64,000 bases of DNA from NCBI RefSeq assembly GCF_000003815.2, contig NC_049979.1:30508859-30572858 (forward strand). Reading direction: 5' to 3'. This DNA comes from Branchiostoma floridae (Eukaryota; Chordata; Leptocardii; Amphioxiformes; Branchiostomatidae). This document shows, piece after piece, positions 1 through 64,000 of the stretch. The notes under the pieces were generated by a model, which worked only from the letters and a program-made list of their open reading frames with translations, searched no databases and was not told the DNA's origin. Position 1 is the stretch's first letter. Each line of letters begins with the position of its first letter. The translations under genes and the position numbers were made by a program.

Positions 1-394
1 TATTCGGGCAGTCGGAATTTCTTTCCTTCCCGATTGCACTTATCAAGTGTCCTAGTATTGCAGTGTACTGTTGTTAATTATATTTAATGTGAAAGTTCCC
101 ATCAAAATCATGTATCTACCCAAATACGCCACCGTATCTGTCAGGATTTGAGGAAACTCGTATCCGAGAGAAATACGGCACCGTAATCGGTCCGATTTGC
201 GGTGCATCGTCGTATTCGAGTAAAGATCATGGATTTGTCCGCATTCGCTCGGAAACGTTCCGTGTTTGGCATGTCGCCCGATTTCGGATCCGTCGTATTT
301 ATCAGGATTCGAAGTCATTTTCGTGCAGTGAACCAACTAACAACATCCCTGCATACATTAAGTGTAATTGCTGTCAGAGCCAGTCTATTCAAAA

Positions 395-610
395 TCACTC
401 AACTGTAATGTATTGGGGCCCAGCTCAGGGTTTGAAAACTCCCCACCTAACAGAGTCCCTGTATGAACTGTTATGTATTGGGGCCCAGGTCAGGGCTTTA
501 AAACTGAGGCCCCCACCGAACAGAGTCCCTGTATGATCGTGACCAACGATACATTGTTTTTAACTAATATTAACAACTACTTCTAGCCGTCTTATGAGGA
601 GTAATGTGTG

Positions 611-684
<74 letters not shown>

Positions 685-1300
685 TCTCACAACCCATCAC
701 GAGCCAAGTATTAGATAAACAACATCCATCCCAACATAGATTTTGTGCAATTTCTGTCAGAGCCATTTTAATTCCATTCTACTGTACTGTATTGGTTGGG
801 GCCCAAGTCCTCCTTTGAAAATACCCCACTAGATAAGGGGCCCCGTCCTGTATGATTGTTACCGAGGATATACTGTAAATGCAGAAATGTTTGAGGTAGT
901 TTTGCTTTTGCCCCTTTTGCGGTGGCCACTTCACCGCGACCTTAAAACTACCGCGAACATTTTTCCGCGATAGTATGTGACTACAGTCTATGGCGCTACA
1001 GTGAACTTAAAACCACATCGAACACTCAATTTTCCAGCTACCGCAAAAGTAAACCCCCGTGAACTTAAATGCATTCACAATATTGTTCAGTCATACATTA
1101 TTTGTAACTGATGTTAGCCACTAGTTTATTCTACAGGAATGGTTCTTTTTAAAAACCTAAACCGATCCAACTAATAGTGCTCTTATATTGCATTATTTTT
1201 GCGTAATTTCTGTCAGGTATTGTTCTATTCAAACTCATTCTGATGTAATGTATCGCTTTTGGGGCAAAAGGAAGGGTTTGAAAATTGCAGCTAAAGTGTC
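395..1300. repeat. dispersed and tandem copies of a GGGGCCCA-containing repeat
   Basis: Two tandem copies of about 70 bp (roughly 401-466 and 467-536) share TGTATTGGGGCCCA and end in AACAGAGTCCCTGTATGA. A diverged third copy lies at about 779-856 and a weak fourth at about 1246-1290. No coding capacity is visible. The stretch at 900-1075 carries repeated ACCGCGAAC and CTTAAAA blocks and looks like another old interspersed repeat. Confidence 0.6.
605..681. repeat. (TG)n microsatellite
   Basis: About 77 bases of almost uninterrupted TG dinucleotides with a few TTTG interruptions. Open frames on both strands here only reflect the repeat. Confidence 0.95.
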
Positions 1301-1564
1301 TACGGCGTTTTCTGTTGCCGGCCCACCCAATAAAGGCCCCAACCCGCCAGTGCCCACGACCCAGTTTGATAAATTGTGACAAATTGTTTTAATTTAGAGT
1401 GTGCTGAACTGGAAACAGCAACGAGTTGTAAGTGTCTGTTAAATACCATCTGTTTATTTAACAACCATCTAGGTTGTTAAATAGACAGTCGCCTGCAGAT
1501 TCATTTCAAGTTCAAGAAAATTCAGATAAGGTCCATGGCTAGTGTTTGTTTATTTATTGAATTC

Positions 1565-3255
1565 TAGTAAACAGATATGTCACCTTTGATTACCGTAATA
1601 TTTCGGTAGACACTGTTTAACATTAAAACCCCTGATACATTTTGTAGATATAGAAGGTAAAAAAATATCAGTATCGATTAAATAAACTTTTAAACCTAAT
1701 GACCCTAAACTTAAGTAGGTTTCATTAACACATATCAATACCATAAAAGAATTCCAATTCACTGATGATACAAACAACATACCTAAAATATTAGATAACA
1801 TGACAGTGTTTTGCCAGCTTTACTTTGATAACNNNNNNNNNNNNNNNNNNNNNNNNNNNNNNNNNNNNNNNNNNNNNNNNNNNNNNNNNNNNNNNNNNNN
1901 NNNNNNNNNNNNNNNNNNNNNNNNNNNNNNNNTTTTACTCTCTTTCACGATGTCTGTTACAACGGTTTGCATTCACGTGTCAAAGAGGACTCCTAGCGGC
2001 GATGGTACCTGTTGCATATTTTATCTGTTAACTTTTTTTGATGGATCAAAAAGGACACCTACGATTTTACCCGGTACTGCACTTTAGTTTGTTTATTTAT
2101 TTACACACATCTGCACAAGAAAACACATAAAAAAAAGTACAGAACAATACATAACAATAGCTACAAGAGGAGGAAATGCGTATGTAGCTTAAACTCAGCC
2201 CTCCTCCGGAGTCCCTTAATATTAACCATATTTTTTACAATAGAGGTACAATACAAATGATTCATTATATCTTTTATAATTAACGTGGTAGCTATAAATA
2301 GTAGGTAAGGATAACAAAATACGACTTAAGATGAAAAAGGCGCTTATTATATGATTCTTTTACAAGGGGCATTGGTTTAAGAGTACTTTTAAAAGGCAGA
2401 AAAGACGATGTTGTTTGTACACTGCTACGACTGCTTCCTTATATCCATTGAAATATCAAGCGTGGATTTCCCATATGGTAGTTAATTGCTAAAGGTCTTT
2501 GACTATGGTTTGTCTATTTATCGACTTTCACTAAACAGACATGTCAGCTTTGACTACCGTAATATTTCAGTAGACATTGTTTTACGGGTCGGAAGGTTAA
2601 AAAGACCAGTATCGATTGAATAAACATTTACTACATAAAACTATATCAATAATTCGATTCTATTAATGCATAGATATCATGTAAAAGTTCTAATTGACAG
2701 ATGATACTAATAGCATACCTAGAATATAACATAACATGATTTTTTACAGGCTTTACTTTGACATTTAATTACGGCTTTCTTTTACTCGATATCTTTCACA
2801 ATAGTTGGCATTCACGTGTCAAAGACGACTCCTAGCGGCGATTCTTCCTGTTGCATATGCTATTGTTTAATTTTTTTAGGTGGATCAAAGAGGGCACCTG
2901 CGGTTTTACCCGGTACTGCACTTGTTATGTTTTCTTTATTTATTTGCACAAAAATACATAAAACAAAGCAAGGCATAAAGGTAGGTACAGGAGGAGGGAA
3001 AACGTACGTAGCTTAAACTATGCCCTACTCCCTTATACTAGACTTAATTTATTACAATCGATGTGATATGTGGTAGCAGTAAATAGTGGGCAAATATAAT
3101 GAAATTCGAGTTAAGATAAAGTTGGAGCTTTTAAGCTAAAAAATTAAAATATATGATTCTAATACGGTGGGCTAAGGTTTTTTATTAGATTGATTTGACA
3201 AGAAGACGCCAACTTGTTTCAATGGGAATATCAGGCGTGGATTTCCGGTCTGGCA
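1565..3255. repeat. diverged tandem duplication of about 0.95 kb
   Basis: Copy 1 (about 1565-2485) and copy 2 (about 2525-3255) share a series of blocks in the same order: TACCGTAATATTTC, CAGTATCGATT, CATTCACGTGTCAAAGA, a block around TTTTACCCGGTACTGCACTT, and GCGTGGATTTCC near the end. The copies differ by many substitutions and indels, so the duplication is old. Copy 1 contains the assembly gap. No gene is recognised. Confidence 0.65.
1833..1932. other. assembly gap (100 Ns)
   Basis: Exactly 100 undetermined bases, the usual placeholder for a gap of unknown size. It lies inside the first copy of the tandem duplication, which is a likely reason for the assembly break. Confidence 0.99.
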
Positions 3256-3259
3256 GTTT

Positions 3260-5330
3260 TGCTGTCACTCCTCACTCAACGATGACATCTTGCGGTACCT
3301 ATATGAAATGCAGAGAACTTGCAGACAGGATTCTTTGCCGTGTTGATTTCTTTCATTCTGCCTGAATGACCACAATCAAACAATTTATAAATCAGAGTGA
3401 AGAAGAAAAGAGTAGAGAACGAGTATAGTACACTTGTCTAAAGATTGTTCTGTACAGTACTAGTATCACACAACAGAGTATGGTGGTATGATATCGATTG
3501 ATGATTTTTTTGCCACAAATTAGTAATGTCAGTCACAAACAAATGTCAACTTGCATTGTGCGCATTGTTTATCAGCTTTAAAAGTGCACGTTTTCGTAAA
3601 AAAAACCGTATCAACTTATTTATTCCTCAGTTGCTTTCTTGGAAAATACATCAGAAGTGCATTGTGAAGATATTTTACCCAAAACAATTACACTTTACTT
3701 CACTCCGAATGACATGTATATGCATACATATACATATATAACTTCATTGTTGAATTGATAGACACAAATGTGGACGGAACAAAAGCACGATATCATTACT
3801 TTAAATCTCGAAATAGATACATTAACTCTCGAAATAGATTGTTCTTTAAATCTAAATAAAAATAAACTAAAATGCAATAGAACAGACATATCCCCCCTCT
3901 CTATTCTTGTGTTTGTGTTTATAATTATGTGATATTGAACGTAAGCGTTATGATTTTTAGAGCGTTAAGCCTTTTGTTTTTATTAAAAACAACAACAACA
4001 ATGGTACATTTGTCAACCACTAAGACTAGTGTTTGTACAGTCGAGTACTATTGCACATGGAGGGATAACATATACTGGTGTGTCTGGACGAATTACATGT
4101 GTAACTTAACATGCAGTACATGGGCAGTGGAACAGTCAGGAAAGACAGATACATGTAGTACATTTGTCAAAATACTGGGAAACCGTAAGGAATATGTACA
4201 GTCTGTTACTACACTATGATCAAACATGGAGTAGTCTAACAATAGGTGGGGTTCATGCCAAAATATCAATAGTAAATTTGTACAATCAATCTACATTGGC
4301 TGTCAGTCTACTATTGTATATCCGTTCTTCGAAGTCATTTTCAAAGACATTAAAGAGGTTAGTTATGCACAGGTGTGGGTCTTTTCTATGCCAGATCCAA
4401 GTTTTAAAGATTGTCCATTTATAGCCACAGTAACAGTAAAGGTTCTATTTTTCTGGTCTTTAGCAGTTATTAGATAATCAATTTTTCCAAATAAAACCTC
4501 CTGAAAAGTAATTTTTATGTTGGGCAAGGGTACATATGTGTTAACATAGAACCATAAGCCTTAATAACATTACATTGTAACCAGCTATGTATGTACCAAA
4601 TGGCGGTCCTACGACAGACTTAAAGATGTACAAAAATGAATTTGGATGGCGGATAGCGTTTGCTAGTTGTGACAGGTCCCCTCCCCTTTCATTTAAATCC
4701 AGTATTCCAGTAGCATTTTCTTTCAAAACATTTTTAAAAAGTAAAGAAACGAACAGCAGATTTCCATCATCTAGGCATGCAGGTAGCTTATGCAGAGATG
4801 TGCACAATTAGATACAAAGTATACAGATGTGAACTTCATCTGCTTGTTCAAATGTTGAATAGATTATCATTCAATTATCTTCCATAATCTGAAACCAATA
4901 AATGTAACACTTATATATTTTATGGCAGGTGGGATTTAAACAAAATCTAATCATACAAATGACAATGGTTTTTCATGGAAATTCTATACTTGAGACATGT
5001 GTAACTCAGTTCAAGGTGAACATCTCAATGCATAAATTGTGTAAAATGTGCATCTGTGAACAAGATTTATTTAAAGAAACAGCCATTTCTATAAAACTAC
5101 GTTCCGTCATATCTGCCTTTCTGTGTTAATAACGGAATGTGGATGACACTGCCAAAATGCGCTGAGTGTGGGTGAGGTCAGTAATTACTAGGGATATACT
5201 CATATTGCAGTTATACGCCTTTATAAAGCAGCTGATACTAATGAAAGAAATGTATATATAGATTAAAGTATGAAAAACGGAAAGAAAAAAAAGAAAAAAA
5301 GTCTTTTTATACTACGTTCCCATAGAAGCG
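3260..5330. other. noncoding stretch, no gene seen
   Basis: AT-rich sequence with only short, repeat-like frames. Positions 4560-4810 resemble an interspersed repeat also found at 16095-16690 and 49379-50470; shared blocks include CATGCAGGTAGCTTA and GCAGAGAT. I see no splice-bounded exon here. Confidence 0.5.
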
Positions 5331-5344
5331 AGCATCGCAGACAG

Positions 5345-5865
5345 TTGCATGGATTAAAATTGCCCCCTAGCAGCTCGAGAAACTATCGCAGAAAAACACC
5401 TAATGGCTGCAAATATGATATGAATCGCTAAGAGGCATCAATGACACATGAGATTGGCCATATGTCACTGACTGTAAATGACAGGGGTGCTTAATAACTA
5501 TGGTAGGTATTCATACAAATTTTAGAGAAAATGGTTTATTACATTTACTTAGAAGTATACGATTTCATACTGAATTTAGTCAAGGTTTACTCAGAGCAAT
5601 GACTGTACACATAACGTAAAACTCATATGTATCAGTTAAAGCTCGTATGTTTTCAGCTGTAGATTGTTTGAATTCCAAAAACCTACAATAGAGTATTAGA
5701 GTTCGTTGCATGCATCAAAATTACTCCCAGCAGTTCAAAAGATTATTGAAAAAAAAATGACTAATAGCTGCAAAAATGATATTACTCGATAGGGGTCCTC
5801 AATGACGCGTAACGATTGACGATTGTCATCCATGATTGCTGTAAATATTACAGTTAGGGGAAAGA
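5345..5865. repeat. direct duplication of about 155 bp
   Basis: Positions about 5345-5500 and 5707-5865 share a series of blocks (GTTGCATG, CAGCAGTT/CAGCAGCTC, TAATAGCTGCAAA/TAATGGCTGCAAA, TCAATGAC, GACTGTAAAT/TGCTGTAAAT) in the same order. This looks like two diverged copies of one repeat separated by about 200 bp. Confidence 0.55.
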
Positions 5866-7320
5866 GGGGTGTGTGGAATAAATTAAAGGAGCAAAATAAC
5901 GTAATTTTCTAAAAACAAAATCAGTCAACATCTAGTACTAAACGCTGTAATTTGGTTACATATCTGTGCTGACCTTTTTCATTACTGCAATGATGCCAAG
6001 GGATTTATGGGTATGTTCTGAAATTTATACAACTCACTATTTAGAAACACGCGAATTTAATGAATTCACACAACCCTCCACGTGTACGAAGAACCATACG
6101 AATCATATTGAATGCATGCGATAAGTATCTTAACGTTATATTTCTTATATCAACAAATAAATACCGCTAGAATGCAGTGCTGTATCATGCCATGCTTTAT
6201 AGTGAACGATTTGTTTAACCGTACTGCGTTGTACTAGATAACCTTGTATGCTTTATAAAGCTATAAAACAGCTGTTCAATATGAGAAGAATTAGGCAACT
6301 ATTCTTTATAGAAAGTATCTGTTTATGTTCCATCTGCCTTAAACTAAACGTCACATGTATCTGAGTCCTATAAAGAAAAGCAATGCAAATATTAGTGATT
6401 AATGATGTAAATTGACGGCTGATTTCCATAAGTAGCACTTTAGTCTGGACATCTCTGTCTAAGCAAACTACAAACTAATTTATGGCAACCCGTTGTTACT
6501 TTTGTTAAGTTGTTCAACTTACTAAAATCGATAAACTTAACTCACCTCTAAAGATTCTCTCAAAAGAGCAGCTGCAGTTGCAGAGCAAGCTGCTAGGGTG
6601 CCAAAACCTACACACTTCTTTACCATTTCTGCTGCAGTACCAAAGTCACATACGACGGAGCCAAAATTTGTCTTTGTCTTCTCAACCTCTATTCACTTGC
6701 CAAGTATATTTTTTAATTGGTATACATATCAGACAGGACACAGTTGTGAATCTCTCTAGCAGAGCTAATATTAACATCACCACTGGAACATTTGAAAATG
6801 AAATAAGCAAAGCACAAAACAATGTGAGATCAAATGAAATAAAGTACAGCAGTGGGGTGACGGATCCAACAAGTATATATATGTATATATATATATATAC
6901 ATACATACACACAAGATTTTAACCCTATAGGACAATGTTCAATCAATGTGGAAACGTTTGGTCTCGAGTATGCATGACTGGATAAGATGCATAATATTTC
7001 TACAAAGTGCGTTCATTCCCCAACCTTTAGTGTGAACATGAGTAGCGGTGTCCCATTCATATTTGACTTTAGATTCTTGTTCATTCCTCTATATTTTCTC
7101 AATGCTGCTTTAGGCTTTTCTTTGCTACAAGGTTATATCTTAAGTTTCTTTCTACATGTACACACATTCCGGGAGGGTACCACTACAGTCAAGAATGTTG
7201 TCTGCTTAGAATAAAATCGAATACTTAATTGGTAGACAAAATGATGTGGTTTTTATCACGGTCTAATTTGTTTAGATAGAATACTATTCACACTGCGCAA
7301 TCATTGGATCATCCTTAATG
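5866..7320. other. noncoding stretch with a short TA-rich microsatellite
   Basis: No supported gene. Positions 6877-6912 form a short TATATA/TACATACA microsatellite. The frames visible in this stretch have neither splice signals nor recognisable protein content. Confidence 0.5.
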
Positions 7321-7379
7321 AGTTATGGGGAAAGTGCCTCCGTCGCTACGGCCCAGCCTTAGATGCCTGCTCAAATCAC

Positions 7380-7580
7380 TTCTTGCTTTTCCTCCATCCC
7401 ATACATCATTCCCCCACACTCAATCACCCCTCCCTTATCCCAATGCCTATCCCTGTCTCAACTTCTTTCTCAAAGTTCCCTCACTCAATCACCCCTTACT
7501 TATTCCAATGTTCTTATCCCTGTCTCAACTTCTTTCTCCTGGTTCCCTCACTCATTTACCCCTTACTTATTCCCCTATCT
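7380..7580. repeat. pyrimidine-rich minisatellite of about 75-bp units
   Basis: Two to three units share CCCTGTCTCAACTTCTTTCT and CCCTCACTCA...ACCCCTTAC. Overlapping plus-strand frames here are repeat artefacts, rich in Pro, Ser and Leu. Confidence 0.7.
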
Positions 7581-7908
7581 AACCGTTGTAAACACAACCT
7601 TTCCTAATCACCTGCTCTGTTGAACAGAACACCACTATCCAAACTGCGACTTCGCTTCTTTTAACTTCAACCCTTAGCGGCCCGGACGCTGAAACCTGCG
7701 AACCTCCACCTGGCTCCGACCCTTTCCTGCTTCCTATAAGACCTACCCCGATCCCCTCTCTTATACTCACAATCCGTACAGTAAAACTTGCCGTCTGGCC
7801 CTTACTTGATACAGCTAGGTTGTACTGCAAGCCACAATTTCATCAGCTGACTTCCAGCCGTCTTCGGGGGTTTCGCCCCCTTGTATCAGGACCCCCTCAG
7901 GCTCGGTC

Positions 7909-8538
7909 TGCCTAAATACCACAAACGACCACAAACGACTCAGAAATACCACAAGCGACCACAAACGACTCTAAAATGCAGTGTATATGGGTCAAAGACC
8001 TTGTGTGGCGCTCTGGAGACATTGTTTACACATTTATGAATTTAAAAGATGCAGCAGGTCCTGCGTATTCACCAGTTATTTCAAGTTAGTCCGCCGGTTT
8101 CAAGATCGAAGCGATTCTCGGCCACCATGTTGGATCGCCCGTGCTAGGAGTCTGCATGGGGAAGTTCTCGATACCTTCCACGGCTCCATAGACGACAGGA
8201 CGATAAAACTATGGACGCTGTTGGTTCATAGATTATAGCATGGCACTATTCTATCATTATCAACTCATAAAACTTGTATACTAATTGTTTCTCAGCCTCA
8301 AATGCAAGCACGCATTCATTGACAGCGCAGAATCGCTTCGATCTTGAAACCGGCGGACTAACTCGAAATAACTAGTGAATATGCAGGACTTGCTGCGTTT
8401 TTTAAATTCATAAATGTATAAACAATGTCTCCAGAGCGCCACACAAGGTCTTTGACCCATATACACTGCATACTAGAGTCGTTTGTGGTCGTTTGTGGTA
8501 TTTTCGAGTCGTTTGTGGTCGTTTGTGGTATTTAGGCA
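7909..8538. mobile_element. 630-bp MITE with terminal inverted repeats of about 210 bp
   Basis: The ends are TGCCTAAATACC and GGTATTTAGGCA, and the arms (7909-8118 and 8329-8538) are near-complete reverse complements. Each arm starts with tandem ACCACAAACGACC/ACAAACGACT motifs, which are candidate transposase-binding sites. Direct repeats of ACCCCCTCAGGCT lie at 7891-7903 and 8540-8552, close to but not exactly flush with the two ends, and fit a target duplication in the retrotransposon tail. The short mirrored frames in the two arms are not genes. Confidence 0.85.
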
Positions 8539-8595
8539 CACCCCCTCAGGCTGGCGGGGCGGTGACGGTGGCCAATCCATCACCAGTTGTTGCTT

Positions 8596-9429
8596 AGATC
8601 TTCCAAGTTCCTGCGTTTCGTTTCAACCACAGCCATCTCGATGCTGCTTCGGCAGTTTCTGTGAGGTTTTCAGTCACCTGTTTCCTCTTTCTTCCCTTGA
8701 TGCCTAGTGCTCCCAGCATCCTCCACATTGACTGGCTCACAAAACCTCTGCAGCCCACCTCTACGGGGAAGCACCAGGCCTTCCGCCGCTTCTCAGTACA
8801 GATTTGTCACAGGTTGCTGTATCTTTAGCCTTTCCCTCGTATGCCTCTTCCATTCTCTCTTCCCACGGCACTGTGAGTTCGATCATCACCACCTGTCTGG
8901 TCTTGGCTGACCAGATTACTACGTCTGGCCTCTGGTTTGTTACTTCTATTTCCTCAGGGAAGATTAGCTTTCTATCAAGGTCCGCCTGCAGGACCCAGTC
9001 ACCCGCTGTGGGCAAGATTCCTAGTCCATCGTCTGATGCTCTCTTCCCCCTCCTTTGTCCTTTCCCACCTTCCTTCACAAATCTCAGACTTCTCTGCTTC
9101 CTTCCACTCATCTGTGCCCTCTTCTCTTCTAGCGCAGCTGCCAACACTTTTAGCACTCTGTCGTGCCTCCATCTGTATCTCTCCTGCCCTAGGGTTATGG
9201 CACATCCTGTAAGCAGGTGGCTCAAGGTCCCACTATTCCCACACAGCACACACTTCTCCTCACTCTCCTTGCCCCATCTCTTCAGGTTTGCTGGGGTGGG
9301 CAAGAGATCATACACAGATTTCAGTAGGAACTGTGTCCTCAGCGGTTCCCAGGACCAGAGCTCCTTCCAGGTCACCTTCCTCTCTAGAGCCTGTTCACAT
9401 TTTACCCAGGCTCCCTGTACCCCATTCAT
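8596..9429 (-). pseudogene. retrotransposon C-terminal region (CCHC knuckle plus restriction-like endonuclease), frameshifted
   Basis: The first part (9429 to about 8795) is open for about 210 codons. It contains a C-X2-C-X7-H-X4-C knuckle (CVLCGNSGTLSHLLTGC), found in R2-like proteins, followed by a block with RPDVVIW and ELTVPWEERMEEAY that fits the PD-(D/E)XK endonuclease. Near 8795 the frame shifts: the adjacent frame carries AWCFPVEVGCRGFVSQSMWR and runs to a stop at about 8596. The family normally continues through this block in one frame, so the copy is broken. No start codon can be assigned because the 5' end is missing. Confidence 0.75.
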
Positions 9430-9639
9430 ACAGAATCACCGAGATATCTGGTAGATTGGGGGTTGAAAATCAGCGAGAGGGATCGGTGTACGGTAGCACC
9501 GTGGTACCGTGCGGTGTCACAATCAGCGACACAGGTCGGAGATGATCGCCCCGTATCTTGGCGTAAGGTGATAATATCTGGGTTACCAGGCGCGCTATTC
9601 GTGACCCTTCGGATAGCTGGAGGTCACACAACAGTCAAC

Positions 9640-9725
9640 ATGGCGGCTGGTTCGGAGGGTCCAGGACCTGGAAACTCTGTTCCAACTTTCAAGCATATTT
9701 ATTCCACGGAAACCAGTTCAACGAG
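9640..9725 (+). CDS. candidate first coding exon of an unidentified host gene
   Basis: An ATG in a good context (CAACATGGCGGC, also a YY1-like motif common at TATA-less promoters) opens a 28-codon exon, MAAGSEGPGPGN..., ending in a consensus donor (GAG|GTAGGT) in phase 2. Upstream sequence is moderately GC-rich and non-repetitive. I do not recognise the product. A terminal exon about 5 kb downstream (14791-14876) could belong to the same gene, but its phase is incompatible with direct joining, so at least one exon between them is unidentified. Confidence 0.4.
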
Positions 9726-10221
9726 GTAGGTCTTGTAACGTTAATCCTGAAGTTTTGTTTTTCAATTTGATAATCATCAATGACGTATTGGAATAATTAT
9801 TGTTTGAAAACCCGAGGCAGGACCGGACCAAGGTTATAAACTCCATGGCATGGCAAAATGTTGTGCGGGCAAAATATTGTAAGCCTCAGAGTACAGGTTT
9901 GTGGTCACTATGCCGTCATACCTAACTTGTGTCTACTACTTCTACTGCTGTCTAAGTATCACAGTTGGTAAAACTGAGGCTGCGAACAGTGACACAACCA
10001 GGTGCTCAATTCGGTGGCGTTTTGGTCAAATGGTTTTCATGACTACTAAGGGATAGAATTTGTAAATAATGCACAATGAATGTTTAAGTTACAAAATGTT
10101 TGATATAAAGCAACGATTTGCAATGCACTTTACGAATTCAAACAAAAATATCGTTACTAGTTAGAGTTGACTGGCTTAAGCTACGTTCAACGGTGATTTT
10201 GAAGATTTTGCAGGAAAGGAC

Positions 10222-11217
10222 ATTCACCACTTGCACACTTCCCATAGTTCGCTATGCCAGGGTTCTGGATATGGATGTTACCAACGTTGCCCAGGGTGCG
10301 AAGCCAGGGTAGAACCAGCTAAAACCTTCAGTACGAGGGCGGCAAAGCATATAAAGTAATGACTTGTCTGACAAATATGGTACTTCTATTATTCAAGTTT
10401 TGTTGTCAGAGGTATAACCTAGCCAGCGTGGGACCGCGTGGCGCAGTGGCAGCATGTTCGGCTCGAGACCGAGAGGTTGTTGGTTCAAATCCGGCTGCCG
10501 TGTCACCGATTTTGTGCCCTTGGGACACAAGGCACTTAACACGACTTTCCTCACTTAACTCAGGTGTAAATGGGTATCTTGTTGCGGCTAGTGGCCTTGG
10601 CGGGGCTTTGTGGCCGAGACAGGCCTCAGGAGCACGTTCGGGCATGACGCACCCGCCATGGCACACGAGTCGGGGGTAGGAGAAACCCCTTACATCCATG
10701 GTTGGAAGTCCTCCTAGGAGACGGAAACTCCGAACAACAAAGCTGCATCTGCTGGAGCCGCCTCACACGTTGCAATTACAGTTGCCCCTGTGAGACTAGT
10801 GCTCCAATAGAGGAGAGGGTGAAGAAGGAATTGCACACCCCTCCTTCACCATAAAAAGTAATGTGCAGGTCAGGCAAACAGGCAAATGCCTGGCTGCCTC
10901 CTCATCAGTCAAATCTGTTTAAAAAAACTAGCCAGCATGTCACAACTGTGGCTGTTAGTTGGTTTCGCCCGATGACCTCACGGGTCACGGCTTGCTTTTC
11001 GTCTGCAGCCTTTGTTCTTTGTTGTCAGAAAGTGATTAAACAATGTCCTATGCACTGTAACTATATTTGCCAGACAACTCATTAGTTTACTAGTATATGC
11101 TTTGCCGCCCTCATACTGAAGGTTTTAGCTGGTTCCACCCTGGTTTCGCACCCTGGGCAACGTCGGTAACATCCACATCCAGAACCCTGTCGTAGTGAAT
11201 TATGGCAAGTGGTGAAT
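10222..11217. mobile_element. nonautonomous DNA transposon with TIRs of about 130 bp
   Basis: The left arm (10222-10353) and right arm (11095-11217) are diverged reverse complements; the outer ends read ATTCACCACTTGC and GCAAGTGGTGAAT. Shared inner blocks include CAGGGTTCTGGAT, GTTGCCCAGGGTGCGAA and GGCGGCAAAGCATAT. No transposase is encoded; the interior is largely a SINE and anonymous sequence. Confidence 0.8.
10431..10860 (+). mobile_element. tRNA-derived SINE (amphioxus SINE type)
   Basis: A tRNA-like head (about 10431-10505) has an A box TGGCGCAGTGG (10439-10449) and a B box GGTTCAAATCC (10482-10492). It is followed by a body with TTGTGCCCTTGGGACACAAGGCACTTAACACG, the block that marks amphioxus-type SINEs (shown here only as landmarks: TTGTGCCCTTGGG and GCACTTAACACG). 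It sits inside the transposon at 10222-11217 and is therefore a later insertion. The 3' end is uncertain. Confidence 0.75.
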
Positions 11218-12180
11218 TCATTCAAACACTCATTCCAGTTTGTAACTGTTTTATCAAAAGCTTAGACTTTGCTTGATAAAGTAATGAAAAAAATAATATT
11301 GGACCTGTCTATAGGATGATACGGAGGACAACACAGGGCATCCCTTGATCAATATGGTGTTGTATATGTTGAGTGAACATTATATGTCTAATTATACTTG
11401 CATATGCCATATAGGAAGCAAATTCTGCTCTCATTTAAATATTAAAAAATGCTCTTGTCAGTCTATAGACCATACCACTTACTATCTATGTAGAAAATTA
11501 CAGGTAAGCATCAATGTTTTCTTTATTTTCCCACAACACCTATATATACCAAGGGGGTTATATGAGTTGGTTTTACGAAAGATGCACCACAACATTGGTA
11601 TTGGTTGATGGATCGGAAGAAATTATAGCCATGGGTGAGATTCCACCTCTAATCAAAACAGCTGACATCAAGTATTGAACGAACAGCAAAAAATGTAACA
11701 ATTCAGTTCCCAGAATTATAGTTTTGTAGGAGAAGCTCAGGTCCAGAGGATCAGGTCCTCAGATTTTTTCAGGTCCGTTTTATTCAGACCAGTCCAAGAA
11801 GAAATTGCTATTTTGCACATTTTAATGAGATCAAACCAGAAAAACTATTGGAGGTATGCTTATTGTCTTAAAGTTAATGGCTGTTGTAACATTCATCATT
11901 TCATGTGAATCACCATGCCCACACGGCCACACCCATAAAACTCCTTTCTTCTCCTACCCAGCAGTAATTATCGCCGTACCAGCTAGAAATTGTTGCCATA
12001 CCCAGTTATTGTTGCCTTTCCTGCTAGAAATATTTGCTGTACCTGTGCCCTGTCCAATACTGTAGGTACAGCATAATAAGATCTGGTACGGTATGATTAA
12101 CCGGCATGGCAAGAAAGGCGTTTTAATACTTTTATGGGGGTGCATATGATCTCCAAAACAGATCCACGGTGGTGTAATAT
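11218..12180. other. noncoding stretch, possible weak exon at 11380-11502
   Basis: Mostly anonymous sequence. A frame ending in ...CRKLQ abuts a donor-like site (ACAG|GTAAGC at 11502/11503), but I could not fix an acceptor or relate it to neighbouring exons, so no exon is claimed. Confidence 0.3.
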
Positions 12181-12183
12181 AGG

Positions 12184-12357
12184 GTTAATGACCCGCCCTG
12201 AGGTGAATACGGTGCCATAATTCATGGCTGGTTCCTATAACCACCGAATGAAGCAACCGAGTCCGCGTAGCGGACGAGGTCGTTCATGTCAGGTGATTAT
12301 AGGAATAGGCCATGAATTATAACACCGTATACACCGAAGGAAAGAGGGTCATTAACG
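12184..12357. mobile_element. palindromic MITE of about 175 bp
   Basis: The termini are inverted copies: GTTAATGACCC...GGTGAATACGGTG at the left and CACCGTATACACC...GGGTCATTAAC at the right, with ATAATTCATGG / CCATGAATTAT further in. The centre contains a short palindrome around CCGCGTAGCGGA. No coding sequence. Confidence 0.75.
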
Positions 12358-12359
12358 TT

Positions 12360-13420
12360 ATTATCATATAGACTTTGTCCGGTACCTAGCCGTGACGACT
12401 CCAGAGGACGCATTCGCTTGTTACATAGTATACTAGTAGACCATAGACGAGAGCCAGGTTTTGTTCGTCCCGCGGCCATTTATATGCTGGTTGGGTCCGA
12501 CTGCTGCTCTCTCTGCCTTCCAAACCTCCTTACCTGTGTGGTCGGGCAATACAATCCCATCACCACTCCCTACACCTGCCGTGACCTCACAGTGATGTAT
12601 TTCTTTGTACATACGCGTCTTCAAACTGCCGCCATTTTATGCATCCGCGGTATGTGGTGGCTCTCGTTCCCAGAGTTGTAAAATCCTCTACTCACAAATC
12701 ATGGACAATACTCTGAGAACGAGACCTACGCCTGTATTTTTGGACCAATGGGAACCCTGGAAAAAGCGGGTTGTATATGGGATATTAATGACCTGGGTTA
12801 TGCAGAAATTGGAGTCTCCTGATTGGCCCATGCCTCCTGTCTGTATAGAAGTATAAAACCCAATGTAGGGTTTTACTTTGGCAAGCTAACCTTTTTGGCC
12901 TGCTTTGATAGTATATTACGCCACCGTAGGATGCCTACTCCTGTGGGAATGTTTACCAGTACAGGTACTCACCAGGTTACAGTACCCAGAAAATCATATT
13001 GGTAGAGTAACGTAGACTGGTCCAAAATACTGGATATTAATATGCATTTATGTACCAATTACTTTACCTGCGGCTGCTCATGAATAGACTTACACTTAAC
13101 TTAAGTACAACATTTTTTTTCTTATTCTGTTACCAAAAGTATGTTATTCCTACCACAAAGATAAAAACTGTGACTGATTACTGTACTTGTACCTGACCTA
13201 TCCCTCACTTCTCACCGCCAACTTACTGGTCACTAATGTAATTCTATAATATACAGGAACAAGCTTCTTAAACTCATCTTCACAGCAAAAATCAGGAACG
13301 CTAGATTTAGTGTAGATATCTGATAACTAATGATATATCCCCTGACCTGAAATACTGGGTGTGTTATGTACTCAGGCCATGTCTATTTGATTGTATGGTG
13401 GGTAAATATCTGATCTGCCT
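12360..13420. other. noncoding stretch, nothing recognised
   Basis: Several short frames, none with splice signals or recognisable motifs. A poly-C tract lies at its right edge (about 13432-13444). Confidence 0.4.
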
Positions 13421-13844
13421 GCATCAATGTAACCCCCCCCCCCCTCCCAAGAAAAATTAAAAAGCAGCTGCAAAAATAAGCAGATTGCTGCAAATTGCAA
13501 GAGAAAATTCTGAAAGGAATCGAATTCGCGAATGTCGTAGAATGACAAAGACAATACCAAAGTCAAAGTAGTTACAAAGAAACAAACATGAAGAATCCAT
13601 TGTTCAGTATACCATTCTTTAGTTTTAGATATCCATAGAATACCAAGTCTTCATGACCATGTTGGTTTCATAGTGAAGGCAAGTTTTTTGTACCAAGCCA
13701 TCAATTTTGACAATAACTATCAATATCATCACGTTATCATGCAGAAGTAGATCAAAATACACTCCTATAATCCTTTTGCAATAACTTGCTAATCATACGC
13801 ATTATTATGCACCTGGTATTTTGCGCCCTTTCAATGAAATACAA

Positions 13845-14530
13845 GTGTGTATGTATCTTGTGTGTTTATCTATATATGTGTGCATGTTTCTGTAAATAAG
13901 AGTGTGTGTGCACGCGCACATGCTTGTGCAAATTTGTGTGAATATGTGTGTCATTGTGTGTGGCTATGTGAGTGTGTGCATGTTTGTGTGTGTATATTTG
14001 TGTGAGTGAGTGTATCTGTGTGTGCATGCACGCGCATGTGTGTGTGTGTCTGTGAGCGTATGTATGTGTGTGTGTGTGTGTGAGCATATGTATGTGAAAG
14101 TGTGTGTGGCTGGCTGGGTGAGTGTGTGCATGTGTGTGTGTTTGCATTGCATGTGTGTGTATCAGTGTGTTTGAGTGTGTGTGTGTACAAACACTGTACA
14201 TGTGAGTGTGTTTGCATGTGTGTGTGAAGATGTTTGTGTGTGTGTCTGTGAGTGTGTTTGTGCGTGCATGTGCGTGTCTGCATGTGTGTTTGTGAACAGG
14301 GGTGTGTTTGGTGCTTGTGAGTGTGTGTGTTTGTGCGTGTGTGTGTGTTTCTGTGTGTTTGTATGATGTGTGTTTGTGAGTGTGTGTATTTGTGCATGGG
14401 TGTGTGGGTGTGCATGTGTGTCTGAACAGGTGTGTATGTGTTTGTGAGTGTGTGTATGCGTGCATGTGTTCATGTGTGTGTTCATGTGTGTGTGTGTGTT
14501 TGTGTCAGTGTGTTCGTGAGTGTGTGTGTT
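13845..14530. repeat. long imperfect GT-rich simple repeat (about 0.7 kb)
   Basis: The plus strand is almost entirely G and T in GTGTGT/GTGCAT/GTGAGT permutations. The long minus-strand His/Thr-rich frames and plus-strand Cys/Val-rich frames here are artefacts of the repeat. Confidence 0.9.
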
Positions 14531-14790
14531 CGATGAATCACAGGAACATGTCAAAAGCCTAAGTGATGACTGTCTACAGTACAGAAGAAAATTGATACAT
14601 CTTAGTAGTGTATTTACACTGGCAGGTCTTTTTTGTTGTCATAGATCACAAGATACTAATCAGATACATTTTTATGCCTACCATAAGCTCCAAGAACAAT
14701 GCAATACAGTCTTTCAGCTCTGTTACACAACATTCACCAGAATCATGTCCATCACAACTGATATATATTTTTGTGTTGCACATGCTATAG

Positions 14791-14876
14791 GTGCTGATGA
14801 TACTCAACCCAGTCAGGCCACCAGTGTCTTGTGGGATGACAGCAGACGAGAAGCTGATTATGCAGTAATGGATTAA
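14791..14876 (+). CDS. candidate terminal exon of an unidentified host gene
   Basis: A pyrimidine-rich tract and acceptor (CATGCTATAG|GTGCTG) precede an acidic C-terminal tail, ADDTQPSQATSVLWDDSRRE..., ending in ATGGATTAA. A poly(A) signal AATAAA follows at 15043-15048, about 170 bp downstream. The entry phase (two bases) does not match the exit phase of the exon at 9640-9725, so the two are linked only by proximity and strand. The product is unknown. Confidence 0.4.
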
Positions 14877-15042
14877 CCTTTTTCTGCATGGAGGAGTCAT
14901 CCATGAAACGAGCCAAGTCCTACTTTAGAAAAAAAATGCAGTGAGGTGCAGTCTGTATTGTAGAAAGTTAAGCAACTGGTAGAAGTGTATAAAGATTGAA
15001 CAATATGCAGTGTGCTGTGTTTGTAATTGTTAGAATGCCATT

Positions 15043-15048
15043 AATAAA
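15043..15048 (+). promoter_or_regulatory. poly(A) signal for the 14791-14876 exon
   Basis: AATAAA in an AT-rich setting downstream of the putative stop codon. Poly(A) hexamers occur by chance in such sequence, so its support comes from the position only. Confidence 0.35.
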
Positions 15049-16094
15049 TCAGATTCAGATGTTCTTTGGATTGCAGATACAGAATACCTCATGTATCACC
15101 ATTAATGCAATGTTGTGAGAAACCATTTTGCATATCAATTACAGTAACTTGCATTATATACCATGAATATATATGCTGTCAGTAATCGCACTTGTCCATT
15201 TAAGCATGACTGATTGAAAAGGGAGCAGTAACTTTCTGATGTTCTGTTCCTTTGAACAGCCTTAGAATGCAAGGCAACTATAGGGAAGGATAGAATCATT
15301 TTACTATTTATGGATTTGTGTGTTTCAGATACTCTGTCAAAAATAGGTATATAAGCAGTTTCTGATGAATTGATTTTGAAACACAGCATTACATGTTTAT
15401 ATTGCAGCGCTTTTCACCATGTACACACATGTATGAGGTCACTGTCAATGTACTTTTGTAAGATGTATGTAATGAGACATAGTGTGAGTCTTGCTATGCA
15501 ATATTGCCACTCAAGCACATGATGACAGGGTAACAAGGACAGGGAATTGATGGTTAAGAAGCTTTTATTTTGTTTTGTGTGAAGATAATCTGAATAATCT
15601 GGATTTATCTATTTTTCCATATCAATTTCTTTCATAACTGCAATTCATGAATTTTCCTTATTGGCAAATGTATACAAAACATAAAGTATTTGCAAGGATT
15701 ATATCCAATTGTATGAAAAGTGTTGCCTTTTCTTTTCCAAGTATTGGATCCCTTTTGTCAAGCTTTAATTTACAATCAAGTCATTTAATACACAGTGGTC
15801 TTGATAAACACAGTGAGTCATCAGCTTTATGAGTCCATAGTTTTAGGGCAGGTAAGCAGTCATCATCAAGATTCCTTGTATAAGGATGAATCAGGTTGGT
15901 TAACTTACCATGGTGATGGAAGGGCTCAAAACAAAGCCACCACATGCGTAGTTTTGAAGTTTGTCATGTTTTTGCATAAGTGACGCTGAATCAACTGACA
16001 TTACAAATTACTTTAAAGTGTTGTTTTAATGTGATGTCACTTCTAATAAACAAAAAGTTTGGCTAGCACATCTGTGTATATTATCATTACCTCC

Positions 16095-16690
16095 ATAATA
16101 TATTCATGGAGGTTATATTTTTACTTAGTCTTTGTGTGTGTGTGTGTGTGCCTGTAAACAAGATAACTCAACGGCTGGCTGGATTGGTTTGATACTTGAT
16201 AGGTATAAGTTTACGAATAACGGATTTTCATGATTGTTGGTATGTAGGTACATGTAGCTTAGGCCAAAATATACAAAATGAAATATGAATCATGCAAAAC
16301 GGGGATCATTTGCATGATAAATAAGAATATATTAATCATATCAGTTTTTTTTTCAATGCATCACTTGCCACGGACACGGTATGGCCTTGGCATTTGGGTG
16401 GCAGATAGCTTTTTATGGCAGGACAAGGTGGGGCAGGTTTGAGCCGCCTAACGTGTGATTTTGGAACTACAGGGGTGATTTTGTCATTCCAAAGAGTAGA
16501 ACTGAAGAGAGAAACAGCGTATTTCCATCATTTTAGGCGTGCAGGTTGCTTAGGAAAAGATTCTCATAATGATATACATATTATGCAAATGAGGACTTGA
16601 TTTGCATTATCAATGAGGAAATTGAATGATTCTATTGTTTTCCATACCAGGTAATTGGACTTCAATAAATGGAAGTCCTTTCAGTTGTTC
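16095..16690. repeat. interspersed repeat, second copy at 49379-50470
   Basis: It starts with CCTCCATAATATATTCATGGAGG and a short GT run, and shares with 49379-50470 blocks such as GAATAACGGATTTTCATGATT, TTTGGTATGTAGGTAC and GGCAGATAGCTTTT (described here in pieces). The terminal CCTCCATG/CATGGAGG palindrome suggests an old DNA element. No gene is seen in it or in the flanks 14880-16090 and 16690-17230. Confidence 0.6.
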
Positions 16691-17229
16691 AAATTACATG
16701 AAAAGACTTGAAAAAAAATGAATGAAATTATTACTCATACTGTTGATCATCATAATTGAGTAGGTTTCAAAACTCGCCCAAATACGTTGATGACACACCA
16801 CGCTTGGGCACTAAATGTCGCTAGTAATAGACTATCTCTATTGTATATAATTCTTTTTGTTGCTTATGAATATATTCATCAAAACGCTTTCTGAAGGCAA
16901 TTTCACAATTGGAATATCAAAATACCTATGCTTGCTAATTGTGAAAATCATCATTGGTGAATAGAAGAATCTTAAACTCGATAAAAACAAAGGGAATCTT
17001 AACGGTGCTGTACAGATATAGTTTGGGCAAAAATGAAGAAAGATCAATTGCTTTTATCTTCAAGTAGATTAAAGGGAGATCATAACTGATAAAGGGGCAT
17101 ATAGATCACCATATTTGCCTTTCATGGTGAAAATTTCTCTAACAAATATTTCTTCGTCTTCGTTTTATGACAGAAAACACCCGTCCATCATGTAAGGTTA
17201 AAATCGAACTAGAAATGTCCATGTGAAAC

Positions 17230-17968
17230 ATTGCGGCGGAGCGCGCCTTCATTTTGCCGTAACCATAATTGCTAAGGTTAGGGCTATAGTGTCTTAAGGC
17301 ATCAAACTTGGTATGATTAGAAAGGTCTTTTGGTGGGTACTTGTAATCTGAAATCCGTTTTGAAATTGCGTTCTCTGTTGCGGAGATATGAGTGTTCAAT
17401 CCCTAACCCTAATTGCTAGGGTTAGGGTTAGGGTTACGGTAAGGGCTAGGGTTAGGGTAAGGGCTAGGGGTAGGGTATACATTGTATTCAAGGCGGTCAA
17501 ACTTGGTATGATTAGAAAGGTCTTTTAGTGGATACTTGTAATCTGAAATCCGTTTTGAAATTGCGTCCTTTGTTGCGGAGATATGAGTTTTTAATCCGCT
17601 CCCCTAACCCTAATTGCTAGGGTTAGGGTTAGGGCTAGGGTTACGGTAAGGGCTAGGGTTAGGGTATACATTGTATTCAAGGCGGTCAAACTTGGTATGA
17701 TTAGAAAGGTCTTTTAGTGGGTACTTGTAATCTGAAATCCGTTTTGAAATTGCGTTCTCTGTTGCGGAGATATGAGTGTTTAATCCCTTAGTTCCCCTAA
17801 CCTAATTGGTAGGGTTTGGGCTAGGGTTACGGAAAGGGCTAGGGTTAGGGTAAACATTGTATTCAAGGCGGTCAAACTTGGTATGATTAGAAAGGTCTTT
17901 TGGTGGGTACTTGTAATCTGAAATCCGTTTTGAAATTGCGTTCTCTGTTGCGGAGATATTAGTGTTAA
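17230..17968. repeat. satellite array with telomere-like TTAGGG blocks (about 186-195-bp units)
   Basis: Four units are marked by CAAACTTGGTATGATTAG at about 17303, 17498, 17687 and 17873 (spacings 195, 189 and 186 bp). Each unit contains TTGCGGAGATATGAGTG and a block of CCCTAACCC/TAGGGTTAGGG repeats with TAATTGCTAGGG. The array resumes at 58979-59044, immediately beyond the outer transposon, showing that the transposon inserted into the array. Confidence 0.85.
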
Positions 17969-18000
17969 GGTAGGGTCTCAGGGTGGCTGAGGGGTTCTGA
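17969..18000 (+). repeat. left 32-bp TIR of the outer transposon
   Basis: Perfect reverse complement of 58947-58978; beyond 18000 the similarity stops. It is preceded by TTAA at 17965-17968. Confidence 0.95.
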
Positions 18001-18654
18001 AAATACTATTTTGATTAAAGTATGGACCATGATTTTTTTTCAGATGGTACCTTATTACACAGAGATAATTTATGCAAATTAGTATGATGTCCCGATGACG
18101 TCATCAAGAATTACAAGGCCACGCCCCTTTTTAGAAAAAAGGCTCATTTTTGGCTTCCAATTAAATATTTTTCAATGATATTTCCCAGTAATGTATATAA
18201 TATGGACTTAAACAGATTCGCGTGCGTTTTTGATCATATTTTGAAATGCCGATTTTTTGTGAATTTTTCCGTGAATTCTAATTACCCCATACGATATCAG
18301 CAGCTAGGAGCGCTAAATTTCACTCCTTTGCGTCGGGTGCGCGCCAAGTTGTAGGTTACAGGGTACATTTCAAAATAAAACCCATTTTACCCGTCTTTGG
18401 CAAGCAGTTTTTTAAAATTGACGTCCTTAAAATGACGTCTGTACTGTAGAGGTGCTTTAAACACCATTTTGGTGCGGTAAAAGAGCCGAAATCGCCGCTT
18501 TTTGGACCGCATTCCAATGGAACAATCACTTCCGGTTGAATGCCGGTCAGTGACCTCTCAGTCGGCGTCTTGTCTCACGATTCGGAAGCCAAAACAAGGA
18601 TTTCCATTTTTCCAGAGGGAGTAAGTAACAGCCAAAGCGTGCCCTGCCACGCTA

Positions 18655-18702
18655 AAGGCCACGTGACCGTCATGACGTCATCCCCGCCAACCCCAAACAA
18701 CA
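18655..18702 (+). promoter_or_regulatory. proximal promoter elements of the outer transposase
   Basis: An E-box CACGTG (18660-18665) and a full CRE TGACGTCA (18673-18680) lie within 45 bp of the ATG, which is in a good context (ACAATGG). A second CRE-like TGACGTCA lies further upstream near 18105. No TATA box is obvious. Confidence 0.5.
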
Positions 18703-18959
18703 ATGGCGGACCCGCAGCCGGCAGGCACGGGTGGTGGGAAAGTTAAAAGAAAGGCTTTCAAGAGTAAAAAACAGAGGTATTCCGCGCTAGCGCGACTCTC
18801 AAACAAAGCCCAAGGAATGGGTAGAGGTTCAAGGACCAGGATTTTTGATCCACCCGTAGGCTATGAGGTCCAAACGTATGAGCAAAGCCATGTTATGTAC
18901 ACGCCTGGGAAGACCCGAATCCGTAGTGCGGCGGCCTCAGCGGACATTTTGCAGGAAAG
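18703..18959 (+). CDS. outer transposase exon 1 (basic N-terminus)
   Basis: 85 codons starting MADPQPAGTGGGKVKRKAFK, with a lysine/arginine-rich segment (KVKRKAFKSKKQR) that could serve as a nuclear localisation signal or DNA contact. It ends at a donor AAAG|GTTAGT in phase 2. The start is chosen because it is the first in-frame ATG in a good context, just after CRE and E-box motifs. Confidence 0.75.
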
Positions 18960-19965
18960 GTTAGTCACACGCATTTCTTCATGTTTGGTTTCGATATATT
19001 TTGTACTTAGATAGCGATTATTTCTACGCATTATTCGACATCATACGCTATCTACACAAGCCTTGCAGCTGTCCTGAACTTGTTGCTATTCTCTACCTGT
19101 CAACCTGTATCTGTTGTGAAATAAATTTATTATTTGTCACATTTTACTTGGTAAGTCTCCGGCTGTCAGGGTATTCGATCGATGTGATCTGCGTCGCACA
19201 GTTTCCCTGTTACATGATCTTAGATGTAGCGTACCATCTTATCTGTGCTTCGGTTCAAACAAATTTCAAAGATTGTTTGGATTATTCAAACGTGGTAACG
19301 TTCATGTAAGCGCCAGGAAGGTTATTGTTGGCTAATGTTGGGATTTATAATTGTGTGGTCAGGAAATGACTAAACACTTACAGAATATGGTAATGTCTAT
19401 CACATATTTCCGGGTCAGTATACGATTGACCTGACGATATTTTACCCGAATGTCCGATTTATGCCATATTATGGATTATTATTTATGCCATATACAAATG
19501 ATGCGATTATACCATTATATTTATAATGGAGTGAATGGCAAATGGTTTGGGTTTTCAGAATTTTGTGCAAATCCCAGACTTATGCCAAAAACAGTGATGC
19601 AATTAGTTGGTGTCCACAATAATAAGTTCTTTGCGTTTGTTCACATATTCTTGGAAGACTCTGGAAAATTTATCTCAGCGATCAAAGTATCTTTTGTGCA
19701 AGAACTAATCTTATGATAAATCAGTGTGTTTTACAATATGAAAAGAGGCATTATATTTTCTGTATTTTCTGTAAATATTTTCAATTTTTTAATTTATAAA
19801 TATTATCACCTGCTGACATAATTTTACAGCATCTCTATACAATTTGAAGCATGGTCAACCTGTTTTTGTAAAGGTATGAAATTGATGAGTGGATGTGATA
19901 ATGGCCTACAGTTCTTCACAAAGTTATGAGTTGTCATGATTGTAATTCTCAATCTTTATTTTTAG

Positions 19966-20377
19966 GGGTTTCAATAGGAGCTTCATACTTGAGAGCTCAG
20001 AATCTGAGGCAGAACAGACATCACTACCAGCAGACGGGCCTCTGCCCGAGGACCAGCCATCTACATCAGCAGACAGGCCTCTGCCCGCGGACCAGCCATC
20101 CACATCAGCAGACAGGCCTCTGCCCGAGGACCAGCCATCTACATCAGCAGACAGGCCTCTGCCCGCGGACCAACCATCCACATCAGCAGACAGGCCTCTG
20201 CCCGAGGACCAGCCATCTACATCAGCAGACAGGCCTCTGCCCGAGGACCAGCCATCTACATCATCATGCATGCCTCCCTCAGAGAGCCTTATGGAAAGAG
20301 CCAGTAGCACATGGAAGTCCCTGGCAACATCCATGTTCATTGCTTATGGTGACTCTTTGGGACACTTGATTCACCAG
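19966..20377 (+). CDS. outer transposase exon 2 with 13-residue tandem repeats
   Basis: The acceptor TTTATTTTTAG|GGG completes an Arg codon from exon 1. The exon encodes an acidic linker and then about six copies of a 13-residue unit (STSADRPLPEDQP, with PADQP variants; 39-bp DNA repeat at about 20026-20260), followed by ESLMERASSTWKSL.... I place its end at CACCAG|GTGGGT because only this donor keeps the phase (0) needed by exon 3; the frame stays open further, to a second donor-like site at 20495, which would give a wrong phase. The competing plus- and minus-strand frames over the repeats are artefacts. Confidence 0.7.
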
Positions 20378-20750
20378 GTGGGTAGCAAGACTTCCTTCAC
20401 TGGTTATGATTCAACTGAAGATAATGGTGGCTGTCCTTGTCACCTGCTGGGCCTAGTACATGACTTTTGTTTCACAAATAAATACAAAGATACGAGTAAG
20501 TGATTACAGTTCTTGGTTTTACAGGGAAAGTAACAGACTGGCGGTGGGGGGGGGGGCACTTTTGTAGATGCATAATATGTCTATGAATATGTGCAAGTGT
20601 ACCTACATATCTACTACAAATTTCAGACTTTAAATAAATCAAATGAATGTGTATCAGAAACCTTTTTATGTTATTTTTAGAAAACTGTACTTTTATTATG
20701 TTTATTTCATCAGTGACAATGAACTAACAAGTGTTTTATATTCTCTTCAG

Positions 20751-21968
20751 ATCAATGAGAAGAGGACCTGCGCAACAGAGGGGTGCAATGGAATGATGGT
20801 ACCTTGGAGCACAGAAAGAGTTGGCCTTGGAGGCAACATAAAGGCAGTTTTCATGTGCACTGGCTGCAAAGGTGGGGGTGTCTCATTTGAGGCCTCCACA
20901 TTTGTGCAAGAAGAGAAAAGACATGTTGGTGGGCATGCAGTGGCATTGTCTTTCATTTTGAATGGGCAGACTTATGAGAAGTATAAACAGGCACTTAACC
21001 TCGGTCTCGGTATGCCTGTGTTCACTTACAACACCTACTATGGTATCCTCAGCAAGGTCTATCCCCAAGTACACGCCATCCTAGAGCAACAGATGAAGAA
21101 AGCCCGAGCGGATATGCAAGAGATGGAGGCCGGCAAACTGGGGAGCTGGAAGAGAGCTGTCACTTCTGGAGATGGTGTGTATCACACCAGAGGATACCAC
21201 AGTAAGAACTGCACAGTCATTCTCGTAGATTACCTTGAAAATGCCCTGCTGGCAGCGATCCACATTTGCCAGAGAGGTAAGGATGCTGTTCTAAAAGATG
21301 ATGTCCTCCAGTTTCCAGGGACGTCAAAGGCTGCAGAGGGGTATGGGTTTGAACTTATCTGGGAAGAGCTACAAGCAGAAGGAATGGAAGTGGAAGTACA
21401 CTGGCAGGATGCTGATAGTACCAGTGAGACTTCCTTTTACAAATTCTTTTCCCGGGACAAGTCCAAGGTTATGTACTGTGGAGGTCACGTGGGCAGAGCC
21501 CACGGAAAGCAGCTAGAGAAGTTGGCGGCTATGAAGACATTCTCTGCAGGCTTCAAAAAGAAGCACCCTAAGTACGAACTAGACGGTCTGAAGTGTCAAT
21601 GCAGCACGCATAAGGCAGACTGTGGCTGCCTCACAAAGAAGGCAGTAAGGCAAATGAAGATAAACCATTTTGCCGCCCTGGTACAGAGTGGAACAGATGC
21701 TGAGGTATATGCTCAAAGAATGAGAGCACTGGGGTGCTACCACGGCAGAAACATTCACAAATGGAAAGGGGGAAAGTGTGACTTTCATGGGAAGAAGCGA
21801 TGCACGTGTAATGCGAACTGCGACCCACTGAATGTGAAGTGCAAGGGCAAGCCATACTCAACTTCACATCCCCTAACCTGTCCGATGCATATGATGGCCT
21901 ACCAAATTGAGTGTGAACAGAGGGCTGCAAAGAGCAAGGATGTCATCCATCCAGAGATGGGTAGGGGC
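20751..21968 (+). CDS. outer transposase exon 3, left part (zinc ribbon and DDE core)
   Basis: The acceptor TTCTCTTCAG|ATC opens about 406 codons. An N-terminal zinc-ribbon-like set (CATEGCNG and CTGCKGGG) is followed by a long helical segment and the catalytic core: SGDGVYHTRGYHS carries the first Asp, and VHWQDADSTSETSFYKFF a second Asp. This fits the Mutator-like transposase family in which the first motif is DG-W-x-RG-x-S. A cysteine-rich region follows (LKCQCSTHKADCGCL and KRCTCNANCDP). The exon is interrupted at 21968 by the giant element; translation would run into the insert and stop at once (GGC TAG). Its other part is at 54345-54385. Confidence 0.85.
21961..21968. repeat. left 8-bp target site duplication (GTAGGGGC) of the giant element
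   Basis: Identical to 54337-54344. Both copies directly abut the TAGGGCTGGG / CCCAGCCCTA termini. Confidence 0.93.
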
Positions 21969-21988
21969 TAGGGCTGGGTACCGGTACA
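21969..21988 (+). repeat. left terminal inverted repeat of the giant element
   Basis: 19 of 20 bases match the reverse complement of 54317-54336. It is followed by a GGTCCAGGTCCGG-rich subterminal stretch (22005-22065) that contains its own GGTCC/GGACC palindromes. Confidence 0.93.
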
Positions 21989-22386
21989 GAAAATTCAGGT
22001 CCAGGTCCGGTTCAGGTCCAAAGGATCAGGTCCAGGTCCGGACCTGAACCTGGACCTGATGCAGTATGACTCATACCAATGGTCCATTTCACTACAAAGG
22101 AATCTGTTTGGTGGAGTATTAGACTTACACTGGCGTTTCAAAATCCTACAACGCTAACTGCACCAGTACGATTGGTTGTAAAACTTGGTATAATTATTAC
22201 TATAAACTCTACACTACTTCACTCTTGTTATTTTCTTCCACCTGCAAGCCAGCTTAAGCTATTTATCTCATTCTTTTAGCTCAAAATAGTATTTCTCATG
22301 AATAGCGTGATAATTACAAAACATGTGATAGCGATAAGAAAAAAACTTTGTCTTATTTTTTCGCCAAAGGATTTTCAGTCTTCTTC

Positions 22387-23110
22387 TGAAGAATTAATGT
22401 GATGGCAACCCCCTTATCACATTAATTCTCCATAGAGATATCTAATTCTTATATGGAGAATTAATGTGTTAGCAACCCCCTTATCACATTAATTCTCCAT
22501 AGAGATATACAGGTTCTTATATGGAGAATTAATGTGATAGCAACCCCCTTATCACATTAATTCTCCATAGAGAGATTCCACAATAATTTTATGGAGAATT
22601 AATGTGATAGCAACCCCCTTATCACATTAATTCTCCATAGAGATATCCAGGATTCTTATATGGAGAATTAATGTGATAGCAACCCCCTTATCACATTAAT
22701 TCTCCATAGAGCGATTCCACAATTCTTATATGGAGAATTAATGTGATAGCAACCCCCTTATCACATTAATTCTCCATAGAGATATCCAGGATTCTTATAT
22801 GGAGAATTAATGTGATAGCAACCCCTTATCACATTAATTCTCCATAGAGAGTTTCCACAATTCTTATATGGAGAATTAATGTGATAGCAGCCCCCTTATC
22901 ACATTAATTCTCCATAGAGAGATTTAATGATTCTTATATGGAGAATTAATGTGATAGCAACCCCCTTATCACATTAATTCTCCATAGAGAGATTCCACAA
23001 TTCTTATATGGAGAATTAATGTGATAGCAACCCCCTTATCACATTAATTCTCCAAAGAAAGATCCAGTACTCATCTACTGGAGTATTAATGTGATAGCAA
23101 CCCCCTTATA
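22387..23110 (+). repeat. left subterminal hairpin array (10 complete units plus a half)
   Basis: Each unit of about 62-71 bp contains a hairpin with 17-bp arms, TGGAGAATTAATGTGAT and ATCACATTAATTCTCCA, around the loop AGCAACCCCCTT, followed by a spacer such as TAGAGATATCCAGGATTC. Ten complete hairpins and a final half unit are visible. Arms and loop are far better conserved than spacers. The same hairpin occurs in reverse orientation at 53401-54075. The function is unknown; transposase binding or end processing is inference. Confidence 0.92.
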
Positions 23111-23790
23111 GTTCGCATTATCATCATAGCAAATGAGAAACTAGCTGATATAGTTGTAAATGACTGGAATTTCATTCTTGTGGCATTTGGAACGTACGTG
23201 GAGGTTAACATCCTTGAACATAAATTGTGTAAATGAAGACTTATAATTGTTTGCATAAATGACCAGAAAATGCTAGTATGGCCTCCTCTCGATACTAGTC
23301 TTAAGATAGAATTGTCTACTTCTGTTAACTTGGTGGAGAGATGCCCAACAAAAATAAGGTATGCCCACGAGGACCTTGTTTGTATGATTAATGAAAAACA
23401 CACATAATGTTTCAGCCGTAAAGGTTAAAATCATTCAGAGCATGTATGGATTCGTGGAACTCATATTTTTTCTTCTTTTGTAATTTCTAGGCCTTTTTAG
23501 TAATGGAATGAATGAGCTTTGTTGCTCGACAGTTATTCACGGTATAGTGCATGGCAAGTATGACAGAGCGATAATAGAATAATGAAATTGTACTACACTA
23601 TACACACTCAAAGTCCGTTCAATTATCAAGGGTTGCAATCTCAGACGGGAAAAATCATATTTTTTTGCTGGTGCGTATACGCTTTGAATCGAGGTTCGTT
23701 CAACGGGTTGGTTTGCATGGATAGATGCATGGATCGGTCAATTTAACCAAACCCAGGTCTAATAGCTCTTCTATACGCCTGATAACGTAA
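23111..23790. other. interior of giant element, no gene seen
   Basis: Anonymous AT-rich sequence. A minus-strand open frame at 23086-23403 overlaps the array edge, has no recognisable motif and no splice sites, and is not called. Confidence 0.4.
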
Positions 23791-23793
23791 TTG

Positions 23794-23881
23794 AGTCAGC
23801 GTGGCTGCCTGGTCTAAGCCGCTGGGTGATAGCGATTTGCTTTTGCAGCCGTGGATCGTGGGTTCGAACCCCACTTGTTAC
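23794..23881 (+). ncRNA. tRNA-like sequence (degenerate class II tRNA or SINE head)
   Basis: An A-box-like GTGGCTGCCTGGTCTAAGCC and a perfect T-arm with B box GGTTCGAACCC (within GTGGGTTCGAACCCCAC) are present, followed by a T8 run that would terminate Pol III. The 5' and 3' acceptor strands pair poorly and the anticodon arm is not convincing, so a functional tRNA is unlikely. No SINE tail is recognised downstream. Confidence 0.5.
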
Positions 23882-24164
23882 ATTTTTTTTCTTTGATAGA
23901 CAAATCTAAAGTAATTTTTTTTATAGAAGACAGACCAATTCAGTAATTCGATGTTTAAAAACTCTTTTTTCAGTTGATTTTGTTTAACGTCCAGGCTTTT
24001 TTCAGAAGCTTTCTTGTCTGAAATCAGGCGTGATGGCATCCATAATATTTACTGCTGTCGCCTAACCAAATGAAACTCGGAAATAAAGTCTATTTTGACG
24101 AAGCGCTCCCGAGTTTGCGAACACACAACGAAAACTGCACCTCCGCCTCACAGAATGCAACTTG

Positions 24165-24200
24165 AAAGGTAGTGACGTCACAAGGGGAATCTCCAACACC
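24165..24200 (+). promoter_or_regulatory. CRE-like palindrome upstream of a possible plus-strand exon
   Basis: GTGACGTCAC lies at about 24171-24180, just upstream of an ATG (ACCATGCGATGG) that opens a short frame. It may mark the promoter of a left-end gene of the giant element; support is limited to the motif. Confidence 0.3.
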
Positions 24201-24344
24201 ATGCGATGGATCGGTGATCAGGACATTGATCAGAACGTACTATTTACTGTGCGTTTCTTGTTGTTTGTTTACGTCACATGTTCATGTCACATTATCTATG
24301 ACACTATAACAATGATGAAGTGTCAAATAATCGGTGGTCTTTAG

Positions 24345-24601
24345 CAGAAGAGATTTTAGACGCAGTAAACAAGATGATTTTGACCCCCTTTGTCTCCCAA
24401 CAAGCAATCATTATGGTATCTTCCAAGATGTCATAGTTGAAAGGGCATGCTTCACCACAGAACTTTTCAGGACATACCATATGGGAGGGGGTGCTAAACA
24501 TGGGCTGTGTATGTGTTTGGACGACACAATGCGACAGGTCATATCCAAGGAGCTTAGCGTCGAACGTGACCTGAACTGTTGCATGTTCAGCCCATCTTTT
24601 G
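24345..24601 (+). CDS. candidate exon of an unidentified plus-strand gene in the giant element
   Basis: Bounded by an acceptor (GGTCTTTAG|CAG) and a donor (TTTTG|GTAAGA) with 85 complete codons open between them. The product includes GIFQDVIVERACFTTELF and GGGAKHGLCMCLDDTMRQ, with mixed composition and no low complexity. I recognise no family. No confident upstream or downstream exon was found, and the minus strand is also partly open here, so this could be chance. Confidence 0.35.
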
Positions 24602-24747
24602 GTAAGAGTTTATCTAATCTCCTGAAGGTCATGTTGATTTGATTATAAATAGACATTTATCAATTCTCTATCGTTTCAACAAAAAGTTATATCACACTTT
24701 TACAAAGCATCTAGATCTGCAAAATGTGCCGTAAAGTGACATAAGCT

Positions 24748-24848
24748 CCTCACAATTCTAATGTATGGCGCAGAAGCCTGGACCCTGACAGCCACTAAAG
24801 AACGGCTCTTGGACCGCTTTGACCAACCGGCCACCAGTCTTAAGACTA
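24748..24848 (+). mobile_element. short LINE reverse-transcriptase fragment
   Basis: One frame reads ILMYGAEAWTLTATKERLLD, closely resembling the LLYGSETWTL block downstream of the polymerase domain of RTE/CR1-like LINEs. Only about 30 codons are recognisable; the rest is missing. Confidence 0.65.
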
Positions 24849-25776
24849 ATCCAATCAGCCCGATAAATTGTGTTCCAAAGGGTGCAGGATCAGTGGCATA
24901 TCAACTTGTTTAAATCCAGAACCTCTGGGTTATGTAACACAAACAATTGCTTCACACAAAGCCCGTTCACACACTGCTCCTTCAAACACAGCTCCTTCAT
25001 ATACAGCCCATTCACATACAGTTCCTTCACACATAGCTTCTTTATTGAGCACAAACAATCCCTACTGCTAAAACAGCTTTTGTCCCTATAGGCTTTCGTA
25101 GGTCCATTATAAGTAGGATGACGTGATAGCCAGCCCAAGTAGATAGCCCAGGTAGACAGCCAAGCCTTTTCCATAAACCCCTTGATCTGATAATTTTTTT
25201 TTGTCTCAGTGAATTTCTTTTCTAACTATTGCACATGTCATTGCACATTGTTCTTTAAAACTGCAGCAAATCCAGCAAAGATGCTCCCAGGGCTGATGAT
25301 ATTTATTCCACTCTATGGTAATCCTTCTTGTGAGAGTGCGAGTGCTAGATCTGAAGCTTGCATGGTTTGTCAATGAAACTGCTGAAATGAGCAAAATTTG
25401 ACCAAAATGGGAAAGCTTAGTTAGACCATACGGTCCATACCTGTTTCCAATCCCAAAAGTCTCTAGATTGGGCCAGAAGTTTCAAGGGAAAGGAGGATTT
25501 TCAAGAATTTTAGGTGCCTCTATTTTTGTATTCCCATTTTGAGCCCTCTACTGTGCAATGCAACTCTGATGTCAGCTCTATGTGTGTGCACTGCAGTGTA
25601 GCTGTGGCTCTCCTGAAGTATGTCCCATTCTAGGGATGTTCTGTACCCCAAAGGCACTGATATTCATAATCATTTATTCTAAAGGCACATCATCAGGAAT
25701 TGTCAGGGATTCTCATTAACTTCAGGTTTTCAGTAACAATGTAATTATGGCGTTAGATGGCAACCCTGACTACATG

Positions 25777-25858
25777 TACATTACTCTCCAAGCAGAGGTT
25801 GAGTCGCACAGATATAGTAGTAGTTAGAAAAATTACATGCTTGGAGAGTAATGTACAT
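25777..25858. repeat. hairpin with 20-bp arms
   Basis: TGTACATTACTCTCCAAGCA and TGCTTGGAGAGTAATGTACA are perfect reverse complements separated by about 42 bp. CTCCAAGCAG also occurs in palindromic repeats at 46381 and 50840, so this is probably a minimal MITE. Confidence 0.75.
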
Positions 25859-25914
25859 GGCCACTAGTATCCAGGGCTGTCCCACTACAACTTTTCATAA
25901 TAACAAAAGTAGAA

Positions 25915-26130
25915 CAAACACACACACAAACACACACACACACACACACACACACTCACTCACACACACACAGACGCGCACACACACACACACACACACA
26001 GACGCGCACACACACACAGACGCACGCACACACACACACACACACACGCACAGACGCGCACACTCACACACACACACAGACGCGCACACACACACACACA
26101 GACGTGCGCACACACACACGCACACACATT
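25915..26130. repeat. (CA)n array with CAGACGCGCACA interruptions
   Basis: Over 200 bases of CA repeats with a higher-order CAGACGCGCACAC unit. The His/Thr and Cys/Val frames are artefacts. Confidence 0.92.
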
Positions 26131-28860
26131 TGAAGGACAAGAAATATGAAACATTTTATTGTAATATGTACTTTATTACTCTCTCAGGTTATGAAAAAAG
26201 TTTTATTTTCATGAAACATTTTTGTGAAAACATTTAACAAACTGTCCACAATTTCTGAAAACATTAATCCTACAACTTTCTACATATTTCTAGTTTTCTA
26301 AGTTGATCATACAGCTATATGCAACAGAGGTAACATCTGTAAGATGGAACCAGACCACTTTGTACCTTCTCATTACAGATCTAAGACATATATCAAGAAT
26401 GCTTATATGTTATTTCCTTGCATGTGCACATCCAAAGTTTGTCAGCATGCAACCTCTGTTCACAATATACTTGCAGGTTTGGTACATTTCTGCTTTCATG
26501 GAAAAAGTTCACAGAAATATTCCAGGTGAATCACGTGTATCATCACATCATGTGTTATTACTGTACAACAACCCTTACATATTATGTACATCGAAATCAT
26601 CTACTGAGTGATAATGTTTATTTGCTTCATCAGAGTAGGATAAGTTCTGGTGTCACATGTACAGGTACATTATGGCATTATGTCAGCAACTACTTGTATC
26701 ACCATCTGTCCAGTATACAGCCTGCGTATTATTCCATTGTTGCATTACAACTATACTGAGGTGTGCTCAGCCACAAAGTGCCCCCACGACCACCCCCGGT
26801 CAAGGGACCGGTAAGCGGTAACTATACTGAGTTGACAGCCAAATGTGACATCTTCTAATGTCTACACTTTCTAATGAATATAGATGTAGAAGAAGAGAGA
26901 CTAGTGACATGCTAGAATGATTTATAAAGATGTTTACACTACTGTAGGCCTTCTTGTGGTACAAGTTCAATATAGAATCAAGAAGGAATCAGAAAATTGG
27001 CAACACCAAATGTACATCTATTCTTGAATAAGAATGCAAATGTTGGAGGGTGTGGTTTCATACAGATATGGGTTCATTCATGTTTTGAGTTGTGTTGTAT
27101 CACTTAACTAAGAAATATGTAGAAATTTTCATTGATCTGCTACCTAGCATTATGGTATATGTATAGTGCTATTGCTTCTGACAGTAACTTAGTTGTGTTT
27201 CTACTTTCTCCCTTTGTTTGGACCTTTGACCTAAATGCCAGGGGATTGCTGAAGATTATTATTATTCCTTTCTTTGACCTTTTCTTTACTGTCTTTTTTG
27301 TATTGATGCAGATAATATTCTAGATTGCTCTGCTCAAGACAAATTACACCATTTGACCACTGTCATAGAATCGATGAAAAAATTCAAAACAATGTCTGCT
27401 TTGGTTAGAGAGTTTGTTTGTCTTAACAACATGTACATAATTGTGCAACATTAGTGCAAATATATTTTTTTGCAAAGTTCATTTCCTACTGACAAGGAAC
27501 AACAAAACCCCACAAGAAAACATACCCATTAATTGATCAAGCAATTTTTCGGCATGTTTGGTTGTTTTGAAGTTGCCGAAGCAATACAAAGAAAATACAT
27601 ACATTGATGTTCTTTCCAGGCCAAAGATGTTAATGTGTCAAAAAATGTTGACTATGCCTCTATACATCTGTCAAATGAAAATACTCATCTCCTGAGGAAA
27701 TGATAGGGTGCATTTTCCTAAATTGCACTTAATCATCATCACAGCTCCTAAATAAAATACTGTGCCACTTAGCTTACACTGGTGATAATGACAACCTTAC
27801 TCATATGGTATCAGTAATTATATTTTATTATCATATGGCCAGGGGACATGGACCAATCAGAAGGCCTCATTTCATGTAAGTTGTGATACCGTAACAGATG
27901 GAAAATTATACAAATGAACTCGACAAACTGGAGCAGGCGCAGGTGGATAAAACTATGGAGTGTGCAACAGTTTGTAACATAATAAATCGACTTTGTTATT
28001 TTTTATGCTTGAAGTTGAAGCATACAGATTCCCAAAAGAAAAGAAAAGAAGATTAAATCATGTAGAACAAATAACAAATTTGATTAACTGTCTTCTATTA
28101 GACCAAAACCTATTTCTTTGCAACAAAAATAAATAGTTCTGTAAGTTAGTTATTCTACCTAAAGGGAAATACCCTGTAGCAAAAAAAGATGCTTTTAATG
28201 TGTCTAACTTCTAAGTGTAGAATCTGAGATGAATTTCAATATCAATCAAACTTCAGAGTGAGGAAAAAAACTTGAGATTTCCATCTTAACATGTTACCTA
28301 ATTATAGACACAGAACTCAACTTGCCTTCACAAAAACACTTCGTTCAAATGCTTTATCAAGGTTAGTGTGCAAACATTCATTTTAGGCTTTTCAAGTAGC
28401 AAAACAAAAGGCAAATTAGCTTTTATTTAAGCTTCACTGACAGTTCTCTTGCATGGAAATAATTCACTTGACACATTGATTCAATAACACCTTTGACATT
28501 CAGTACAACAAAATGCAACCTAATCACCTGAAACTTGGCATAGGAGTGCCCTGGACATATACAGACGCAGATTTAATAACACTTTGCCATGCAGTACAAA
28601 AAGACTTGATTTTGTAATTTGATTGTAAATTGTCAGAAACTTTTGTGGTCACGATTTGTCTCCTTGAAGTTTAACACTCTCCTTGCTTTTTGTACAATTT
28701 ACACTAAAAACACCTGACTGTACACAACATTTTTAACTTTGTCTATTATGTGTTAAATTTTTTGCACAGGGACGATTGTGCAGCACTGTTGCTTGGGGAA
28801 GGAGGTGGAGTGAAATATTCTGTATTTGCACATAAGCAAATGTCAGCCTACATGTATCTA
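26131..28860. other. noncoding interior of the giant element downstream of the large gene
   Basis: AT-rich sequence without a supported gene. At 28784-28850 there is a copy of a dispersed repeat (GTTGCTTGGGGAAGGAGGTGG) also found near 41955-42120 and partly at 46430-46460. This stretch lies between the LINE fragment and the end of the large minus-strand gene. Confidence 0.45.
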
Positions 28861-28862
28861 GT

Positions 28863-28868
28863 TTTATT
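28863..28868 (-). promoter_or_regulatory. poly(A) signal of the large cargo gene
   Basis: AATAAA on the minus strand about 30 bp beyond the TAA stop (28899-28897). The very short 3' untranslated region supports this as the true gene end. Confidence 0.55.
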
Positions 28869-28896
28869 TTAACAGTCTAAATAAAAACTGTCAACC

Positions 28897-31800
28897 TTAT
28901 TCCTTACTCTCAAAAGCCATTTCAATGTCTTTGAATTCAGTCAACAAACAGAATCGTTTAGCAGTTGAACATGTTTTGATTTTAACATTATTCGCAATGA
29001 CAGTTTCAATACGTTCATTGGAAGTATCCTTTGTTAGTCTGTATATATTTGATTTTAGACTTACTTTTTGTAACCAGTGCACATTTATATTACCATTCTC
29101 TTGATCGACTTGAAGAATTTTCACTACTGCAAAACCAGCATTATTCTTGTTGTAGTTCTCATCATCATACCTTAAAAGTGCATATTCACCTGCTTTGATA
29201 GAGTCATGACCAAGTCTAAAGTTATCATCTGTATACAATCTTTCTGTCATTGCTTCTTCAACTGATGTTGGTTTGACAACATGGATGTGACACAGAACAT
29301 TTTTTCTCCAACTGTGAGTCAAATTAGGTGTGATTCTGTGATTTACCATTATTTGATCTGACAATGACTTGATTGTATAGATACCATTAATGGTTGATGT
29401 ATTGTCAGGTGGTGACAAAATGACATGGAGAATAACTGGCTTTGAAAAATCATTTTTCCATACCTTTGAAGTAAGCACACTGGCACGCAGGAACCAAGCG
29501 TCATTATTGAAACCATCTTGCACAAAAAAAACAATCTCTCTACATTCCACACCATTCACTTCTGCCTCACAAAGAAGTTTTAATGTTGTGTACAATTGTG
29601 ATGCTGTCTTTAAACTATACTTGACATTTGGGGTAACATCATTGCTTGTAGTTGTACATGAAAAGTCCAAGGCTGAGGACTTGTATTCCTCCCACTCTTC
29701 CAAAGACACTGTAACATTATCATTTTCATCGCGAGAAATTGCATCAAAAGGTTTCAAACTGGTGAAAAATGAATCAAATGAATCTGGGTCGACTGAATTT
29801 GCGACAATTTCAAAGTCATTTTCATGTAAGATTTCTTTATTAGTACCTTTACATTCAGTGCCTATGAAAAGTCTGTTTAAGTCTTCTGAACATGGTGCTT
29901 TAGCTTTGCAAGACATATATTTTTGCTTGATTTTATCTTTTAATGCCTTCATGAAAGGTGCCGAGTATTCCTTGTGTTTCAGGTACAAATCATGCCGTTT
30001 TTGCGCCCTTAACTTTTTATTTCCTCTTCGTCCCCATTTAGACCTGGGCGTGTCATCCTCAATTTCTACATTAGACTGAGTTTTTGAGGTTTGTTCGCCT
30101 TTTTGTGTGCCTGCAGAACATGACTCATTGCCTTCTTCCATTAATACTGATGCTTTGCAATGATCTAATACTTTGCTTATTTTTTTGTTAGTTATGTTGT
30201 GTCTTTTAGCTCTGATTGGTAACTGCTCGCTTTGGAAGTCATTAAAAAGTCTTAGATTTAGTTCTGTTCTTCGTAGGTAAGAATTATATATAGGTTCATC
30301 TAGATATTTGTAATTTACACTTTGTTTATCTGAATAGATATTCTTTATCAAATTGTGCCAAGACTCTTGTTCAGCTGGTCCCCCGTGTTTTGGGTGTACG
30401 TCACTTCTGCCAAATGCACAAACAGTTTCGGGGTTATCGAAATATTTAGAAAACTTCTTTATAACACTACGTGAGACATGTTTTGATAAGTTGGTAACAC
30501 TGAATTTTTTTATTTCCTCCGCAATAACTTTAGCTGTCAGAGCATCTGAAGAATCTAAAAATTGTTTCCACATCTCCCACAGCAAAGCATGAAATTTTTC
30601 CTCTCCTACTGTTGTGAAAGTAGTATTTAGAAAAGTTTCTATGGTGTTGTTAACATGTGAAAGTTCAACAATGCGAGATGCATAAGGAAAGTTTTCTCTT
30701 GCGGCCTTCCACTCTGCTGGGTCTGCATCAAGTTTCACCAAATTAGGCTGTACTTTATCTCCCCTTCCCCTCATTTTTTCACAATATTTCAAGAATGTAT
30801 TAATGCCTTTACTTATAGAAAATGCTGTGTTGTCATTGAGAGTGTAAATTTCACAGACAGGGTATTTAGCAGTTGGGTATGAATCTCCCCTGATGATATC
30901 AACATCAACATGTAATGACCACACCTGGATTTTATGGCCATCAACAAAATGGCCATAACCTGTGCCATCAATTTGTAGAACATTGTGACCAAATAGGTTA
31001 TATAGTTTAACAGCAACGAAATCGGTGCAAACTGCAAGGATACCCATTCCCCCATTGAGGTATTCTAATGATACTATATATGATTTATGGAGGCCTACCC
31101 GCTTCTTAGCGTCATAGGTTTGGGCTTTCTTGCTCCTTTCTTCGTTAAGTTTTGACAAGTAATGAAGCAGAGCTTCTACACGATGGTATTCTTTCCTTAT
31201 AGGACTTTCGTCTGACATGTGTTGAACATCTTTCAAGTAGGGGTATGTTTCCTCGGTTTCTTTTGTTCTGTCATGTCGACTTTCTGAATACCTAAGATTT
31301 TCTCTTCCACTAACATAGGATATGGGATTGTTATGAAAAGCCTCTCTATTATTTCGAAGGAATTTCTGAGCAGGTTTTGTTACTGACGGCGTCTTCCGTT
31401 TTATTTGTAAATGGCCTTCTGTTTCATTGATGTGTACATCACACTGCAACCCCTTCCTTCCTCTGTTGCGTTGTGGTAGAGCACCATATAAGTGTCTGTG
31501 CCTCCTAGTTTTGCTCGTTATGGTCTCTCTGAAACGTATCTTAATTGCTGAATTATCATCTTTGACCGTGCCACAAGCCAACCATGTTTTGGTAACATTG
31601 CATCCGGTATTGAAATTACCACACCTAAACCTTGCACTTACTCCCTTTCCATTATGCAACAACTGATGTGATCTAAAGCTACTTCCATTAGAATGCCACA
31701 ATACAGTGTTATCATTTAAGTGAAACTCAGAGAAATAAGTGGTCCACTGAGACTTAAAACAAAGGTTATCAGTATCAACCGCAGAAGTAAATGTATCCCA

Positions 31801-33501
31801 ACTCATATCAAAATATCTACCTTCATCAGGAATCGGGTCATCACAGTCGAAACAAAAATCTCCCCTTGGAATTTTGTAATCAAGGGCACATGTCCAAAAC
31901 TCTTGGGAAAGTCCACTTTCCCTACTGGATGTGTCCAGTGCTCTTTCAATCGATTCTTCTGTGTCAACTGTGATCAAGTTGGGAGATAATATATTACTAC
32001 TTTTAGCAAGGGCAATGTCAGAGTCTGACATCTTTTTACATTTTGATGAAGATGGTTCCACTGTATCAGATGTATTGTTTCTTTTCCTTCCCCGTTTGTC
32101 TTTCTGTCCAAATGTACCTCCATAGATAGGTCGTTTGGGGATTAGAATCTTCTCTGATGTATTACTAGCTATAGTTAGGCATCCATCTGTAGTCAGATCC
32201 AAAAATGATCTCCCCCTGTCCGTTACTTTATAATGGATGTTTCTTAAACCATCTTCAAAGTTAATGTACTCAGGAATTAGGTCATTAAACAATACACCGA
32301 GAAACTGTGTTTTCTTTCCTTTCAGAATCCCATGACTTTGCAGTGATGAGAACTTTGTCTTAACTTTAGTTTTGAGTTTTTCTGAAGTAAAACCTTTAGC
32401 AATTTCCAATATAGTTGTTTTGCTCTTGAAGCGACCTAACTCTTCAACAGTAAGCAGTAACTTTGATGCCATATCAGTGACGTTGACAAAGTCATCTTCA
32501 TTCCTATTGGATATACAACAGTTATCACAACTCATTTCACACTTTTCACCTAATTGGGATATATATTGTCCAAAATGTTTGAGCAAAAATTTCCACCGGC
32601 ATTCTTTGACGTGACAGTATTGTAAGACTTTAATTTGACATGTCATCATTTCATCTTTTGCTTTAAAATCCGCCTCCGTATATCTGTTGTTGGCAAATCG
32701 TTTTACATCAGCATCACCATAAAACAAAACACAATCCGCTACATTATCATCTTGTCTCGCAGCCCGACCTATGCCCTGCATGTAAACTTCCATTGATTCA
32801 GGCACTTCATAGTGTATTATGAGGGTCACATTAGGAATATCTATTCCTACACATAATGATTTTGTTGCTGCGATTACTTTAACCTCTTCAGAGCATATAA
32901 AAGACATGGAAGCTAACTTATCCTCTACTTGCCCATGGAAAACAGCAGGACAAATGTCATACATTTCTTCCATTTCACGGGCAAATGCATTTAAAGTTTG
33001 AATGAGGTCAAAAAATACAATGGTCTTTCCAGACGTATCTTCTATCATGGATTTTACCATGCTACAATTTTTTTTCAGTTCACTACCAGATTGCACAGAA
33101 AGTTTCAGTTCCGGGCGAAACATCGGTATTGTGCTTACAACTGGATGCCGTAAACCTGCCATGTCTATCACCTGGCTAATGTCACCGTTAGGAGGTGTTG
33201 CAGATAATGCCACACGGGGTATCTCTGGATGTTGATCCAGGACAGATTTCACCACATTGAACAAAGGTCTAAATTTATTCCATTGGTTGTGACAGTGAAC
33301 TTCTTCCAACACAAATAAACAAATTTCCTTTCGTTTCTTTATTTGAGGAAGTTCATTTTCAAATGCAACAAATTTTTCAGGAGTTAGATAAACAACATTA
33401 TACTTTCCTTCCTTCACCTTAGCTTCAACACTAAAGTCTTTTTGGGCTGACCCAAGAAAGCAGGCTGAAAGGCGCTGTGGAAGATGAAGATTACTTACAC
33501 T
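28897..33501 (-). CDS. cargo gene last exon, part 2: RecQ core, zinc finger and DDE transposase-like domain
   Basis: Open for about 1,530 codons after the frameshift. Counting from the ORF methionine at 33417: VLEEVHC (DExH box, 36-42), ALSATPP (70-76), TKSLCVGIDIPNV (185-197) and GIGRAARQ (motif VI, 215-222) are the RecQ motifs. C-R-x-K-F-L-L-K-HFG followed by CEMSCDNC is the RecQ zinc site, and 310-405 a winged helix. RCGNFNTGC...RRHRHLYG (599-644) is a WRKY/FLYWCH-like finger. LQIDGTGYGHF (Asp 817), VKLDADPAEW (Asp 897) and GGPAEQESWHNLIKN (Glu 1016 or 1018) fit a MULE-like DDE core. The last 350 residues are unassigned. Ends TAA at 28899-28897. Confidence 0.85.
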   Translation of the reverse strand, partial: SVSNLHLPQRLSACFLGSAQKDFSVEAKVKEGKYNVVYLTPEKFVAFENELPQIKKRKEICLFVLEEVHCHNQWNKFRPLFNVVKSVLDQHPEIPRVALSATPPNGDISQVIDMAGLRHPVVSTIPMFRPELKLSVQSGSELKKNCSMVKSMIEDTSGKTIVFFDLIQTLNAFAREMEEMYDICPAVFHGQVEDKLASMSFICSEEVKVIAATKSLCVGIDIPNVTLIIHYEVPESMEVYMQGIGRAARQDDNVADCVLFYGDADVKRFANNRYTEADFKAKDEMMTCQIKVLQYCHVKECRWKFLLKHFGQYISQLGEKCEMSCDNCCISNRNEDDFVNVTDMASKLLLTVEELGRFKSKTTILEIAKGFTSEKLKTKVKTKFSSLQSHGILKGKKTQFLGVLFNDLIPEYINFEDGLRNIHYKVTDRGRSFLDLTTDGCLTIASNTSEKILIPKRPIYGGTFGQKDKRGRKRNNTSDTVEPSSSKCKKMSDSDIALAKSSNILSPNLITVDTEESIERALDTSSRESGLSQEFWTCALDYKIPRGDFCFDCDDPIPDEGRYFDMSWDTFTSAVDTDNLCFKSQWTTYFSEFHLNDNTVLWHSNGSSFRSHQLLHNGKGVSARFRCGNFNTGCNVTKTWLACGTVKDDNSAIKIRFRETITSKTRRHRHLYGALPQRNRGRKGLQCDVHINETEGHLQIKRKTPSVTKPAQKFLRNNREAFHNNPISYVSGRENLRYSESRHDRTKETEETYPYLKDVQHMSDESPIRKEYHRVEALLHYLSKLNEERSKKAQTYDAKKRVGLHKSYIVSLEYLNGGMGILAVCTDFVAVKLYNLFGHNVLQIDGTGYGHFVDGHKIQVWSLHVDVDIIRGDSYPTAKYPVCEIYTLNDNTAFSISKGINTFLKYCEKMRGRGDKVQPNLVKLDADPAEWKAARENFPYASRIVELSHVNNTIETFLNTTFTTVGEEKFHALLWEMWKQFLDSSDALTAKVIAEEIKKFSVTNLSKHVSRSVIKKFSKYFDNPETVCAFGRSDVHPKHGGPAEQESWHNLIKNIYSDKQSVNYKYLDEPIYNSYLRRTELNLRLFNDFQSEQLPIRAKRHNITNKKISKVLDHCKASVLMEEGNESCSAGTQKGEQTSKTQSNVEIEDDTPRSKWGRRGNKKLRAQKRHDLYLKHKEYSAPFMKALKDKIKQKYMSCKAKAPCSEDLNRLFIGTECKGTNKEILHENDFEIVANSVDPDSFDSFFTSLKPFDAISRDENDNVTVSLEEWEEYKSSALDFSCTTTSNDVTPNVKYSLKTASQLYTTLKLLCEAEVNGVECREIVFFVQDGFNNDAWFLRASVLTSKVWKNDFSKPVILHVILSPPDNTSTINGIYTIKSLSDQIMVNHRITPNLTHSWRKNVLCHIHVVKPTSVEEAMTERLYTDDNFRLGHDSIKAGEYALLRYDDENYNKNNAGFAVVKILQVDQENGNINVHWLQKVSLKSNIYRLTKDTSNERIETVIANNVKIKTCSTAKRFCLLTEFKDIEMAFESKE

Positions 33502-36500
33502 GGTCTATCATTAGTGATATGGTAGGAGTTATGACAAAGACTATTTTATTGTTGAGAAATGAAAAGAATTTATGAATATGCCCCTTGCCTGCTCCAGTTG
33601 GCCAGTACATGTAACAATCTCTCCTGTCAATAAGGCACTGAATAACTTCTAACTGTCCTCGTTTAAAAGAATCATATCCAAAGAACTGTTTGTTGAGCCT
33701 TTGATATTTTTGCATTGTTGCAGATTCTATCGATAAAGGTTCGCTCAGGGTGTCTGTTAAAGTTAGTATAACTTCATCTTTACCTGGGTGTTTGACTTCT
33801 ATACTCGACAATGTGTTTTCCTGTACCAGTAATTCTGACTCACAAAGCCCCCCATTATCTGTTTTATCTCGGTCATTGTTAATTTGTGTACTTGTCCTTT
33901 CCTTAGGATTCTGAAGAGCTTGACAAAGCTCTTCATCTGATATAAAGCTCTCAAACCCTGAAGGTTGGATGACCCAATACTGTTGCCAAGAACTCTCAGT
34001 ATTTAAATTCATACGGGAAAACAACCATTCAATAAATTCTAACAGCTGCTCTTGTATGTTTTCTCGTGTCACCTTCTGTACAATTAAAACACCTTCCCCT
34101 TTACCCCCATGCTGAGAACTGACTTTATGTGTGTCAATGTAAACTACTTTCCAGGTTTCCTCTGAGACAGCTAAAATTGAAAGGCAGCATGAGTAGGGCT
34201 CACACTGATAAATGCCCAGAGTTGTTTTTCCAGTTGAGATTAAAAGACCTTTCATAGTATTGAACATGGCCATCTTTGCGGCTTGGACATCTGTGCCTTC
34301 ATTGATATTTAGCTGAAGTTCCGCCTTATATTCAACGGGTAATTGCCCGCTCCTTGCCAAAAGGTCAAGAGCTTCATCAACACTGTAGAAATTGCCTGAC
34401 TCTCTATAATTATTGAATGTAGCAGGAGCACAAATAATTTTGTCACAGATCTCAAAAGCAAGTTCTTTTAAAGACATTTCATTGATTCTACAGAAGCCAT
34501 CAAGGGTAATAGCTAACAGTGCTGCAAGAATGGTGCAAGCATTTGTAGCAGTGAATGTTGTTAAAAGCTTTTCAGCACTTTCTTCTGATGGATTCTTTAC
34601 CAACTTGATCACTTCTTGCCATATGTTGGCATTTCGTGTTATGTATGATGGCAGTGACTCTATCATAAATCTTTCAGCAATCCCCTGGTGATGAGCAATC
34701 ATGATATTGCTGATTATCTCCTCTAAGCTACTTTGACTACAGGACAAATCAGTGACTTTGAGTTTCATGTCTTTGTCAATACGATACTTGTTGGTTATAA
34801 CATTTCCTGTCTGTTGCTTTGATACAGTAGATACTTCATCCAAAATATCAGTAGATACTTCATCTAAGATACCAGTAGATACCCCATCTAAGATACTGGT
34901 AGATACTTCATCTGAAATACCAGAAGGGACTTCATCTGAAGAACCAGTAGGGACTTCATCTGAAATACCAGTAGATACCCCATCTAAGATACTGGTAGAT
35001 ACTATATCTGAAGAACCAGTAGGGACTTCATCTAAAATATCAGTAGATACCCCATCTAAGATACTGGTAGATACTATATCTGAAGAACCAGTAGGGACTT
35101 CATCTAAAATATCAGTAGATACTTCATCTAAGATACCAGTAGATACCCCATCTAAAATACTGGTAGATACTTCATCTGAAATACCAGTAGATACTTCATC
35201 TGAAATACCAGTAGGGACTTCATCTGAAATACCAGTAGGGACTTCATCTGAAATACCAGTAGGGACTTCATCTGAAATACCAGTAGGGACTTCATCTGAA
35301 ATGCCAACAGAAGTAGAAATTTCAACCGGGATATGTCCTGTAGAAACATTGTCTACATTAGAACCATTGTCTACCAAACTTACAGTAGAAGTGGAAATTT
35401 CATCCAAGATACATTTCATTGTTGTAACCACCTGTTCAGAGTTTGGTCTTTTGGTAGGACATTGATCCCACCCTTCCTTTATCAACTTGTAGAGTTGGTC
35501 TTTCACTGTGCTGGTTATTCCATAAATTTCGTCTGGCAATAAAGGCCTACTCCCATTTTGGGCTTTTTCAGGAATGAAAATAGGTCTATTAACCACACCT
35601 TCCCACGGATGCATTCTTTCCGGACAGAGTACTTCAACAAAATATATTGATAAGCTATAGATGTCGCTTGCCTTTGTAGGTAGGACTGGTGATGAGTTTG
35701 CTGTTGTTTCTTGGGTCTCTGGAGCTGCAAAGCACAGTGTTCCTCTGCACTTCCTACTGGAATCTTGTGATGACATGCTTGACCCAATACTCATACCAGC
35801 GTTGTACAGAGCTTGCCCAAAGTCTGCAATCTAGTATGGAATAATGTACAATGATGTTTGATGTGATGTATAATGATAAGCAGTCACTTTTCACTTGTGG
35901 TGGTATTGGTGGTTCATGTCCCTAAATATACAACCAGTACAAAACAGCCACACAACTGACTCATACACATAAGTAATAAAGCTTCACAAAACAATACAAT
36001 TATTGTTCTCAAATGTTTGTTGAGTAGAAGACCAGCCATAGGAAAAACATCGTAAGCATCACCACCGTTTTTTTTTACCCAGGGAGTTAAGGTGGCAGAC
36101 GAGCGTTCGCCCCAAAGATTTGTTACACGACAAAAACACGACCTGAGTTGTGATAGATTCAGCCCTCCTAGCGGGAGACAAGAAACATACACAATCACAA
36201 TTCTACTGTCAAAAGAAAGCTAATATATCATAGAATTAGAATTTTCATTCATGTTTATCTAAATTGGTCACCAGCTTCCGAAGAGAGCAAATTACAAAAG
36301 CGTGTCAAGTTAGGGCGCACTGTCTAACGCAGCTCAAAATCGGAAGTTATATTCACGATAACGTCCACAGCGTTTGCCTGTTGTAACACGGAGGGTGAAG
36401 TGTTCATGAACCATATGAATTCATTCCTTATCCAAGTATAGTTTTTAGATGAATGTGTTTTAAAGATTCATTGATCAAAACATGACCACTCTTTGGCAAC

Positions 36501-39500
36501 TAGTGATGGAGCGCCATGAGTTTGAGCACGTAAAAAAGCGTAGCATCTTAGAGCAACCCCCGTTATATTTGACAGAGTTACTGCCAAAAAAAATCAACAG
36601 CTGCTACTTACCTTCACAACTATATCGTCTAGGGCCTTGGTACCTCCAAGAAGAAAGTTGGCACTTTTCACATCACAATGTATGATGTTGTGTTGATGAA
36701 GATAATCCAATCCCTCTGATGACTGTTTCATAATTTTTGCTCGAATGGACCATGGAAGTTCGTCACCTATTTGTTTAAGAAGTCCATCCACGGAATGGAG
36801 GACATGAGTTTCCCCTTCGATATCTACTTGCTTTTCAAGGTATTCCAACACAATGTTTGTACCAAAAACCCCAATGAATTTAACAACATTCTTGTGGTCT
36901 AAATCTCTGAATGCTTTTTCTTCATTTTTAATGTATCTTTTGACTCGTTTGGGGATTTGTCCAGCAAAAGATTTTATGGCAACAGCTTGACCATTGTAAA
37001 TGCCTTTGTAAACAAAACAGCTTTGTCCATTTGCAAAGGGGGGACTTTTCTTGTACAATCCAGGTGACAATTCTTCCATCACATCCCCTCCACATTGCAA
37101 GTTTATTCGCTTTTTGAAACCTGTGAGATAAGGAAATGGATGACAATAAATGGCAAAATCCTACTTAAAACATAAATATTTCAAGTTCAAACAAAACATA
37201 AAGAGCAAGGGAAAACAAACCAATAACATTGTTAAGAAGAAAGGCTCAACATGACACCGGACAATTTGGGGTGTGTTACTTTTTGATCATTTCTTCTGAA
37301 AGTATGGTATTATGTCACTAGTTTTATCATTAATTTCTTCATACAAAACAGCTTTTACCATGAAAAAACTAGCATACTTATTGAGTAAAAAACAAGTTAA
37401 GTTGGCATGAAACATATAGTCACAGACTGATTGGTTTATGTATAATTGTATTAACGAGTCAATAACTTACCATGTCGGAACTTTCTTTTTGACTGCTTTA
37501 CTTTTGTCCTTTTCCCCAACCCGTCATCAGCTATTTCCTGTAGTTGCAAGAGTTGATTTATACCTAATTAGCAACGAAATGCATGTTATGCACCATAGTA
37601 AAGACTTAGCATATAAAGGAAATGGGTAATTATTAAGCGGAGTATTCAGGTTATTATTGATGATAAAAAATTATACATTAATAAGACAGAATCTGATACG
37701 GATATATAGTGGGTTGACAGACACCCTAAGGCTGTCTGTACTGAATTTGATATTCATGTGGCCAACGTCTGAGCTTTACAATGAGAGAAGTGGGTAAATT
37801 CTGAAAGAATCCTGAACATGCACGTAAATGGCATTAACCAATTATTCTTCCTGATGTGGAATCTATGCACTATTTACGCTTTCGTTATATATTTAATATT
37901 GCACCACAAGTTGTACATACATGTAGTGGGTGTAACATCTTTATTCATCTACTTATAATATATATATATATAGTTGAAAATAATGAAATGACATGTAAGC
38001 AGAACCAGACATGTGTGTAACATTACCTCTGTTTGTTTTTTTCTGATCCCTCTTGAAGTTCTCTTGCCCTTGAAGGGACTCCTTGTAGTAGCCCCGACAT
38101 CTCCCCTTTCATCTGTGCCAACATCTCTTTTCTGTTGACAGTCATATGTTTTGGACAAGGTTTTAAAAAATTGTGCATTACAACTGTACTTTCCGTGATC
38201 TCCTGTTAAGGAAAACCCTTGAACAGGAAGAAGATAGAGTAATCACCACCCGATCTACTGAGAAAACTGTTCAGGTAGAATGCATGCATCTCATGTAACA
38301 TATTCAATCAGTCAATGTGAGCACAGGGATATCAAAAGATTAGCAATTACATGTATCCATTCAAGATGGAAACAGTTTTGACCTCAGACGCTACAACGAA
38401 AATTTGGACTTTTTTAGAAAATACCAGGGAGTTCATTTGAGCTAACCTACTTGCTGTTGATATCTATTAAGACTATTGGTGATGTAACTTAAGTCCGAAA
38501 AGGTGGTGTGAAAGAAAGCGAGTCAGTACATACCTCCAATGATGGTATATGAAGATGGTAGGATGGCTGCCTACTGCACAGCTTGCTTCTCTTTCCTCTT
38601 TTCTTTGTTGTGTGCTTGGTTGTGTTCAGATAAGGTAGGATCTCTTGCTGTGTACAACAATATCAACATTTATTTTTTTTATTACACTGTACAATAAGGT
38701 TGCTGTGGTGTAATCAGAAGGTTGTGGCTTAAATTACTGTTTAAAAAACACAAAAGAAGGCTTAAGATCTAATATGTGGTCAAAAAGGGCTCTCCCCCCC
38801 CCCAAAAAAAAAAACACTCACCCCCCGTGTGAGGTCATCAACCCTTTCAGTCTGGTCTTTGTTTTGAAGCAATCATTTAAGAATTATCAGTACTTCACCT
38901 GCAAATGCATGATACTACCTACATGTATTTTCATATATACAAGTCTTTACCTCTTCTTCCCTCAGTACATTGAAAATGTTTGGTGTTGTTGGGATCTCAA
39001 GGCAGCCACAGAAGCTGGAGACTGTCTGCACATCTTCAGGAAGACAGTGTGTATACAGGCTGTCTTCCCACCAGTTGTCTGTGGTGCTGTCTCCCAACAC
39101 ATGTATAGGTGCCTCGGGGCTGTGAGTGACACTGGGACGGTGTTGAATCTGAAATCGATAACAAATAGGTTCAGAATAAGTATCATATATAGCAATTCTC
39201 CTATCATACTCTTCATAGACATTTCTTTTAATTCAAATCCATACAAATGTATGTACATGTATGACGACAGGCATTGAGTCAAAGTGGTATTAGACCATAC
39301 ATGTACTAATACCTGTCATGATGAAATATCTATGGTGTGTCTATAACTCAATAATGACAATGACTGGTTGTACTTCACACACTGCGTGTGGTGGTGTTGC
39401 TGTTGCAGTCTTACATGTAGAAAAGGTCCCAAAGTCAAAGTATCTACCTGGCTCCGATGTGAAGCAATACCTTAAGCCCAAGACTGTCACCTAAACTAGG

Positions 39501-42500
39501 CTGTTGTAGATACATTTGTACCTGAGTGTATAAAGAGCAATACTATTCAGATATCTATAACCTAATGAGATTTATAACCTAATGACATTAAAAATTAGAG
39601 CAGGGCAATTAAACCATGATTGTCCCAATGGCTCAATTCTTCGCTACACCAATCACTCCCAAACGTTGCAGTCCATCTCATATTGGTACAACTGCTATAG
39701 GCTAACGGTTTTCCCTCGGACCATCAGAGAGTGGAATGAACTTGAGCCTGGTGTGGCGGAGGCAGGGTCTCTCTCCCAGGTCAAAACTGAACTGGGTAGG
39801 AACCTGCTGCGTTGAGCCAACCCCACACTTTCTCGACATATGTAATACTAGCACACTTACATATGTAATTCACTTGTCCTGTCAATTGCACACACGAAAT
39901 CAGTTATTCTAACTTCCTTAGCATTTTTCTTTTATTTTCCCTTATCTATTTGTACTGGATGTTTGTTTTGTGACTAACCCATGCGCAACTGTCAGGAGGC
40001 TAGCTAGGCAACTGCAGCACAAAAGGAAAAGCGCTGTCATGACCTATCAGTTATCAATAGTTTTTGACATTACCTTCTCATCAATCCCCAAGCTGACAAA
40101 ATGGGTTTCTGATATGTGTCCCAGTAGGATGGGACGTCCAATATCCCTCCTGGGAGACATCCATGACGGTTGTATTTTGGTGAGGTACTCATCTCGCAAA
40201 GTCTACAGTACAACAAACAAACAAACAAGAACACAATGAATAAATGCACTTTGATAACCATGATCATATTAACTTGACATGATTCAATGTCTGTGTATGT
40301 GTTATTAACAAGACAATGTCAACTCTACATAGTACATTAAAAAACCCAAACTGTTGTCCCAAGAGTGTCAATTAAAGGAATATGCAGATGAAATTTTAAA
40401 AAATTACCGAAGAGCTCCTGACGATGAGGATGGACACCTGAAATGTGTTCGCCAGAGCACAAAGGGTGAGATGGTCACCCCATTCTCCATTTCTTGCCAT
40501 CTTAAGCAAGTATTGATCCCAGTCTTCTGCGACAAACTCCGTCCAATCAACTCCAGAACCGGGCTATAGAAATGATAATTTGGAAGTGATATTATCAAGT
40601 TATGTTTTAATGGCTAGGGTACTGTGGTGTAACGCTAGTTCACCTTTATCCGTTGGGTAACCTATATCCGTTGCTTTTAAAAACAGGGTATTTGGGATAT
40701 CACACCTACGGACGTTAGTTCCAAATTGCCAAGTTTTTAGGATATTGCAGTTTAAAACTACCACCCGTCGACTTGATGTGCCTAAATACCTTGTTTTTAA
40801 AAAGCAACGGATATTGGTTACCCAACGAATAAAGGTGAACTAGCGTTACATGGCTTCATTACTATAGTTTATTTTCTAGCTATATTTCCTCTACAATCAC
40901 TTTGTTCAGAATGTGGTTAACAATCTAAAGATGATTCCTTGTTTTAGACAAAAAAAACTATAAGATGGCATTAGCTATTAAAACAGTAATTAAAGGGGAA
41001 AGAAATAAACACGAGTAAAACATGATTATGCCACACCAATTTAATTTTTTGGTTCATATATTCAGACAAAAATATAGCAAGAGGACCTCCTAAAACTAGA
41101 TGGTAGGGAGGAAAACTTGAATATGACTGTATTCACCCCATAAAGCACCACTAAAAAGGCACAAACCTGGTCCTCATGCTTTGTTTTCATTATGTTTTTC
41201 CAGTGAAGCATATTTTTTTATTGTGTTTTTAGTTTTTTAAATCCGTGAACCAACAAATTAAATTGGTGTGGCCTAATATGATATTAAAAAGAAAAAAAAA
41301 GAAAAAGAATAGACTCACCAACCGACGATTGGCTCTTAGATATGAGACTGCCATCTCTCTTACATGCTTGACTGTCAAGCTGCCTCTCACTTTGCCGAGC
41401 AGTTTCAGTTGGTCGGCAAATGCTGCGAATTGGCAGTTCCCATCTCCTAGGATTCCATTCCTCACCACCATATTCTCCTGGCGAAGGTTAGCCAGTAGCT
41501 GCCTCAGGTGCGCATCATAGCTTGGTTCAGCTGTTGAATTAAAAATCCACATTACATCCTTTTTACATTGGTTTACGTTTAGCATTTCTGGTCAAAACCC
41601 AGTTTGTATGGACGAGAAAACATTAAATCTATCTGCTTTTCTAGTGAAACTTTATACTTTTCTAGGATTGGACTGATAAGTCAGAACAACAACATGATAT
41701 GCTTTTTTATTGAAACTACATGTAGTTATTTCACTCCACCATCCTTCTAAAGTGATGTATGCCAAAATTGCGGAAAAAAAACTCTGCAGGCATATGGCAC
41801 AGGCATTTCCATAGCAGCTTTCAGGTCATTTGGCTCCATAGTAGAGGAGCCAGAAAGAAGAAAAAAACTTAAAACTTTTCAAGTGATGTATAAAAACAGC
41901 GTTGAATAGCCCCACATGCATATGTCCAAAGAGGGGCCATTGTGCGGCATTGTTGCTTGGGGAAGTCTGTGTAACATAAACTCCGCTGTCCAGGGCTGTA
42001 ACTGGCCCTCCTTCTTCTTGGGTGCGGCAATGTAGTACGTGCCAATAAGAAGCGCAATTAAATCAGGCTGGGGAAGGAGGTGGAGTAAAATATTGGTATA
42101 TTTGCTCATAAGCAAATATCCCTGCCTTTCTAGTTGCTAATTACTTACATTTTGGGGCCGACTACTTTTGAGCATAACCACACCTACCCCACCAACTTAT
42201 TGCCTGCTACTGCAGTGCTAGACCTCTACTTTTAATATTTTGGACAACCCCGCCATGGGAAACTTGAAAATGCCAGGAACATGACAGAACAAGGGCTTTT
42301 AATAAAGATGATAAGATGTAAGCTGCTGTTGGTATTCACTAGAATTGTATTGCCATGATCCTCTGTGGAGACTGCCAAAAATTGTAAAGAAGAACACGTT
42401 AAATTTCATCTGGTAATTCTGGTTTGTATTTATATTCTAGGCCGCACCATTTTAATTTCTTGGTTCTCGGATTTTTTCAGAAAAATATTGGGGGTCGGTC

Positions 42501-43044
42501 GGGCAAAAAAAATAAAATAAAATTTTGCAAAAAGTCTGGGGTGAACATATGAGGCTTATATAACACAAAAAAACAAGGTCAGTAGGTACAATCTTTTTAT
42601 TTGATACCACTGTTCTGAATAAAGGGAATTGTTCTTATATTGAAATTATGTGTGTTGCATTTACTCATTTTCAAATACTACTATTACCATAATGTAAACC
42701 CATATGATTTTTCTTGGGACAATTTTTTTTCCAAATCGTTAAAAAATGTGTCGGGAAATCTGAGAACCAAGAAATTAAATTGGTGTGGCGCTAATTATAC
42801 AATAAAGCACAATCTTAAAAGAATCCTGCTTGGTGTTACCTTGTATATAACGTTTAAATCATACTCAAGACTGATAGTGATATAGTTAACACGTTACTTC
42901 CCCACCATTAGTTATAGCAGAATATATGTAACATTTTATACCTAAGCTATTGATGACATTCCTATGGTGTCTCACTGACATGTGCTGCTTCAGCATGAAG
43001 AGGGTGGGGAACATACTGCCACAAACATCACACAGGCTCGAATC
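28897..43044 (-). CDS. giant multidomain cargo gene: ZnF-OTU-kinase-RecQ-DDE
   Basis: A chain of minus-strand exons: 43044-42942, 41530-41319, 40563-40408, 40202-40074, 39148-38951, 38647-38534, 38202-38027, 37563-37471, 37120-36612 and 35830-28897. Junction phases agree throughout except between 38027 (phase 2) and 37563 (needs phase 1), where an exon is probably missed or two genes abut. The last exon has a one-base frameshift near 33500. Domains in order: C2H2 finger, OTU protease, basic linkers, protein kinase, 8-residue repeats, possible second cysteine peptidase, RecQ helicase with RQC, WRKY/FLYWCH-like finger, MULE-like DDE, unassigned C-terminus. I know of no family with this order. 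Upstream exons probably exist towards 53 kb. Confidence 0.7.
33491..35830 (-). CDS. cargo gene last exon, part 1: kinase C-lobe, repeats, peptidase-like domain, helicase start
   Basis: The acceptor CATACTAG|ATT opens with IADFGQA (DFG motif). Then come RGTLCFAAPE (APE motif), DIYSLSIYF and GWDQCPTKRP, completing the kinase. Counting residues from MSIG at 35794: 20 tandem 8-residue repeats at about 165-324; a domain at about 345-640 with NACTILAALLA (Cys 420) and YIDTHK...GGKGEGVLIV (His 556), which resembles papain-like peptidases with a Cys block and a D-x-H block (weak inference); and the RecQ start with FFGYDSFKRGQ (motif 0), YWPTGAGKG (Walker A) and SLMIDQ. A premature TAA at 33493-33491 follows a one-base frameshift. 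Confidence 0.85.
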   Translation of the reverse strand: MADFGQALYNAGMSIGSSMSSQDSSRKCRGTLCFAAPETQETTANSSPVLPTKASDIYSLSIYFVEVLCPERMHPWEGVVNRPIFIPEKAQNGSRPLLPDEIYGITSTVKDQLYKLIKEGWDQCPTKRPNSEQVVTTMKCILDEISTSTVSLVDNGSNVDNVSTGHIPVEISTSVGISDEVPTGISDEVPTGISDEVPTGISDEVPTGISDEVSTGISDEVSTSILDGVSTGILDEVSTDILDEVPTGSSDIVSTSILDGVSTDILDEVPTGSSDIVSTSILDGVSTGISDEVPTGSSDEVPSGISDEVSTSILDGVSTGILDEVSTDILDEVSTVSKQQTGNVITNKYRIDKDMKLKVTDLSCSQSSLEEIISNIMIAHHQGIAERFMIESLPSYITRNANIWQEVIKLVKNPSEESAEKLLTTFTATNACTILAALLAITLDGFCRINEMSLKELAFEICDKIICAPATFNNYRESGNFYSVDEALDLLARSGQLPVEYKAELQLNINEGTDVQAAKMAMFNTMKGLLISTGKTTLGIYQCEPYSCCLSILAVSEETWKVVYIDTHKVSSQHGGKGEGVLIVQKVTRENIQEQLLEFIEWLFSRMNLNTESSWQQYWVIQPSGFESFISDEELCQALQNPKERTSTQINNDRDKTDNGGLCESELLVQENTLSSIEVKHPGKDEVILTLTDTLSEPLSIESATMQKYQRLNKQFFGYDSFKRGQLEVIQCLIDRRDCYMYWPTGAGKGHIHKFFSFLNNKIVFVITPTISLMIDQCK
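33493..33502 (-). other. single-base frameshift in the RecQ helicase
   Basis: The upstream frame reads SLMIDQ then Cys-Lys-stop. Skipping one base at about 33499 continues as VSNLHLPQRLSACFLGSAQK, which has the same spacing as E. coli RecQ between DQ and the following Ser-containing motif (13 residues). A 24-base intron (GTAAGT...CACAG) would give the wrong frame, and a 34-base one would delete conserved residues, so a frameshift or base error is the better reading. Confidence 0.85.
34818..35310 (-). repeat. in-frame 24-bp coding tandem repeat (20 units)
   Basis: Twenty 8-residue units with consensus ISDEVPTG and variants such as ILDGVSTG and SSDIVSTS. All units are whole multiples of three bases, so the frame is preserved. 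The long plus-strand frame across this stretch is a shadow of the repeat. Confidence 0.9.
36378..36555. repeat. dispersed repeat, second copy at 51165-51350
   Basis: The two copies share TTGTAACACGGAGG, GTTCATGAACC/GTTCATAAACC, TTATCCAAGTAT, CTCT(T/C)TG(G/A)CAACTA and AGCGCCA in the same order and orientation. This copy lies in the kinase intron of the cargo gene. Confidence 0.65.
36612..37120 (-). CDS. cargo gene exon: protein kinase N-lobe to catalytic loop
   Basis: 169 codons. The glycine loop is degenerate (NGQSCFVYKG), VAIKSF carries the ATP-binding Lys, EEKAFRDLDHKNVVKFIG the helix-C Glu, and HCDVKSANFLL the catalytic Asp and metal-binding Asn (HCD in place of HRD). The exon ends ...DDIVVK|GTAAGT in phase 0, directly before the DFG motif in the next exon. 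The fold looks like a TKL/RIPK-type Ser/Thr kinase; substrate unknown. Confidence 0.85.
37471..37563 (-). CDS. cargo gene exon preceding the kinase
   Basis: About 31 codons between GCTAATTAG|GTATAA and GACATG|GTAAGT, reading INQLLQLQEIADDGLGKRTK then KQSKRKFRH. Only the frame entered with two bases is open, and its exit phase matches the kinase exon exactly. Confidence 0.6.
38027..38202 (-). CDS. cargo gene exon: charged linker, phase uncertain
   Basis: In phase with its 5' neighbour the exon reads EITESTVVMHNFLKPCPKH... and KEMLAQMKGEMSGLLQG, exiting at CAGAG|GTAATG in phase 2. A second frame is also open (HGKYSCNAQFF...), entered from an alternative acceptor 17 bases upstream. Neither frame exits in the phase needed by the 37563-37471 exon, so another exon or an alternative splice must lie between, or the gene divides here. 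Confidence 0.45.
38534..38647 (-). CDS. cargo gene exon: short basic linker
   Basis: 38 codons between TACACAG|CAAGAG and GGAG|GTATGT, rich in Lys/Arg (KHTTKKRGKRSK), a possible nuclear localisation signal. Phase 0 on both sides; only this frame is open. Confidence 0.55.
38951..39148 (-). CDS. cargo gene exon: linker after the OTU domain
   Basis: 66 codons, phase 0 in and out (GATTTCAG|ATT and GAAGAG|GTAAAG). It contains HVLGDSTTDNWWEDSLYTHC and SSFCGCLEIPTTPNIFNVL. I recognise no domain. The acceptor and donor are good and the phases match both neighbours. Confidence 0.6.
39582..39815 (+). mobile_element. LINE ORF2 C-terminal fragment
   Basis: The 77-codon plus-strand frame ends with YRLTVFPRTIREWNELEPGV, matching the widespread YxNSFFPRTIxxWN-LP tail of Jockey/CR1-like LINE proteins, and stops after LGRNLLR. 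It lies antisense in an intron of the cargo gene. Upstream domains are missing. Confidence 0.75.
40074..40202 (-). CDS. cargo gene exon: OTU protease C-terminal part with catalytic His
   Basis: 43 codons ending GRPILLGHISETHFVSLG. The ETHFVSL block matches the final OTU strand, where the catalytic His is usually H-Y/F. With the preceding two exons this completes the Asp/Cys...His set, so the protease looks intact. Confidence 0.8.
40408..40563 (-). CDS. cargo gene exon: OTU protease middle part
   Basis: 52 codons between TTCTATAG|CCC and TTCG|GTAATT. It reads W-x-E-F ... EDWDQYLLKMARNGEWGDHL, then TLCALANTFQVSILIV. The WGD-H-x-x-L-x-A-x-A block and the following beta strand are characteristic of OTU domains. 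Phase 0 on both sides. Confidence 0.85.
40629..40850. mobile_element. MITE with TIRs of about 65 bp
   Basis: TGTAACGCTAGTTCACCTTT and AAAGGTGAACTAGCGTTACA are exact inverted termini; the arms continue with CCGTTGGGTAACC / GGTTACCCAACG and GCTTTTAAAAACAGGGTATTT / AAATACCTTGTTTTTAAAAAGC (in pieces). It lies in the intron upstream of the 40563 exon. Confidence 0.88.
41033..41275. mobile_element. MITE, family A copy 1
   Basis: The termini are GCCACACCAATTTAATTTTT and AAATTAAATTGGTGTGGC, then TGGTTCA / TGAACCA. A second member of the same family lies at 42441-42791. Confidence 0.8.
41319..41530 (-). CDS. cargo gene exon: OTU protease N-terminal part with catalytic Cys
   Basis: The exon carries GILGDGNCQFAAFADQL, the OTU signature (GDGNC-x-F-x-A-x-x-D-x-L) with the catalytic Asp and Cys. 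OTU proteins hydrolyse ubiquitin or ubiquitin-like conjugates. It exits after NRRL|GTGAGT in phase 0. The frame runs on into a poly-Phe string only because intron sequence is pyrimidine/purine biased. Confidence 0.85.
41940..42125. repeat. dispersed repeat with GTTGCTTGGGGAAG and CTGTGTAACA blocks
   Basis: It shares GTTGCTTGGGGAAG and the GGAGGTGGAGT...CATAAGCAAAT block with 28784-28850, and GTCTGTGTAACA(T/C)AAACTC(T/C)GCTGTCC with 46340 and (inverted) 47215-47250. An old interspersed element, internal structure unclear. Confidence 0.55.
42441..42791. mobile_element. MITE, family A copy 2
   Basis: The termini are GCCGCACCATTTTAATTTCT and GAAATTAAATTGGTGTGGC, followed inward by TTGGTTCTCGGATTT / AAATCTGAGAACCAA. 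Confidence 0.8.
42942..43044 (-). CDS. cargo gene exon: C2H2 zinc finger
   Basis: CCAATAG|GATTCG acceptor and TTAG|GTATAA donor bound 34 codons with CDVCGSMFPTLFMLKQHMSVRH, a C-X2-C-X12-H-X4-H finger (cited by pattern; the key residues are the two Cys of CDVC and the His of QH and RH). It ends in phase 1 and joins the OTU exon to complete an Ala codon. Nucleic-acid binding is the likely role. Confidence 0.7.
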
Positions 43045-43434
43045 CTATTGGAAATGAAATAAAAAAAGAGAAAGTTAATTCACATAGGGATGGGATGGGA
43101 TAGGTCATTTCTGTTCATTTTAAGGGCTTTTTGGGCACGGATGTCTTACCTGGGCAATGGCCAGGCTTCAGGTGTGTCTGGGACTCAATAATGACTGATT
43201 GTATTTCACACACTGCATGTGGTGGTGTCGCTGTTACAGTCTCTAATAAAGAAAACGGTCCCAAACTTCGCGCTGCTAACGGCAGCCTCCTTTTCAGTTC
43301 AGACTGGGAAGGAGTTGTGAAACGCCACTTGGCAGAAAGGTGGCCCAGAATGTGTCCTAGAGAATAGGCTATTTCATGTTCCGTGGCGCAGCCGTTATTG
43401 TTCCTTTCTGAACGATTTTCGGGTTGACGGCGGC

Positions 43435-43690
43435 CATTGGGGGAAAAGCAAAAGGGTGGGGGGAAGCGGAATTACACCGGGGGTTAAGAGGAAGGACGGG
43501 GGCACAGATGATTTAAAACATACTTTTGTACCATGTGCAAATGTCGTGCAGTAAAGTTCATTCAGATGAAGTACAGCGGGGGGCGAGGGGAAGTCCGGGG
43601 GAAAAGGTGAACGGGTAGGGCTAGGGGGAAAAGCAGCAGGAGTTAGGTGGGGGTTGAGTGGCGCCGCGGAAAAATACCAACATGTTAATT
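43435..43690. repeat. G-rich stretch with many GGGG runs
   Basis: On the plus strand, runs such as GGGTGGGGGGAAG, CCGGGGGTTAAG, GCGGGGGGCGAGGGG and GGGTAGGGCTAGGGGG recur within 250 bp. Closely spaced G tracts could form G-quadruplexes. Non-coding, close to the 5' side of the zinc-finger exon. Positions 43100-43270 share CACACACTGC(A/G)TGTGGTGGTGT with 39375-39405. Confidence 0.6.
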
Positions 43691-44814
43691 GTCATTCACC
43701 CTGTTCATATACACTAACACACACCAAAGAGACCAATACATATGTAATGAAAGACAACAGACACAGTTCTTGTGGCAGAAAGTGGGGAGTAGGATACCAA
43801 GTTTTCCAGTGTTAACCAGTTTCTATCACAATTTTCCAGCTTCTGTCTGCCTGAACTAAGTGACGGACTATGTCAGTGTATCCCTTTTATGCCTGCCAAA
43901 GATAATTTGCAATGCAAAAGGTGCTAATTTCTACTAGTTGAACGGAGCCGGAGTTGGGAAGATCAGACGTCTGAGCTGCCAGACATGTCTACTATAAGGC
44001 AGGTGTGAAAATTGACACAAGGAAAATCAAAAGGACTTTTGACATTGACAAAGCCAAGGCTGTCTACCAAATCATCTTCACAGGGTTTTGACAATTAACA
44101 TAGCTTAAAAATTGCAGTAATTTATAAGCTTTCATAAAGGGAGCTGGGGAAAATTGTTAGAAGAGATTAGACGAGAAGAAAGAGGAGAAGACAGAACTTC
44201 ACAATTGCCTGACGGGCGGATGACGACGAAAGACTTTAAACTCTGTATCATGAACTCTGTGTCCATGTCTCTATGTCGACGTCATAGGAAAGAACTGCGT
44301 TGTGTTTCTGTTTCCATGTAAACGTTAGCACACGGGAGACCCAGAGAAGACCATCTGAAGAGATCACGTAAAGTAGCAAATAATGAAATATGATAAACTA
44401 TCTGTTGTTTTTTTATATTGTCAAACTATGAGGATAGATTTACGTAGGGCGTTTCACTCGCCGAGGACGGCGAGTGTTTAAACTGGGGGTGTGTAGGAAG
44501 GGTACAATTCTGCGTTACAAATAGAGAAGTACATTCTATACAAATATTCATTTTAGACGTACAGCGGCAGTTCCACGTCCCCGCCGCGGACGAGCGCGAA
44601 TGTTCGACGTCGAATAGCGACGTTTGCGCTCGTTCTGCAGGCGGGGTATTCGAACGCGCTTGAATAAACGACAGTTGAGTTCAGGATTCAGAAGTGTCTG
44701 GACGTGTCGTTTTTGTCTCCCGTCTTTCGGTGCGTTTTAGTGTTTAAAACCCTCCGCAACAACCTGGTACTTCAGGCGAACATCAACACCATCAACGTTC
44801 CCTACACCAGTTTA
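43691..44814. other. noncoding stretch with two hairpins
   Basis: No gene is seen. CACTCGCCGAGGACGGCGAGTG at about 44456-44477 and a CGCTCGT/ACGAGCG palindrome around 44590-44640 are CpG-rich hairpins. Confidence 0.45.
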
Positions 44815-45934
44815 GTGTCACTTTTACCGGAATGAATGCCTTGTTGGCTGTAATACCATGTTTTGTGGCGTCAATTCATGTTACAACGTTTGTGGTGTCT
44901 ATTTTGACAATTTAGCCATCTTAAGTTTTTTCACCCATCTTGTCTGCTAAGGGTGTCTTACAGAAAAAATCCTTTCGGTGGCCTAATGAGAAATTATCTG
45001 TGTTTCGACTCTATATCGGTCTTCTCAAGGACGTCACGTGATATGAGATATGCAACGTCCTCGCTCTCGCTGTGATGAAATTTGCATCATCGCCGTGAAA
45101 GCGCAACGACGCCAGAAAAATCTGCTCTAGTTTAATGTCTCCGACGAGTTCAGCGCGCTCTCAGCGCGACGAAAAACTAAAAGGTCAGCAACTTTTGTAG
45201 ACTGCCAAAGATTTGAAAGATTACTTAACGAATTTCAGAGATTAAAAAACAACTTTCTTACATTTTGTGTATTATGTTGTGTTTTAAGTTATACTTTTAC
45301 GTCTTACGCGATATTTAAATCATAGAATGAAGGCTGTATCCAATTGTTGTCACTTTATAGTCGCTCAGCACAAGGAGCTTTTATCACAAAGCCCCTTGCT
45401 CAGCGTGAGTCAAAGATTATTCATACGTTTGGCTTGCTCAGTTGCTGTTTTTTTATTCAAATTTGCCATGTAACTTGTTGAAAATGAATATTATTATGTC
45501 ACGTTATTATCGTGATTTATAGAGTTACGAAACAATTTGATCTATCGAAAACAAGACTTCAAAAATCAGAATGTACAGGTTAAGAACATGGAAACTAAAT
45601 GTTATCATGTAAAGAAAGTTAAGAAGTAATAACTTCTGTGTTTTGATTATTCCATCTCAGTTTCTTTCATTGTAAATCATTAGTACGTTTTAAAAATTTC
45701 TCTGAGTTCTTTGTCGTCAATTTGTGTAATATGTAATCTGAAGAAATACTGTGATCTAAATTTACACTGAATAAAAAAATCTTTAGGCTTTAACAGCCGG
45801 AGCCTAACCTCTGCAAAATGACGAAATTACTTTGGGTGGTTCGTCTATCCACACATAATCTCCAAGCAGAGATATGCTCCGACTGTTTTTTTTTTCTATT
45901 TGATTTTTTGACAGACGAGGACGATGTGGCACTG

Positions 45935-46112
45935 CACTCAAGTTTTTGTAACTTATATTAACAATGCCACATACACGGTACAGATAGAAGGAAAGTCATG
46001 TAAAGTGCCTTTCCCAAGGGCACAACGTCGGGCGCACGGTGGGAATCGAACTCAGGACCCATAGATTCCGAGCCGAACGCTCTACAAGTTAGGCCACGCC
46101 CGACGCCCGACT
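45935..46112 (-). mobile_element. tRNA-derived SINE (amphioxus SINE type), minus strand
   Basis: On the minus strand, GGCGTGGCCTAACTTGTAGAGCG (A-box region), GTTCGATTCC (B box, 46042-46051) and then TTGTGCCCTTGGGAAAGGCAC. This is the same body block as in the SINE at 10431-10860. The 3' end is not defined. Confidence 0.8.
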
Positions 46113-46204
46113 GTTTGTTGGCTGGCCGGAAGACATAAACTTAATAAAGAAAACGGTACAAAATAGAAAGCCCGATACAAATGCCTAATGACGTCGAAAG
46201 AACC

Positions 46205-46500
46205 TAACCTCTGCTTTGCTAGTAATCCACACCCACATTGTAGATGAAGTCACCAATACATGCAAGGGCTATTTTATAAGGTAACAACAAACTGTTAATA
46301 GGCTTTGACACAATTAATTGCAAGTTGGATTGGGTAGTCTGTGTAACACAAACTCTGCTGTCCGGGCTATAACTGGCTAATCTCCAAGCAGATTCCTCCG
46401 TGGCATAAGAAAATAACATAAGCTTGGGAAGGCAAGAAAATAACATAAGCTGGGGAAGGAGTTTAGCCGGCAGAGGAGTATAATTGGACCCTACCCGCAA
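46205..46500. repeat. dispersed repeat, no gene
   Basis: Contains CTCCAAGCAGA, an internal duplication (AAGAAAATAACATAAGCT twice, 46407-46450) and the CTGTGTAACACAAACTCTGC block that reappears inverted at 47215-47250. The minus-strand frame of 93 codons here is low in coding character. Confidence 0.5.
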
Positions 46501-46849
46501 AGGCTAGCAGTTGGGGTCGGCGGCAGAAAGAAGAATGACTGTACTAGAGACTTTGTATGCTTGATACGGATCGGGTCTGGTTCCTATTAGGTTGGTTACT
46601 TTGATGAATATTCATAGATCAGCATAAATCGCTGCGTGAAGTGCGGGTGTTATGACTTGTGATGTGGGAACTGTACTCCCAGGCCTGCTAACTCCTATTG
46701 CGTGTTATTACATATCTGTCTATATACTTTGAAGTTTTCAGCTACCTGCATGCAGAGCCGTGTAGCCTGGGCTATCATACTAGTAATTGGCCAGACCCAC
46801 CGCGTTAGGCGCTTACCCCTTCGGCCAGGAAAGGCACAACGCGGGCTGG

Positions 46850-47090
46850 TGGTGGTTACCCTGGGTACCAGACATGATCGGGTAGCTAGCGTCGCGAGTT
46901 TGTTCGGGGACGGAAGGCAGTCAGCCCGCCGACCTCACATTAGCGCTCCGGGGAGTTTAAGCCCGAAGGGATCGGGCTCAAACTCCCCCGAGTGCTAATA
47001 AGGAGATGATCGGTGGGCCTGGCCGTCTTAGGCCACCGAATAAACTGTCCTAGCTGCCCGATCCCAGGCTGGCCCCCAGGGTAGGTGGTG
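46850..47090. mobile_element. palindromic MITE, family B copy 1
   Basis: A central hairpin, ATTAGCGCTCCGGGGAGTTT...AAACTCCCCCGAGTGCTAAT, is extended by weaker outer complementarity (GATCGGGTAGCT / AGCTGCCCGATC and CCCTGGGTACC / GGGGGCCAGCC region). Related to 51574-51974. Confidence 0.7.
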
Positions 47091-47351
47091 GTGGGCATCT
47101 GGCCGTAATGAGCAAAAGGACGTAATGAGCAAAAGGGCTAAATTTTGCAAATAATTAGCCTGATTAAATCTTGCTTTAATATAGCAACCCGCCCAACATC
47201 CGACGGTCTAGTTACAGCTCCGGACAGCAGAGTTTGTGTTACGCAGACTAGCAAATTTATGAGCAAATAGAATACCTGAATCTTCGTACTACATAGTAAA
47301 TTTACGTGTATGTTACAACTTACCGTTTCCGAATCCATTGCTGGCGACCTT

Positions 47352-47881
47352 GAGTCGATGGAGGCGTTATCTGTTGACGCAGTCCCGACGTGAACGCGAA
47401 AGTCCGAGAAAAGATTTGTGTGTCCAAGGTCGGTGGAGGCGTTATCTGTTGACGCAGTCCCGACGTGAACGCGAAAGTCCGAGAAAAGATTTGTGTGTCC
47501 AAGGTCGGTAGAGGGGTTATCTGTTGACGCAGTCCCGACGTGAACGCGACTCGAAGTCCGAGAAAAGATTTGTGTGTCCAAGGTCGGTAGAGGCGTTATC
47601 TGTTGACGCAGTCCCGACGTGAACGCGAAAGTCCGAGAAAAGATTTGTGTGTCCAAGGTCGGTAGAGGCGTTATCTGTTGACGCAGTCCCGACGTGAACG
47701 CGACTCGAAGTCCGAGAAAAGATTTGTGTGTCCAAGGTCGGTAGAGGCGTTATCTGTTGACGCAGTCCCGACGTGAACGCGACTCGAAGTCCGAGAAAAG
47801 ATTTGTGTGTCCAAGGTCGGTGGAGGCGTTATCTGTTGACGCAGTCCCGACGTGAACGCGAAAGTCCGAGAAAAGATTTGT
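47352..47881. repeat. minisatellite, 75/79-bp units (about 7 copies)
   Basis: Each unit contains GGCGTTATCTGTTGACGCAG, TCCCGACGTGAACGCG and AGAAAAGATTTGTGTGTCCA. Two length variants differ by four bases (GCGAAAGTCC versus GCGACTCGAAGTCC). Minus-strand frames across it are repeat artefacts. Confidence 0.9.
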
Positions 47882-49375
47882 GCCTAGGTTTGGTAGACCA
47901 AAAGAATACGACCGTTCGCTCGAAAGAGATAACGGATAGTGACTAAATTTCATGATTACTTTCTACCCCAGGAGTCTTTTTCAAACGGATCACGTGTCTA
48001 TCATAAATCACCCCGGTTGAGATCTCAAGTCAAGTCACCGCCTTCATTTCACCGCGAAGGCTCGTGCAAATGTTGGTCATCTTCTCCAGGGAGTACGTTC
48101 TTTAACAGAAAGGAACAATTTAAGGAACCTTTGTTTTCGACTGGCCTTCTCACCAACGAAGGCCGGTCGAAAGAAAATGATGAAATGAAAAGGTCACGAT
48201 TTTTCCCACCAACCTCTGTTTGGAGAGTAGGTCACACTCACTGTGGGGGTCACATCAAAACATGGGTTTATATCAACACTACATACGATGAAGGCGTATA
48301 TACGGACATTTAAAAGGAGAACAACAAGACGATATAGAAGTGGACAAGAATGCCTTAAGTTTACAGTATGTTACATGGTCACCACTAGTGGGGTACAGTT
48401 TTGCTCTGTGATCCAGATACTACGACTTGATTTTGTAAACTTCGTACTGTTACTTCTAAGACTAAGTCGTGTTTTTGGTTTGTGCCATTAGCTGACGCTC
48501 AGTAATTTTTTTTTTCATTTTCCTGTGTGTTGCGAACTTGCTACCCATGTATCGATTTATATATCATTTATTGTACTGGACCACAATCTCGGTCAACATT
48601 CACAGATTAACCTGATTCGTGTCGAATAATTCTACCCGTTTGGATTTCATAAGATACCCTTTAATACCTTCTGTGTTTCTCCATTCTTTCCACGCAAATT
48701 TGTATTGTTTGTCTATCGGCGATTTTGCTTCCCAAATTATACTGCAGCACCCGTTTTTAATGGGGGTATAACAAAATCAAAAAAGAAAGAAAACTAGACA
48801 AGAGAGACAAGACGTTTTTTCACTGTTTTCATTTTTTTTTTTCATCATTTCAAAGAACATACAAGAGAAGAAGGAAAGAAAAAGGGATGTGTCAAGCTAC
48901 CCACAACAGGTTACTTGTCCGCCGAGCTCCCACCAACCCACTCCTGCCACAAACGACAGTACGCAGTGGATGTACCCCATAACAAAAAAGGCAGCGCAAT
49001 TTTTTTCGGCCAGGTCTGAGAGGATTTCATGGCTCAAAAAAGCTAAACCGAAGTCAGTCGTCATTATCAGCTAAACAGCGGCAGCGGCCAGTTCTGTCCG
49101 ACAAGCGGTGTTTTTGACGGAGGTGTTCGAAATAGAACATGATCGAACAGGGGGCGGGGCTACGGGATCGGTCCAATGGGTTGTGTCCAAGAATATTTTT
49201 TGCCTGTCCCGTGTAGTAATTTTGAGTTTTCCCGATAGCGTGGTCCGTTGTACATGTATTTTCCACTCTGACCCACGGTGTCAATTTACTGATGCGCTTT
49301 CGCGGTACCTTTGACTTTCCCAGCTACCGACATTAAATTTCGCATATGTAAATTTTTCTCCGAGTTCAAAGCGTT
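47882..49375. other. noncoding interior of the giant element
   Basis: No supported gene. A hairpin TTTCGACTGGCCTTC...GAAGGCCGGTCGAAA lies at about 48137-48174. Other frames have no splice sites or motifs. Confidence 0.45.
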
Positions 49376-49378
49376 TGT

Positions 49379-50470
49379 TACCTCCATGAAAAAATGGAGG
49401 TATAGTTTTGAGTGTGTCTGTGTGTGTGTGTGTCTGTGTGTGTGTCTGTCTGTGTGTCCGCATATTGTGGTCAGCATAACTTGAGAATCTCTTGATGGAC
49501 TACGATGATATTTGGTATGTGGGTAGGGGTTGGGAAGACGAAGGTCAAGGTCAATTTTGGGCCCCCTGGTGTGTGACCTTGGTACTGCAGCGCAACTTCC
49601 GGTTTTGCTATCTCGGTGTTCTGAACATGCTATGGTCAAGATTGTTAAGTATTAGATAGCTCTTGTGCTCAGGAAAAAATGACATAAGTTTGGGCCCCCT
49701 AGCGTCTAGTTTTGGGATAGCAGGGGCATTTTTGTCAAAAACTTCTGACGAGGATAACTCAAGAAGGGAATAACGGATTTTCATGATTTTTGGTATGTAG
49801 GTACCTTAGACAATGTTGTACAAGATAAAATACTAATTATGCAAAATAGGAGTACATTTGCATAATTAATGAGAATATTCTATCATAGCAGTTTTTTCAA
49901 TGTATCTCTTGTCCCGGACGTGATATGGTCGTGACATTTGGGTGGTAGATAGCTTTTAGCGTCATGACAAAGTGGTGCAAGTTTCAGTCCCCTAACATTC
50001 AATTGTGGAACTGCAGGGGCGTTTTTGTCAAGACACTCCAAAGAGGATAACTGCAGAAAGGAACGACGGATTGCCTGCATTTTAGGCATGCAGGTAGCTT
50101 AGGCAGAGATTTTCATAATGATATACATGTTATGCAAATGATGACTGAATTTGCATAATTAATGAGGAAATTGTACAGTTCCATTGTTTTCAATAACTGG
50201 ACCTCAATACATGTAACACATGTTAATTATGATTGGTGGAATATAAGCAGATACCAAATATGGTAATATGGAACTTATTTGCATAATTTATGTAAAAATT
50301 GCAAAACATTTTTATGATTAATAATGGGAATTTTATAATTGTGACATGTGAACGTTAGTCAATGATTAACAACACAATGCATACATTATGTTAATGTCTT
50401 AGTCAATTGCATGAAATTTACGAAAGCTTTAAATTTTCATGGAGGTATGAGGTCGCCGAACTCTAGTTTC
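49379..50470. repeat. interspersed repeat of about 1.09 kb, related to 16095-16690
   Basis: Bounded by CCTCCATGAAAAAATGGAGG on the left and TTTTCATGGAGGTATGAGG on the right, with a GT run near the left end and repeated TATGCAAAT/TTTGCATAATTAATGAG blocks. Non-coding. Confidence 0.65.
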
Positions 50471-50839
50471 ATCTGTACTCCCTTCATCCTTTATTCGTAC
50501 CTACCTGTAACTCGTTTATCGGCCGTCACCGCCAAATTTCCATGTATTAGCACTTTCCTTCCAGTCAAGACGTCCCATTTTTTCGGCGCCGAAAATTATC
50601 ATTTGAAAAGCGTTGTTTTACTGGTCATTGCCGATATGTCTGAATAGGGGTTTGTCATGATAAGGTTTTCTTGTGTTTGCCGACTTTGATGTGTTTCCTT
50701 TTAGCACCATAACTCAGTCAGTACATTTGCTCCTTATCATACGTAATTGTTAGATCATGGGAGTGGCCTGACTATGTGGATTTAGTACTGCTCCGCCCAC
50801 CCGAGGAGTTTGTTGGGGTCCCCAAGGGCGAAAGTTAGT

Positions 50840-51138
50840 CTCCAAGCAGACCCAACGGTGCCTTAAAAATAGAATCAAAGCTGGCAAGGGAGTACAGCCG
50901 GCCAAAGGAAGATAGCCGGCAAAGGGAGTCAAATGGGCACCGGAGTGCCGCTACACTAACTCCCTTGCGAGCTTTGATACTATTTTTAAGGCACCGTTAG
51001 GTCTGCTTGACTTGACTTGACTTTATTTAGATCCACTTTTAGCTATTACAACATTGCTTACTGCTTGGAGACTAGACGAAAGTACATTGTACATAATGTT
51101 GTAATAGCTAAAAGTGGATCTGAATAAAGTCAAGTCAA
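50840..51138. mobile_element. two adjacent palindromic MITEs
   Basis: First palindrome 50845-51007: AGCAGACCCAACGGTGCCTT and AAGGCACCGTTAGGTCTGCT with AAAGCTGGCAAGGGAGT / ACTCCCTTGCGAGCTTT. Second 51011-51138: CTTGACTTTATTTAGATCCA and TGGATCTGAATAAAGTCAAG with TAGCTATTACAACATT / AATGTTGTAATAGCTA. Confidence 0.85.
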
Positions 51139-51164
51139 CATAATGTCTCAAAGACTTTGACTTT

Positions 51165-51350
51165 TGTAACACGGAGGATGATTAAGGGTTCATAAACCGT
51201 ATGAATATATTTCTTATCCAAGTATGTTTGATATTAAAGATGAAGTTATAAGAAAATCATTAATCAAAACTTGGCCACTCTCTGACAACTACCTGGTACC
51301 TATGTAGCGCCAGGAGTTTTAACACGTCTCACGTGAACAAGCGCGCATCA
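51165..51350. repeat. dispersed repeat, pair of 36378-36555
   Basis: Same orientation as the copy in the kinase intron; the block order is conserved and similarity is perhaps 75 percent by eye. Confidence 0.6.
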
Positions 51351-51573
51351 TCCCATGTCTCCCGTTAGATGAGGGGCGAAACTACAAGTACAAGTCACGT
51401 TTATGTGATCCTTTATTGATAATATTCGAGTGTTTGTACTGGAAGCATGTGTAAATGTGGGATTCCAGAGTATTACGCCACCCTGCACGATAGATACTTG
51501 AGATCGGGCTGGGGTTTGGTAACCAGGCTAGCAGATCCATGGAATTGGATCCAGATTGCTAGGCCGTGGTACC

Positions 51574-51974
51574 CTGGGGGGCTATCCGAGATCGGGCAGG
51601 CTGGGACAGTTATTCGGTAGCCCAAGACAATTAGGCCCGCCGAGCTCCTATTAGCGCCCCGGGGAGTTTAAGCCCGATTATACCCTGGATATCAGAGTAC
51701 AACTTAGCCGGCTGAGGGAATTACGGCGAATGTCGCCGGGCCGGCTAATTCGATTTACGGGGCTATGTTGCTAGCGGCCCGGGAAAGAACCGTAGCCGCG
51801 AGCGCTAGCGCTGTTCTCTGGATACCAGGGTAGCCCGATTAGGAAGAGGGTAGCGAGAACTCCTCCGGGCCGGCTGAAACTACCCGGAGCGCCAATGTGA
51901 GGTCGGCGGGCTGAACAAAACTCGCGAACAAATCTCGCTAGCTACCCGTTTCTGTCTGGCTCCCAGGGTAGGCC
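51574..51974. mobile_element. palindromic MITE, family B copy 2, with a nested palindrome
   Basis: The outer arms GATCGGGCAGGCTGGGACAG, CCCGCCGAGCTCC and TAGCGCCCCGGGGAGTTT are mirrored by GAGGTCGGCGGGCTG, AACTACCCGGAGCGCCA and AGCTACCC. The centre holds another inverted pair, CCCTGGATATCAGAG / CTCTGGATACCAGGG, with CGGCTAA/CCGGGCCGG blocks, so one MITE is inserted in another. Confidence 0.65.
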
Positions 51975-52421
51975 ATGGAGACGTTGGTAATTTATACACT
52001 AGTACTGAGACTAAAGAAGACCGATAGAGTCGGAATATATGCAGTTAACTTCTCATTCTTACAGAAAGGAAATTTTATGTAAGACACCCTTAGCAGACTG
52101 AAAAAATAGCGAGATAGGGCGAAAAAAAGATGGGTAAAAAGCAAGTTGGCCACATTGTCAAAATAGGCACCGTAAACAATGTAAACAAGAAGAATTGACA
52201 CGACAAAACATGGTATCATAGCCAACAAGGCATACATTCATGTATTCAAGAAGTGCACTGGTGAATAAAAAGTTAATGTGACAGACTGGTATCATTTTAT
52301 AAAACAAAGTTGGTAACTACTGCTACACTCAACGTGACTCATGGCTTCCATATTGGTGCCACCTTTATAACTAGTTTCTCCTCTACACCTAGAGTCATGG
52401 CTAGGGCAAGGGCAAACAGTG

Positions 52422-52448
52422 GTATATGTATATGTATATGTATATGTA
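52422..52448. repeat. (TATATG)n microsatellite
   Basis: Four to five copies of TATATG/TATGTA. Confidence 0.85.
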
Positions 52449-52573
52449 CCCATATAGACCGAATCTTTATTGACACGACAATTATAATATATGTACACCA
52501 GTACACCCCCCTGAGTGGCCCCACCAATCCAACATGAATTCGCGCCTCCTCCTAAAAAACACAAAAGATATTT

Positions 52574-52940
52574 TTGAGGTTGGGGTATGGTATCCAGGCT
52601 ATGGATCTGCGGGCCTGAGTTCGATCCCAGGGTCGGTTGGGCTCTAACCTGGAATCCAGTCTACTAGTGGCTTAGCCTGGATTCCATACCCCAACCTCAA
52701 GATATCGGCCTACCGTAGTTAGTGCAGGCTTTGTACGGGGCAAGTGTAAGGTCCCAGCCGCCGGGATAATCGGCCACACCCTGTAGAATTTTCACGATTA
52801 ATAATTAGGGATAATTAGCCGGCAACCACTCCCGTGGATGGCCAAATTAACTCCCACCGTTACCCCGGCGGTGGAAAGACCCTGCTGTCCCGAGGGTAGC
52901 CTGGCCAATCCACGGTAGACTGGATTCCAGGTTAGCTCGG
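52574..52940. mobile_element. overlapping palindromic elements
   Basis: GAGGTTGGGGTATGGTATCC (52576-52595) mirrors GGATTCCATACCCCAACCTC (ending about 52701), and TAACCTGGAATCCAGTCTAC (about 52653-52672) mirrors GTAGACTGGATTCCAGGTTA (about 52915-52934). The second pair straddles one arm of the first, which fits nested insertion of related MITEs. Confidence 0.7.
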
Positions 52941-53025
52941 CTCGGACATGTTGTAAGACTTGTAAGAGATTGCTTTCGTCTTTCGGAAGGGATCCCGACC
53001 TAAAATGGAACTACCTTGTTCTTAC

Positions 53026-53158
53026 CTGGCCTGACGAACTCTAAGAGTTCTCTATGACAAATCAATAAAAAAGCTCCTTGGACAAACCCAGATGACTTTC
53101 TATCCCGTGGTGTTGGGGGAGTATACGTAGTACCCTGTGACGTCTTTTCCGGTCTCAT
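53026..53158 (-). CDS. candidate first exon of the cargo gene
   Basis: ATG at 53158-53156 (context GCGAACATGA) opens 44 codons, MRPEKTSQGTTYTPPTPRDR..., ending ...EFVRP in a consensus donor (GGCCAG|GTAAGA). A TATA-like TTATATAA lies about 65 bp upstream (53221-53232), just inside the right hairpin array. Its phase (1) does not fit the zinc-finger exon at 43044 directly, so more exons would be needed. The link to the cargo gene rests on strand and position. Confidence 0.3.
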
Positions 53159-53220
53159 GTTCGCAAAATAGGGGGCGCTTCGTCTGGACAAAACGTATAC
53201 AGTTTTCTGCAAAACAAGGA

Positions 53221-53232
53221 CGTTATATAACC
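53221..53232 (-). promoter_or_regulatory. TATA-like box near the right end of the giant element
   Basis: GGTTATATAACG on the minus strand, about 65 bp before the ATG at 53158 and about 170 bp from the hairpin array. It would place the cargo promoter at the right end of the element. Confidence 0.3.
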
Positions 53233-53400
53233 AACTGAAGAACATGAACGTAACATTCATAAAGTTTTTCCCCAGTAAAGGACATTATGTAACACCAAAA
53301 TGTAACGTGTCTGGTGTTTAATTCCGGAAACGATTGCATGCTGCGAACTGGTGACGGTAACCACATACTGATACGAACAGGCCTTTATCACAACTTTGTC

Positions 53401-54075
53401 GAATTAATTCTCCAGTAGAAGAAACCTGGATCTCTCTTTGGAGAATTAATGTGATAAGGGGGTTGCTATCACATTAATTCTCCATATAAGGATCCAGGAA
53501 TCTCTCTTTGGAGAATTAATGTGATAAGGGGGTTGCTATCACATTAATTCTCCATGTATCATTGAATCTCTCTATGAAGAATTAATGTGATAAGGGGGTT
53601 GCTATCACATTAATTCTCCATATAAGAAAGTGGAATCTCTCTATGGAGAATTAATGTGATAAGGGGGTTGCTATCACATTAATTCTCCATATAAGAATGT
53701 GGAATCTCTCTATGGAGAATTAATGTGATAAGGGGGTTGCTATCACATTAATTCTCCATATAAGAATCCTGGATATCTCTATGGAGAATTAATGTGATAA
53801 GGGTGTTGCTATCACATTAATTCTCCATATAAGAAACCTGGATCTCTCTTTGGAGAATTAATGTGATAAGGGGGTTGCTATCACATTAATTCTCCATATA
53901 AGAATTGTGGAATCACTCTATGGAGAATTAATGTGATAAGGGGGTTGCTATCACATTAATTCTCCATATAAGAACCTGTATATCTCTATGGAGAATTAAT
54001 GTGATAAGGGGGTTGCTATCACATTAATTCTCCAGTATAAGATACTAAAACCTCTCAATTGGTGAATTAATGCGA
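53401..54075 (-). repeat. right subterminal hairpin array (9 complete units plus degenerate ends)
   Basis: Same hairpin as the left array but inverted: the loop reads AAGGGGGTTGCT. Nine complete units are flanked by a half unit (GAATTAATTCTCCA at 53401) and a degenerate last unit near 54056-54075. One loop has GGGTG in place of GGGGG, and one arm has GAAGAATT. The array ends about 265 bp from the right terminus. Confidence 0.92.
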
Positions 54076-54316
54076 TATTAAAACCCAATATATATTATCA
54101 CAACTTTTTGAGTTATCACGCTATTTATTTTAAATACTTTTCAGAGCTAAATGAATGTGATAAATAATCAGATCTTGCAAGCCCCAAAACGTGTGAATGC
54201 CTGATAAAATAATCTGTTAATTTTCTAATCGGTCCAACATCCGGTGCACCTAATTTTTTAAGGTCCGGTTTTTCTGGACCGGTCCAATAAGAAAAACCGG
54301 TTTTGTACCGGTACAC

Positions 54317-54336
54317 TGTACCGATACCCAGCCCTA
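54317..54336 (-). repeat. right terminal inverted repeat of the giant element
   Basis: Reads TGTACCGATACCCAGCCCTA into the 8-bp duplication at 54337-54344. Subterminal GGTCCGG/ACCGGTCC motifs (about 54222-54312) mirror the left side. Confidence 0.93.
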
Positions 54337-54344
54337 GTAGGGGC
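54337..54344. repeat. right 8-bp target site duplication (GTAGGGGC)
   Basis: Identical to 21961-21968; directly followed by CACTCTAACTATCCC, the continuation of the outer transposase exon. Confidence 0.93.
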
Positions 54345-54385
54345 CACTCTAACTATCCCGAAGCCAGAAACAACGTCCTCATCAG
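54345..54385 (+). CDS. outer transposase exon 3, right part
   Basis: Continues the exon broken at 21968: after one GTAGGGGC the frame reads H-S-N-Y-P-E-A-R-N-N-V-L-I and leaves at ATCAG|GTTTGT in phase 2. The NYPEA...NVL block is one I associate with these amphioxus/cnidarian transposase-like proteins (from memory). Confidence 0.8.
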
Positions 54386-55213
54386 GTTTGTGTGTTTTCC
54401 TGTCTTTCTTTCTCTTGTTATTTATAGGAAACCCTTGTCTTTGTAGTTATCTGTATTTACTAATTCATTATTAATTTAGGATGTGTTTGTGATGCCATGA
54501 CCTTTGTGCCTGAAAAAAGGAAGAAAAAGAATAGTTAGTATATCTCTAAGATACCTGTATACTAAATATTATGGAAAGCCATTGTTCCTTTGTTCAGTTA
54601 TTCTCCTTAGGTAATTTTGACAGGGCGAACCACACATACACCACTTCTTCCCTATATATGTCACAAGTTATCTGCCACCAAGAAATCAACCATAGCATTT
54701 CCAGATTAAAAGATAAGAAACGGAAACACAGACACACACACAAACACAGAAAAGAAACAATAGCTACATTTTTCATAGAAATAAAAAGTGATGTACTCAC
54801 AATATTTACAAACTATTACTGAGTATCAGTGATCATCATTACTGTCCTCATCCTGATCAGCTAGGTCATAAGAATTACAAGGACAAATCTGAAAAGTCTG
54901 GTGCAGGTAGGTAGACTCCAGAAATACCTGCACAACCCAACTTTTACCTGCACTTACCTGCATATGCAGGTGGTATTTTGAGCCCTGCTAAACAAATACA
55001 ACAATCAAAAAAGGTTATTGAGATACATGTAGAACTGTGTTCCATTTTGTGTGCCTTTTTTCATATCCTACAGCTCTTTTCAAAAGCAGTATTGACTGCT
55101 TAATTTATAATTGCATGATGGTCATGTGACCTACATGATATATTGTATCATTCTGTTGGTTCATTGTCTGTCAGTAATCATATAATTTCTTCCAACCATA
55201 TTGTGTGCAATAG
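54386..55213. other. intron region lacking an expected exon
   Basis: No open, splice-bounded segment bridging phase 2 to phase 0 could be found. Contains CTGCACTTACCTGCATATGCAGG-type palindromic repeat at about 54905-54975 (described by its TACCTGCA motif). Probably an exon was deleted. Confidence 0.45.
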
Positions 55214-55312
55214 TGTGTTGTTGAAGCTGCCAGGGCAAGAAACGAGAAGAGAATGAAGCACCTTGAGCAAATAAAGACAACGGAGGCAAAGGACAGACGG
55301 ATAGCTTTGAAG
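55214..55312 (+). CDS. outer transposase exon: coiled-coil-like segment
   Basis: 33 codons between GTGCAATAG|TGT and TTGAAG|GTGGGT: CVVEAARARNEKRMKHLEQI then KTTEAKDRRIALK. Highly charged and helical, in phase with the next exon. Confidence 0.7.
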
Positions 55313-55489
55313 GTGGGTTTGAACCCATTGTTCATTGTTATAAAAGTATTTTAACATTGTAGTATTAGATTTGACAAAGATTATATCATTCTTATAAAGG
55401 AGATAATGCGTGTGAACAGAAATAATTCTCGGCATATTTGGATCTTGATATAGCTGTGCTTGATGCTCCGGTACATTTATATTCCACAG

Positions 55490-55819
55490 GTTGCACGAGT
55501 TGTACAGCAGGAGGATCGGAAGAAATGGAACAAGAAAAGACCACTGCAGCACAACTATGGAGGACAGGATGGGGAAAGTGACAGCGGAGGTGACAGTGAC
55601 AGTGACGATGAAGGAGATTCAGAGGTAGATGGAATGAAGGCCCAGGAAGAAGGAGCCAAGGTAATCCTTGAGAAAGCAGCAATGCCACGTAACAACAAAA
55701 AGGCAATTGGTAGTAGTGTTATTTCGATATCGAGAAAGTCTTGTGTTTGTGGCGGAACAGATCACATCAGACGCTCAAGTAAGAAATGCCCCCAGAATCC
55801 AAAGAGGCAGAAAGTGTAA
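55490..55819 (+). CDS. outer transposase terminal exon with C-terminal zinc knuckle
   Basis: Acceptor ATTCCACAG|GTT. 109 codons and a stop: a basic helix (VARVVQQEDRKKWNKKR), an acidic Ser/Asp-rich stretch (GESDSGGDSDSDDEGDSE) and a C-terminal CVCGGTDHIRRSSKKCP knuckle (C-x-C...H...C). A poly(A) signal AATAAA follows at 55987-55992. Confidence 0.75.
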   Translation, partial: VARVVQQEDRKKWNKKRPLQHNYGGQDGESDSGGDSDSDDEGDSEVDGMKAQEEGAKVILEKAAMPRNNKKAIGSSVISISRKSCVCGGTDHIRRSSKKCPQNPKRQKV

Positions 55820-55986
55820 GAGGAAAAACGATGAAATGATGTAGGACATTGTTTTTATATCCACTTGGAAGTGCCTGTGTAATGTAATCACTCATCCATG
55901 ACATTATGTCTTTATATGCATCAGGGTTGTGTACCTACATGCTAGAACTGTACCTGTAAAATGTTACAGACCTGTACCTGTACCTG

Positions 55987-55992
55987 AATAAA
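55987..55992 (+). promoter_or_regulatory. poly(A) signal of the outer transposase
   Basis: AATAAA (in CTGAATAAACTG) about 170 bp beyond the stop codon at 55819. Confidence 0.5.
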
Positions 55993-56825
55993 CTGAAACA
56001 CTTGTGGGTAACACCTTTTGAAGGAAGATTTATAAGATAGAGTCACAGATGACAATTTTTAGTGTCATGTTTTTTAGAAGAAAACTTGAAAACCCTTTTT
56101 AGATTAGAATATGCAAACTAAATGTACGGATAGATAACCGACTGAACTTATTTCTGTCCAAGTTCAGGTGGAACTGTGCCAAAATCATGTAAATCCCTCA
56201 AAATTGTTCAGATGCATTCTCATGAAGCAAATCATGCTGAACCAAGTTGACAGTACTGTTTAACTTATTGTCAGTCTCATGTAATATCTGTGCAATTAGA
56301 CACAATTTCGTATGTACATGTATTGTATATGACTGTTATGAGATGGGAGTATTAGCAGATGCAAGGTGCTCATGTTTGAGTACTATCACAGAACAGTGTT
56401 GAAAAAAAACAACTTTGCTTTGTAGGCTTTGCAAGTGCAGCAATGTGCTGTGTTCTGTTCCATTGATAACTTTGCAATATGTATGTTTCACTTAGTTGTA
56501 GATTCTAACAATCTTTTTTGTACTACATGTATGTCATATCCATTTTTTCAATGCCCTTTTGTACATATGTTATTATGTATGATTGATTGTTTTGATTTAG
56601 CACTATGTTATATCTAGGAACGTGTCTGTCCATATCGTATCTATTCCATTGGACTTATGTTTTTCATTTTTATGTAGAGCTTTCCCATGAAGTAAAGTCA
56701 TAGGGAGCAGTTTGTGGAACAAGCTCAAAGTGACTGGCATTGTATCGTTAATCGTTCTCAAATTTCTCTATCACCTATTGTACATGGTTGAGTACATACT
56801 ATGAAAGAGGACAGAATACACAAGT
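55993..56825. other. intergenic stretch between two convergent genes
   Basis: AT-rich, no supported gene; lies between the transposase terminal exon and the 3' end of the small minus-strand gene. Confidence 0.45.
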
Positions 56826-56828
56826 TCA

Positions 56829-56836
56829 AGTTTCCA
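56829..56836 (-). promoter_or_regulatory. poly(A) signal of the small minus-strand gene
   Basis: AATAAA on the minus strand (TTTATT on the plus strand within AACTTTATTTTGC), about 50 bp after the stop codon at 56883. Confidence 0.5.
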
Positions 56837-56882
56837 AACTTTATTTTGCTTTGTTTCATGTATACCTGGAGGTGGGCATGAC

Positions 56883-58563
56883 CTAGTTCTTGCCCTTGTC
56901 CTCGAACAGGTCATCCGCGCCCACCTCCTTGGTAGGCCTGTTGTTACTGTTGATCAACATCCAGTCCACATCGTCTCCGCTCGGGTACGTCTCCCTGACA
57001 ATCTCCAGGATCTCAGGGCTGAACACGTAGAACGTACCACCTGGAGCCCGCTGAAGGCCCTGCACAGACAGATAAATGTGTATATACATCAGCACCAATG
57101 TACTTCTGAGTTTTGATAAATATCAGACAATGAAAATAGAATCTGGTTATGTGGAATGGCACAACACTACAAATACACAGAAAAGTGCAAGAAAGGTGAC
57201 AGATTTCAAAACAGGCAATCAAGGAAGTGGTGTGCAACTGGCAAAAAAATGCAGTAAACACCAAACCACTATTCTTGGTATACCATTATTCCAAAGTGTG
57301 TTCAAAATAAAATGTTTTTATGTAAAACTTATTAAAAAATTTAAAAACTACTATACTATGGTAAATATACCCCAAAGTTCTTACTTGCCTAACTCATAGT
57401 TTAGAGCTGTCTTAGTAGCTGTTATATGATCTTTTTTTGTGTTGGGGAATATTTACCATAGTATAGTAGGCTTTTCCATTTTTATTGTAGTTTTTCTTTA
57501 ATGATAAAGACATCATTTTGTAGAAAACAAACATGGATACGGATAATTCTCAAAGAAATTTCCGTTCATTACCGTAACTAAGTTTGGAGAAAAGTTTTGG
57601 ACTTACGTAGGTGAGCAGCCCAGCAAGCCCAGCGTACACCCTGTTACGTCGCTGCACGTTGGTGCCCCCGTATCGAAACTGGTTGAACACCGTGTTCACA
57701 CGGCTGCTGAGCTGGTGGTATCTAGGGTAAGATCGCAAAAAAACAAGTCAATAAATTAATTAGAAACTCTGTACCAGGGACATCGACCCTACACGTGAAA
57801 ACGTACTGTTATGCATATGAAAAGGATTAAATAAGCGGTCTCTTTGATCCGAGCCGCCACTGTCGTCAATCTGTGCGACCGCTAGCGAAAGGATCCAGCT
57901 AGACAACATGTTGGAAGCAAAGGTAAGTACAAAATTTCAAGGAAGATAACACTTACACACAGAAATGTAAACATGAAAATAGAAGTTTACATACCCCATT
58001 CTCTCGCCGATGTGGCGAAGGCGCGCCACGGCGAGCGCCTCGGCCTGGCGCTCGGCCACAGTCGGCGTCCGCGGGACTCTGGCGGCCTGTCCAGACTTCT
58101 TCTTGGCTGCAAACAAAAAACAAAAAAACATTATTATTAGTTGGAAAAGCCTTCGTTAAAAGGTGGTATATATTCATAAAAGAAGATTGCAAGAGACGCA
58201 ACTAAGATTGGGTCAGTATAGTCTTTCTACAAAAATTCAAATAGACGCAAACTGCGCTTCGTTAAGAAATATCCGCCCTCAATTTCTTGGATTTGCACCC
58301 TCCAAATTTGCCCCAAACCATCATTTTTACTACACGTGTAACACATAAATCAACAAGGTTGATTCACTAATCTTCTTTTATACCGGATCGAGGAAAGATA
58401 AAAAGTTTTTGTTGTTGTTTGTTTAGCACGCCGGAAAAAAAAAAACTTGACGGAAAAAAGTATTCCAAAAATCGCTCTCAAACTGACAGTTCATCGTAAA
58501 GAAACACACGTAACTATACGAAAAATTTAGAAGCAACTTCTGCTTACCCTTTGTCTTTGGCAT
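56883..58563 (-). CDS. small basic protein gene of the outer transposon (139 codons, 4 exons), function unknown
   Basis: Exons 58563-58548, 58106-57995, 57721-57607 and 57059-56883; all junctions are GT-AG and the phases (1, 2, 0) agree. The product starts MPKTKAKKKSGQAARVP, has a helical middle (AERQAEALAVARLRHIGERM; VNTVFNQFRYGGTNVQRRNR), a hydrophobic VYAGLAGLLTY segment, GGTFYVFSPEILEIVRETYP and an acidic tail ending EDKGKN. No transmembrane segment is evident. I do not recognise the family; the basic N-terminus and helices suggest nuclear or DNA/protein binding. It lies between the transposase and the right TIR and converges with the transposase, so it is probably the transposon's second gene. 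Its GC-rich codon use differs from the AT-rich surroundings. Confidence 0.8.
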
Positions 58564-58694
58564 GTTCGATGATGTTGACTTTGGCTTTGTTTTCAAAACT
58601 CCAAAACTCGTCAATCGGGACTCGTGGCACGCTGCACGCAAGTACAGGGCTGAATAGAACTGAACTCTCTTGGGTGTATTGCGTCATCCATCGG

Positions 58695-58757
58695 CGCGGC
58701 CTGATTGGTTGTGCAACAAAACTTTGGCGCCACAGCGCTGGCCCCTGATTGGTCAGG
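58695..58757 (-). promoter_or_regulatory. CCAAT boxes upstream of the small gene
   Basis: Two ACCAATCAG motifs on the minus strand (about 58700-58709 and 58744-58753), 140-190 bp upstream of the ATG at 58563. Spacing of about 44 bp. No TATA box is evident. Confidence 0.5.
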
Positions 58758-58946
58758 CTGTTCCAAAAGCCACTGGCACCCGACTAGGGCGTTGGAGACT
58801 GCAACGCTCGCGGCAACTTTGCCCTTGAATTTTGCCGTTAAATAGCACAATTTGAGGTCTAATGATGTTAGATTATTAAAATAGACCTACATAACTATCA
58901 ACTTCGATGGTTATTTTTTTCTTTTTTAATTATTCTGAATTTTGAC

Positions 58947-58978
58947 TCAGAACCCCTCAGCCACCCTGAGACCCTACC
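58947..58978 (-). repeat. right 32-bp TIR of the outer transposon
   Basis: Ends ...CACCCTGAGACCCTACC followed by TTAA (58979-58982), then satellite sequence ATCCCTAACCCTAATTGC that continues the left-flank array. Confidence 0.95.
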
Positions 58979-59044
58979 TTAAATCCCTAACCCTAATTGC
59001 TAGGGTAAGGGTTAGGATATATATTGTATTCAAGGCGGTCAAAG
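58979..59044. repeat. continuation of the telomere-like satellite
   Basis: After TTAA the sequence reads ATCCCTAACCCTAATTGCTAGGG, then TTGTATTCAAGGCGGTCAAA, matching the units at 17230-17968 before it stops. Confidence 0.85.
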
Positions 59045-60808
59045 TTAAAATACATAGAGTGTAACCACTCACAAAGGAAGTGTTTATACTGCCGAAATAC
59101 CCTTAACATAGTTATATGGAAATTTATTTCTATTTCACGATAAAAATCTTTAAAAATCCGACATCATTTTCGTATGTCGGACTTTTCCGGGTTTGAACTT
59201 TTCTGTGGTAAAGGAAACTAATGGCATCGACAAGTAATGGACTCAGTATCTTCCAGCATAATAACCGTTCGTAAGAGCAAAATTTCACATAACACAGATG
59301 GATCAGTATATTAGCCAACCGTTGCGAGTTGTTTTGGTTTTAATCAGAAAAAAATTAAATACTATTATTCGTTTGATAAGAAATACCGCACTACAGTACA
59401 GGTGTGGTTCCTATCAACTCAGAAGAATGCATGCGGACTATGGATGGTGTAGATTTCATGTTCCGTATTAGAATCGTATTTCTTTCAAATTTGGCTGAAA
59501 TATTCATAAATGCTTACGAAGTAATAATGTAAATTGCTATCATGGATTATTATCAAGTTTCTTGTCACGGGATAACTTGGCAATCAGTGGTTTCTAATAC
59601 ATGGGACATCCCCCAACTCACCTCCGCAGGTTTTCAAAACACCTGTACCAGGTTTAGATCCAGAGGTTTGAGCTCAGTTCCGAAACCTCAAAATGTCTAG
59701 TTGACACGTTTGGGTTTATCAAACAAGTATAATGACTGCAAGAGTTTCTTGGTGAGAAGACTCTCAAGTCAAACCAATAGTAATCTATTTGAATGTTGCA
59801 CAAATTTTTCCATTTGATACCAACTTCATGGTTAACTCAGGAACGTAAGAAATTTATTGTCCTAAAACAGAACCAACAGGTACAGATAGAAGAGAGTCAT
59901 GTCATATTTGATTGAGGCAATCTGCTTTTTGCCCACTAGGATATATGGATAAAATTGTTGATACTTTGTTCAGTTTTGTTTGACTTTCAGAATCAGGTCA
60001 GGTAATCTGGTATCTACCCATCCTCCACACACATGTATACACATAAGCTCACAAACACAATACAGATAAAGTTAATCAATGATGACAATAGGCCAATCCA
60101 CCAATATCTTTGAAATAAAACAAATGATCCCCCCCCCAACCGGGGTCTATAATATGAAAATGCATGAATATCAGGCTCTTTTATCAACAAGTCAACTCTT
60201 TCTTTATTTCACAACAAGATTTCGGTAAACGTCTAAACGCCTGTCACCTTCCTCAAGACAATCCTGCCTAGTTCACATCGTACTGTAGCTATATACACAA
60301 ATGTAGGTCTAGCTGCTTACAGATTCGGTCCCAAACTTTTACACATATACAGTGATTGCAGATGTACAGATTCAAGGATGTATATTTTTCAGGCATCATC
60401 GAAATATGAACCTATAATTAGGACACACCGCACACAAAAGAAATTTGAAACAACAGAGTTATCAGTTTTGATCAGTCTTTTTTTAAATTGCATATCAAAC
60501 TGTCGAAAAATACAGGTATATGCGGTACTCCAATCGGAGAAGCAAACTCACATAACACTTAGTATTAACAGACTTATTGTGCTACATATAAATACAAAAT
60601 ACATGTACATTGTACATTCACGACAAGTATATGCTTTAGTCAGGAGACTTATTCCGAAACATGTGGAACTCAGATGAATTGGCATCAAACCAAACTAACA
60701 GTCTTATTCTACAATTCATCAGGACACCGTATTTTCAACCAAACTACTTGACAATGTCATATTTTTCTATATGCCATGTAGTCTTCAGTCAGACCAAGGA
60801 TGTTGACT
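59045..60808. other. noncoding stretch, no gene seen
   Basis: AT-rich sequence. A palindromic ACAGGT/ACCTGT-rich patch lies near 59625-59660. None of the short frames has splice signals. Confidence 0.45.
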
Positions 60809-60907
60809 CTATACAGACGGACAGCAGTGATGCATGATGAGCTTCATCTCCTGCTGTGTAATCAGCTTCCCTACTTCTGCCAGTTCACATTTCCAGACAT
60901 CAATGAA
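60809..60907 (-). CDS. terminal exon of an unidentified minus-strand host gene
   Basis: A strong polypyrimidine tract and acceptor (TTTTTTTTTCAG|TTCATTG) lead into 32 codons and a TAG stop: FIDVWKCELAEVGKLITQQE then MKLIMHHCCPSV. Length is an exact multiple of three from the acceptor and composition is amphipathic and protein-like. The 5' exons should lie at higher coordinates, beyond the minisatellite or outside the window. I do not recognise the family. Confidence 0.6.
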   Translation of the reverse strand, partial: FIDVWKCELAEVGKLITQQEMKLIMHHCCPSV

Positions 60908-61319
60908 CTGAAAAAAAAATGTTCTCAGTGATGATCAAACATGTAATACCCATGGAGATGTCAAGACCATTTACCTCGTTCTCATACTTGTAAATTATGT
61001 GATGAACCAATAAAATACATGTACCTTACCTAGCCCCTCTCTAGACCAAAACAAATATTACCTGTTTGGTACTTTAGCTGGTGTCTAACTAGATCAAGGA
61101 ACCATTTAAATTTCACCTGTATGGTACCTTACTGGTATCCAGACCAACAATGCATACATTACCTGTATGGTACTTACCGGGTATCAAGACCAACAAGCCA
61201 TGCACGTCTTACCTGTACAGTACTTACATGTACCGTATATACAGACCAACAAGCCATACCTTTAGAATACTTACTTGGTATGCAGACCAACAAGTCATAG
61301 ATTATTTATACCTGTACAT

Positions 61320-63190
61320 GTACTGACCTGATATACAGATCAGCAAGACATCCATATGTTACCTGTATAGTACTAACCTGGTATAAGGACCAGCAAGCCA
61401 TCCATATGTGTAGTACTGACCTGGTATAAGGACCAGCAAGCCATCCATATGTGTAGTACCTACCTGGTACTAGTATACAGACCAACAAGCCATCCATATG
61501 TGTAGTACTGACCTGGTATACAGACCAGCAAGCCATCAATATGTGTAGTACTAACCTGGTATACAGACCAGCAAGCCATCCATATGCGTAGTACTAACCT
61601 GGTATACAGACCAGCAAGCCATCCATATGCGTAGTACTGACCTGGTATACAGACCAGCAAGCCATCCATATGTGTAGTACTGACCTGGTATACAGACCAG
61701 CAAGCCATCCATATGTGTAGTACTGACCTGGTATACAGACCAGCAAGCCATCCATATGTGTAGTACTGACCTGGTATACAGACCAGCAAGCCATCCATAT
61801 GTGTAGTACTAACCTGGTATACAGACCAGCAAGCCATCCATATGTGTAGTACTGACCAGGTATAAGGACCAGCAAGCCATCCATATGTGTAGTACTGACC
61901 TGGTATACAGACCAGCAAGCCATCCATATGTGTAGTACTGACCTGGTATACAGACCAGCAAGCCATCCATATGTGTAGTACTAACCTGGTATACAGACCA
62001 GCAAGCCATCCATATGTGTAGTACTAACCTGGTATACAGACCAGCAAGCCATCCATATGCGTAGTACTAACCTGGTATACAGACCAGCAAGCCATCTATA
62101 TGCGTAGTACTGACCTGGTATAAGGACCAGCAAGCCATCCATATGTGTAGTACTAACCTGGTATACAGACCAGCAAGCCATCCATATGCGTAGTACTAAC
62201 CTGGTATACAGACCAGCAAGCCATCCATATGTGTAGTACTAACCTGGTATACAGACCAGCAAGCCATCCATATGCGTAGTATTGACCTGGTATAAGGACC
62301 AGCAAGCCATCCATATGTGTAGTACTAACCTGGTATACAGACCAGCAAGCCATCCATATGTGTAGTACTGACCAGGTATAAGGACCAGCAAGCCATCCAT
62401 ATGTTTAGTACTGACCTGGTATAAGGACCAGCAAGCCATCCATATGTGTAGTACTGACCTGGTATAAGGACTACTAACCTGGTATACAGACCAGCAAGCC
62501 ATCCATATGTGTAGTACTGACCTGGTATAAGGACCAGCAAGCCATCCATATGTGTAGTACTAACCTGGTATAAGGACCAGCAAGCCATCCATATGTGTAG
62601 TACTGACCTGGTATAAGGACCAGCAAGCCATCCATATGTGTAGTACTGACCTGGTATAAGGACTACTAACCTGGTATACAGACCAGCAAGCCATCCATAT
62701 GTGTAGTACTGACCTGGTATAAGGACTACTAACCTGGTATACAGACCAGCAAGCCATCCATATGTGTAGTACTGACCTGGTATAAGGACCAGCAAGCCAT
62801 CCATATGTGTAGTACTGACCTGGTATAAGGACCAGCAAGCCATCCATATGTGTAGTACTAACCTGGTATACAGACCAGCAAGCCATCCATATGTGTAGTA
62901 CTGACCTCTGATATTATTAACAGACCAGCAAGCCATCCATACGTTACCTGTATAGTACTGACCTGGTATACAGATCATCAAGCCATTTGTATGTTACCTG
63001 TACAGTACTGACCTGGTATACAGACCAGCAAGCCATCCATATGTTACCTGTACTACTTGCTGGTCTGTATACGAGGTCAGTGCTAGTACTATATATATAC
63101 AGTATAGTATAGTATAGTACTAGTACTGACCTCGTATACAGATCATCAAGCCATTCATATGTTAACTGCACAGTACTGACCAAGTATACA
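61320..63190. repeat. minisatellite with 43-bp unit (about 40 copies)
   Basis: The unit contains GTACTGACCTGGTATACAGA, CCAGCAAGCCATCCATATGT and GTA; variants are TATAAGGACC for TATACAGACC and CTAACC for CTGACC. Some units are shortened (TATAAGGACTACTAACC). The edges degenerate, with TACCTGTACAGTACT insertions. A 43-bp period is not a multiple of three; the many Trp/Tyr-rich minus-strand frames are artefacts. It probably lies in an intron of the 60809-60907 gene. Confidence 0.92.
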
Positions 63191-64000
63191 GATCATCGAG
63201 CTATGCAAATATTATTTAAAAAATGTTAGGCCCCACCTCCAACAGTCTCCAACAATCTGTTGTTGGACGCTCACATCAATTATGTATATGTACACAACTG
63301 GTTAGACACCTCAGACAATTCCAGCCATTGCCTGACAATATTAAGTCTATAACTTATGTTATAAGGTGCTGGTTCATCCGCATGCTTCCTTCAGTCAATA
63401 TTAACCATGCTTAACTAGTAGAATCACTGTTTTGGATTACTGTCACTCAGAGTTTTGGATACAACCATTAGAGGGACCCATGCAGTATAGCTGGCAGCTG
63501 TCTACAGGTGCACATATCAACGTCTACAGATGCAATTCTAGAGATAAACACAAATACAATTGAAGCTGAAGTGGCCTTTTCTCTCAAACAAGAGGAGGTG
63601 CTGCCCACTTCATTGAAAGGTATAAGATAGTTAACAACCATGTCAATACTGAAGTTCTTTAGTTTGTTTAGGTACAGGAACAGGTCCAGGCCATTACCTC
63701 GTCAATTTTACAGATACAGTTCAGACTATACAAGTACAGGTATTTAGGTCTACAGCCCTACAGGAAAGTTACAGCTATGACTGTTCTGACACTGCTCCAA
63801 TATTTCTTCTTACTGCAAGCAATCATAGAATCAATCAAAATTACTGCATCATACAAAAGTCACAGAAAGAACAGTTACTCCTTGTGTGGATAAAGTATAC
63901 AATACCCATCTATACATCAACATGGCCTTACTTCAGTCCCTAGAGATGGCCTAGAATAGCCTTGCATTTAACGGCACCATTAAAAAAAAAAAAAAAAAAA
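63191..64000. other. noncoding stretch ending in poly(A)
   Basis: No gene is supported. The window ends in at least 18 A residues (63983-64000), perhaps a retrotransposon tail continuing past the window. Repeated ACAGGTACAGG/TACAGGT motifs occur around 63670-63760. Confidence 0.4.

Follow-up and report, generated by a model that had tools for sequence, protein, structure and literature searches.

Gene content and borders of the element

The window analyzed here is a 64,000-nucleotide stretch of Branchiostoma floridae contig C1 (C1:30508859-30572858). Exons for a C2H2 finger, an OTU protease, a protein kinase, a RecQ helicase module, a C..C..HxH finger and a D/D/E transposase domain lie on its minus strand, and the unit that holds them is a DNA transposon, not an ordinary host gene. 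The features, in window coordinates, are as follows.

22243-22250: left target-site duplication (TSD), TGCAAGCC
22251-54175: the complete transposon (31,925 bp), with its A end on the left and its B end on the right, defined by alignment of its ends with related elements and by an 8-bp TSD on both sides
22251-22390, plus strand: A-end terminal inverted repeat, starting AGCTTAAGCTATTTATCTCATTC; its match to the B end is imperfect
22377-23100, plus strand: left array of ~70-nt hairpin units, one of which has a folding energy of -18 kcal/mol (z -7.7)
28897-30147, minus strand: C-terminal region; identity to B. lanceolatum is 61%, and no family scores above its cut-off
30148-31977, minus strand: C..C..HxH finger and D/D/E transposase domain, 71% identical to B. 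lanceolatum
31978-33474, minus strand: RecQ core, zinc-binding and RQC region (EEVH, SAT, GRAARQ, CDNC)
33475-33504, minus strand: frame break inside RecQ, between two long open frames
33497-35830, minus strand: exon with kinase C-lobe (DFG, APE), linker with a 24-nt coding minisatellite, conserved domain and N-terminal RecQ part (PTGAGKG)
33911-34762, minus strand: the conserved domain, 51% identical in B. lanceolatum
36612-37120, minus strand: kinase N-lobe exon (VAIK, HCD), with an in-frame ATG before ELSPGLYKK
40074-40202, minus strand: OTU exon 3 (ETHF, presumed catalytic His), ends in phase 0, outside the Pfam match
40408-40563, minus strand: OTU exon 2 (EWGDH)
41319-41530, minus strand: OTU exon 1 (GDGNCQF, catalytic Cys)
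42942-43044, minus strand: C2H2 zinc-finger exon, ends in phase 1
53403-54048, minus strand: right array of ~70-nt hairpin units, inverted (one unit, z -9.0)
54036-54175, minus strand: B-end terminal inverted repeat, starting AGATCTGATTATTTATCACATTC on the minus strand
54176-54183: right TSD, TGCAAGCC

Related elements were sought in the genome assembly (513,431,437 bases in 431 contigs), and 14 records were examined: the window, 11 single loci and two records pieced together from several stretches. When 12 A and 8 B ends were aligned, the borders came out sharp. Both ends are present in eight of the 14 records, the window element included, each with one A and one B; one end only was seen in the other six. 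An exact 8-bp TSD accompanies seven of the eight two-ended elements, and the eighth sits in poly-A. The element thus has the inverted repeats at both ends and the duplication of fixed length that define a terminal inverted repeat (TIR) DNA transposon.

The hairpin arrays at the two ends mirror each other. Arms of 258 nt in the right array are 97% complementary to the left array, and the ~70-nt unit is itself near-palindromic. Allowing up to three mismatches, the unit matched the genome 186 times in forward and 228 times in reverse orientation, against 0 for a reversed control (positions were listed for the first of these matches). Arrays of both orientations were found in eight of the 14 records, with plus always left and minus always right, and a single orientation in six. 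An Rfam search of 22000-54500 returned no match, and the interior of the element contains no open frame above 250 codons other than those of the main gene.

Exon structure and domain assignments

An earlier note on this DNA had read all of these motifs as parts of one minus-strand gene chain. Reading of the frames and Pfam profiles bore out the motifs, their strand and their places. Profile searches segment by segment, which the note had proposed, identified the kinase, OTU and RecQ parts, scored the C2H2 part below its cut-off, and left the second finger and the D/D/E region unmatched. The stretch 28897-33504 stays open in one frame for 1535 codons, whereas 300 dinucleotide-matched random sequences contained no frame longer than 189.

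The two halves of the kinase were located by Pfam in frames 33491-35830 and 36594-37160, and the spliced sequence scored 105.1 bits for Pkinase over both exons. With this profile match and its VAIK, H-x-D, DFG and APE motifs, the domain is assigned as a protein kinase. Pfam OTU halves lie in frames 41229-41591 and 40396-40563 and score 49.1 bits once exons 1 and 2 are spliced. Because splicing at GT-AG sites raises the profile scores, the kinase join and the join of OTU exons 1 and 2 are supported. The assignment as an OTU cysteine protease combines the profile with a catalytic Cys in exon 1 and a His in exon 3 that lies beyond the profile match. This ETHF His is presumed to be catalytic from its motif and from a one-frame OTU relative on C7, which shows 43% in its alignment with residues 28-160 of the query built from all three exons. 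The C2H2 part is a single weak finger, with a Pfam score of 19.2 bits against a cut-off of 25.2 (frame 42886-43044).

Four joins are in phase, namely C2H2 to OTU exon 1, OTU exon 1 to 2, OTU exon 2 to 3 and the kinase exon pair. OTU exon 3 ends in phase 0, whereas the best kinase acceptor, a strong one, needs phase 1; with another, weaker acceptor at 37160 the phase would be right. This mismatch agrees with the note's remark that phases were compatible at all but one junction. The single six-domain chain that it proposed held in part. The fusion of kinase C-lobe, RecQ and DDE is supported by the same order in B. lanceolatum, whereas the phase misfit speaks against joining the C2H2 and OTU exons to it. 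The window copy itself does not read as one continuous chain, with the RecQ halves in different frames and the OTU exon 3 phase at odds with the kinase acceptor. From these joins, the C2H2 and OTU exons appear somewhat likelier to form a second gene of the same element than to be part of the kinase protein.

The linker that follows the kinase contains a 24-nt in-frame minisatellite (34753-35383) encoding GISDEVPT-like repeats, with 22% identity to B. lanceolatum. The conserved domain downstream of it is possibly cysteine-peptidase-like, judged by eye from its NAC... and IDTH... motifs. Its AlphaFold2 model had a mean pLDDT of 47.3, and a Foldseek search with this low-confidence model gave no match at E <= 0.001. 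For the transposase the mean pLDDT was 31.7, a model unusable for recognizing an RNase-H fold. The low values probably arose because each of the two alignments held two sequences.

The RecQ module and its frame break

Helicase_C, DEAD, RQC and RecQ_Zn_bind all scored above their Pfam cut-offs in the window frame 28897-33504. The same set of DEAD, Helicase_C, zinc-binding and RQC parts identifies a RecQ domain in a B. lanceolatum homologue, P0001, where RQC is below the cut-off and TIGR00614 scores 243.6 bits against a cut-off of 219.8.

Compared with solved RecQ and WRN structures, two motifs of the ATPase site are changed in both species: Walker A reads GKG, not GK[S/T], and Walker B reads EE[V/A]H, not DE-x-H (window 33601-33581 and 33306-33295). 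Walker A is likewise GKG in a relict copy, L012 (C6:28.01 Mb). Both of the changed residues ordinarily bind Mg2+. DNA unwinding driven by RecQ, as the earlier note had supposed, is therefore doubtful, since both Mg2+-binding ATPase residues are changed in both species. The module may instead bind DNA or ATP without ordinary turnover. That both residues are altered and yet conserved in a RecQ core is an oddity open to direct test.

Where the frame breaks, positions 33491-33504 are shared by both long frames. The flanking conserved residues are separated by only 22 nt, compared with ten residues in P0001. The relict L012, although broken elsewhere, reads contiguously across the same point, so the break is either peculiar to the window copy or an assembly error. 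Because of the break, the window copy may not make a whole protein. A 24-nt intron at 33475-33498 was considered as its cause and dropped, as it would be very short and joins out of frame.

A homologue in a second amphioxus species

P0001, a predicted B. lanceolatum protein of 2280 aa, was the closest protein found, with 67% identity over the transposase region. It is colinear with window positions 35755-33494 and 33498-28900, running in the same order from the kinase C-lobe through the conserved domain, RecQ, finger and DDE to the C-terminus. Identity is 62% in the kinase C-lobe, 22% in the repeat linker, 51% in the conserved domain, 68% in the N-terminal RecQ part, 67% in the RecQ core, 55% in the RQC region, 65% in the finger, 75% (74.8%) in the DDE domain, which is the best-conserved part, and 61% in the C-terminus. 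Neither the finger residues (C-x6-C followed by HxH) nor the D/D/E residues differ between the two species.

Because P0001 keeps this order, the fusion from the kinase C-lobe to the C-terminus is supported, and the orthologous fusion that the earlier note had suggested looking for is thereby found for that portion. On the OTU and C2H2 exons P0001 is silent, since its model starts inside the kinase. Protein searches for further homologues returned P0001 alone for the transposase region, and P0001 with six helicase proteins for its first 800 residues. From B. belcheri there was one short fragment match (E 0.025, 5% of the query).

Copies and derivatives

A copy on contig C16 (7301986-7336868) matches the window element in long colinear pieces at 95.8-100% identity, mostly above 98%. 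Its OTU and C2H2 exons are preserved with 100% identity, and the parts of its kinase N-lobe exon on either side of a short N gap with 97-100%. Window bases 28130-36126, an 8.0-kb segment with the kinase C-lobe, RecQ and DDE, are missing from it; since its sequence runs on uninterrupted at the deletion point, an assembly gap does not explain the loss. By its content the C16 copy is a non-autonomous derivative. Amphioxus heterozygosity is given as 3.2-4.2% in the available part of one report (PMC12500494), so that, by this figure, most of the C16 pieces diverge less than two alleles might. Judged by this similarity, the family has moved recently.

Only one copy with long open frames was found in the genome, with the interior of a related element at C1:2.37 Mb being unassembled. 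This element (C1:2370501-2398500, loci L029-L031) has 15.3 kb of N within 2371678-2396607, in two large assembly gaps, and could be another copy of full length. At the other extreme is a 768-bp miniature element (L040, C2:13254298-13255065) with the same A and B ends and an exact TSD, GGATAGGT.

Affinities of the transposase and comparison with known elements

Searches of the finger and D/D/E regions against Pfam, NCBIfam and PHROGs models gave no meaningful match. The name 'WRKY-like' in the earlier note thus found no backing among the models tested, and, since no curated family matches, FLYWCH-like or WRKY-like describes a pattern seen by eye only. From its finger and D/D/E residues we infer that the protein is the transposase that would move the element ends.

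The D/D/E domain was compared with Mutator-like elements (MULEs) of the same genome, where PF10551 gave 27 matches, four of which were aligned for a profile. An hhalign comparison of the transposase with the MULEs gave an E value of 0.001 and a probability of 21.6% over 184 columns, with the second D, the H and the E in line; two other pairings were weaker (8.5% and 0.3%). When the four-MULE HMM was run on 3,005 sequences, 3,000 of them shuffles, the window transposase ranked 5th at 6.2 bits and the B. lanceolatum transposase 36th; four shuffles outscored the window transposase, the best at 14.0 bits. The 8-bp TSD is inside the MULE range of 8-11 bp. The DDE part would most likely be a very divergent MULE, with the comparisons suggestive only.

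Several known systems share single properties with the window element. In the accessible portion of a report on MULEs (PMC6446971), TSDs are 8-11 bp (8 bp in Spectre), some members have C2H2 or FLYWCH fingers, and MuDR-6_HM is recorded with an ovarian-tumour (OTU) gene. MULEs, Spectre, Phantom and MuDR-6_HM among them, resemble the window element in these points, and in the hhalign alignment the order of the second D, the H and the E agrees. They differ in that similarity to the transposase is weak and the window element is 32 kb long; moreover, 'helicase' and 'kinase' have 0 occurrences in the main text of that report, whereas the window element encodes both. Tm1, a Mutator/Foldback family of root-knot nematodes (PMC3169594), is similar in its composite terminal inverted repeats of tandem motifs, in its transposase-less members that share ends and in its FLYWCH-MULE transposase. 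It differs in its 9-bp TSD and in the transposase length of 496 aa, with no added enzymes in the accessible parts of the report. AcademH (Kojima 2020, via PMC10045372 and PMC10799480) likewise has a helicase and a transposase within one animal and fungal DNA transposon lineage, but its TSD is 9-10 bp, and fusions with RecQ, kinase or OTU go unmentioned in the available portions of these two sources. Helentrons, from the portion of PMC6431247 available, encode a large protein with a helicase and an OTU-like cysteine protease, but use a rolling-circle Rep protein, not a DDE transposase.

Among the titles and abstract openings surveyed in the open-access literature we found no description of an element that joins OTU, RecQ and kinase with a transposase, a scope within which absence is not proof.

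Interpretation

The earlier note's proposal of a mobile unit with kinase, RecQ and DDE fused gains support from the recurrence of the fusion in B. lanceolatum and from a whole unit with an 8-bp duplication. Neither this duplication nor the terminal repeats, the features that mark the locus as an element, figure in that note. The ends, the TSDs and the deleted derivatives show a cut-and-paste style of element whose members can be moved in trans. We consider it likely that the locus is a giant foldback-type cut-and-paste transposon, with a main gene in which kinase, conserved domain, RecQ, zinc finger, D/D/E transposase and C-terminal region are fused, which is an unusual set of enzymes for one protein.

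How much further the protein extends is a separate matter. One polyprotein with all six domains would fit the four in-phase joins, the acceptor at 37160 that would restore the remaining phase, and the placement of the domains on one strand, in order and, the deleted segment excepted, still linked in the C16 copy. It has to contend with the phase of OTU exon 3 against the strong kinase acceptor, an in-frame ATG ahead of the kinase and a B. lanceolatum model that starts within the kinase, and we rate it as possible, at somewhat less than even chances. Rather more doubtful, in our estimate, is a wider reading in which the element represents a new giant cut-and-paste superfamily, known so far only from Branchiostoma, in which one large protein would link a D/D/E recombinase to a kinase, a domain of unassigned fold and a RecQ-like clamp whose ATPase site is rewired, with a deubiquitinase added in the same or a second protein. 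If it were true, the transposon would bring its own tools for managing host DNA-damage signalling.

Other explanations detach the gene from the mobility of the element or place it in a known lineage. The ends also occur where the RecQ-DDE exons are lacking, in relatives of 0.8-7.4 kb and in the 34.9-kb C16 copy, so ends and gene are separable and the gene could be cargo in an element moved by another transposase. This is unlikely, as the gene has its own finger and D/D/E residues, its DDE domain is the best-conserved part, and the borders enclose no other open frame above 250 codons. About equally improbable is membership in AcademH, the helicase-encoding Academ lineage: there, too, a helicase and a transposase are found in an animal DNA transposon (PMC10045372, PMC10799480), but the TSD of 9 or 10 bp given in the accessible part of PMC10045372 does not agree with the 8 bp found here. 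Least probable of all is a domesticated host gene that chances to sit between repeat arrays. It would account for a B. lanceolatum homologue with 51-75% identity outside the repeat linker and for the single copy with long open frames here (the interior of the C1:2.37-Mb copy being unassembled), but exact ends and a TSD flank the gene, a near-identical copy of most of the unit lies on C16, and the frame of the window copy is broken.

For the foldback-type transposon, the parts suggest a working scheme. The finger and DDE domain would bind the hairpin units and the ends and then move the element. At these hairpin-rich ends the RecQ module could grip or remodel the DNA, perhaps with no ordinary turnover of ATP, while the kinase and OTU might change host phosphorylation and ubiquitin signals, in repair or silencing, during transposition. 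Modification of host proteins by kinase and OTU, also part of the earlier note, is an inference from the domain types.

Eukaryotic cut-and-paste transposons are usually short and simple. A 32-kb element with clear ends, recent mobility and a transposase fused to RecQ and kinase would offer a test case for hairpin-rich ends and host repair signals, and its internally deleted derivatives allow changes in size to be studied within one family.

Decayed relatives and other repeats

A genome search for relicts gave 32 matches, 22 of them outside the window with at least 40% identity. Contig C6, which makes up 5.5% of the assembly, carries 19 of these 22 (P 1.4e-21, a value that overstates the clustering because a single decayed copy accounts for several of the matches, which are thus not independent); 17 of the 19 lie at 19.7-28.0 Mb and two near 2.6 Mb. 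This count excludes nine matches outside the window with identity below 40%; host RecQ genes are included in these nine, and three of the nine lie on C6. Host RecQ genes were rejected as the source of the C6 matches, as their identity is 22-38% against 40-80% for most of the relict matches. Decayed relatives on C6 include, for example, loci L010-L014, L019-L028 and L048-L051.

Five of the 27 MULE-family matches (PF10551) are also on C6, and four of the 27 are at 26.3-27.3 Mb. Elsewhere, a MULE domain at C2:20560291-20560575 (L060) belongs to an open frame of 1384 aa that also has a region of acidic repeats, and a partner locus, L061 on C13, agrees with it as far as an assembly gap. Outside the element, the window also contains four tandem copies of a ~190-nt unit at 17234-17972 and a large 43-nt tandem array at 61341-63000.
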